DNA of 38,983 nucleotides from NCBI GenBank assembly GCA_027452005.1, contig DAIDHF010000022.1:1-38983 (forward strand), written 5' to 3'. Positions 1 to 38,983 of this stretch are shown piece by piece (positions within the stretch are counted from its first letter, which is position 1; every line of letters starts with the position of its first letter). The translations under genes and the position numbers were made by a program. The notes under the pieces are model-generated. The model was given only the letters and a program-made list of their open reading frames with translations. It ran no database searches and had not been told where the DNA came from. This DNA is from Acidimicrobiales bacterium (lineage in GTDB: Bacteria; Actinomycetota; Acidimicrobiia; Acidimicrobiales; JAKAVM01).

Positions 1-1720
1 TACCGTCTCACCCTGGGACGCACTATTGACCGTCAGTCCCGAGGTCGTACCAGTTATTGTTGGCGTACCTACTGTTATATCGCCGTAACAGACACTTACT
101 TTTGAAGTACCAGTCAAAACAATTGCAGAGGTAACTGTAGTGGTTGAGCAAGCTCCCCCGCTGTAAGGACTAAATGTACCAGTTCCAGAAGTTGAGGTAA
201 GAGTAATAGTTTGATTGGAGGTCGCATTTACCTGGGATCCTCCACTGTCCTCAATCGCGAAAACTATCGGACCTAGGTTCGGTGTTCCTGAAGTAGTGCC
301 CGTAAAGGATGTCGAGGTAATAACTAACTTGTACGGAATCCCGGTTGTAACGGTTTCCACTTGGGTACCGGAAGTTAGCAGACGATCTGAAGCCGTTAGA
401 GTAGGCGTTCCAACAATGTTGTCTCCATAGTAGAATGTTGCGGAGTTGGTACCCCCAGCAATAGTTACAGTCGTAATGGGAGCCCCGCCGCTGGTAAGAG
501 AAAAGATTCCACCGGTAGACGACGAACTCAATGAAATTGTAACCGTAGCTCCGGCCGGGATGTTTTTAGGTGTACCAGCCCCGTTTTCTAGCTTGATTGT
601 AATTGGTCCAATGTCGGCACTTGATGATGCCGGACCCTGTACGGCAGCACTTGTAAATACAATCTGGGTAGCTGTCAAGACGGTTTCACTCTGGTTGACA
701 CTATTTACCGTCAATCCAGATGTCGAAGCGGTTACAGTGTAAACCCCTTGAGTGCCATTCCCATAACAAACCTGGACTGAAGTGGCACTAGTGCCAATAG
801 TCGTGGAGGTAATAGTCGATGACTGGCAAACACCACCACTGTAAAGGCTGAAGCTTCCTCCACCTCCACCATCTGAGAGATTTACGGTCATGGTTGAAGT
901 GGGTTTAGTTGGATTGCCACTAGAATCCTCAATGGCTACGGTTATGGGACCAAGGTTTGGGTTTGTCGCCATAAGAGTCCCGGTAAGTGGACTCGTTGTA
1001 ATCCCAATCTGGTACGGAGACCCTGAATTAATCGTCTCTACCTGGGTTCCGCTAGTAAGAAGCCCTAAGGCCGCGGTTATAGTAGGCGTGCCAGAATTAG
1101 AGTCTCCATAGTAAAACGTTCCAGAAGACTGACCAGCTCCTATCGTGACTGACGTTACCGTTGCCCCACCACTCGACAGGGAGAAAATCCCCCCAGTGGA
1201 AGAACTAGATAGATTTACCGACACCGACACGCCAGCCGGATTTGCCTCTAGGGTCCCACCGGCATTTTCTAGGGATACCGTGATTGGGCCTAGAGTCGCG
1301 CTAGTAGAAGCCAACCCGGTTACTGGGCTCGAAGTTATGACAACCTTGGTAGCGTTCAATACGGTCTCGGTTTGGGTTGCACTGGTGAGCCCCGTGGACG
1401 CAAAAGTTGCCGTGTAGGCACCAGCAGTTGAGTTTCCATAACATAGTTGCGTAGAACTTGTTCCAGCAGGAAGGGAAATGGTCGAAATGGTTATTCCCGA
1501 GCAAGACGTACCGTTCCAACTGGAAAATGTCCCCGATGCTGCCGAGAGAGATATCGAAACCGTGCCACCACCCGAAGGAGGAGCATTCACAGGTGCCCCA
1601 CTTGAATTTTCCATTTCAACTGTTATCGGACCAAGGTTTGGAGACGACGAAGCAGTTCCGATCAACGGAGACGTCGTTACCACGAGCTTGCTGGGAAGGT
1701 TGATAGTCTGATTCTTCTGG
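1..1720 (-). repeat. Tandem ~340-bp coding repeats (five Ig-like units)
   Basis: The same block recurs at the codons for the GPITV motif, with plus-strand anchors at about 1621, 1281, 940, 599 and 262. The spacings are 340, 341, 341 and 337 bases, or about 113 codons each. Each unit opens with a TSP-like segment, then GPITV, then SLSS..G.FS, then a CYGN/YYGD motif and TQ.ETV. The units have diverged in sequence and the array may continue beyond the left edge. Confidence 0.85.
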
Positions 1721-3255
1721 GCAGAAGCTCCTCCGTTGTTTGACATGGTGTGTCCGGTAAAAATCTGAGACGTTGAGGTGTTGCCAGAGTTGGTAACCGT
1801 CAAAGTTACAGTGAAAGGCCCGGTTCCGGCCGAGGAAACCGTTCCAGAAGCACCGCTCGGACAGACTCCACCAGAGGTACTCGGATAGGCAAATGTAGTC
1901 GTGGCCGTGGTTACCGTTTCCGTGCACCCATCACCAAAATTCCACGAGTAATCCTTTATTGTTCCGGTGGGAGTCGACGAAGAACTAGCGTCAAAGTAGC
2001 TATTTACCCCGGCTGGGGCAGGATATGCCAAAAACGATGCCGTGGGTGCCTGATCGGGGGTCATGGCAATTACCCACGGTTCACTCATCCCGGTTTCAAC
2101 GGTTTGTACTGAGTTGCTCGCCGTGCTAACTACGTCGACACCTCCGTTGCCGTAATCGGTTACATAGAGATATTTGGAGTCAGGGGTAAATGCAAAATAA
2201 TCCGGAAATGAAAGGCCGGTGTTGATTTGCTGACTATTGTTTACAGTCGGGGTAATTCCAGCATCCACATTGTCCATGACCTGAATCTCACCGGAAGAGA
2301 AATCGGTTACGTACGCCATACAAGAAGAACTGGTACAGGCAGGTGTAATGTCAACCTGATTCGTCCCGGTTGCGAGTCCACTAGTAATACCCTGGAGGGT
2401 TGGAGCGTGGGGAGGTACGGCTTCAGGATTTTCAATATAAGCTATAGATCCAGCCCCACTACAAGAGAAGTTCCCACAGTTTGCAATAAAGGCATACAAT
2501 CCGTCGGGGGTAAAAGATGTCCAGTCAACTCCAGTCGCGCCTCCGGATGTTGCAGTGAGGGGCGAAAATGGCATCTCGGAATACTGGGCCGTGGTTCCAC
2601 ACTCTGTGGCCGACGCACAGATTATTGAAACAGTACTTCCTCCATAATTTGATACATATGCATATGCCCCATTTGGGGTGATTGCTACGTCAATGGGCGT
2701 ATTCATACTTGCCGTTGCAATATTTGTAATTGCTCCCCACTGAGGTGTTGCTCCGCATCCTGCTGCAGCAATGCAAAATACCGAAACGCTATTATTGCCA
2801 TAGTTTGATACCCATAGCTCAGTCCCATCTGGAGTGACGGAAAGGGCTTGGGGAGTACTTAATCCATTGCCTCGGATTATTTTGATACTTGCGTGAGAAG
2901 CTACGTTACGAACGTATACCCTGTTGTTCCCCTGATCGGCTATAAATGCATAGGTTCCTGTAGGATCAATTGCTGCCCCGAAAGGCTGGTTTCCCATCGC
3001 AACCGTGCCGTCACTTTCACCATTTGTAGAACTGAGTTGGGTATTGTTCACGTAGTCAAACCCAGAAAGGGTAACATCAGCCGAAATTGCCGTCCATGAA
3101 CCACCTGAAGCGTAAGCATCCGGGGCAGATACACTGGAAATGCCAAACAGGGTAAGTAATGCAACTGAAGAACTGAGCACGAGAGTGACCAGAACACTTA
3201 CGTACCGCTTTGTCACCCCAGCAATATTAGAAAAATTATATTTTACAATCCCCAT
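1..3255 (-). CDS. Secreted surface protein: beta-propeller, PKD-like domain and Ig-like repeats (C-terminus beyond window)
   Basis: One minus-strand frame is open from an ATG at 3255 to the window edge, giving at least 1085 residues. An AAGG element lies 8 bases upstream of the ATG. The N-terminus has a basic stretch, a hydrophobic segment (about residues 19-42) and a likely signal-peptidase site after an AYA motif near residue 50. Residues about 55-390 are propeller-type repeats with motifs such as SVTPDGTELWVSNYG and AFTPDSKYLYVTDYG, as in NHL/YVTN-family proteins. A PKD-like segment with WNFGDG follows near residue 430. From about residue 515 there are tandem Ig-like repeats of about 113 residues, each with GPITV and a C/F-YYGD or CYGN motif. 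The protein is probably exported and wall-associated or extracellular. The ligand is unknown. It lies 120 bases downstream of the lasso cyclase on the same strand, but nothing links their functions. Confidence 0.85.
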   Translation of the reverse strand, partial: MGIVKYNFSNIAGVTKRYVSVLVTLVLSSSVALLTLFGISSVSAPDAYASGGSWTAISADVTLSGFDYVNNTQLSSTNGESDGTVAMGNQPFGAAIDPTGTYAFIADQGNNRVYVRNVASHASIKIIRGNGLSTPQALSVTPDGTELWVSNYGNNSVSVFCIAAAGCGATPQWGAITNIATASMNTPIDVAITPNGAYAYVSNYGGSTVSIICASATECGTTAQYSEMPFSPLTATSGGATGVDWTSFTPDGLYAFIANCGNFSCSGAGSIAYIENPEAVPPHAPTLQGITSGLATGTNQVDITPACTSSSCMAYVTDFSSGEIQVMDNVDAGITPTVNNSQQINTGLSFPDYFAFTPDSKYLYVTDYGNGGVDVVSTASNSVQTVETGMSEPWVIAMTPDQAPTASFLAYPAPAGVNSYFDASSSSTPTGTIKDYSWNFGDGCTETVTTATTTFAYPSTSGGVCPSGASGTVSSAGTGPFTVTLTVTNSGNTSTSQIFTGHTMSNNGGASAQKNQTINLPSKLVVTTSPLIGTASSSPNLGPITVEMENSSGAPVNAPPSGGGTVSISLSAASGTFSSWNGTSCSGITISTISLPAGTSSTQLCYGNSTAGAYTATFASTGLTSATQTETVLNATKVVITSSPVTGLASTSATLGPITVSLENAGGTLEANPAGVSVSVNLSSSSTGGIFSLSSGGATVTSVTIGAGQSSGTFYYGDSNSGTPTITAALGLLTSGTQVETINSGSPYQIGITTSPLTGTLMATNPNLGPITVAIEDSSGNPTKPTSTMTVNLSDGGGGGSFSLYSGGVCQSSTITSTTIGTSATSVQVCYGNGTQGVYTVTASTSGLTVNSVNQSETVLTATQIVFTSAAVQGPASSSADIGPITIKLENGAGTPKNIPAGATVTISLSSSSTGGIFSLTSGGAPITTVTIAGGTNSATFYYGDNIVGTPTLTASDRLLTSGTQVETVTTGIPYKLVITSTSFTGTTSGTPNLGPIVFAIEDSGGSQVNATSNQTITLTSTSGTGTFSPYSGGACSTTTVTSAIVLTGTSKVSVCYGDITVGTPTITGTTSGLTVNSASQGETV

Positions 3256-3351
3256 TTATAAAACCTTGATCCCGATCACGGACTTACCCTTCTTCATTGC
3301 GCGTGCAAAACTTCCCTACCAGCACTTTTATCGGCAAAATCGGCGCAAAAC

Positions 3352-3374
3352 TTTACTCTGTCACTTTGAGTAAA
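3352..3374 (-). terminator. Possible weak hairpin terminator after lasso cyclase
   Basis: A perfect 7-base inverted repeat, TTTACTC (3352-3358) and GAGTAAA (3368-3374), has a 9-base loop and begins one base after the cyclase stop codon. On the minus-strand transcript it is followed by GUUUUG. The stem is AT-rich and the U-tract short, so termination may be inefficient. Confidence 0.35.
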
Positions 3375-3375
3375 T

Positions 3376-5139
3376 TCACCTAGCAAGTGAGTCCCATGAA
3401 TTACCAGCTCTGTGTAGGATTGCAAGTGGAAAGATTTCTGGATAGCCAACCTCCTCTCTGACTTCCCTCCAGTCCTCGGTGAGAACCTCTTGAATGAGCT
3501 GTCCAAAAGGCTTCCCCCACCTAATACTTCCATATTCTGGAATAATATTGGAACCCTTGTCCGGTCTGTACAGGTTCTTATCGGGGACGAGTCCATCTAG
3601 GGCCCCGCGGAGTATCTTTTTGGTACCAGGCCCGACCAATTCGCAAGGGTGACACTGATAGACCAACTCGACAAGTTCCCTGGAAAGAAACGGGAGAACT
3701 CGGCGAAGACCCAATGCCGAGCAGACCTCCCAGCCCATTGAAACCCAGCCTGCTTGGGTCCGCCAGAGCCTCAGAAATGGCCAGGGACCACTCGTGTCAG
3801 CATTGGCTATGTGACGGCTTCGCCACTCGCGATACTCTTGACGGAGATCTTCGGAGAACATTGCCAGTAGCTCCTTCGGCATGTAGATACGGGGGTGGCC
3901 TACCTTCCACATGTATCTCCAGGCCACCCACCTGACAAAGTCTTTTGGCCCGGTTGGCAACCTAGGGATGGATCTGACCAACTCTCTAAACCCTGTTGAG
4001 ATAGCCCAATCTGGGAGGGTTACATATGATCCACAGATCTCGTCAGCGTGCTCACCACTAAAGACGGTCTCAATGATATTCCCCTTGGCTTTTAGATCCT
4101 CGATAAACATGGGGAGGCCGCAAAATACTGAGTGTGGAACCGGAAAGCCTACATCGGGAACCTGCTGGACGAGGTCGATCAACCTGGGCAGGTCTAATCC
4201 ATAGGTAAGCTGGGTTGTAAACGGAACTCTCTCACCGAGATGTTCTACGTAGCCTCTCTCCTTGGCCTCACCGGGGGCTCCGCGTGGAGGGAGCAATGAT
4301 ACCGAGGCCACCTCGAGACCCAACTCATTCACGGCTAGTGCCCCCAGAGATGATGAGTCAACTCCCCCACTCAACGCGAGGAGGTTTGAGTTTTTCTGCG
4401 ACAACCCCGAGGACAAGTTGGCAAGTAGGCATTCTCTTAGAACTACCTGGTGGTCTTTTCGTTTAGCTTCATTGGGTAATTTCCAGTCGGTTGGGACCGG
4501 ATCGAAGTAGGAAACGAATCTCGCCGGTCTTCCGGATCTTATTACCACGGCCTCGCCTGGCTGGATCGTCCTGGCGCCCTTTATAAAGCTCCTGTTATCG
4601 GGCAAAACAGTACAACCCGACGAAAATGCCGCCCAAACTAGAGGGTCAATTTGAGCCCGTGAACCTAGGAAGCTGACCAGGTACGACGCAAGAGTTGAAA
4701 GACAGGTCAGGTTGGAGTCTTGGTATAAGTACAGGGGGGCGAGTCCAGATGCAGATCGCACCCCTACCGACCCCAAAGAGCGATGTGTAGCAAAGTATGT
4801 AAAGTCGCCCGGTATATTACTTAGGCGGCCAGGTGTAGTGATCGATAGGTCAATTACGTCATCCCACGAACCAGGTGTCCCTACCCTCGCTCGGCAACTG
4901 GCTAGCTCGTCATAGCCCTGGGAGATCACGATAAGAGACGACGGGTCAGGTTGAACGGAGATAGAGGTAAGCTCGGTGGAGGCTATCGGTACCGCAAACA
5001 CTTTCCAGTCGTCACACTTGGAGACGATCTGTTGAGCTGGTGCGTGAACTGAGATCCACCTTCCCAGCCTGGCCTCGATTAGATGTTCAATCTCTGGGTC
5101 TAAGGCGCGAAATGCGAAAAAGTTAGCGAGAGGTTTCAT
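3376..5139 (-). CDS. Lasso peptide isopeptide synthetase (lasso cyclase, protein C)
   Basis: This 587-residue protein has the asparagine-synthetase fold used by lasso cyclases (McjC/LarC type). Such enzymes adenylate the ring Asp or Glu side chain and close the macrolactam on the core's N-terminal amine. The C-terminal domain carries the ATP-pyrophosphatase motif SGGVDSS at residues 257-263 and a second acidic motif, SGEHADEICG, near 364-373. The N-terminal domain (about 1-220) is glutaminase-like, but the protein starts MKPLAN and lacks the catalytic Cys2, so glutamine hydrolysis is not expected. That fits a cyclase rather than ordinary AsnB; compare the true AsnB at 32886, which starts MCGIAG. 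The gene lies 82 bases downstream of the lasso precursor on the same strand. No clear ribosome binding site precedes the ATG at 5139. Confidence 0.9.
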   Translation of the reverse strand: MKPLANFFAFRALDPEIEHLIEARLGRWISVHAPAQQIVSKCDDWKVFAVPIASTELTSISVQPDPSSLIVISQGYDELASCRARVGTPGSWDDVIDLSITTPGRLSNIPGDFTYFATHRSLGSVGVRSASGLAPLYLYQDSNLTCLSTLASYLVSFLGSRAQIDPLVWAAFSSGCTVLPDNRSFIKGARTIQPGEAVVIRSGRPARFVSYFDPVPTDWKLPNEAKRKDHQVVLRECLLANLSSGLSQKNSNLLALSGGVDSSSLGALAVNELGLEVASVSLLPPRGAPGEAKERGYVEHLGERVPFTTQLTYGLDLPRLIDLVQQVPDVGFPVPHSVFCGLPMFIEDLKAKGNIIETVFSGEHADEICGSYVTLPDWAISTGFRELVRSIPRLPTGPKDFVRWVAWRYMWKVGHPRIYMPKELLAMFSEDLRQEYREWRSRHIANADTSGPWPFLRLWRTQAGWVSMGWEVCSALGLRRVLPFLSRELVELVYQCHPCELVGPGTKKILRGALDGLVPDKNLYRPDKGSNIIPEYGSIRWGKPFGQLIQEVLTEDWREVREEVGYPEIFPLAILHRAGNSWDSLAR

Positions 5140-5158
5140 TGAGATACTAGATGAATAA

Positions 5159-5174
5159 CTACCGTTCCCGGTAG
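5159..5174 (-). promoter_or_regulatory. GNRA-tetraloop hairpin between lasso precursor and cyclase
   Basis: On the minus-strand transcript CUACCG-GGAA-CGGUAG forms a perfect 6-bp stem closed by a GGAA loop, which fits the GNRA tetraloop rule. It sits in the 82-base gap between the precursor stop (5222) and the cyclase ATG (5139). Intergenic hairpins after the precursor gene occur in other lasso operons, where they are thought to stabilise precursor mRNA or limit read-through into the enzyme genes. No U-tract follows, so a simple terminator is unlikely. Confidence 0.5.
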
Positions 5175-5221
5175 ATCTCTTGCGACCTTAGGTGGCTTGT
5201 TGTACGCCTTAGGCTCCGCGG

Positions 5222-5410
5222 TTACTTGCTAACCCCAGATCCGTTGTCAATAAAGCCTCGCCCTTTTCGGCCCTGGGTCATTTCAAGAACTGTCCCGAGT
5301 TCAACTGTCTCAGGTGGCTCATAGCCAGCTTTGGGCACGGCTCGTTCTTTGTTGACCCCCGAGTTGGTTGCCTCCCGAGAACCACTACCGTCCGGGCGCG
5401 ATGAACTCAA
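5222..5410 (-). CDS. Lasso peptide precursor (protein A), predicted core GRKGRGFIDNGSGVSK
   Basis: This is a 62-residue precursor. Its leader carries YEPPETVELGTVLEMTQG, which fits the lasso consensus Y-x2-P-x-L-x3-G-x5-T-x-G at every spacing; only the Leu position differs (Thr). Cleavage after T(-2)-Q(-1) gives a 16-residue core from Gly1 to Lys16 (bases 5225-5272). Asp9 (codon 5246-5248) is the only acidic core residue, so a Gly1-Asp9 nine-member ring is predicted. The core is strongly basic (Arg2, Lys3, Arg5, Lys16) and has Ser at 12 and 15. The start is TTG at 5410, with AAGGA 4 bases upstream. An in-frame stop lies further upstream and there is no ATG. An internal GTG at about codon 25 would still leave a leader of about 22 residues. 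The gene precedes the cyclase and diverges from the other lasso genes. Confidence 0.9.
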   Translation of the reverse strand: MSSSRPDGSGSREATNSGVNKERAVPKAGYEPPETVELGTVLEMTQGRKGRGFIDNGSGVSK

Positions 5411-5688
5411 GGTTTCCTTCGATTCGCTAAGTTTTCTAAAAACACGTTAAAAACATTCGACACCTACGCAAGAGACGGTTGCATATTATGCGATAACTAA
5501 CAATATAGCTTATCTGATGCTCGCCCTTCGTAAGCATCGCTCAATGAACCTAATGTAAAATCGGATCGTGATCCCGGGAGATTTAGCAATTTGTGAGTTT
5601 TATTCATGCACTGGGATCTTCTGACCATGCCGGGAGTCCAAAGACCGTTGGAAGGCAGATTTACCTTGCCTTATAGGACACACAAAAA
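5411..5688. promoter_or_regulatory. Divergent intergenic region of the lasso cluster
   Basis: These 278 bases separate the precursor/cyclase unit from the B1-B2-kinase unit and must contain promoters for both directions. Two inverted repeats are visible. One is the perfect 11-base palindrome GCATATTATGC at 5481-5491, which overlaps a TAATAT that could serve as a -10 for the precursor. The other is GATGCT/AGCATC at 5516-5521 and 5533-5538. They could be operator or RNA structures. I could not assign a convincing -35/-10 pair in either direction. Confidence 0.35.
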
Positions 5689-5958
5689 TTGACCTACCAG
5701 CTCAATGAGAAGGTCGTGTTTGAGGAAGTCGATGGAGAGGTCGTCATACTCAACTTGACTTCTGGCATATATTACCAACTGAATAGGAGTGCGACGGTTA
5801 TCTGGAAGGGTACCTTGGCCAACGAACCTGCCAGGGCAATCGAGGAAAAACTCAACCAGGCCTTTGAGATTCAAGAGTGCGATGTTCAAGGCGACATGAG
5901 GCGGTCTGTGGAGGATTGGATCTCTAAGGGCCTCATCAGTCAGGTGGAGGACGGGTAG
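5689..5958 (+). CDS. PqqD-family lasso leader-recognition protein (B1, RRE)
   Basis: The 89-residue protein is a complete PqqD-like RiPP recognition element. It has the beta-strand core FEEVDGEVVILNLTSGIYYQLN, then SATVIW and a helical half ending in WISKGLISQVED. In lasso pathways discrete B1 proteins bind the leader, especially the conserved Tyr and Pro, and present it to B2. The precursor upstream has the matching YxxP motif. The start is TTG at 5689, with AGGA about 10 bases upstream; an in-frame TAG at 5674 excludes a longer form. A separate B1, rather than a B1-B2 fusion, is typical of Gram-positive lasso clusters. Confidence 0.88.
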   Translation: MTYQLNEKVVFEEVDGEVVILNLTSGIYYQLNRSATVIWKGTLANEPARAIEEKLNQAFEIQECDVQGDMRRSVEDWISKGLISQVEDG

Positions 5959-6004
5959 CATTCTACGACCAAAACGCATCCCCCGGACGTCTTTCACGCG
6001 CGCC

Positions 6005-6445
6005 TTGCAGGTTTATCGGATCGCCCGACTGGCTCTTGATGGACTGTATGTGGAGTTTTGGCTTCGCGCTGTTAGCCTTCCCACTGCTGCTCGAAGGCTG
6101 GGGGTATTGGTTGAACAGGTCGACCAAACCAATAAGCCCATGAATCGAGATCCAAATCTGAGCTCCAAAAGCCAAGATCTTGAGATCTTGATCGGAGATA
6201 TATCAGCCTTGATGATACGGTGGCCATTTGGCGACACCTGTCTAAGGAGAAGTTTACTATTTGCTCGACGGACCAAGGGGTACTCCCCGAAAGTCATATT
6301 CGGGGTAGCAAGTCGGGGCGGAAAAATTGTCGGGCACGCCTGGGTAGAACACGACTTAGGAACGTACCTCTATAACGAACTTGCCGACGACGACATTGTT
6401 CGGTTACATGGCCACGGATTCACCCGACAGAGCGGAGATATGTGA
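6005..6445 (+). CDS. Lasso leader peptidase (B2, transglutaminase-like cysteine protease)
   Basis: This 146-residue protein matches the discrete B2 family in length and motifs. The catalytic cysteine is expected in GDTCLRRSLLFARR (Cys79) and the catalytic histidine in VGHAWVEHD (His111), with an Asp shortly after. The enzyme removes the leader after the conserved Thr-x so that Gly1 is free for cyclisation. The start is uncertain. TTG at 6005 is the only conventional start in the open stretch after B1, and only a weak GGACG lies upstream. The frame stays open toward B1, so a rarer upstream start is possible. The stop overlaps the next gene's GTG by 4 bases, which suggests translational coupling. 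Confidence 0.85.
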   Translation: MQVYRIARLALDGLYVEFWLRAVSLPTAARRLGVLVEQVDQTNKPMNRDPNLSSKSQDLEILIGDISALMIRWPFGDTCLRRSLLFARRTKGYSPKVIFGVASRGGKIVGHAWVEHDLGTYLYNELADDDIVRLHGHGFTRQSGDM

Positions 6446-7470
6446 GTTCTAAGCTGTCGGACGTGGAGGAGATTACGACTGAACGACGCCAAGTCTATTG
6501 GGTCCACGGGATGGAGCTGACCAGCAATATAGCCCTTGACGCTAGGGGTCCGGGGACCGGTGAGATCCCCATACATGAGCTATCAGTAACGGCTCTTTCA
6601 GGTCAAAGGTTGCAAGATGATCAACTACCAAGTCACCATTTACTGTCGTGGGTTGACTCGGACAGTCATTCAGTCCATCAGGGCAAGCGGCTAATAAGCA
6701 CCTACAGTCACCCGGGGGGATATCTGATGCGCTATCACGACCTGTGTGATGTAAAAGTTGACGGAGATCTCAGCCGGGTATGCGTGATATTTGAACCTTG
6801 TCAGGCCCTAGGATTGATCTCTACAATTATTGGGACTGGGGTGTGCGGACTTGTGGCAACTCTTGCCGGGGCAAGATCCAAGAAGACGATTACCCTTCAC
6901 GCAAGTGCTGTGTCCTATGGCGAACACGCCGTGGCCTTTGTGGGGCCATCGGGGTCTTATAAGTCTACGTGTGCGGCCCTAGCATGTTCTAGTGGGGCGA
7001 GTCTTGTTACCGACGACACGTTAGTGCTCGATATATCGGCCGGTCGTGTTCGTACTTTCCCTGGGACGCGCTCGACACGGCTAAGGAGAGAGCGGGAGTC
7101 TCAAATAGTGCTAGATCGAGTCTCGTCTATAACCGAGTCACCAGACGACCGAGACGTGGTCCGATTTGTTGAGGATGAGAACTGGGCTATCCGTAAGGAA
7201 ATTCCTCTAAAGGCCATCGTGCTCACGGAACTCTCTACCTTTGAAGGAGTGAACCAGATAGGGGGTGCTTTACGTTGGCTGGCTGAATCCGAAACCTTAG
7301 TTTCAGATCTCAGAATCTGGCCACTGACCCGAGTAACTGGTTCCCAATCTCTAATTGGCCTAGTGAAGAACTCTCGGGTGGGCCTGCACGGCATTGACGA
7401 GGTGGCACAACAACAACTAGTTGGATGTCGGATCATTACAGATAGTGTTCCGGTATTCCAGCTAGGTTAG
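6442..7470 (+). CDS. HPr-kinase-like lasso peptide kinase
   Basis: The 342-residue protein resembles the HprK-type kinases found in lasso clusters, such as the paeninodin kinase that phosphorylates the precursor's C-terminal Ser. The P-loop is GPSGSYKS at residues 168-175 (Lys174), after a strand ending HAVAFV. TDDTLVLDIS follows about 20 residues later, as expected for the metal-binding part of the HprK fold. The N-terminal 150 residues are less conserved and may bind the leader or core. GTG at 6442 overlaps the B2 stop by 4 bases and has GGAG upstream. This context argues for peptide tailoring rather than carbon-catabolite control, since no HPr/PTS gene is present. The target residue is unproven: the core ends in Lys with Ser at 12 and 15. 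Confidence 0.8.
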   Translation: MSSKLSDVEEITTERRQVYWVHGMELTSNIALDARGPGTGEIPIHELSVTALSGQRLQDDQLPSHHLLSWVDSDSHSVHQGKRLISTYSHPGGYLMRYHDLCDVKVDGDLSRVCVIFEPCQALGLISTIIGTGVCGLVATLAGARSKKTITLHASAVSYGEHAVAFVGPSGSYKSTCAALACSSGASLVTDDTLVLDISAGRVRTFPGTRSTRLRRERESQIVLDRVSSITESPDDRDVVRFVEDENWAIRKEIPLKAIVLTELSTFEGVNQIGGALRWLAESETLVSDLRIWPLTRVTGSQSLIGLVKNSRVGLHGIDEVAQQQLVGCRIITDSVPVFQLG

Positions 7471-7478
7471 ACACTACC

Positions 7479-8522
7479 GTGGAACGCATCTTCTCGACCA
7501 CACTTCCGGAGGCCTTGTTGGCAGAGGCGCACATGCTCGAGTGTGTCTCGGCGTTAGAGAACTCGGGAGTTAGGTGTTGTGTGATTAAAGGAATTCCTCT
7601 GGCTCGCCAGTTATACGGGCAGGTTCACGGGCGCGGCATACCGGCTGACTGCGATATCTTGGTGGCTAGAAAGGATGTAATCAGAGCGGTCGATACATTG
7701 ATCTCTATCGGGTACTCCTCTCCGTATCTGCCAGCTTCTAAAGAGTTATTTGGTCGGGTCTGGAAGGTGGTAATGCGAAGAGCCAGTTCAGACGGGTCCA
7801 CGTCAACCCTAGAGATACACCTGGCCCCTTTTTCCCCTTGGGCTCACCCGATTTCCGAAAACCTAGTCTGGAGCCATATTGTTGAAGATACCTCATTTGA
7901 CCACCCAATATGGGTTCCGGATCATGAACTCAATCTGGTCTTGCTGGCATGCCACTTTGCTCAATCAGGATTTGCGAGTCCAAAGATCTTGCGAGACTTT
8001 CACGTGGCCTGGGCACTTTGGTCTAACGAGATTGACCCACTTGAGTTACTCGCTCTGATCCATGCTAGTCGGGCAAGACTTCAAGTAGTTGGTATGTTTC
8101 GGACTACTCCACACCTTGACCTAGAAAGCAGTGAACTTCTAGATAATGGTCCTACCCACAACCAGACTCGTACTTTTGAGCAGGTAAGCTGGGGGTTTGG
8201 ATTTCCTAGACTCAACGCAGTACTAAAATATTTCCCGACACGCAATAAGATGCAAATAGATTCAGAACCGGACTACATAGGTCAGTTACTAGCCTTACTA
8301 ATCATGCCACCCAAATGCTTCTTCTCTCAGGTCACCTCACACCTTTTCCCATCTCGATTAGCCCTGGCAATCATCAATGATGAGCCAGTTCAGCCACTAC
8401 CCCGTTATCTTACAAAATCGGCAAATCGACTTGGGGCAGTTGGCAAGGCATTGATTGAAAGCATTGGCATGCCCTTGAGTGCACGCGTTACTTGTGAATC
8501 CTTATTAGAACGAGAGATGTAG
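7479..8522 (+). CDS. Lasso-cluster nucleotidyltransferase-family protein
   Basis: The 347-residue protein has the nucleotidyltransferase-fold signature of the family often annotated as uncharacterised nucleotidyltransferase (NTP_transf_5 type). VIKGIPLARQLYG (Lys37-Gly38) is followed by PADCDILV with Asp57 and Asp59 as likely metal ligands. Homologous genes accompany kinases in lasso clusters; in pseudomycoidin the equivalent PsmN adds hexose to the phosphorylated peptide. GTG at 7479 lies 8 bases after the kinase stop, so both belong to one operon. The substrate here is inferred only from context. Confidence 0.75.
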   Translation: MERIFSTTLPEALLAEAHMLECVSALENSGVRCCVIKGIPLARQLYGQVHGRGIPADCDILVARKDVIRAVDTLISIGYSSPYLPASKELFGRVWKVVMRRASSDGSTSTLEIHLAPFSPWAHPISENLVWSHIVEDTSFDHPIWVPDHELNLVLLACHFAQSGFASPKILRDFHVAWALWSNEIDPLELLALIHASRARLQVVGMFRTTPHLDLESSELLDNGPTHNQTRTFEQVSWGFGFPRLNAVLKYFPTRNKMQIDSEPDYIGQLLALLIMPPKCFFSQVTSHLFPSRLALAIINDEPVQPLPRYLTKSANRLGAVGKALIESIGMPLSARVTCESLLEREM

Positions 8523-9497
8523 ATGAGTAAAGACCACCGCGAGTTTTCAGTTGAACCATATAGCAAGAACAGTGATAAAGATAGCTGGGATGAATTTGTA
8601 AGAAGTTCTTGTAACGGGACGTTCCTACATTCTCAAAAGTTTCTCTCCTATCACGGAGATAGATTTGAGGACTATTCATTTGTGTGCCGAGATGGCATCG
8701 GGACAGTTCGGGCAGTATTTCCTGCTGCCAAAGACTTAGCCGAAATAGGAACTATTACAAGCCATCCAGGATCTTCATTTGGAGGGCTGATCCATGACAG
8801 GACAGTAGTTGGGTTACAAGTTGTTGAAATTATAGAGCAACTGGTTGGTGTGTATCGCAAACTCGGATTCGAGAAATTAATTTACAAATCCGTACCATGG
8901 ATATTTCACAACCAGGTAACCGCTGATTGCGACTATGCTCTTCAACTACTCGGGGCTATTCGTAGGTCGGTCGCCCTTTCTGCCTGCCTCGACATTGGAG
9001 CACAGCGAACCGTGACCAAGGGAAGGAAATATTCTTTGAGCCTTGCTAAACGAAATAATCTCTTGGTGGATTGGGGTAATCTACACCTATCTAATTATTG
9101 GGACCTTTTAGAGACCACTCTGCTTGACCGACACAATTCCCATCCTGTTCATTCAAGAGATGAAATTGAATCACTCCTGGGGCTTTTTCCGGAAGAGATT
9201 TTTCTCTGTACAAGTTGGAAAGATAATGAGCTTCTGTCCGGAATCGTCTTATTTCTAGAAAACTCAACATTGCATCTGCAGTATTCGGCAACAAGCGATG
9301 CAGGCCTAAAGCAAGGTGCAAACGACTTAGCTCTTGAATCGGCTTTTCAAAGAGCAAAGGAACTAAACTGTAAGTGGTTTAATTTCGGCCATTCAATTGA
9401 TCCGGCTACCCAATCACTAAACTCAGGTCTGTACGAATTCAAGCGATCGTTTGGTGCTGGGAGTATTTCTTATGAAATATATGAGATTTCACTTTAG
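8523..9497 (+). CDS. FemAB/GNAT-like acyltransferase
   Basis: This 324-residue protein looks like a two-lobed FemAB-type GNAT enzyme of the kind found in polysaccharide and PEP-CTERM loci. The N-terminal lobe contains GTFLHSQKFLSYHGDRFEDY and a conserved HPGSSFGGL stretch (about residues 80-88). The second lobe ends with LQYSATSDAGLKQGANDLALESAF and the terminal FKRSFGAG motif typical of the family. Such proteins transfer amino-acyl or acyl groups. The ATG directly follows the TAG of the lasso nucleotidyltransferase, so it is probably co-transcribed. It may be an additional lasso tailoring enzyme or the first gene of the neighbouring glycan region; its AT-rich codon use is closer to the glycan genes. 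Confidence 0.65.
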   Translation: MSKDHREFSVEPYSKNSDKDSWDEFVRSSCNGTFLHSQKFLSYHGDRFEDYSFVCRDGIGTVRAVFPAAKDLAEIGTITSHPGSSFGGLIHDRTVVGLQVVEIIEQLVGVYRKLGFEKLIYKSVPWIFHNQVTADCDYALQLLGAIRRSVALSACLDIGAQRTVTKGRKYSLSLAKRNNLLVDWGNLHLSNYWDLLETTLLDRHNSHPVHSRDEIESLLGLFPEEIFLCTSWKDNELLSGIVLFLENSTLHLQYSATSDAGLKQGANDLALESAFQRAKELNCKWFNFGHSIDPATQSLNSGLYEFKRSFGAGSISYEIYEISL

Positions 9498-9574
9498 TTT
9501 CTGCCGTTTCTTCATCTCTCCACGGGTTGCCGGGAGGCCGTGAATATTTATCGAATGTTAAAGAATGAGCAAAC

Positions 9575-10357
9575 TCACTTTGCGTTGTTTCTAGCATTAA
9601 CAAAAATTTCAGCAGCGAGGTCTGGTAGTGACCGGCCTAATCGATAGAGACCATCTAAAAGTTCCTCGTTCAAAAACGGGAGTTCTGCCATCTGATTATG
9701 GGTAAACGGCTTTATAAAGTATCCTCCTGACTCGATAACCTCAAATCCAGCGTCACAAATAATCCGTTCTAACTCAGTTAAATTAAATACTCTACACTGC
9801 TTCAACTCTATATTGCGATCGCTCATCTCGTTCTCCTGCTCAATCAATCCCATAGACACTGCTAAGCGACGATGTAACGAGTGGGAGTTCGGAACATTAA
9901 CATGTAGCGTCTTATCTTGAGGAACAATTTGCCTCAATGCAATCAATACTTGTTCTAGATTAGGAACTTCATGAAGCACACTAGAACATATAACTAAATC
10001 TACCGGGCTGTACTGATTGATGACCTGTTGGACCGAATCTTCAATAAATTCATTGATCAATTCGACTCGCGAATCGGGCTGAATCCGATTAATCATGGAC
10101 TCATAAAACATTGAATTTGGCTCCATGATAATCCACGTATCCAAGAAACTTGTATCTCGCATAGTATCATTCATTTCTTCAAGAGTAGATGTAAGTCCGC
10201 ATCCTACTTCCAATACAACTTTCGGTCGTAATGAGGAAATCAGATCCAAGAGCAATTTGTTTCGCGACTTCACTAAGTGGAGTTCAAATTCCAAATCCAA
10301 AGCGTAGCTAATTCCATATTCGTCTATACGCTTTACTTTGTCAATGGGCGCTTCCAC
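9575..10357 (-). CDS. SAM-dependent class I methyltransferase
   Basis: The 260-residue protein has the class I SAM motif VVLEVGCGLTST at residues 47-58. An acidic residue follows near IIMEPNSMF, and a motif IV-like segment, VDLVICSSVLHEV, continues into LRQIVPQDKTLHVNVPN. Enzymes of this type in glycan loci O- or N-methylate sugars or act on side chains. It lies convergent to the FemAB-like gene and 75 bases downstream of the sugar aminotransferase on the same strand. N,N-dimethylation of the amino sugar is one possibility, but no specific family was recognised. Confidence 0.7.
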   Translation of the reverse strand: MEAPIDKVKRIDEYGISYALDLEFELHLVKSRNKLLLDLISSLRPKVVLEVGCGLTSTLEEMNDTMRDTSFLDTWIIMEPNSMFYESMINRIQPDSRVELINEFIEDSVQQVINQYSPVDLVICSSVLHEVPNLEQVLIALRQIVPQDKTLHVNVPNSHSLHRRLAVSMGLIEQENEMSDRNIELKQCRVFNLTELERIICDAGFEVIESGGYFIKPFTHNQMAELPFLNEELLDGLYRLGRSLPDLAAEIFVNARNNAK

Positions 10358-10432
10358 TTATCTCACCTGCGGGGACTAGTACCTATTTGCAATACGTCTA
10401 CCTAGTGAGCTTACACCGATTTAGAGGATGGT

Positions 10433-11539
10433 TTAACTTTGTTGTTCAAAATCGTGAATCCCCTCTGCTACATAATTCAATTGATCAAGAGACAAATGTG
10501 ATCCGATCGGGAGGCTCAATACTTCTGTGTGTAAAAAGTCACTAATCGGGAGATCAAAGTTTGCTTCATACTCTACCTTATACGCTTCTTGCTGGTAAGG
10601 TGGCAACGGATAATGAATCGACGTTTCAACTCCTCGGATTCCGAGATGTTGAATAAGTTGCTCTCGATCTCTTGACTTCACAACAAACTGGTGCCATACA
10701 TGCATATTCCCATCTACTGACATAGGTAATTCCAGGCGTGACTCTTTGAGCAAGTACTTATACGTATCCGCATGTTCCTGCCTTTTGCGGTTTTCCTCCG
10801 CAAGGTAATTGAGCTTGCATCTTAGTATTGCTGCTTGTAGTTCATCCAATCTTGAGTTAAACCCAAGTATCTCATTGTAATATTTTGCCTTAGAACCATA
10901 ATTTCGCAAGAGTCTAACCCTATTAGCAATTTCAAAATCGTTTGTCGTAATTGCTCCTCCATCTCCGAGAGCACCGAGATTCTTAGTTGGGTAGAAACTC
11001 CATGCCCCAGTTTCAGCGAACGAACCAACACTCTTTCCATTAACGGTTGCACCGTGAGCTTGAGCACAATCTTCAACTATAGCAAGATGATGCCTACGAG
11101 CGATCTCAACAATTTCGAAAATAGATGCCGGATTTCCATATAAATGCACCGGTACAATTGCCGCTGTTCTAGAAGTGATACTGTCTTCAAGTCTCTTGTA
11201 ATTAATATTGAACGTATTCGGGTCTGGTTCAATCGGAATGGGTTTAGCGCCGCATGCCGATACTGCTAGCCACGTAGCAATATATGTGTTAGCTGGAACC
11301 AGTACCTCATCGCCCGTACCTACTCCAACTGCTCTTAGCGACAAGTGTAGTGCGTCGAAGCCATTCCCAACTCCCACGCAAAATTTGGTTCCAACAAACT
11401 GTGAAAACTCAAGTTCGAACTTTTCAAGTTCAGGTCCCAATATATATAAGCCTCGGTCTACTACGTCATTAATTGCACTAGCTATCTCTCTTCGAAGTGA
11501 ATCGCTGGTCATTGCTAAGCTCAGAAAAGGGACCTTCAT
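10433..11539 (-). CDS. DegT/DnrJ/EryC1-family sugar aminotransferase (FdtB/QdtB-like)
   Basis: This 368-residue PLP-dependent enzyme has the complete family layout. GVGNGFDALHLSL (residues 56-68) binds the cofactor phosphate, VEDCAQAHGA (155-164) contains the Asp that contacts the PLP ring, and WSFYPTKNLGALGDGGAI carries the Schiff-base lysine at Lys186. These enzymes transaminate nucleotide-linked keto-sugars. A 3,4-ketoisomerase (FdtA-like) is encoded at 15394, so 3-amination of a dTDP-3-keto-6-deoxyhexose (Fuc3N or Qui3N type) is the most economical assignment. The gene lies in a minus-strand run with the sulfotransferase upstream (16-base gap) and the methyltransferase downstream. Confidence 0.88.
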   Translation of the reverse strand: MKVPFLSLAMTSDSLRREIASAINDVVDRGLYILGPELEKFELEFSQFVGTKFCVGVGNGFDALHLSLRAVGVGTGDEVLVPANTYIATWLAVSACGAKPIPIEPDPNTFNINYKRLEDSITSRTAAIVPVHLYGNPASIFEIVEIARRHHLAIVEDCAQAHGATVNGKSVGSFAETGAWSFYPTKNLGALGDGGAITTNDFEIANRVRLLRNYGSKAKYYNEILGFNSRLDELQAAILRCKLNYLAEENRKRQEHADTYKYLLKESRLELPMSVDGNMHVWHQFVVKSRDREQLIQHLGIRGVETSIHYPLPPYQQEAYKVEYEANFDLPISDFLHTEVLSLPIGSHLSLDQLNYVAEGIHDFEQQS

Positions 11540-11555
11540 AATCAGTACCGATAAG

Positions 11556-12359
11556 TTAGATTATTTGGCTCGGTTGACGTTTGGATGTCTTTAGCGGAAA
11601 ATCATCTTCCCATTCGCTAAGTTTCAGACCCGTTAGATCTCTCAAGCTACTTACTTCGCTCGATAACTGTTCCCGTACCCAATAGCGATCTACTTCGCTT
11701 ATTCCGAATTGTGAATCTGACGTGGTTTTGTTCTCCCATACGTGATTGAGCGTATCGATTGGAGAAAGCCCCAAAAAGTGGAAACACCGATTCAAGGTAT
11801 GTAGGGGATCCATTCTTAACTGCTCCGTAGTTTCAATAAAAATTCGTTCTCGCCCAAATCTCCTGATGAATTTTGAAACTTGTGTGGCATACTTACTTTC
11901 GGCAAGATAAAACTTAGTTTTATTGCCAGCTATCCTAAATCTAATGTCGGGTTGGCAATCCATATCTTCCAGTAATGCTTCCCTAAAGTTTTTGTTCTCC
12001 AATCCCAAACTCTTCATCCAGCGAAAATGTGACCCTGCCCGATCTATTGGATTCCGAAGTAGAAATATAAACTTAGGGTCTTTGAGGGTGACGGCTATTC
12101 GTTCCACTACGTTTGGAAATGCAAAATAAGTGGTACTTGACTCTCCGATTACCGTTTCTCCATTCCAATCAGAAAAATGGCGTGAATACGCACGAACTCC
12201 TGTTTCAAAGTTTTCTTCAATGCTAAAGAAATGAAGTTCTTTGGGTGTCGACATCAACACGGATCTGTGCTGCGCAAGATACATATGAAATGAAGAGGTA
12301 CCTGACTTGGGGGCACCGGGCACTATCAGATTCGGGAGGTTCATTTCAATAACTCTCAA
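11556..12359 (-). CDS. PAPS-dependent sulfotransferase
   Basis: The 267-residue protein carries both PAPS-binding signatures. GAPKSGTSSFH (Pro17-Lys18-Ser-Gly-Thr) near the N-terminus binds the 5'-phosphosulfate. FLLRNPIDRAGSHFRW (residues 99-114) contains the Arg and Ser that contact the 3'-phosphate. It would transfer sulfate to a hydroxyl of the glycan or a lipid. The length suits a cytoplasmic carbohydrate sulfotransferase and no signal peptide is visible. It is the promoter-proximal gene of the minus-strand run with the aminotransferase and methyltransferase. PAPS synthesis genes are not in the window. Confidence 0.88.
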   Translation of the reverse strand: MRVIEMNLPNLIVPGAPKSGTSSFHMYLAQHRSVLMSTPKELHFFSIEENFETGVRAYSRHFSDWNGETVIGESSTTYFAFPNVVERIAVTLKDPKFIFLLRNPIDRAGSHFRWMKSLGLENKNFREALLEDMDCQPDIRFRIAGNKTKFYLAESKYATQVSKFIRRFGRERIFIETTEQLRMDPLHTLNRCFHFLGLSPIDTLNHVWENKTTSDSQFGISEVDRYWVREQLSSEVSSLRDLTGLKLSEWEDDFPLKTSKRQPSQII

Positions 12360-13116
12360 GCACCCAATTGCAATATGTAAGATTCATCCAAGTCTACGTC
12401 CAGTATAATTGACAAATTATGAATGGCCAAACTTTTCCACAACATCTTAGATCCCGCCATTCAACCCGGCTCTACTTTGAAATGTCTCATCCCTCAATTT
12501 CGCTCAAGTGCGGGAGGAAACTGCATCCAATGTTCTGCATGAGCGGCCGAAGATTTCGAGGGAGATCTGGACGCGAGGTAAGAACCGAGTCGAACGCTCG
12601 TTCATGATTGTGCTCAAGAAACAATGTGGATCCAATTGGTTTTCGTCCAGTCAGCGTCCTTCGAGAAATTGCCTGGGATTTTACCTGTCTCCAATTCAGC
12701 CTTTATAAGGTTGGCGGGCAAGTTGAAGCTTAAAGATCTTGGTAACGGCCCCAAATATTTTGAATTTGTAAGGCAGGACTCCCTGGAAGGAATTGGCTGA
12801 GTCAACGATGGAGAAAGGATCCCTACGAGGTCCAGCGGATAGGGAACGAGTCCGGTGACCAGCGTCAGTCGATGAGCTGAGGGGAGTGGCAGGAAGACGA
12901 CTGCCAAGACAAACTGTGCCAGTCGGTTGCCGGTGCTCCAGCGGACAGGCTAATCTGCCATGCCGGTCTTAAAGGCCGCGCGGATAGGTGACAAGCCTGT
13001 GAACTGGGAGTATGTGCGGAAAAAATAGATGACCATCCACCGATCGTGGGGGTGGCCCCGTGAAACTTGGGGTACTTGCCCTACCCACCAACGACCAGGT
13101 GGAGGTACTCACCATT
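12360..13116. other. Gene-poor stretch upstream of the IS5-like remnant
   Basis: No convincing gene was found in about 757 bases. Open frames at 12419-12607, 12508-12708 and 12614-12907 do not resemble known proteins. From about 12780 the sequence becomes GC-richer, like the adjacent transposase remnant, so part is probably the left flank of that element or another decayed insertion. No clear inverted-repeat end was found. Confidence 0.4.
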
Positions 13117-13964
13117 ATGCGCGCGCTCGACCCCGAAGTGGGAGATGCTGTCTGGGCAGCCATCTCACCCCTGATTCCTCCGCCGGACCGGACCCATCCG
13201 CTTTGATACCATTGACCGAGAGCATCCAATCGAGACTGCTTCGGTGGCATGCTCGTGCGTCTGGCGACGGGGTGCTCGTGGGAGGACGCCGAGCGCCTAT
13301 GTGGTCACAAAGTGTCGGACACCACGATGCGGGCACGCCGGGATGAGTGAATTGCAGTAGGAGTCTTCGACGCCTTGTCCGCCGAGGCGCTGTTTGCCTA
13401 CGACAAGATCATCGGCCTCGATCTGTCCGATCTGTCCGTCGACGGCTCCTGGCACAAAAGTCCTGCTGGAGGTGAGGGAACCGGCCCGAACCCGACCGAT
13501 CGGGGCAAGCTCGGGTGGAAGTGGTTGATCCTCACCGACCTCGATGGCATCCCCTTGGGCGATGCCATCGACGGAGCCAATCGCAACGACTCGGTGATGC
13601 TTGCACCCACCCTCGACGACGCCAACGCGAAGGGACTACTCCTCGATATCGAGACTATCTTGCTCGACCGCGACTATGGCTCCGACGTGACCAGGGAGTA
13701 CCTTGCCGAAAGCAACATCGACGACACTGTCATCGCGAAGAAGAGAAAACAGGGTGCTGGCGCGCCGAAGAAAAACCAACCGATGGGACTGCGTTGGCCC
13801 GGTCGAGCGGACCAACTCGTGGCTCTCCAACTACGGTCAGCTCCGCAGGAACACAGACCATCCACCGCCTCGCTCAGATCTCACTCGCCATCGTGTTCAT
13901 TCTCACGGCCAAGCTGATCGATTGGCGGAATCGCTGGTCACCGGCACCGTCACCTATCCGCTGA
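13117..13964 (+). pseudogene. Decayed IS5-family transposase
   Basis: A single frame from ATG 13117 reads as an IS5-type transposase. The N-terminus has PLIPPPDRTHPL, then GGMLVRLATGCSWEDAERL. The DDE core follows with IIGLDLSDLSVDGSWHKS and EGTGPNPTDRGKLGWKW. The frame is broken by TGA codons at 13204-13206, 13213-13215 and 13348-13350. Near 13797 it shifts into the frame reading VERTNSWLSNYGQLRRNTD, and near 13855 it shifts again to IHRLAQISLAIVFILTAKLIDWRNRW, ending at 13964. At least five lesions make it inactive. Its GC content is clearly above that of the flanking glycan genes, which points to transfer from a higher-GC background. Confidence 0.88.
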
Positions 13965-14020
13965 GGCTCTTAGGGGTAAGACAACCTGAGAATCAATCCT
14001 TCTTACTCAGGCACTTTCCC

Positions 14021-14127
14021 GTTGCCTCATGAAAAACCTCCGCCTAGGGTAATTCGTTGCCTCATGTCAAATCCTCAGCCTAGGATAACTCGTTGCCTCA
14101 TGAAAAACCTCCGCCTAGGGTAGTTTG
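14021..14127 (+). repeat. Three tandem ~36-bp repeats
   Basis: Three head-to-tail units start at 14021, 14056 and 14092, each beginning GTTGCCTCATG and containing GCCTAGG near base 22. Units 1 and 3 share their first 31 bases exactly; unit 2 differs at several positions. They lie just after the IS5-like remnant and about 100 bases before the GT2 gene. There are no spacers, so this is not CRISPR. Confidence 0.8.
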
Positions 14128-14227
14128 GGCAAATTTCAACTTATTTAGCTAGACTCCTCCAAGTATCTGAGTGGATTTGAAGGCTGCCTTTTCCCTGAAT
14201 ACCGATTAGTGATTTCTCATATGTACG

Positions 14228-15148
14228 ATGGAACCTGAAGTATCAATTCTTATCCCGACACACAACAGAGGAAGGCTGCTTTCACAAGCGCTCCAATCCG
14301 TACTTGCACAGGAAGTTCATGTGGAAGTAATAGTAATTAGAACTTCGGCTGATGTTGAAGCCCCATTGGTTTCAGAAATTCATGATCCAAGGGTGAGAAT
14401 GTTTCAATGTCCAAATGCATCTCACTACGGTCCACTCCTCAACTTAGGACTCCAACACGTTACGGCACCTTGGTTTTGTGATTTGGCGGATGACGACATG
14501 ATCTATCCAGGAGGCTTGCGGGCACTTCTTTCCATGGCGACAATAAAGAGGGCCGACATGGTAAATAGCACTCGAAAAGAAATCGATTTTCGAACCAAAT
14601 GGGACGATATATCGGAACTTTCCCCACCAAATGGGAAAATGACGGGCCAATACAGTTGGCGAAAACTACTGAGGCCTAATTCTAGATGCCCACTTTTAGG
14701 GGGATGTTTATACAAATCTGCATTGATACAACAAATACAGGTTGATCCATCAATCCGTTCGTGCGTCGATACACTGTTCGCGATTATGACGTTCGCAAGA
14801 TCAGAGCGAGCAATTGATACAGATATAGAGGCATTCGCATACCGAAGGCACGAGGGGCAGATATCCAACTCCTTAACGTCCATGGAGATTTGGCAAAATG
14901 CTCATAGTGTTACTCAATGGGCGATGCTCCACGTACCTGAGGTTAGTAGATATAAGCGGCGCCTGGAAACGCTCGAACTATCACAAAAAGCTGCAATGTA
15001 TTATGACCGTAACGACCCAATTGGTGTTGGTAGGAGTGCTTTAGAAATCTTAATAAGGACGCCCGAGGTGTTGTTGTTCAATTGGTGGTGGAAAATGATT
15101 GGTTCTTCAACAAAACGAGTCATAACTGATTTTCCGCATCTGGGATAA
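14228..15148 (+). CDS. Family 2 glycosyltransferase
   Basis: The 306-residue protein has a GT-A fold start, VSILIPTHNRGRLLSQALQSVL (residues 4-25), and the nucleotide-sugar/metal motif CDLADDDMIYPGG, whose DDD fits the DxD element. The C-terminal half is helical and ends without a strong membrane segment, so it probably acts at the cytoplasmic face on a lipid-linked acceptor. ATG at 14228 is used; another ATG 7 bases upstream is out of frame. The gene is isolated between decayed mobile elements, which suggests the locus was once continuous. Confidence 0.85.
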   Translation: MEPEVSILIPTHNRGRLLSQALQSVLAQEVHVEVIVIRTSADVEAPLVSEIHDPRVRMFQCPNASHYGPLLNLGLQHVTAPWFCDLADDDMIYPGGLRALLSMATIKRADMVNSTRKEIDFRTKWDDISELSPPNGKMTGQYSWRKLLRPNSRCPLLGGCLYKSALIQQIQVDPSIRSCVDTLFAIMTFARSERAIDTDIEAFAYRRHEGQISNSLTSMEIWQNAHSVTQWAMLHVPEVSRYKRRLETLELSQKAAMYYDRNDPIGVGRSALEILIRTPEVLLFNWWWKMIGSSTKRVITDFPHLG

Positions 15149-15349
15149 GTCGGTTAAACTGGACACGTAAATGTTCTTTACCTAAATTCTAAGACGATGT
15201 TCAATTCCGACTACGCTTTAAGGGTACTAATATTATTTTTGGGCTTCTTCTTAGGATTGTTTCCTATTTTCATTTCTCCCTCATCTTGCTAAAGGTGACA
15301 AATACGGAGGATGGAGAAGGCCCAAAGATTATATCAAGGGAGATAGAAA

Positions 15350-15394
15350 ATGATAATAGAACATCAAAGCCCATTTAAATATTTGCGTCGCTGA
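15350..15394 (+). CDS. Upstream mini-ORF coupled to the ketoisomerase gene
   Basis: A 14-codon frame, MIIEHQSPFKYLRR, has a good ribosome binding site (AAGGGAG, 7 bases before the ATG). It ends in TGATG, so its stop overlaps the ATG of the ketoisomerase gene. That downstream gene has no visible ribosome binding site of its own. The mini-ORF may serve only to deliver ribosomes by termination-reinitiation, or be the residue of a lost gene. Confidence 0.4.
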   Translation: MIIEHQSPFKYLRR

Positions 15395-15804
15395 TGGCAA
15401 CCATCTCCGATGCTCGAATAATAGAACTACCGAAGATCGGTGATAATCGTGGGAATTTGACGTTCATTGAATCGCTATCCCAGATACCATTTGCAATTAA
15501 GCGGATATTCTATCTCTATGATGTACCAGGGGGAGAATCCAGAGCAGGTCACGCAAATAGAAACCTTCAACAACTTATTATTGCCGTATCTGGCAGTTTC
15601 GATGTAATTATTGATGATGGAAGAAGTAGAGAAACCTTTACTTTGAATCGTTCCTACGAAGGTCTTTTTGTACCTGGGATGCTCTGGAGAGAAATTAGAA
15701 ATTTCTCAAACGGTTCGGTTTGTCTGGTGTTGGCAAGCGATTATTATGATCCCAATGACTACTATCGTGTGTACAACGACTATTTAGCCAGTCTCGTTGA
15801 ATAG
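15394..15804 (+). CDS. dTDP-sugar 3,4-ketoisomerase (FdtA/QdtA-like, WxcM cupin)
   Basis: The 136-residue single-domain cupin matches the FdtA/QdtA family in length and pattern. DNRGNLTFIES is near residue 20. RAGHANRNLQQLIIAVSGSFDVIIDDG corresponds to the family's H-A-H-x-x-L-x-Q active-site region; one of the two usual His residues is Asn here (GHANR). The YEGLFVPGMLWREIRNFSNGSVCLVLASDYYDPNDY block at the C-terminus is highly characteristic. These enzymes convert dTDP-4-keto-6-deoxyglucose to a 3-keto sugar for amination, which fits the DegT aminotransferase at 10433. RmlA and RmlB, needed for the substrate, are not in the window. FdtA and QdtA cannot be told apart by eye. Confidence 0.85.
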   Translation: MATISDARIIELPKIGDNRGNLTFIESLSQIPFAIKRIFYLYDVPGGESRAGHANRNLQQLIIAVSGSFDVIIDDGRSRETFTLNRSYEGLFVPGMLWREIRNFSNGSVCLVLASDYYDPNDYYRVYNDYLASLVE

Positions 15805-15822
15805 AAAAGAGGGTCTTCCGGC

Positions 15823-16561
15823 ATGAATGTGGGTGCCCTCCGGAGAAGATCAGCCCGAATACGACCTAGTTCCAGCTCCCCGGGGCAGGTAGCAGCTGGC
15901 TCCAAGTCGCCCTCAAGGCTCTCCGCTTCCGCTACGACCGCAAGCGGTGGCCCTTCAGGCTGGCCTCATGCACTCGACAGCTATGAGGCTAGCGACGATG
16001 ATCTAGAGCGAATGGTGAGGAACCCCAAACGCACTGATGCTGACCGCAATCTAAAACAAGAGCGCCAATCCCTTGCTTGAAGCCCAAGCTCATGAGGGTA
16101 GACAGTCGCTCAAAGGCCAACGCCGGTCGAAAGAAACCCTTCAAGTCTTTGCCAACGCTGCAACAAAGATCAAGCAACTGGAAGTTGCTCGCAGCCAGAT
16201 CCCGCCGAAAGTCACACTGGCCGAAGTTCACCCAGACGCCAAACGACTCAATGGAGAGCGCAAGCGTCTCTTCGACGCTATCCGAATGGCTACCTACAAT
16301 GCAGAATCATCACTGGCTCGGATGGTCACACCTCACTACTGCCGAGCTGAAGACGAGGCCAGGACGCTACTTCGAGAAGCCTTCAGGTCTTCAGCCGACC
16401 TCCGGGTGATGGGTAGAGAATTCCACGTCACTATCGGACCCTTGTCATCTCCTCGACGGACTCGGGCGATCGAGGACCTTTGCACAGAACTCAACGCCAC
16501 TCGGACCATCTACCCGGGGACTGAACTAACACTTGTTTACTCAACCAAACCCCAGAGGTGA
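15823..16561 (+). pseudogene. Transposase-like gene remnant
   Basis: The second half, about 16073-16561, reads as the C-terminal end of a transposase-like protein often annotated putative transposase in actinobacteria. It has a coiled region, then RMATYNAESSLARMV and a conserved tail with GPLSSPRRTRAIEDLCTELNAT and a PGTELTLVYS end. The segment before it is in a different frame (through NLKQERQSLA, ending at 16080), so a frameshift lies near 16075. No recognisable catalytic or DNA-binding N-terminus remains. GC content is higher than in the neighbouring glycan genes. Confidence 0.6.
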
Positions 16562-16564
16562 CCC

Positions 16565-17645
16565 CTAAATAATAATCGCACTATGTAAGGAGTCCTGGAA
16601 TCCTTCTTTTGTCCTAAAACCCCTGGCTGCGACTTTGATTGCCTGAATACGAGAATTGATACCCTCAGCTCCAGTGCTGGTGAGGCGATGATCAAAGAAG
16701 TTGAGGATCCCCGTACGGTGGTTCTTGATCATTTTGGCTACTTTCTTTACCGGCTCAAGACGAGACCTGATAGCCCAAGAGTACCAGCTCTCGAAATATT
16801 CCTTGGCCTAGGCCTTGGACTTGTAGGTCCAAAGGTTCCGAAGCATTTCTTTAATCATCCAGGCTCGTGCAGTCTTGTTGACGAGGCTTCGGGTTAGATC
16901 AAAGCTTGCCTTCTTGTCCTCTGGAATCTTCTCCTCGTTGAAGAGCCAGAGATACTTGGATCTAGTTAGTGTACAGTAGCCTTCTCTTAAAAGGAGACGA
17001 TGCTCTTGTTTGCGAACTTCGTTGACAGCGTCGACCATGTGCTTTGCAATGTGGAACCTATCAAGGACGATCTTGGATTCAGGGTCTGGGAGGATTGACC
17101 TAACTGACAGAGAGAACGGCTCGCACATATCCATGCAAACCGCTTCAATGGGTGACTTGTCCTCCTGTGTCTGAGATCTAAAATAGGCATCCAGGCTGGA
17201 CTGTTTCCTATCGTCTTGGAGGTCAAGCACAATCCCTTTTTCGAGGTCACTTACAACAGTGAAGTAACTGTGCCCTTTCTTAGGCTTTCTCATCGACTCC
17301 GATATGGGCAGCCATGGTTGTCTTGCGTCTAAGAAGCCCCCTCGTCACTGCCCGTTCCATTATGTGGTGGGCTTCATCAAAGGACAATTCGAGAATCTCG
17401 GCCGCCTTGGTCTGGTTGCACCGCTCAAGTACGTCAATTGCAAAACGTTCAAAGAGCATCGTGAAGCGGGCATGGGGCTCGGCCCACGGGACCTGGACTT
17501 GGAGCACTCCATGTGTTGCACAGTCAACCCTCGGAATCGAGGCGTGGACGATTGTCTGGAGCTGACAGGTGTCTAGGTGTCGCCAGGACCGTTGTTTGGT
17601 GTGGTCGTTCACCGAGAGAAGTTCACCACATTCGGGGCAAGACAT
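16565..17645 (-). pseudogene. Decayed ISL3-family (IS204/IS1001/IS1096/IS1165) transposase
   Basis: The N-terminal part (17645-17280) begins MSCPECGELLSVNDHTKQRSW, a zinc-ribbon start, and has the ISL3 HTH-like region ending AAHIGVDEKA. A frameshift near 17285 moves to KKGHSYFTVVSDL, continuing through CMDMCEPF and KIVLDRFHIAKHMVDAVNEVRKQE, which are classic ISL3 DDE-domain motifs. An in-frame TAG at 16805-16807 then interrupts the protein; the frame resumes as AKEYFESWYSW and ends with GAEGINSRIQAIKVAARGFR before a TAG at 16565-16567. Two lesions in an otherwise well preserved gene suggest recent inactivation. No matching terminal inverted repeats were found by eye. Confidence 0.88.
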
Positions 17646-18056
17646 CTAAATCCCTCGATTGTGACCAACAAATACATCAACATGACTCTTGGCCATGTCC
17701 CACGTCACATTCAAGACGATCCAAGGTGAAGTAAGTTCGAGCAGGTCCAAATAGAGCTTATTATCATTCTTTACCTCACGACAAGGACAAGTATGACTTC
17801 ACTAAGAACGTCAGTTCTAAGAATCTACCCACACGAATCCTAGTAAGGCCGAAAAGCCTTTCCGGAGAATTAATGAGGTGAGAATACATCAGCAACCAGC
17901 TTACAAAATATTTGTTTTAGTCACTGCAACAAGCTGGGGGTTTGTCCTTATATGAGTCCACCAGGCAGTGTGTAAAAATAGCGCCTAGCGGTTGACTAAG
18001 GCTAACTTGAGACCCGGATTATATAGACGGGATTAAGTCCGCTAGAGGTAAATTGA
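17646..18056. other. Gene-free stretch after the ISL3-like remnant
   Basis: These 411 bases hold no supportable gene. One short hairpin, AAGGC/GCCTT at 17845-17860 with a 6-base loop, is visible, with no U-tract after it. The region separates the mobile-element zone from the TylF-like gene, whose 3' end faces it. Confidence 0.4.
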
Positions 18057-18764
18057 CTACGTCTCACTTGCAAAGATTTTGTGAATCATGTGCTGAGTGT
18101 CGTCAAGACGTTCAATCAACCAGTTTGTGTTTTTGACGAATTCGTCAACGGCCTTTCTACAACCGGACCAATAACCATAATCGTCAATAATTATGAAACC
18201 TCCATCGACAACCCTTTCAAACAGGCACTCCAAGCAAGTTTTTGTAGATTCATACCAGTCTCCGTCAAGATGTAGCAGTGAGATTTTTCCAATTCTAGTT
18301 TTGTAAGTTGGTAAGGTGTTTTCAAACCAGCCACGTACGGCCGTAACATTCTTACCTTGATTAGGGAAGTGCCGTAAGAACTTATTGAATTCATCAAAAG
18401 ACGCTTCAAAATCACCCTTTTGTCCGAGTCTTCCGGATATATCTATATCAAATTCACTGCTACTCGGACAGCCTTCCCAGGAATCAAAAAGCCAAATTGG
18501 CTTATTTCTTAATCTACTCGCGAGCACAAATGCGCTTCCCCCTTTGTACGTTCCACATTCAACTACCGCTCCATCAAGGCTAGAAACCTCAGCTGCTATA
18601 TCCCACAATCGAGCAAGCCTTGACGCTGGCATTAGCGTTCTGGCCCCCCCTACCCAAATAGCCCTAAATTTGCGGGGATTCCAAAAAGCCGAGCCAGGTA
18701 CTTGTCTTAGATTGTTCAGAGTAGTGTTAATATGATTTAGGCGTCTCGAATGTCGAGTCCACAT
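18057..18764 (-). CDS. TylF/MycF-family sugar O-methyltransferase
   Basis: The 235-residue protein fits the TylF (macrocin O-methyltransferase) family. GAVVECGTYKGGSAFVLA (residues 65-82) is the SAM site. ISLLHLDGDWYESTKTCLE (161-179) and GGFIIIDDYGYWSGCRKAVDEF supply the acidic metal ligands (Asp167, Asp169, Asp194/195) seen in MycF-type enzymes. Members methylate sugar hydroxyls on natural products or glycans and are magnesium-dependent. The ATG overlaps the previous gene's stop in TAATG, so translation is probably coupled. It is the last gene of the minus-strand unit starting with the epimerase. Confidence 0.85.
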   Translation of the reverse strand: MWTRHSRRLNHINTTLNNLRQVPGSAFWNPRKFRAIWVGGARTLMPASRLARLWDIAAEVSSLDGAVVECGTYKGGSAFVLASRLRNKPIWLFDSWEGCPSSSEFDIDISGRLGQKGDFEASFDEFNKFLRHFPNQGKNVTAVRGWFENTLPTYKTRIGKISLLHLDGDWYESTKTCLECLFERVVDGGFIIIDDYGYWSGCRKAVDEFVKNTNWLIERLDDTQHMIHKIFASET

Positions 18765-19507
18765 TATTGACTTTTTGTTCGTCGGGCATGGGCAACTGCC
18801 TTGCGAGAATGAAAGCTATCTGGCTCAGCGGCGCTTGCGGCTTTTCGTAATGTTGCAACAATCCATCGATTTTTGTTGTCTCGATCTCTAAGATATCCAA
18901 TTTCAAAGGAATGGAGATCAATTTTGGCTATTAGAGTAGAAAGAGATTCCAATGACCAAATGTGCAAGTGTTCATCTGACTCCCACAAACCATTTGGTGT
19001 CGTAATAAATATACGACCTTCGGGTTTTAGAAAGTTTAGTAGTATTTCAAGCAATAGTTTGGGATCTTGAACGTGCTCAATAACCTCTGATAGAACTATT
19101 GCATCAAAGGTCTCTGAAGGTGAATATTCCTCAATAAGCCCAATGTAGGTATCTACATTTGGAAGGGCTAGGGTTCTTAGTTTTTCAATTGATAGTCTTG
19201 AAATGTCAATCGCGTGAATCTTTGAAACCTTGGGAGACATCAACTTAGTCATACCCCCGTCCCCACAGCCGACTTCTAGAACAGTCCAGTCTTTCTGAAG
19301 ATTTTCAAGAATCCATTTTGCCCTAGGGTGTTCATAGTGACTTTCTTCTTCAAGAAATAGACAGGTGGTAACCCTTGAGTCATAGTGAGCGATATAATCA
19401 TCTCTGGATCCACTTTCTAACAGCGAATTAGCGACTAACGCCCCCGTTTTATATCTTACAAATTGCCCTAAGCGAGTACGAGATACTCGATGCCAAAAAA
19501 TACTCAT
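18764..19507 (-). CDS. SAM-dependent class I methyltransferase
   Basis: The 247-residue protein has WTVLEVGCGDGGMTKLM at residues 74-90, IHAIDIS as motif post-I and FDAIVLSEVIEHVQDP as motif II/IV, a typical Methyltransf_11/23 pattern with the SEVIEHV signature common in glycan loci. The C-terminal 30 residues are basic. It lies between the WecA-like gene (23-base gap) and the TylF-like gene (1-base overlap), so two methyl transfers in the same glycan are likely. The acceptor is unknown. Confidence 0.8.
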   Translation of the reverse strand: MSIFWHRVSRTRLGQFVRYKTGALVANSLLESGSRDDYIAHYDSRVTTCLFLEEESHYEHPRAKWILENLQKDWTVLEVGCGDGGMTKLMSPKVSKIHAIDISRLSIEKLRTLALPNVDTYIGLIEEYSPSETFDAIVLSEVIEHVQDPKLLLEILLNFLKPEGRIFITTPNGLWESDEHLHIWSLESLSTLIAKIDLHSFEIGYLRDRDNKNRWIVATLRKAASAAEPDSFHSRKAVAHARRTKSQ

Positions 19508-19530
19508 AACTCGCAGTTTAGGTAAAGTTT

Positions 19531-20595
19531 TCAGTTTCCGGGATCAATTGGAACAGTAGAAAGTATCTGCTTTTGACGATAAACTAGGTCAGAGATTGAA
19601 GGACGTAGAGCAATGGCCATTATCGCCGCCAAAATGATTGGCCCTAATGCTACCGCTATCCAACTTGAGATCGCGTGAGAAGCACTCAGCCCTGCCAACG
19701 TAGAAAGAGCTAGCTGTGCCCCAATCAGTATCAATGTGGATTTACCTAGGGACATACCTGAGGCCGAAATCCTGTGCGATAGATGATCTTGGCCTCCCTG
19801 GAAAATTGAGCGTCCGTTCGTCACCCTTGCGATAAATACAGTTACGGTATCTGCAATTGGAATTGCCAAATAGAAAAGCGAGATCAGGGCTCCTTGGGGG
19901 GTGTGAAGTCCACCTCCAGACCTAGAAGCTAGTATCACCAAGATCAATCCCAATGGGAGGCTACCCGCATCTCCCATGAAGATCGAAGCGGGCTTCTTGT
20001 TATAAGCCAAAAATCCAACCAGCGCGCCTAATAGGGCGGCAGACGCAATTGCTAGGTCGTGCTGAGCGCGTAGCAATGACTCTATCAGAATCCCCATGCA
20101 CGACGCCCCTACAACACCAGCAGCAAGACCATCTGAATTATCTAGGAGATTTACGCTATTTGGAAGTAAAACAAATAAGATCAGCGTTATACTCAAGTTG
20201 ATCCAGTTAGAGTAAACAAAGTGCATTAGTACACCGGTTGCATTCAAATAGAACCCAACCGTAAAAACCAACACTGCTCCGATTCCTTGAAAAAAAAGTT
20301 TCAAGCTTGGAGGCATGGTGTACTTGTCATCGTAGAGCCCAACTAAAAACAATATGAGAATTGCCGTACCTACAATTGCTGAATGCAGGGTGTCGTGGAA
20401 AATGACAATTGGGATCAGTACAGCGAACAGTATTGCAACGCCGCCAAGATAAGGGGTTGACCTTGAATGTTGCTTGTGACTTGCCGGGTGATCGAGAAAA
20501 TTTGTTTTGACGGCAACTTTGCGACAGATAGGAACACCAATTACGGCCAAAATCGTCGAGATTGAGAAAGATAGAACCCAGTTGATTTGCGTCAT
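19531..20595 (-). CDS. WecA/MraY-family polyprenyl-phosphate sugar-1-phosphate transferase
   Basis: The 354-residue polytopic protein has about ten hydrophobic segments and the family's cytoplasmic motifs: GLYDDKY (about residues 86-92), NSVNLLDNSDGLAAG (145-159), FMGDAGSLPLG (206-216) and GGQDHLSHRI, corresponding to the H-rich loop. It would transfer a sugar-1-phosphate, commonly GlcNAc-1-P, from a UDP-sugar to undecaprenyl phosphate and so start a lipid-linked glycan. WecA, TagO and related types cannot be separated by eye. Together with the Wzm/Wzt genes it suggests ABC-dependent glycan export. It follows the epimerase gene by 15 bases. Confidence 0.85.
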   Translation of the reverse strand: MTQINWVLSFSISTILAVIGVPICRKVAVKTNFLDHPASHKQHSRSTPYLGGVAILFAVLIPIVIFHDTLHSAIVGTAILILFLVGLYDDKYTMPPSLKLFFQGIGAVLVFTVGFYLNATGVLMHFVYSNWINLSITLILFVLLPNSVNLLDNSDGLAAGVVGASCMGILIESLLRAQHDLAIASAALLGALVGFLAYNKKPASIFMGDAGSLPLGLILVILASRSGGGLHTPQGALISLFYLAIPIADTVTVFIARVTNGRSIFQGGQDHLSHRISASGMSLGKSTLILIGAQLALSTLAGLSASHAISSWIAVALGPIILAAIMAIALRPSISDLVYRQKQILSTVPIDPGN

Positions 20596-20610
20596 GTATT
20601 AGCTATCTCG

Positions 20611-21582
20611 TTAAGCCATCATGTCCGCAAGGACACAGTCAACAACTGAATGCATCACATCTTCCAGAGTCTTTGTGGGCGCCCACCCGGTAAAACTTGC
20701 CAGCTTGGAAATGTTCGGGACTCTTCGCGGGATATCTTCAAATCCTGGTCCATAGGCTTCTTCATACGGAACCAGGACAATCGGCGAAGTACTGGAGGTC
20801 ATCTCAATAATCATTCTTGCTGCATCAATTATTGAAATTTCGGTGATTGCTCCAACATTGAATGCTTCTCCTACACAAGCAGAACTATCTAGCATGGATA
20901 GAATTGCAGCCACGGTATCGTCTACATGACAAAAGCAACGGCGTTGACTCCCGTCTCCAAAGACTGTTAGGGGGATTCCGGTAAGTGCTTGTTTGACTAA
21001 TCTTGGAAGTACCATTCCGAAATCGCCTGACTGACGTGGCCCCACAGTATTGAATAATCGAAAAATAACGGTAGGAAGTCCGAATTCCTTACAATAATAG
21101 TGCGCTAAAACTTCATCAGCTGCCTTCGAAAGTGCATAGGTCCACCTAGCAACCGAGGTTGGACCGTACACGAAATCACTGTCCTCGGAGAATATCCCCG
21201 ACGAGTTCTTCCCGTAGACCTCAGAGGTCGATGCGAGCAGGACCTTTGTATTTGTCCGGCAAGCTGCCTCTACAACTACTTCAGTACCTCGAACATTTGT
21301 TTGAAAGGACCTTAGGGTTTGGTCCATTACCAGCTTAACCCCTACGGCAGCCGCCAAATGGATAACTGCGTCTGCCTCTTTAACGAGCGGATCTACCATG
21401 AGCTCGTCAGTTACTGAACCTTCCACAAACCGCAATTTTGGGTTAGAAATAACTCTCTCTAAATTGGTCAAGTTACCAGTAGACAGATCGTCTAGAATAG
21501 TTACTGAGTAACCTAGATCTATGAGTCTTTCTACCAGGTGGGAACCTATAAACCCAGCTCCACCCGTTACCAGAACCTGCAC
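20611..21582 (-). CDS. NAD-dependent nucleotide-sugar epimerase/dehydratase (extended SDR)
   Basis: This 323-residue protein has the Rossmann motif GGAGFIG at residues 7-13, the catalytic segment ASTSEVYGKN and the Y-x3-K pair in TYALSKAADE (Tyr149, Lys153). The substrate region includes FRLFNTVGPRQSGDFGM and RRCFCHVDDTV. The overall pattern is closest to UDP-glucose 4-epimerase/UDP-glucuronate decarboxylase relatives; the exact reaction is not clear. It is the first gene of the minus-strand unit and is divergent from the exporter operon at 21832, so the 249-base gap between them should hold both promoters. Confidence 0.8.
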   Translation of the reverse strand: MQVLVTGGAGFIGSHLVERLIDLGYSVTILDDLSTGNLTNLERVISNPKLRFVEGSVTDELMVDPLVKEADAVIHLAAAVGVKLVMDQTLRSFQTNVRGTEVVVEAACRTNTKVLLASTSEVYGKNSSGIFSEDSDFVYGPTSVARWTYALSKAADEVLAHYYCKEFGLPTVIFRLFNTVGPRQSGDFGMVLPRLVKQALTGIPLTVFGDGSQRRCFCHVDDTVAAILSMLDSSACVGEAFNVGAITEISIIDAARMIIEMTSSTSPIVLVPYEEAYGPGFEDIPRRVPNISKLASFTGWAPTKTLEDVMHSVVDCVLADMMA

Positions 21583-21831
21583 TCAACGCCTTCCATAGTC
21601 ATTCGGCTAAAACTTGTTGAAAGCCGACAAAATTCCCTTCCAATTACTCCCTCAAGAGTATCATTGATGGACTATCGACACATTTTGCTGGATTCTTGAA
21701 GTCAAAACTATACCAATCTTTGGTATTTCTTCCTCCTCAAAATTACGCTCGGAATACGACGGGAGTTAGTGTGGCCGACTCAATCGCAATATGCTTGGAT
21801 AATCCGCAATAGCTAAAAAACGACTTGCATC

Positions 21832-23064
21832 TTGATCGCCCCAGTTGGATTATCCGGGAAGGCTAGCGATATCCGTAAAATTTTCTACATCTCCTACGAC
21901 GGACTTCTCGACCCTTTAGGTCAGTCTCAAATCCTACCTATTGTAACTGGCATTGCAGACTCGAAAACCGATGTGCACTTGATCACCTTTGAAAAGCCTG
22001 AACGATGGGCTCAAACACAAGAGCGATACCTAACTGCAGCTCAACTGACTACTCACAACATTTCTTGGATTCCGCTTCGCTACCACAAACGGCTTAGCTT
22101 ACTTGCGACTCTCTGGGATCTCCTTCGACTAGGTTTAGTGTTGCTCAAATTCGCTATACGAGGCGAAATTGATCTAATACATTGTCGATCGTACCCACCA
22201 ACCTTAGTAGCGCTTTGTTTCAAAAAGCTCTTTCGTATTCGTTATATCTTTGACATGAGAGCTCTATACTGTGACGAAAGAGTTGATTCGGGGCTTTGGA
22301 TGGCCTCGTCAATCTCCTATCGTATTGCAAAATTCTGTGAGCGAAAGATGCTCGTCAACGCCCATAAAATCGTAACGCTAACAGAGGCAAGTATTCCTGT
22401 GATTCAAGAGATAGCTCACCAAGATAATACATTGAGTCCGATAGTAATTCCAACAACGGTACCCCTTGATAAATTTGTTCCACGCTTTGAAATAGGTCAC
22501 GATTTCCCAGTGTTGGCATACTTTGGCTCTTATGGTGGAGGATATCTAATTGAGGAAATCATCAAGTTCGGGTTAGTGTTCCTAAAAGAGATTCACAATT
22601 CCAAATTATTGTTTCTCATCAACAATATGAATTCTCATTTGATTACCGACACTTTCGATAGACTCACAGGTAATTCAAACTTAGAGCGAAATAGAGTTGA
22701 GGTAGATTCCGTACCTTATGTCGACATCCCCAATCGTCTTTCTGGAGCTCTGGCAACTATTTCATTTGTCAATCCTACGCCTTCCAGGGTAGCAATGGCC
22801 CCTACCAAAGTCTCTGAGTCACTTTCCCTTGGAATGCCTGTGATCGTAAATGCTGGAATTGGCGATTTAGTCGAAATCGTAAATTCGTCCAAGGTTGGAA
22901 TTGTGAGTAGTCCATTTAGTCGAAATAACTGGACCACAGATGTTCACTCAATCTATACGCTTGGAACTTCCAAAGAGTGCAGGATTAGATGTCGAAAAGT
23001 TGCAGAAACCCTATTTTCGGCTGACAGTGCCGTCAACAAGTACCTTGAGCTCTATAACTCCTAA
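21832..23064 (+). CDS. Family 4 (GT-B) glycosyltransferase
   Basis: The 410-residue protein begins with IFYISYDGLLDPLGQSQILP and contains IHCRSYPPTLVAL, FDMRALYCDERVDSG and a C-terminal lobe with APTKVSESLSLGMPVIVNAGIGDLVE, a GT4 nucleotide-sugar-binding region. Enzymes with this DPLGQSQ start are common in capsule and exopolysaccharide loci. TTG at 21832 is the nearest start to the upstream boundary, without a strong ribosome binding site; translation could begin somewhat later. It is the first gene of the plus-strand unit with the exporter. Confidence 0.85.
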   Translation: MIAPVGLSGKASDIRKIFYISYDGLLDPLGQSQILPIVTGIADSKTDVHLITFEKPERWAQTQERYLTAAQLTTHNISWIPLRYHKRLSLLATLWDLLRLGLVLLKFAIRGEIDLIHCRSYPPTLVALCFKKLFRIRYIFDMRALYCDERVDSGLWMASSISYRIAKFCERKMLVNAHKIVTLTEASIPVIQEIAHQDNTLSPIVIPTTVPLDKFVPRFEIGHDFPVLAYFGSYGGGYLIEEIIKFGLVFLKEIHNSKLLFLINNMNSHLITDTFDRLTGNSNLERNRVEVDSVPYVDIPNRLSGALATISFVNPTPSRVAMAPTKVSESLSLGMPVIVNAGIGDLVEIVNSSKVGIVSSPFSRNNWTTDVHSIYTLGTSKECRIRCRKVAETLFSADSAVNKYLELYNS

Positions 23065-23224
23065 AGAATGCACTCTAAAGTGGTGTGTACTCACTGGACT
23101 CAATTTCTAGTTAAATAACCAAGGTTTTATTCTCCGAAATGGCTGCACATGATTTGCAAGTTATTTCAAAAGTACGAATTCTAGGATAAGATCCTTTCAA
23201 AGTAAGTATGAAAATAAGAGCAAA

Positions 23225-24079
23225 ATGACTGACATTGTAGACCAACCGTTAGGACCGCCGCGTGAACTTAGATTTCGACGGAAGTTGAGTTTCCGGGTTT
23301 ACGTATCTGAGTTGCTCGGTGCAAAAGGGCTACTTCGAGCACTATCAGAAAGAGAAATTCGAGTTAGATATAAGCAAGCGTATCTAGGCATAGCTTGGTC
23401 ACTACTATCTCCAACAGTGCTAATGGTAGTTTTCACCGTTTTATCCGCACACAGCATAATCAATATCAGTACCCATGGTAAGCCAGCATACCTCTTTGCA
23501 TATGCAGGATTGATTCCGTGGACATTTTTCACGAATGCAGTCTCTCAAGGTGGTATGAGCTTAGTTTCAAACCTGTACTTGGTAAACAAGATCTACTGCC
23601 CAAGAGAAGTATTTCCCTTATCGTACATAATAGTTTCCTGTATTGATGGCCTTATCTCAAGTTTGCTCTTGATTGTACTATTTGCGATTGGACATACCCT
23701 ACCTTCTGAAACAATCTATTGGCTGCCAATATTATTTGTCTTTGAGTTAATCTTTACAATTGCGGTAGTTGTTACAACATCAATCTTGGTTGTGTATATG
23801 CGAGATTTACGCCACCTAATTCCAATTGTCATTCAATTTGGCCTTTTTGCCACCCCTGTTATGTATTCAATAACAACACTTTCTCCAAGTATTCGAGGTG
23901 TATATTCGATATTGAATCCGCTTGGTCCCATTATTGATAGCATGCGTCAGGCTTTACTTTTCAACCAGGGACCTGAATGGAATCTGCTCGCATTTGCGAT
24001 TCCATCATCTTTGCTTTACTTGGTAATCGGATACATAATTTTCAAGAAACTAGAGGTTCGGGTTGCTGATGTCGCCTAG
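23225..24079 (+). CDS. ABC-2 type polysaccharide exporter permease (Wzm-like)
   Basis: The 284-residue protein has a cytoplasmic N-terminal part with LSEREIRVRYKQAYLGIAWSLLSPT, highly characteristic of the TagG/Wzm family, and about six membrane segments. It also has the conserved LIPWTFFTNAVSQGG stretch and a late ATPVMYSI segment. It would form the membrane channel for a lipid-linked glycan. A ribosome binding site AAGAG precedes the ATG at 23225. It overlaps the ATPase gene by 11 bases, so both subunits are co-translated. The 160-base gap upstream could carry an internal promoter. Confidence 0.92.
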   Translation: MTDIVDQPLGPPRELRFRRKLSFRVYVSELLGAKGLLRALSEREIRVRYKQAYLGIAWSLLSPTVLMVVFTVLSAHSIINISTHGKPAYLFAYAGLIPWTFFTNAVSQGGMSLVSNLYLVNKIYCPREVFPLSYIIVSCIDGLISSLLLIVLFAIGHTLPSETIYWLPILFVFELIFTIAVVVTTSILVVYMRDLRHLIPIVIQFGLFATPVMYSITTLSPSIRGVYSILNPLGPIIDSMRQALLFNQGPEWNLLAFAIPSSLLYLVIGYIIFKKLEVRVADVA

Positions 24080-25256
24080 CGGAGAGATTCAAGTTCAGCA
24101 CCTCTGGAAGAGGTTTAAAGCCGATCATCGGCTCTTGCTCCGTGATGAGACTCAACGAATTTTGGCTAAATTGCGTAAGCGCCCCGAAGAAGGGTGGCGC
24201 TGGGTTCTGCGTGATATCAATCTAAAGATCGCTCCCGGCGAATCTGTTGGTCTTATTGGTATTAACGGATCGGGTAAAACGACCCTTCTAAAGTTGATGT
24301 CAAAAGTTATGTTCCCATATTCGGGAAGCGTCGAGTACTCTGGTCGAGTAGGTGCGCTATTAGGAGTCGTTGCAGGACTCCATCATGATCTCTCGGGACG
24401 AGAAAACGTATACATATATGGCTCACTTCTTGGCTGGAAACGCAAGGATATAGCCCAAAGGTTTGAGGAGATTGTTCATTTTGCAGAACTCGGTCCAGCT
24501 ATTGATCGACAGGTAAAATTTTATTCGAGTGGGATGCAAATGCGCCTTGCATTTTCAATAGCTTCAATGCTAGATCCCCAAATTTTACTGGTGGATGAGG
24601 TACTTGCCGTTGGAGATGCTTCCTTCCAACAAAAGTCTTTAGCCCGAATGCGTGAGGTACTCCATCAAGGAGCAACGTTGGTTTACGTATCCCATGATCT
24701 AGCTACAGTTCAGGCAATGTGTAAGAGATGTATCTGGCTAAACAACGGAATTATTGAAATGGATGGTCCAACTGAGGAAGTAATTGAAAGCTATCTTCTC
24801 TCCCTTGAAGGATTAATTTCAATTGCTACTCATAGCAGTAGCGAAGCCACATTAGAGAACATCTCGATAACTGGAAAAGCAGGAGCGCCAAAGACAGGGG
24901 AAGAAGTAACTATTGAACTATTACTTTCTTCAAGAGATGCGGCGAATTCGAAATGTTACCTAGGAATAGGCCAGACTCCGATTACACCTAGCTTTGTAGT
25001 TAGTTCACCAGTTACTCTTTCTATAGGCATTAATTCGCTTACATGCCAACTTGACTCCTTGCCAGTCCCTGGGGGGACAGCATTTATCTGGCTTGGGCTG
25101 TTGGGGCCAGGCGACGATCCCATCCTTCAGTTTCAAGTAGTTGGCCAATTTGAAATATCCGGTTCCCCTCATCTTGACTACCCCGAAGGCGTAGTAATTA
25201 GCTCGCCACTATATATAGATTCTCACTGGACTCAACACTTTACGAAGTCAGGTTAA
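24069..25256 (+). CDS. ABC polysaccharide exporter ATPase with C-terminal glycan-binding domain (Wzt-like)
   Basis: Taking the ATG at 24069, the protein has about 395 residues. The nucleotide-binding domain shows Walker A GINGSGKT (64-71), signature SSGMQMRLAFSIA, Walker B ILLVDEVLAVGD and the H-loop YVSHD. An insertion between the first strand and Walker A (RDETQRILAKLRKR) is typical of this family. Residues about 250-395 form an extra beta-rich domain resembling Wzt C-terminal domains that recognise a terminally modified glycan before export. A TTG six bases upstream is also in frame but less likely. The abundance of methyltransferases nearby fits chain-end recognition. Confidence 0.9.
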   Translation: MSPSGEIQVQHLWKRFKADHRLLLRDETQRILAKLRKRPEEGWRWVLRDINLKIAPGESVGLIGINGSGKTTLLKLMSKVMFPYSGSVEYSGRVGALLGVVAGLHHDLSGRENVYIYGSLLGWKRKDIAQRFEEIVHFAELGPAIDRQVKFYSSGMQMRLAFSIASMLDPQILLVDEVLAVGDASFQQKSLARMREVLHQGATLVYVSHDLATVQAMCKRCIWLNNGIIEMDGPTEEVIESYLLSLEGLISIATHSSSEATLENISITGKAGAPKTGEEVTIELLLSSRDAANSKCYLGIGQTPITPSFVVSSPVTLSIGINSLTCQLDSLPVPGGTAFIWLGLLGPGDDPILQFQVVGQFEISGSPHLDYPEGVVISSPLYIDSHWTQHFTKSG

Positions 25257-25264
25257 CTTCAAAA

Positions 25265-26440
25265 TTGATACTTCAACTTTTATATAGGTATCTTCGAAAA
25301 TTCTTGATCGCAAAGTCCATTATATTTTCAATAATCCGAACGCACTTTTTTTGTCGTGATAATCCAGTCTTAGACGCAAACTATTTACGTAGCCTAGAAA
25401 CCCCACGGATTCTGGTAACGATACATGGTTTGATTGGTGATTCAGTGATGTCGTTACCACTCCTGGAATCAATTTCTAGTGTCTTACCAGATGCAAAGTT
25501 ATTTATTATCTGCAATCCTACCAACCAAGCATTTTTTGAGTCCTCACCTAATGTGATGGATAATTATGTTATATCTGGATCACCACTTTCTCTTCGCGAG
25601 TCACGGCAAGTTGCAGTTCTTCGTTCCTGGATAAGGAAATGTAAATTTGACGCAGCCTTTATCGCGCTAGGCAATGATCTTGCCAGCTTGCCTGAAATAC
25701 AACGGATTCCTCTCACGGTTGGCGTCAAGGAAGATAGCCAGTCAAGCATGCTAACAAAGTCATACTCGATTGGTACTCCTAGGACCTGGAGAAGCGCCGA
25801 GCGACTTGGAGCTCTACGATCTGTGGGATTTTCAGTAAGTACTACAACTCCTCATATCACTCCGAACTCATCACACTTGGATTCTCTTTTTACCAAAATA
25901 TCAGCAATAGGTCTAGACACCAACAACGTAGTAGTCGTTCATCCCTTTGGGAGCACAGTAGCACAGCATTGGCCCGTCGAGAATGTAAAACAATTTGTTT
26001 TACTGTGCCTTGGTAACACCAACTTACATATCGCGATTCTTGGAGGACCAAGCCATACAAGCTTAACTATTATGGATCGCAAAGTCCCTAATTTAGATGA
26101 TCGATTATTCGACTTGCGGGGTATTCTAGAGCTTGGTGAGACAGTTGAATTGATTCGACAATCCAAAATACTTGTAAGCACCGATAGCGGCCCAATGCAT
26201 ATCGGCATTGCCCTAGATACCCTTACCATTGGTCTGTTCCGCTCCGTTCGTCCAGAACATGCATGGCAAGGTGACGCACTAATTCCCCACTTTGGTAAAT
26301 CTCAACGATGCGAAGGTCGATGCACGTGGGATCGATGCTACTGGTCACCTTGCGAACAGATGGCTTCCATTTCCGCCACTTCTGTATTTGATCAATTGAA
26401 CTCGCTGCTTGGCTCTAGTCGAGGTGAATTTGAAAACTAA
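25265..26440 (+). CDS. Family 9 glycosyltransferase (heptosyltransferase-like)
   Basis: This 391-residue GT-B protein follows the WaaC/WaaF/RfaF pattern. TIHGLIGDSVMSLPLLESI is the N-terminal acceptor-side motif (usually GxxGDxxxxxP), VVVHPFGSTVAQHWPVENVKQFV starts the donor lobe, and LVSTDSGPMHIGIALDTLTIGLF is the donor-binding signature. It probably transfers a heptose or related sugar. The next two genes encode the heptose-activating functions, a strong contextual support. TTG at 25265 starts 8 bases after the Wzt stop. The first 35 residues are hydrophobic and could associate with the membrane. Confidence 0.85.
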   Translation: MILQLLYRYLRKFLIAKSIIFSIIRTHFFCRDNPVLDANYLRSLETPRILVTIHGLIGDSVMSLPLLESISSVLPDAKLFIICNPTNQAFFESSPNVMDNYVISGSPLSLRESRQVAVLRSWIRKCKFDAAFIALGNDLASLPEIQRIPLTVGVKEDSQSSMLTKSYSIGTPRTWRSAERLGALRSVGFSVSTTTPHITPNSSHLDSLFTKISAIGLDTNNVVVVHPFGSTVAQHWPVENVKQFVLLCLGNTNLHIAILGGPSHTSLTIMDRKVPNLDDRLFDLRGILELGETVELIRQSKILVSTDSGPMHIGIALDTLTIGLFRSVRPEHAWQGDALIPHFGKSQRCEGRCTWDRCYWSPCEQMASISATSVFDQLNSLLGSSRGEFEN

Positions 26441-26933
26441 TTGCAAGACCAAATTGATATCTGAAGATGAGGCCAAGTTGAAGCGACAACAAGTCGCCGA
26501 ACTAGGTCAAGTACTGGTCTGGACGAATGGATGTTTTGACGTTCTCCATGCTGGTCATGTAGATTTTCTAAGTAAAGCTTCTGAACTCGGGGACGTACTA
26601 ATCGTTGGCCTTAATTCCGACCACAGCGTTAGTTCGCTAAAGGGCAATGGACGTCCAATCTTTACATTTGAGCAACGAGCAACCGTGTTGGCTAGCCTTG
26701 CTGTAGTTGATTTTGTGATTGAACAAGCTGACAATACTCCAAGCAGAATCCTGGGACTCTTGCAACCGGATATTTCTTGCAAAGGGGCGGACTATAGACC
26801 TCCGAGTGGAAAGCCAATTCCAGAAGCTTCTGTTATCGAACAATATGGTGGACAGCTGATCTTTATTGACCTGATGGATGGACTATCTAGTTCATCCATT
26901 ATAGATCGATTGAAATTAATCGGTTTAGACTGA
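26424..26933 (+). CDS. D-glycero-beta-D-manno-heptose 1-phosphate nucleotidyltransferase (HldE C-domain/HldC type)
   Basis: The protein of about 170 residues has the cytidylyltransferase-fold signature WTNGCFDVLHAGHVDFL, with HAGH as the HxGH nucleotide-binding motif. It continues with GLNSDHSVSSLKG and the conserved ending KGADYR followed by IIDRL. It matches the adenylyltransferase half of HldE in length. It would activate heptose-1-phosphate, most often with ATP to give ADP-heptose. A GTG at 26424 with GAGG upstream is preferred; an in-frame TTG lies at 26409. The start overlaps the GT9 gene, so the two are coupled. Confidence 0.88.
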   Translation: MNLKTNCKTKLISEDEAKLKRQQVAELGQVLVWTNGCFDVLHAGHVDFLSKASELGDVLIVGLNSDHSVSSLKGNGRPIFTFEQRATVLASLAVVDFVIEQADNTPSRILGLLQPDISCKGADYRPPSGKPIPEASVIEQYGGQLIFIDLMDGLSSSSIIDRLKLIGLD

Positions 26934-26941
26934 ACTATCCA

Positions 26942-27949
26942 ATGAATAAACAGCTCTTGGCTCAGTCAGCAATTGACAAATTCAAATCGGACGGTTCCTC
27001 CAAAAGAGTATTAGTCATTGGAGATTCAATGCTTGACTCTTTTATGGAAGTCGAAAATACGCGCACCTCTCCTGAGGCTAATTGTAAAGTCTACGGTGTC
27101 GGCCAAGCAAGATATTATCCTGGAGGCGCTGCAAATGCGGCAATGAATCTATCCAAACTAGGGCTCCGAGTCGAGCTAGTATCGATTCTAGGTGAAGATG
27201 CTAACTCAATTATCCTTTCGGATTTATTGACCACGGCCAATGTATCTTGCAAGTTCTTTTTTGATCCACAACGTCCAACTACAGTGAAAACTCGCGTAAT
27301 CGAGAAGGGTTCACATCTGCTTAGAATCGACGTAGAGTTGTGCGAAAGTATTGAGACTAAATTTGAAGATGAACTTCTTTCATACGTTGTAGAGTCAATA
27401 CAACATTACGATGCACTATTGTTGTCAGATTACGCAAAAGGTTTACTAACTCCCCGGGTTACAACAAAGCTAATTGAATCAGCAATATCTTTCGGAATAC
27501 CCGTGGTGGTCGATCCAAAGGGCTCCGACTTCTCAAAGTATCAACACGCCCAACTGATTACCCCAAATTTGAAGGAGCTCGGTACAGCAACTGGTATTGG
27601 CATTGACGATACTTCTAGCATTCTTCAGGCTATAGCACTTCTTACGGATAATCTAGGATCGAACACATCCATTTTGCTAACAAAAGGTGCTCAGGGAATG
27701 ACGTTATTCACAAATAGTCACGAACCATTAGAAATTGAAGCTATTAAGTGTGAAAATCCAGATGTCACCGGTGCAGGCGACTGCGTGGCCGCGGTTATGG
27801 TGGCAGCAATCGCCTTAGAGCTTTTACCTGAAATGGGCGCCACGTTGGCAAATCTTGCAGCAGGCTTTTGCGTGTCGCGAGCCAACACATACTCTATAGA
27901 GATAGATGACATTTCCCGATTTTTTGACAGTTTGCACCCTACCCTTTAG
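26942..27949 (+). CDS. D-glycero-beta-D-manno-heptose-7-phosphate kinase (HldE N-domain/HldA type, PfkB fold)
   Basis: The 335-residue ribokinase-like protein has VLVIGDSMLDSF at the N-terminus, ARYYPGGAANAAMNLSKLG as the first PfkB signature, LLLSDYAKGLL, VVDPKGSDFSKY and the catalytic PDVTGAGDCVAAVM near the C-terminus. These closely follow the kinase half of HldE (RfaE1). The product, heptose-1,7-bisphosphate, would need a phosphatase (GmhB), and sedoheptulose-7-P isomerisation needs GmhA; neither is in the window. The gene follows the nucleotidyltransferase by 8 bases, giving a split pair in the order transferase-kinase. Confidence 0.88.
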   Translation: MNKQLLAQSAIDKFKSDGSSKRVLVIGDSMLDSFMEVENTRTSPEANCKVYGVGQARYYPGGAANAAMNLSKLGLRVELVSILGEDANSIILSDLLTTANVSCKFFFDPQRPTTVKTRVIEKGSHLLRIDVELCESIETKFEDELLSYVVESIQHYDALLLSDYAKGLLTPRVTTKLIESAISFGIPVVVDPKGSDFSKYQHAQLITPNLKELGTATGIGIDDTSSILQAIALLTDNLGSNTSILLTKGAQGMTLFTNSHEPLEIEAIKCENPDVTGAGDCVAAVMVAAIALELLPEMGATLANLAAGFCVSRANTYSIEIDDISRFFDSLHPTL

Positions 27950-27955
27950 ATCAGG

Positions 27956-30226
27956 ATGACTTTTCACTCACCTACGGATCCTAACTCGCGAATACGAATA
28001 CTTCACTTTGCAGACAAGATCAATCGATACGACTTTATTGACAATATTGTAAGAAATATTGATGCAAATCAATTTGAAGTGTCGGTCGTTACTTTAGAAC
28101 CAAATTCCAATATTGAAGACCCAAGATATGATCTTGTAGGAATTCGTCACGTTTGTTTCAATACACATTCTAGGTCACAGTATCCAGGTGCCGTTGTTCA
28201 ATTGCATAACTTTGTCAAGAGTCAACAGATCGATATTGTTCATGTACATCATTATGAACCAGCTTTGATTGCTGCCTCGGTTTCACTGCTTTGTCCTGTC
28301 CACGTTATTGTCGGACGACATTATTCTGATGAACTTTACCTCTTGACCAAAGGCTTCAAGAGACGTATTCTCCTTACTATTGAAGCATTAGTTACGACTG
28401 TCGCCGATAAAGTAGTTGTTCCATCTACACAAATATCGTCACTTCTAATCCACAAACAGAACGTCAATCCAAATAAGATAGCTTATATCCCTTATCCTTT
28501 TGATCCCAGTAAATATGGGTCGGTTGCCAACTCAGATAGCTCTTGTAATTCGAGCATATCCTTTCACGAGTCTTCTACAAATAGTCCAATTATGATTGGA
28601 AGCTTTTCTAGGCTGCACTGGGAGAAAGGGCATCAATATCTAATTGAGGCCCTAAAGTTGCTCAAAGACATAGGCAGTAGCTTTCAGTGCGTGATATGCG
28701 GAGATGGACCTGAGTTTTCTACGTTAGTTGAACAAGTTCAATGGCTGAATCTATCAGATCATGTAAGATTTTTAGGCTGGCGTTCGGATGTTATAGATCT
28801 TATGGCAGCTTGTGACATTATTGTTCAACCAACGCTTCACGAGGCATTTTCACAATCTATGGTTGAGGCAATGTGGATTGGGAAACCTCTCGTGATATCA
28901 AGGGTTAGCGGAGCTATTGATTTAATCCGAAATGGCGATAATGGTTTTATTGTGACTCCCAAAAGCACAAGCGAAATTTTTAAAGCACTTTTGAATCTGA
29001 TTCAGAATCCAGAGCTCAGGAAGTCAGTTGGCATTCGGGCCGCAGAAACTGTAAGTAGTACCCTTTCGCTAGAGAAGATCATTCCAAGTTTTGAGGATCT
29101 ATACTTGCAGGTATCCAGGTCGCATACTTCGTCATTTAATACTGATACACAAAGTGTCGCTCCGGTTTCTCTAGTGATACCAGTAAAGAATGAGGAACAT
29201 TCTGTCGAAAACTTATTGAATTCAATCGCACGACAAACAGTTTTGCCTGCAGAGATTCTGATAGTTGATGGGGGTTCAACTGATCGAACAATTGAGAACA
29301 TTTTAGATACTTGTGGAAATCTCAATGCTGAGTTATTTCCAAATTTTGAACAACTAATTATTCAAGTACGGACTATTTTTAACGATAAGGTTGGCAGAAG
29401 TGGCAGATTTAATGACAATTTGGATAAGCACATTTCCGCCTCACTAGGTCCGATCCCGATCACGATCCTGCAATCAGACAATTGTTCGCCAGGTGCAGGT
29501 CGTAATGTGGGGATCGATCACTCGGCTCTAGAGTGGATTGCACTAATTGACGCTGGATGCGTCGCTCAAGACACATGGCTTGAAGAATTGTTGAAAGCTA
29601 CTAAAGAATCTCCAACATCATCAGTTGTTTTTGGCTCCTACAGGCCGAGCCTACTTGGAAAGGCTAAGTATTTTTGGCCTTTACTCGTTGGACCAAAACG
29701 TACTGTCAAATGCGGATTTATTAGGGGGCCGACTACAGCATCTATGATGATGACAAAAGTTTCGTGGCAATCGGCTGGTAAGTTTCCAAGCATTAGAGCT
29801 GCTGAAGATTTACTTTTTTTCGATGAAATATTCAAGAATATTGATACTTATATTTGGGCACCAAATGCTGAGGTCCTCTGGGATCCCCCGGAATCTTTGT
29901 GGCGATTATTTAGACGCACAAAATCCTATTCTAAGGCAAATGTTCAGGCATCGCTCCAATCAAGATGGCACTACGGACTAATCAAACAACATCTAGTGTT
30001 TTTTCTTTTATTTGTAAGCGTCAAACAATTTCGAAAAAGGCCACTTAAAAGTCTCTTGATCTACTATGGTGCTAGATCCGCTACGTCGCTGAGCGCTAAC
30101 AGGGACGAGTTGTCTTGTCCCAATCTAGCCAATCCTCTGACCTGGATTTACTCTATTTTAGCTGCGATAGTGATTGATATCGCATCGTATCTAGGTTGGA
30201 TAGAGGCTAAGTTTATCAAGAAATAG
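27956..30226 (+). CDS. Fused GT4-GT2 bifunctional glycosyltransferase
   Basis: The 756-residue protein joins two glycosyltransferases. Residues about 15-385 form a GT4 enzyme with HVHHYEPALIAAS, GSFSRLHWEKGHQYLIEAL and HEAFSQSMVEAMWIGKPLVIS (the EX7E motif). Residues about 400-690 form a GT2 domain starting SLVIPVKNEEHSVENLLNSIARQ with ILIVDGGSTDRT and SPGAGRNVGID. The C-terminal part is basic and ends in a hydrophobic segment (IYSILAAIVIDIASYLGW) that may anchor the protein. One polypeptide could add two successive sugars. ATG 27956 has AGG just upstream and lies 6 bases after the kinase stop. It is the last gene of this operon. Confidence 0.85.
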   Translation: MTFHSPTDPNSRIRILHFADKINRYDFIDNIVRNIDANQFEVSVVTLEPNSNIEDPRYDLVGIRHVCFNTHSRSQYPGAVVQLHNFVKSQQIDIVHVHHYEPALIAASVSLLCPVHVIVGRHYSDELYLLTKGFKRRILLTIEALVTTVADKVVVPSTQISSLLIHKQNVNPNKIAYIPYPFDPSKYGSVANSDSSCNSSISFHESSTNSPIMIGSFSRLHWEKGHQYLIEALKLLKDIGSSFQCVICGDGPEFSTLVEQVQWLNLSDHVRFLGWRSDVIDLMAACDIIVQPTLHEAFSQSMVEAMWIGKPLVISRVSGAIDLIRNGDNGFIVTPKSTSEIFKALLNLIQNPELRKSVGIRAAETVSSTLSLEKIIPSFEDLYLQVSRSHTSSFNTDTQSVAPVSLVIPVKNEEHSVENLLNSIARQTVLPAEILIVDGGSTDRTIENILDTCGNLNAELFPNFEQLIIQVRTIFNDKVGRSGRFNDNLDKHISASLGPIPITILQSDNCSPGAGRNVGIDHSALEWIALIDAGCVAQDTWLEELLKATKESPTSSVVFGSYRPSLLGKAKYFWPLLVGPKRTVKCGFIRGPTTASMMMTKVSWQSAGKFPSIRAAEDLLFFDEIFKNIDTYIWAPNAEVLWDPPESLWRLFRRTKSYSKANVQASLQSRWHYGLIKQHLVFFLLFVSVKQFRKRPLKSLLIYYGARSATSLSANRDELSCPNLANPLTWIYSILAAIVIDIASYLGWIEAKFIKK

Positions 30227-30359
30227 TTCTTCGCCAATCCACATCAATTGTTTTTACGTGATCTATTCCTCTCTCCGATACAGGACGTTTTGACATGGCT
30301 TCCTTCGCAAAGTTCTATGTTGAAGCAGAGACATCAAAGTTTGGGATCCCATTGAGCTG

Positions 30360-31277
30360 TCAATGTGGATTTTTTGCATAAGCTACTAATGTCTCACCTA
30401 ATCCAGTGCTTCTCAACACATAGTTAGCTATGTTCATCGCCATTTGCAAACCTTTTTGGTCAATAATTGCCATTCGCATCGCTTGATCGTCTGGGGGGGC
30501 TCCAGTACAAGGGACTAACTTATCGTATACAATGTGATTTGGCTTGCGAATCAATCGTTTTAATGTCGAGACGGATAGATTCTTGGAATACAACGTCTCT
30601 ACATCAAATCCGCTTTTTATCAGAAGCTCTCTCAGCGTCCTTGGCGAAAAGTAACTGATATGCTCACTACAAATTACTCTCCATTCCGCACCAAAAGCGC
30701 GTCGAGGGAAAGAATTAAAGTTAGGGGTTGTGATATAGAGATATCCTCCAGGGCAAAGGAGCTGTCTCGCTCTCTGGAAAAACCGCGAAGGACGCGGTAC
30801 GTGCTCTATGAATTCTGACATGATCACAATGTCAAATGGACCACTCAACTGATCAGAGAACATATCGATACTTTCACAAGGTAATGAGAATTTGGACTTA
30901 CATATCTCGATTGCCGATTTTGACAAATCAATTCCAAAAGCGTCCCATCCAGCCTCAAGAGCAGCTTTGACAACCTGCCCCTCTCCGCAACCTACATCGA
31001 GCAGGCGCCTTCCTGATACTAGACTGGCAAGCTGATCCAGTAACTTGGAAAGCGACTTTTCCGTAGCCAGATTACTGAACAATGCAGGATCCAATGCTAT
31101 TCTATCCGCATAGTAATCATATAATTGTTGGTCAAAATTTTCCGACCAGTCGGCTGAATATGTAATCCCACAGGATAGACACTTCGCGAGTGGAAAACCT
31201 ATATCAAGCATCTTACACAAGGAAGAATCGCATTCCAGACATCTTGTCCTGTCGCTGCATTTTGATCTGCTTCTCAT
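30360..31277 (-). CDS. Methyltransferase with N-terminal zinc ribbon
   Basis: The 305-residue protein starts with a putative zinc ribbon, Cys13-x2-Cys16 and Cys33-x2-Cys36. A class I SAM domain with RLLDVGCGEGQVV (about 92-104), GIDLSKSAIEICKSKF, IVIMSEFIEHVPRP and GGYLYITTPNFNSF follows. This architecture resembles the C-methyltransferase and Methyltransf_23 proteins common in glycan and deoxysugar loci. The C-terminal helix-rich tail is of the usual length. It converges with the GT4-GT2 gene, and no clear terminator lies in the 133-base gap. Confidence 0.8.
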   Translation of the reverse strand: MRSRSKCSDRTRCLECDSSLCKMLDIGFPLAKCLSCGITYSADWSENFDQQLYDYYADRIALDPALFSNLATEKSLSKLLDQLASLVSGRRLLDVGCGEGQVVKAALEAGWDAFGIDLSKSAIEICKSKFSLPCESIDMFSDQLSGPFDIVIMSEFIEHVPRPSRFFQRARQLLCPGGYLYITTPNFNSFPRRAFGAEWRVICSEHISYFSPRTLRELLIKSGFDVETLYSKNLSVSTLKRLIRKPNHIVYDKLVPCTGAPPDDQAMRMAIIDQKGLQMAMNIANYVLRSTGLGETLVAYAKNPH

Positions 31278-32011
31278 AAATATCGACTATCATATCGGAG
31301 ATTGGGAACTTTGAACCATTATTGATCTTTGGACTTCCGTGATGCCTATCATGCAGCAAAAATTGTCTATCAATTTAGGGTATCGAATAAGGCTAGGGTC
31401 ACTCACTTGTTATTATCGTTGAACTGTTATTACATTGCAATATTTACGTACCCATAATGAGTGCAGTCTAGTAAGCTACGAGTTCATTGTTGTTCGGAGA
31501 GAGCATTTGTGGTGGTCGTTTTACTGGACACCGTGTCACGGCTAAGAATCGGTTATCAAACTCGTATCGAATGTGCGCCAAGGGCGTATGGCCACAATAG
31601 TTTCCGACGAACTCTCGAACACTTAAATCTGGGAGAGAAGGTTCCAGGGGGTATTTTAAAGCCTTAACAGAATACTTTCCGAGAGTTGGGCTGGTCTTGG
31701 CCTGTTTGGCCAAATGATGAAGTTTTTGATTCCTGAGAATACGGCGACGCACTTCACTGGCCGACCTAAACCATCTAGGCCTGATCCCGAATCAAGACCG
31801 GATTAGAATTCTCGTTGCTCGTCCAGTCCATGTTTTTGAATCTAAGGATCAGCAATCTGCCGAGAATATTGTGAGACTGGCCGGTGTCCCCCTGCCTAAT
31901 GATGTCTAGCGCCTCACATTCGAAGTCTGGAATCAGTCAAGTTGGTAGTGTAACTTCTCTGACAAGTAAAGTAGTCAGTCCCTCCAAGACAACCTTATCG
32001 TCCCATATCGG
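31278..32011. other. Gene-poor stretch with a possible transposase C-terminal fragment
   Basis: Most of these 734 bases hold no supportable gene. A plus-strand frame from 31730 to a TAG at 31907-31909 has no start codon but a protein-like sequence ending LVARPVHVFESKDQQSAENIV and then RLAGVPLPNDV. The LGVPLP-like ending recalls the tails of some IS1634/IS4-type transposases, which would make it a short leftover of an insertion. The minus-strand frame at 31468-31752 overlaps it and resembles nothing I know. Confidence 0.3.
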
Positions 32012-32824
32012 TTATCGCGCAACTAGCTGAACTTCACAAATATCTTCTAAATGAACAAAATATTCCTTGTCCAAGATAGTGTTTCCAATCGATATGTAAT
32101 ACCCATAGGAGACCAATAATTCCCATAGGTTATCAAGAGAACTACCCAATACTCGTATATTCCTTGGGTGTACCTCCATAGTCATATACGGTCTATATTT
32201 TGATATTACGCTTGACGCTCCCTTGAGTAATTCAATCTCTGAACCCTCGACGTCGATCTTTATACATGAAACCGATGTTAAATTCAGCTCGTCCAAAGAA
32301 AGGGTTTCAACCTCGTAATGCATTCCGGTTGCCATATCCGCGAATCCGTTGACACACGATACCGGGTCAAGCGAGTCGAAAAACTTCTTGACTCCGCTTT
32401 TACTCCAGAGGGCTTCCGAGCGAACCTCAACATTTGAACAAGAGTTCAATTTCAGCATAGTTTCCAATTGAACCCTGGTAGCTGGAGTCGGCTCAAAGGC
32501 TACCACTCTTCCGCTAGCTCCAACGTATTTAGACATAAACACTGAATACATCCCGATGTGAGCCCCCGCGTCAATGACGGTACTTTCGGGAATACAGCGC
32601 TCACGTAGAAATTTCTGCTTTATCGGTTCGTAGTTGGTGGGATAATATCGAAAGTATTCAGGTTTGAACCGAATCGTTTCACCGTTTACAGCCTTGGATA
32701 GTCCTCGCCTTAAAGTAATTCCGTCGATTGTTTGATATATGGCCTTCTTGACAGCTGTATTCATTAACTCGTAGTTTAGCCCAGAAAATTGCCCTTCTAT
32801 ACGGTGAATCAGCCGGAACAACAC
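32012..32824 (-). CDS. FkbM-family methyltransferase
   Basis: The 270-residue protein has the FkbM signatures: STVIDAGAHIGMYSVFMSKYVG (residues 81-102), RVVAFEPTPATRVQLE and the late SCIKIDVEGSEIELLKGA. Members methylate hydroxyls of sugars and polyketides. About 60 bases separate its start from the divergent asparagine synthetase gene, so the two promoters must be compact. It is the fifth methyltransferase of the window. Confidence 0.85.
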   Translation of the reverse strand: MLFRLIHRIEGQFSGLNYELMNTAVKKAIYQTIDGITLRRGLSKAVNGETIRFKPEYFRYYPTNYEPIKQKFLRERCIPESTVIDAGAHIGMYSVFMSKYVGASGRVVAFEPTPATRVQLETMLKLNSCSNVEVRSEALWSKSGVKKFFDSLDPVSCVNGFADMATGMHYEVETLSLDELNLTSVSCIKIDVEGSEIELLKGASSVISKYRPYMTMEVHPRNIRVLGSSLDNLWELLVSYGYYISIGNTILDKEYFVHLEDICEVQLVAR

Positions 32825-32885
32825 ATTTGTTTTGAGAAGATATCAAATAAATCAAATGTCGGATAGTATTTGAAGTAGGACGTTT

Positions 32886-34787
32886 ATGTGTGGAATCGCA
32901 GGGTGCATTCACCCAGACATTGTTTCAAAAGACTGCGGAGTATCTGACCAGGTAGAATCCATTGGACACCGTGGACCTGACTCACGGGGGATATATCAAG
33001 ATCGAGGAATTTCAATTGGTCAGGCCCGACTATCAATTATTGACCTTGAAACTGGCGACCCTCCAATTTGTTCAGAGGACGAAACTTTTGTCTCGGTTTT
33101 GAACGGTGAAATATATAACTTCAAATCTCTCCAAGTCGAACTCAAGGCAGCGGGCCATAAACTTTCAACAAAGTGCGACACTGAGGTACTGGCGCACCTA
33201 GCTGAATACAATAGCCCTAGCCGACTGGCTAACAAGCTAGACGGAATGTTTGCCTTTGCAGTACTAGACACTCGACGACGCGAAATCATGCTTGGCCGAG
33301 ACCCTGTAGGGAAAAAGCCGCTGTATTATTACGACTCTCCTTCACTGTTTGTTTTTGGCTCAGAGATCAAGGCGGTCCTCGCACACCCCGGGGTTCCTCA
33401 TGAATTGAACGATCAAGTTTTGCTGTCCTATCTGACGTTTGGATATGTGCCTTCTCCGGACACGTTTTTCAAAGGAATCTACGCGGTTCCGCCTGGTCAC
33501 ACTCTTGTGCGTGGCATATCAGGAGCTTGCTCCATTGAACCGTTTTGGACATTATCAATTCAAAATCAGCTCCAACAAGGTTTAGGGGCGGACGCACCCG
33601 ACTTACGTAGCAATTCAGGCAATTTTCAGGCAAGCGCACGAAATGTCAGGCGACTTTTAGAAATGGCCGTTGAAAAGAGGTTGGTATCAGACGTTCCTCT
33701 TGGGGCCTTTCTATCGGGAGGAATTGATTCTTCCGCAATAGTAGCTATCATGGCTCGGCTTACTAACCAGCCAGTCAATACTTTCACTATCGGCTTCAAT
33801 GACAACGAAGGCTTTGATGAGCGCCCATATGCTGAGACAATTGCAAAACGCTATAAGACTAATCATACCGAGTTTGTGGTTGACCCAGATGCCTCGTCCC
33901 ACATCGAGGCACTTGTGCGACATTATGACTCTCCCATTGGCGACTCATCGGCCCTTCCAACCTATCTTCTGTCCGAGCTCACCAAGTCACAAGTTACCGT
34001 AGCTCTATGCGGGGACGGAGGCGACGAATTATTCGGTGGATACGAGAGATTTGCAGCCGCTCTGGCAGTCGACAAGTTTCACCAAATTCCAAAACCTGTT
34101 TTGAAGGTTTTTTCATCAGCCCTAAATCGGGTCTTACCCGCATCTACCGGATACGGAGCCAAGATCGGCAGGCTCTTAGAAGCCGCTGACCTAGCACCCC
34201 ATCTTGCCTTTCTCAAGTGGATGAGCTTTGTATCTTCCGAGTGGCGCGGGAAGCTAACCTTGCTACCTCCAACTCGTGGGACCGAGGGATATGAGCGGCT
34301 CTGGAACTCTTATCCACCAAACCAAACCTTGCTCCAACGCCTTCAACGGATCAATATTGAGACCTACCTACTAGATGACTTGCTGCCTAAGGTAGACAGG
34401 ATGTCCATGGCGCACGGCCTGGAGGTCAGGTCGCCCTTTCTAGACAAAGCCCTCCTGGGTTATGCCATTGCCCTTCCCGACCGACATAAGGTTTTTGGCT
34501 TGAATCTCAAGAGAGTACTCAAAGAGGCAGTCCAAGACCTCTTGCCAGCTGAACTCTTGGCAAGAAAAAAACATGGATTTGGCATTCCTCTCCACCGTTG
34601 GTTTAGAGAGGATCTTCGCGGATATGTTGAATCTAACCTATGCGCTAATGACGCAAGTGTTGCCACATACTTAGACCCCGATGCCATAAGATCACTGCTG
34701 GATGCTCACATGTCTGGCCAAGAACTTGGACACGCTATTTGGACCTTGTTGACTCTGGAGATCTTTCTGAAACAACACGGTTGGTAG
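32886..34787 (+). CDS. asnB: Glutamine-hydrolysing asparagine synthetase (AsnB)
   Basis: The 633-residue protein begins MCGIAGCIHPD, placing the glutaminase nucleophile at Cys2 after removal of Met1. RLSIIDLETGDPPI and NGEIYNF follow. The synthetase domain shows SGGIDSS at residues 277-283 and LCGDGGDELFGGYERF. It therefore retains both half-reactions, unlike the lasso cyclase in this window. AsnB-like amidotransferases are frequent in exopolysaccharide loci and may amidate uronic acids rather than make asparagine. The start ATG lies at 32886 with AGGACG 5 bases upstream. The next gene follows after 12 bases. Confidence 0.92.
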   Translation: MCGIAGCIHPDIVSKDCGVSDQVESIGHRGPDSRGIYQDRGISIGQARLSIIDLETGDPPICSEDETFVSVLNGEIYNFKSLQVELKAAGHKLSTKCDTEVLAHLAEYNSPSRLANKLDGMFAFAVLDTRRREIMLGRDPVGKKPLYYYDSPSLFVFGSEIKAVLAHPGVPHELNDQVLLSYLTFGYVPSPDTFFKGIYAVPPGHTLVRGISGACSIEPFWTLSIQNQLQQGLGADAPDLRSNSGNFQASARNVRRLLEMAVEKRLVSDVPLGAFLSGGIDSSAIVAIMARLTNQPVNTFTIGFNDNEGFDERPYAETIAKRYKTNHTEFVVDPDASSHIEALVRHYDSPIGDSSALPTYLLSELTKSQVTVALCGDGGDELFGGYERFAAALAVDKFHQIPKPVLKVFSSALNRVLPASTGYGAKIGRLLEAADLAPHLAFLKWMSFVSSEWRGKLTLLPPTRGTEGYERLWNSYPPNQTLLQRLQRINIETYLLDDLLPKVDRMSMAHGLEVRSPFLDKALLGYAIALPDRHKVFGLNLKRVLKEAVQDLLPAELLARKKHGFGIPLHRWFREDLRGYVESNLCANDASVATYLDPDAIRSLLDAHMSGQELGHAIWTLLTLEIFLKQHGW

Positions 34788-34799
34788 TAGTCTGGAGCG

Positions 34800-35954
34800 A
34801 TGAAGGACCAGATATCAATCTTACGATTGATAACCCGGCTTAACATTGGAGGGCCGGCAAGGCAGGCACTACTGCTCTCAAGTGCACTTTCGCCAAGATT
34901 CAACACGACCCTGGCTTGTGGGCTTGCAAGCATAGAAGAGGGCGAACTCATGGTGCCCGGGGTAACCTTGAGGCGAGTTCCCCTGGTCAGGCCGGTCAAC
35001 CCTTGGCTCGATCTGGTCGCCCTTGCTCGAACCAAGGACCTGATAGGTCAAGTCCGCCCTGACATCGTTCACACTCATATGGCCAAGGCTGGGACAATAG
35101 GGCGACTTGCTAGTTTTACCAAGTCTCAAAGAAAATCGGCTCGACCAAAGACTATTCACACTTTTCATGGACATGTTCTTGACGGTTACTTCTCAAGACT
35201 AAAAAATGCGACCTTTAGAAACATCGAGATAGAACTTGCTAAAAGGACGGATGTCCTAATAGCCGTGAGTTTGGAGATCAAAGACCAACTTCTAGAGTTC
35301 AAGATCGGACGGCCTGACCAGATAGAAGTTGTCCCTCTTGGCCTGGACCTGTCGAAATTCTCGCAACTTACACCCGGCATCCGGGAAGACTATTTGGTTG
35401 ACCTGCTTGAAATTCCACTAGAATCCTATCTTGTAGGAGTCGTTGGACGATTGGTCCCGATAAAGTCGGTAGAACATGCCATCCAAGCAGTCCGTGAAAT
35501 AGATAACTCTCACCTCGTGATCGTGGGTGACGGTGAGTGTCGAGGCGACCTTGAGAAACTCTCGAACGACCTGGGACTTTCAAGCAGAGTTCATTTTTTG
35601 GGATTTAGATCAGATTTAGATCAAGTGTATTCAGGACTAGACTGTGTCTTACTAACAAGTCGCAACGAGGGGACGCCGGTGTCGTTGATTGAGGCCCAGG
35701 CATCGGGGAGACCAGTAATTGCCAGTGACGTTGGCGGGGTTAGGTCGGTCGTGGACGACCAACACACCGGGGTACTGGTTGAATACGGGAATATTTCACA
35801 GATCTCCCAAGTAATTGGGCATCTATTTGACAATCCTGGGATTCGACAAAAGCTTGGGGCAAATGCGCAAGTCAGTGCCCTGAACAAGTTCAGCTCATCG
35901 GTTCTGATTGATCACCTTGAAACTATCTATCTAAACCTGGTTTCCAACCGTTGA
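34800..35954 (+). CDS. Family 4 glycosyltransferase
   Basis: The 384-residue GT-B enzyme starts with ILRLITRLNIGGPARQALLLS, the glycine-rich acceptor-side motif of GT4. It contains PDIVHTHMAKAGTIGRLA, VGVVGRLVPIKSVEHAIQA, LVIVGDGECRGDLE and SRNEGTPVSLIEAQASGRPVIAS (EX7E) in the donor lobe. GGAG lies upstream of the ATG. The pattern is close to undecaprenyl-glycan GT4 enzymes that add hexoses. It overlaps the next gene by 4 bases. Confidence 0.88.
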   Translation: MKDQISILRLITRLNIGGPARQALLLSSALSPRFNTTLACGLASIEEGELMVPGVTLRRVPLVRPVNPWLDLVALARTKDLIGQVRPDIVHTHMAKAGTIGRLASFTKSQRKSARPKTIHTFHGHVLDGYFSRLKNATFRNIEIELAKRTDVLIAVSLEIKDQLLEFKIGRPDQIEVVPLGLDLSKFSQLTPGIREDYLVDLLEIPLESYLVGVVGRLVPIKSVEHAIQAVREIDNSHLVIVGDGECRGDLEKLSNDLGLSSRVHFLGFRSDLDQVYSGLDCVLLTSRNEGTPVSLIEAQASGRPVIASDVGGVRSVVDDQHTGVLVEYGNISQISQVIGHLFDNPGIRQKLGANAQVSALNKFSSSVLIDHLETIYLNLVSNR

Positions 35955-37066
35955 CTTCTAATAGGATCTCCGTCCTGGCCTTAGCCTCGTACCCTATCGA
36001 GGCTGCCTCCACACGACTGAGAGTTTGTCAGTTTGTCGATACTCTCGCGAGAAACGGTATTGACGTCCAACTGGAACCAATGCTCGACTCTGAAACCTTT
36101 GGCGAGTTGTACCAAAGCACTTCACCTCTAAGCCTGGCGGGGAAAATTGCAAGGCGCGTCCTCAAAAGTGGGGTCCGGATCGTAAAGAACTCACGCCCAG
36201 ATCTTATTTGGGTTCAACGAGAGGCCGCCATCTTTGGCCCGTCAGTACTTGAGGTACTGGCCACTCGCGCCTGGAAGGTGCCTCTAATAGTCGACTTAGA
36301 CGACTCCACCTGGATCCCCTATAAGAGCCCGACCCATGGGACACTGGCCAGGATGTTGAAGTTTCCGTCTAAGACCAATGCACTAATCCGACGCGCCAGG
36401 CTGGTCACTTGCGGTTCAAACTTTATTGAAGGCCACGTCAGAAATTTGGGTACCCCGACTTTCTTGATTCCGAGCTGTCTTGACTTGAGCTGCTATAAAC
36501 CCAAAGAGGTTCAGCCTCAAGAAAACACCCCTACGATTGGATGGATTGGAACCCACACCACATTTCCAGCGCTTGTCGAATTGTTCCCCGCATTAGACCA
36601 GTTGACTAAGTATCACGAATTTCAAGTCCTTATTGTTGGCCATGGGAATCAGAAAATCAATGTCCCAGGAAACATCAACATTGTCTTTCGAGACTGGAGC
36701 CTTGAAAGAGAGCCGGGTGACTTTGCGTCACTGGATATTGGCCTCTATCCAATATCTCCCGGACCCTGGGCCGAAGGGAAATCAGCCCTAAAATCTGTCC
36801 AATACTTAGCATGTGGAGTACCCTTCGTGGCTAGCCCGGTTGGCCAGGCGCGAGAAGTCGGACTTGAATCGGTTACAAATTTCTTCGCCCGGACGCCCAA
36901 GGAGTGGTACGATCGCATAGAGGACCTGCTAGTTTCCCCCGGGTTACGCACGTCTATGGGGCTCGCAGGTCGAAACTATGCGTGCGAGCACCATGACGCT
37001 AACGTCTTGGCTCAGGGGTTGGCTGAAAGAATGTGGGAAGTTTACAAGAAATCTCGTGATGATTAG
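35951..37066 (+). CDS. Family 4-type glycosyltransferase
   Basis: The 371-residue protein starts with a TTG at 35951 that overlaps the previous stop. SVLALASYPIEAASTRLRVCQF is the N-terminal segment. LIWVQREAAIFGPSVLEVL and VDLDDSTW are typical of exopolysaccharide GT4 proteins. PTIGWIGTHTTFPALVELFPALDQL opens the donor lobe and GKSALKSVQYLACGVPFVASPVG is the donor-binding region; the second acidic residue of the usual EX7E is not obvious. The substrate is unknown. Confidence 0.82.
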   Translation: MTSNRISVLALASYPIEAASTRLRVCQFVDTLARNGIDVQLEPMLDSETFGELYQSTSPLSLAGKIARRVLKSGVRIVKNSRPDLIWVQREAAIFGPSVLEVLATRAWKVPLIVDLDDSTWIPYKSPTHGTLARMLKFPSKTNALIRRARLVTCGSNFIEGHVRNLGTPTFLIPSCLDLSCYKPKEVQPQENTPTIGWIGTHTTFPALVELFPALDQLTKYHEFQVLIVGHGNQKINVPGNINIVFRDWSLEREPGDFASLDIGLYPISPGPWAEGKSALKSVQYLACGVPFVASPVGQAREVGLESVTNFFARTPKEWYDRIEDLLVSPGLRTSMGLAGRNYACEHHDANVLAQGLAERMWEVYKKSRDD

Positions 37067-37088
37067 GCCAAGTGGGAACTAACGAGTT

Positions 37089-37799
37089 ATGAAACGCATT
37101 GTCGCAGGTATTATTGCACTCTTGCCATCCAGGCTGACCCCTATTGTTTTGCGCGTCCTACTCGGCTATAACATCGGCAAAGACGTCAAGATAGGTTTGA
37201 GCATAATTGATGTCAAATCATGCCGGATTGGAAATGGTGTAAGGATCGGACACGGCAACCTCTTTATTGAAACCGATCAGTTAGAAATTGGCAACGGGGT
37301 CAAGATTGGACACTTGAACGTTTTTCGAGGAGGTTCCAAGATATCAATAGGTGACCGAAGTGAGGTTATCCGACTAAATGTAATCAATTCAATTGTTGAC
37401 CCAGAGGTTTACAACGATTACACCCCAGAATTTTGCTGTGGCCAGAATGTAAGTATTACCGAAGGTCATAAGATCGACTTTACTGACCGGGTATCAATTG
37501 GGAACTATTCAATAGTGGCTGGGCGAAACTCGTCATTGTGGACCCACGTCAGACAGGCTACCAAGCCAATAGAGATCGGGGATAACTGTTATCTGGGATC
37601 TGAGATCAGAGTGGGTCCAGGGGTAACAATTGCAGATCGAAATATTGTCGCCATGGGGTCGGTAGTAACTAGCTCAAACCTAGTTACAGATAAGGTAATT
37701 GGTGGGGTTCCGGCAAAGATAATCAAAGATCTCGACGATTCCAATTTGCGCCTATTGAAGAACACCGATTCTCCAGAGCTGGACTACGGTTCCCAGTAG
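37089..37799 (+). CDS. Left-handed beta-helix acyltransferase (hexapeptide repeat)
   Basis: The 236-residue protein is rich in hexapeptide repeats, such as IGNGVRIGHGNLFI, IGNGVKIGHLNVF, and ITEGHKIDFTDRVSIGNYSIVAGRN. It ends with the typical LGSEIRVGPGVTIADRNIVAMGSVVTSS and VIGGVPAKIIK, characteristic of LbH acetyltransferases. It would O- or N-acylate a sugar using an acyl-CoA. The catalytic His is expected in the loop near WTHVRQATKPIEIGDN. The ATG at 37089 follows the previous gene by 22 bases. Confidence 0.85.
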   Translation: MKRIVAGIIALLPSRLTPIVLRVLLGYNIGKDVKIGLSIIDVKSCRIGNGVRIGHGNLFIETDQLEIGNGVKIGHLNVFRGGSKISIGDRSEVIRLNVINSIVDPEVYNDYTPEFCCGQNVSITEGHKIDFTDRVSIGNYSIVAGRNSSLWTHVRQATKPIEIGDNCYLGSEIRVGPGVTIADRNIVAMGSVVTSSNLVTDKVIGGVPAKIIKDLDDSNLRLLKNTDSPELDYGSQ

Positions 37800-37803
37800 G
37801 TTG

Positions 37804-38983
37804 ATGGCATCTTTCTCTAAGATTAGGTCTCTTCTCCAAAGAATGGCCGATGGCTCAATCTACAGACTTCGGGCAAGTACGTTTAGCTTCTCCCTGTCAA
37901 ACCTGTCGTGGTTGGCAGGAGGGTGTCTCATAGCGGTACTGATTGGGATACTCATACCGCGATCCCCGGCACTACCAGCGCTTATAGTTCCCATGATTTC
38001 CGTGCTTGCAATTCTGACAATAATGGTAAACGGGCTTTTTGGGAACAAACCCTACACGACAAAGCAAAAGTTGATGCTCTGGACAATCGGGGCCTACTTC
38101 GTCCACCTAGTAATCGGCGAGATTATCTGGAGTTCAAATACTTTGACTAACTACTTTGGAGGCGATGCCCAGACCTATAACTATGGTGCAATAGCTCTAA
38201 GACAACACTGGCAGGGTATTGGACCCATGCCCGGCCTTCCAGCGGGGAAGGATGGATTCTTCTACCTCCTGGCTATACTTTATTCAGTTTTCGGGAACCA
38301 GGCGAGCGCGGGGATGGCAGTTGACGCCGCATTCGCCGCGGCCATGATTCCGCTCCTGTATGACGCCACGGATCGGCTTTTTGGAGAAAAGGCTGCGAAA
38401 TATATTCCTCCCCTCTGTCTTTTCATGCCCGGATTTCTCATCTGGAGTTCTCAAATGCTTCGAGAGTCGGGAATCTACTTTGGCATTGCACTTGGTATCA
38501 ACGCGTGTATTCGGTTAACAAAGAAAATGTCATTCGGGGCCATCGTTGCGTTGGGGTCTTCGGTTATCCTGGTTTTTGTCTGGCGAGCTAGCGTTGGAGC
38601 TCTAATGGCTGGTGGATTTCTCGTGGCACTGTTACTACAGCGAAAGGCCAAGAATACGTTTGCGACATTCTTGATTGCGGCTATTGCTGGTGGCGCAGTA
38701 CTCGGACTGGGAATTGGTTATTCGGGATTCCACTTGCTCGCTACAACAAGTCTCGCCCAAATCAACAATGTACGCTCTAGTAGTGCCACCGGGGCATCAA
38801 GTGGTTTCTTGCCCAGTTCGGACATCTCCACTGGAAAGCACGCTCTGTTCTATCTACCTATTGGTATGCCATTGTTTATGTTCGGTCCCCTCCCATGGCA
38901 AATTGGAGGGGGTAGACAGCTTTTTAGTATCCCTGACGTTCTCGTCTGGTGGTCACTACTGCCCAGTCTCTGGCGCGGCTGGA
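37804..38983 (+). CDS. Polytopic membrane protein, possible glycan polymerase or GT39-like transferase (C-terminus beyond window)
   Basis: The frame is open from ATG 37804 to the window end, about 393 residues without a stop. Several hydrophobic segments alternate with short loops. A conserved-looking loop after the third segment reads TNYFGGDAQTYNYGAIALRQHW, resembling the acidic first periplasmic loop of GT-C or Wzy-type glycan enzymes. IWSSQMLRESGIYFGIALG follows. It is 4 bases after the acyltransferase stop and belongs to that operon. The exact family was not recognised, and a polymerase, ligase or GT-C enzyme would all fit. Confidence 0.65.
   Translation, partial: MASFSKIRSLLQRMADGSIYRLRASTFSFSLSNLSWLAGGCLIAVLIGILIPRSPALPALIVPMISVLAILTIMVNGLFGNKPYTTKQKLMLWTIGAYFVHLVIGEIIWSSNTLTNYFGGDAQTYNYGAIALRQHWQGIGPMPGLPAGKDGFFYLLAILYSVFGNQASAGMAVDAAFAAAMIPLLYDATDRLFGEKAAKYIPPLCLFMPGFLIWSSQMLRESGIYFGIALGINACIRLTKKMSFGAIVALGSSVILVFVWRASVGALMAGGFLVALLLQRKAKNTFATFLIAAIAGGAVLGLGIGYSGFHLLATTSLAQINNVRSSSATGASSGFLPSSDISTGKHALFYLPIGMPLFMFGPLPWQIGGGRQLFSIPDVLVWWSLLPSLWRGW

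Follow-up and report, generated by a model that had tools for sequence, protein, structure and literature searches.

The region 3376-8522 of the window, by which we mean the whole analysed stretch of DNA (38,983 bp, one whole contig, G000:C22, of the 3.2 Mb genome G000 with its 195 contigs), holds a lasso peptide gene cluster in which a kinase probably phosphorylates Ser15 of the core peptide and a nucleotidyltransferase of the NTP_transf_5 type probably acts on the phosphate. Six genes are found in this region, coding for the precursor (A), the cyclase (C), the leader-binding protein (B1), the leader peptidase (B2), an HPrK-like kinase (K) and the NTP_transf_5 protein (N), at the positions given by the first-pass annotation (Table 1). 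A and C are encoded on the minus strand and diverge from the plus-strand genes B1-B2-K-N. At E <= 1e-20, the cyclase was detected in 4 of 198 related genomes, the window's own included: G000, G001 of the same genus, G002 of the same family and G080 of the same order. The genome G003, which belongs to the same family and is 81% complete, carries no such cyclase at this threshold.

The stop codon of B2 overlaps the kinase start by 4 bases, a gap of only 8 bases separates the kinase gene from the nucleotidyltransferase gene, and the nucleotidyltransferase stop is followed without any gap by a FemAB/GNAT-like gene. Since its start directly abuts this stop, the FemAB/GNAT-like gene may belong to the operon, and the three junctions taken together make a single operon B1-B2-K-N-FemAB plausible. 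Neither promoter-like sites (4, against an expectation of 6.7) nor terminator-like sites (5, against 6.2) exceeded chance numbers. No lasso exporter gene was found among the cluster genes, and an exporter of the type seen in G080 was not found near the clusters of the window, G001 or G002, the contigs of G001 and G002 being short.

Table 1. Coordinates of the predicted lasso peptide cluster and its immediate neighbours in the window.
Feature	Position	Strand	Evidence
C, lasso macrolactam cyclase, asparagine-synthetase fold, without Cys2	3376..5139	-	PF00733; AlphaFold model; relatives
A, 62-aa precursor peptide, TTG start	5222..5410	-	Exact leader motif; identical G001 core
Leader peptide, 46 aa	5273..5410	-	Y, P, G and T invariant in the alignment of nine precursors
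Core GRKGRGFIDNGSGVSK	5225..5272	-	Gly1 at 5270-5272, Asp9 at 5246-5248, Ser15 at 5228-5230
B1, PqqD-like leader-binding protein	5689..5958	+	PF05402; phmmer matches to TbiB1 and TfuB1
B2, leader peptidase, open frame	5957..6445	+	PF13471, NF033537; actual start probably near 6005 (TTG)
HPrK/PEPCK-fold kinase	6442..7470	+	H153, K174, D191 and D192 in both kinase alignments; fold; B2 fusion in G001
NTP_transf_5 nucleotidyltransferase-like protein	7479..8522	+	PF14907; 42% identical in G002
FemAB/GNAT-like protein, possible operon member	8523..9497	+	PF13480 (E 4.7e-6); TIGR03019 (E 6e-13), under its cut-off
Large beta-propeller/PKD repeat protein that looks secreted, downstream of C, truncated by contig end	3..3255	-	PF10282, PF18911; syntenic neighbour

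The TTG start codon of the precursor is preceded by GAAGGAAACC, and a six-frame scan of the window yields the leader motif Y-x2-P-x5-G-x5-T-x-[GASC] a single time. By chance the motif alone would be expected 0.067 times per window, as estimated from 60 first-order Markov resamplings, none of which contained it in combination with a core of 12-30 aa bearing an acid at positions 7-9. The core comprises 16 residues and ends in the tail NGSGVSK, with Lys as the last and Ser as the penultimate residue. Its hydroxyl residues are Ser12 and Ser15; the ring portion contains no hydroxyl residue and has Lys at position 3. With no acidic residue other than Asp9 in the core, the ring is most naturally predicted to be a Gly1-Asp9 macrolactam.

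Comparison with the relatives revealed strong conservation of this core. A precursor lies at the same place in G001, and its core is identical in 16 of 16 residues; at the nucleotide level 7 of 48 positions, falling in 6 of 16 codons, differ between the two genomes, and all the changes are synonymous, including a TCT/AGT serine switch. In the adjacent leader, 8 of 19 residues have changed (11 of 19 identical) along with 20 of 57 nucleotides. The synonymous-only divergence by which the core has been kept indicates, at the level of the codons, that the precursor is under selection, and an identical core alongside cyclases that are nearly half different points to a specific function maintained by selection. 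The 62-residue precursor with an exactly spaced leader motif that had been proposed earlier is thereby confirmed by the single motif occurrence and the identical G001 core, and the proposed Gly1-Asp9 core is upheld as the best reading by that core and by Asp9 as the only acid.

The G002 precursor consists of YVPPMIETLGNVLTLTMR followed by the core GKGNPSHSDLGNGASK and maintains the 16-residue register, Gly1, Asp9 and a tail of the form xGxGxSK; with Gly taken as residue 1, its conserved Thr stands at -3 and not at -2. The serines of this core are Ser6, Ser8 and Ser15. A penultimate Ser is shared by the cores of G000, G001 and G002, and Ser15 is the only position occupied by Ser, Thr or Tyr in all three. 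The G080 core, identified by visual inspection of a longer open frame and not by the motif scan, has a single hydroxyl residue, which is a tail Ser.

The cyclase matches PF00733 (E 6.2e-13), carries Lys and not Cys as residue 2, and contains an SGGVDSS motif that is invariant in the aligned relatives. Its AlphaFold model (pLDDT 78) matches AsnB (1ct9), TsnB9, beta-lactam synthetase and carbapenam synthetase, and its identity to the relatives amounts to 53% in G001, 40% in G002 and 31% in G080. Two named lasso cyclase models, which describe subfamilies and are not a definition of the lasso class, both leave C outside by score: NF033535 gave 13 bits (cut-off 525), and the albusnodin/ikarugamycin-type family NF033561, the best-scoring lasso cyclase model, gave 44 bits (cut-off 300), by which C is not a member of that family. 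B1 scored above the cut-off of PF05402 (E 5.8e-9), and its nearest solved chains in phmmer are TbiB1 (E 0.0012) and TfuB1 (E 0.0027). B2 matches PF13471 (E 1.3e-8) and reaches 43.1 bits with NF033537, whose cut-off is 33; its Cys95 and His127 are invariant in 4 sequences.

No Pfam family matches the kinase; its HPrK-related hits stay below threshold, and TIGR04352 gave 25 bits (cut-off 200). The AlphaFold model of the kinase (pLDDT 82, six sequences) resembles PEP carboxykinases, with a best E of 1.4e-7 and a TM of 0.50 by query length, and less closely HPr kinases, with a best E of 1.0e-4 and a TM near 0.25, which on the strength of the model places the protein in the expected HPrK/PEPCK superfamily. 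Residues important in BsfK occur at matching spacing as H153, G168, K174, S175, D191 and D192, of which H153, K174, D191 and D192 do not vary in either kinase alignment. Where BsfK has the glycine that directly precedes its Lys, the kinases of the window and G001 have Tyr; exchanging this glycine for Ala in BsfK was reported to be harmless (PMC10368454). In G001, B2 and the kinase are fused into a single 492-aa polypeptide. The nucleotidyltransferase matches PF14907 (E 5.7e-20) and was aligned with its counterparts in G002, to which it is 42% identical, and G080. Beside the G001 kinase it is missing despite the identical core, a molybdopterin oxidoreductase gene taking its place, and the nucleotidyltransferase may thus be inessential for this peptide, its step being optional or done elsewhere. 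Taken together, these data bear out the earlier assignments of an asparagine-synthetase-fold cyclase without Cys2, a PqqD-like B1, a Cys/His B2, a kinase and a nucleotidyltransferase.

Profile searches of the collected loci identified a closely related cyclase in 11 distinct clusters (window, G001, G002, G080, L011, L012, L013, L014, L015, L113 and L121), after L095 had been dropped as a duplicate of the L011 locus and L014, with its cyclase split in two frames, had been counted once. Judged by record titles, members of the clade other than G080, L113 and L121 belong to Actinomycetes (G001, G002), Acidobacteria, Chloroflexi, Methylomirabilota, Proteobacteria and Solirubrobacterales. The 100/100 tree support of this clade is partly circular, because the clade was chosen by profile score. 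A kinase HMM match is present in all 11 clusters, and the H-K-D-D set in 9 of them, the window among these; the exceptions are L015, with Arg for Lys, and L014, with only the C-terminal half in frame. Nucleotidyltransferase matches were obtained in 5 of the 11, several clusters being limited by contig ends. Precursors were recognized in 10 clusters, and no convincing one in the 4.3-kb contig of L013. Of nine distinct tails, eight are devoid of Phe, Trp, Tyr, His and Arg and eight carry Ser among their last four residues; against the composition of four window proteins, P is 2.5e-5 for the former and 6e-4 for the latter, both values being guides only because the rows are related. For these statistics the window and G001 were counted once, L013 was left out, and in cores with several acids the choice of the ring acid was an assumption.

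When the clade was widened at a profile E <= 1e-60, only G517 itself was recovered among 5 genomes of its class, and G839 itself together with G1065 among 259 genomes of the class of G839. By position and frame length, the G1065 match looks like the L015 record. Judged by these sequence searches, the cluster type is rare in the genomes searched. Lasso B2 genes as such are not rare and were detected in 21 of 395 genomes of the class and 45 of 396 of the phylum; among the 198 relatives, 28 have a match at E <= 0.01, 18 of those over the cut-off. Many lasso B2 loci that do not belong to the cyclase clade have an HPrK-like kinase as well, and the presence of a kinase alone is therefore not special.

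Beyond position 8523 the window harbours a suite of surface-glycan genes, including those for a DegT aminotransferase, a sulfotransferase, GT2, a Glycos_transf_4 protein, GT4, an ABC-2 type exporter subunit, FdtA, TylF, GT9, a cytidylyltransferase/PfkB pair and a hexapeptide transferase; a true asparagine synthetase with a glutaminase domain is encoded there as well. A GT4 overlaps the end of C in G001 and shares 41% identity with the GT4 at 21832 of the window, and the G080 cluster is surrounded by glycosyltransferase-like genes and by genes that we take, from their sequences, to be Wzc- and CapD-like. In a scan with single-sequence profiles of glycan genes from the window and G080, and with Pfam on 10 selected ORFs, the clusters with matches nearby were those of the window, G001 (one GT4), G080 and L012 (one GT4), and there were none at L007, L011, L013, L014 and L015, L113 and L121 lying outside the scan. 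A glycan association specific to the cyclase clade is not supported, as some lasso loci outside the clade match too (e.g., L043, L068, L071, L076 and L078). The large propeller/PKD protein downstream of C is syntenic in G000 and G002 (43% identical). A shared secreted Ig/propeller partner was rejected, since G001 has a glycosyltransferase at this place; an Ig-like ORF inside the L011 cluster has no significant BLASTP similarity to the propeller/PKD protein of the window.

Leader removal by B1 and B2 and the activation of Asp by C are established lasso biochemistry. We infer the product on this basis, together with its leader cleavage, ring, threading, modification, added group and activity. 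B1 would bind the leader and B2 would cut after Gln(-1), whereupon C would adenylate Asp9 and link it to the amine of Gly1. The resulting nine-residue macrolactam would presumably encircle the tail NGSGVSK. The HPrK-like kinase would most likely phosphorylate Ser15 before or in the course of these steps, and the NTP_transf_5 protein would then build on the phosphate, in the manner of PsmK and PsmN in the pathway to pseudomycoidin. Ser15 is the favoured site because it is the sole hydroxyl common to the three family cores, and Ser12 may be an alternative kinase target in the window core. PadeK and PsmK are reported to act on the C-terminal Ser, and knock-out of PsmN to abolish the hexoses (PMC9266682, PMC8498205). 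The C-terminal-Ser rule fails here, as the core ends in Lys; the reported target of BsfK is core Ser3 (PMC10368454), so such kinases can also act away from the last residue.

The constant company of the kinase, found in 11 of 11 distinct clade clusters, fused to B2 in G001 and overlapping the B2 stop in the window, makes it unlikely that the cluster produces a plain lasso peptide while the neighbouring kinase and nucleotidyltransferase act elsewhere, e.g., on surface glycan precursors. Such a division of labour would agree with the adjoining glycan genes, with the missing nucleotidyltransferase beside the G001 kinase although the core is identical, and with a precursor that has no C-terminal Ser, but not readily with Ser within the last four positions of eight of nine distinct tails. 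Decay of the cluster, or a precursor that is a chance ORF, is highly improbable: the TTG start and promoter-like sites not above chance would fit it, but the core diverges by synonymous changes only, the leader motif is exact, and the enzyme frames are open with their motifs kept. A phosphorylated and further modified lasso peptide is our preferred reading of the cluster.

The slim tails raise the question of how the ring would be held in place. Bulky lock residues are described in reviews as the usual stabiliser of threaded peptides (PMC13352647, PMC8498205), and the tail NGSGVSK is without aromatic residues, His or Arg, as are eight of nine distinct clade tails with regard to Phe, Trp, Tyr, His and Arg. 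The product might accordingly be a branched-cyclic macrolactam, or a loose thread locked only once the kinase and the nucleotidyltransferase have enlarged Ser15; we consider this improbable, because Lys16, the longest side chain in the window tail, or Val14 could suffice as a lock, because ring residues matter too, and because the G001 cluster has no adjacent nucleotidyltransferase. The disparity between slim tails and the bulky lock residues of the reviews also leads to a wider proposal, for which we see only a slim chance: a lasso lineage may have tails too slim to lock a nine-residue ring by themselves, with the kinase, and a nucleotidyltransferase or glycosyltransferase where present, building a stopper on the conserved tail Ser, after which the peptide may be tied to the surface glycan of the adjoining genes. 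If true, the tail modification would be a mechanical lock and not a decoration; a Lys16 of possibly sufficient size and the G001 cluster with its absent nucleotidyltransferase weigh against this proposal too.

The core string occurs in no main text of the literature searched, predicted-core tables in supplements being outside this search; a catalogue of extreme-environment genomes is reported to hold 7,414 predicted lasso cores (PMC13219616), and gene clusters have been mined from acid-mine-drainage genomes (PMC9734747). The precursor has no PLSDB plasmid match at E <= 0.1 and is carried only by G000 and G001 among 397 genomes of the order, a third match in G022 (E 0.008) covering residues 3-45 and not the core. 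The first-pass description of the core as apparently new thus holds within the main-text literature, PLSDB and these 397 genomes, with the qualification that G001 has the identical core. The penultimate Ser, the tail without a bulky lock residue and the flanking glycan genes go beyond that description. Within the searches made, what is new here is the core sequence, which has an unusual tail, the kind of cluster being already known. With this cluster, an uncultivated lineage of actinobacteria contributes a conserved and testable lasso peptide, and the Ser-Lys terminus and the slim tails make both the residue choice of lasso kinases and a modification serving as lock amenable to testing.

Among the known systems, the paeninodin (pade) cluster shares the HPrK-like precursor kinase with its His-Lys-Asp-Asp residues (PMC9266682); the pade kinase recognises a terminal Ser, whereas the window core terminates in Lys and the window adds a nucleotidyltransferase. 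By the C-terminal-Ser feature of its sequence, the window core would not be a paeninodin-type substrate. The Bsf cluster of Bradymonas sediminis shares the K and N genes and a kinase target other than the C-terminal residue, and N or D is reported to be missing from related Bradymonadales clusters (PMC10368454). In contrast to the window core, with its Lys3 and no ring hydroxyl, the target described for BsfK is ring Ser3; leader position -2 is Thr in the window and Ile in BsfA, and the ring would have 9 residues in the window and has 8 in Bsf. The pseudomycoidin (psm) cluster of Bacillus pseudomycoides shares the lasso genes, the HPrK-like kinase and the nucleotidyltransferase (PMC9266682, PMC8498205). 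The window differs from it in a core that ends in Lys with Ser as the penultimate residue, in having no exporter gene, in the divergence of A-C from B1-B2-K-N and in belonging to a different phylum. By analogy of gene content, the cluster would work like the pseudomycoidin and Bsf systems.

The gene directly following the nucleotidyltransferase of the lasso cluster encodes a FemAB/GNAT-like protein, which could either participate in modification of the peptide, for instance at Lys, or be a member of the surface-glycan locus. Pieces of three transposase genes are interspersed with the glycan genes.

Features in the window and in related or comparable lasso loci
Feature	Sequence	Position	Strand	Remarks
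Large beta-propeller/PKD repeat protein	window	3-3255	(-)	secreted-looking; truncated at contig end
FemAB/GNAT-like gene	window	8523-9497	(+)	its first base directly follows the NTase stop codon
Surface-glycan genes	window	10433-37799		include sulfotransferase, FdtA, ABC-2 exporter subunit, GT9
Transposase pieces	window	13375-13917, 16073-16561, 16808-17293		DDE_Tnp_1, Transposase_29, ISL3
Split HldE-like pair, in glycan region	window	26409-26933, 26942-27949		cytidylyltransferase, PfkB kinase
Precursor, same-family genome (G002)	L007	3156-3320
Precursor, same-order genome (G080)	L008	11249-11884		3' part
Ig-like ORF	L011	2381-3700		signal-like start; Big_1, below cut-off
Lasso cluster	L012	9974-14678		record titled Chloroflexi
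Precursor ending ...DLTFSG	L072	766-1279
Precursor ending ...DLTFSG	L052	3235-3414

The repeat protein lies immediately downstream of the cyclase gene. A 2002-aa protein with 43% identity to it occupies the equivalent position in G002; the same-genus genome G001 has no counterpart there.

Among the related clusters, the L012 precursor is immediately followed by a GT4 glycosyltransferase, after which come another kinase, the second of this locus, and a gene of the NTP_transf_5 type. In L011 the Ig-like ORF lies between B2 and B1. Title and placement of this contig conflict, since the single 12,489-bp sequence represents both L011, in a record titled Acidobacteria, and L095 of genome G517, which is placed in the window's own phylum.

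Should the ring have nine residues, the leader Thr would fall at -3, not -2, in G002 and G080, and the cleavage register is possibly shifted in both. Outside the clade of closely related cyclases, Ser is again penultimate in the lasso-type precursors ending ...DLTFSG, whose loci also contain HPrK-like kinases.
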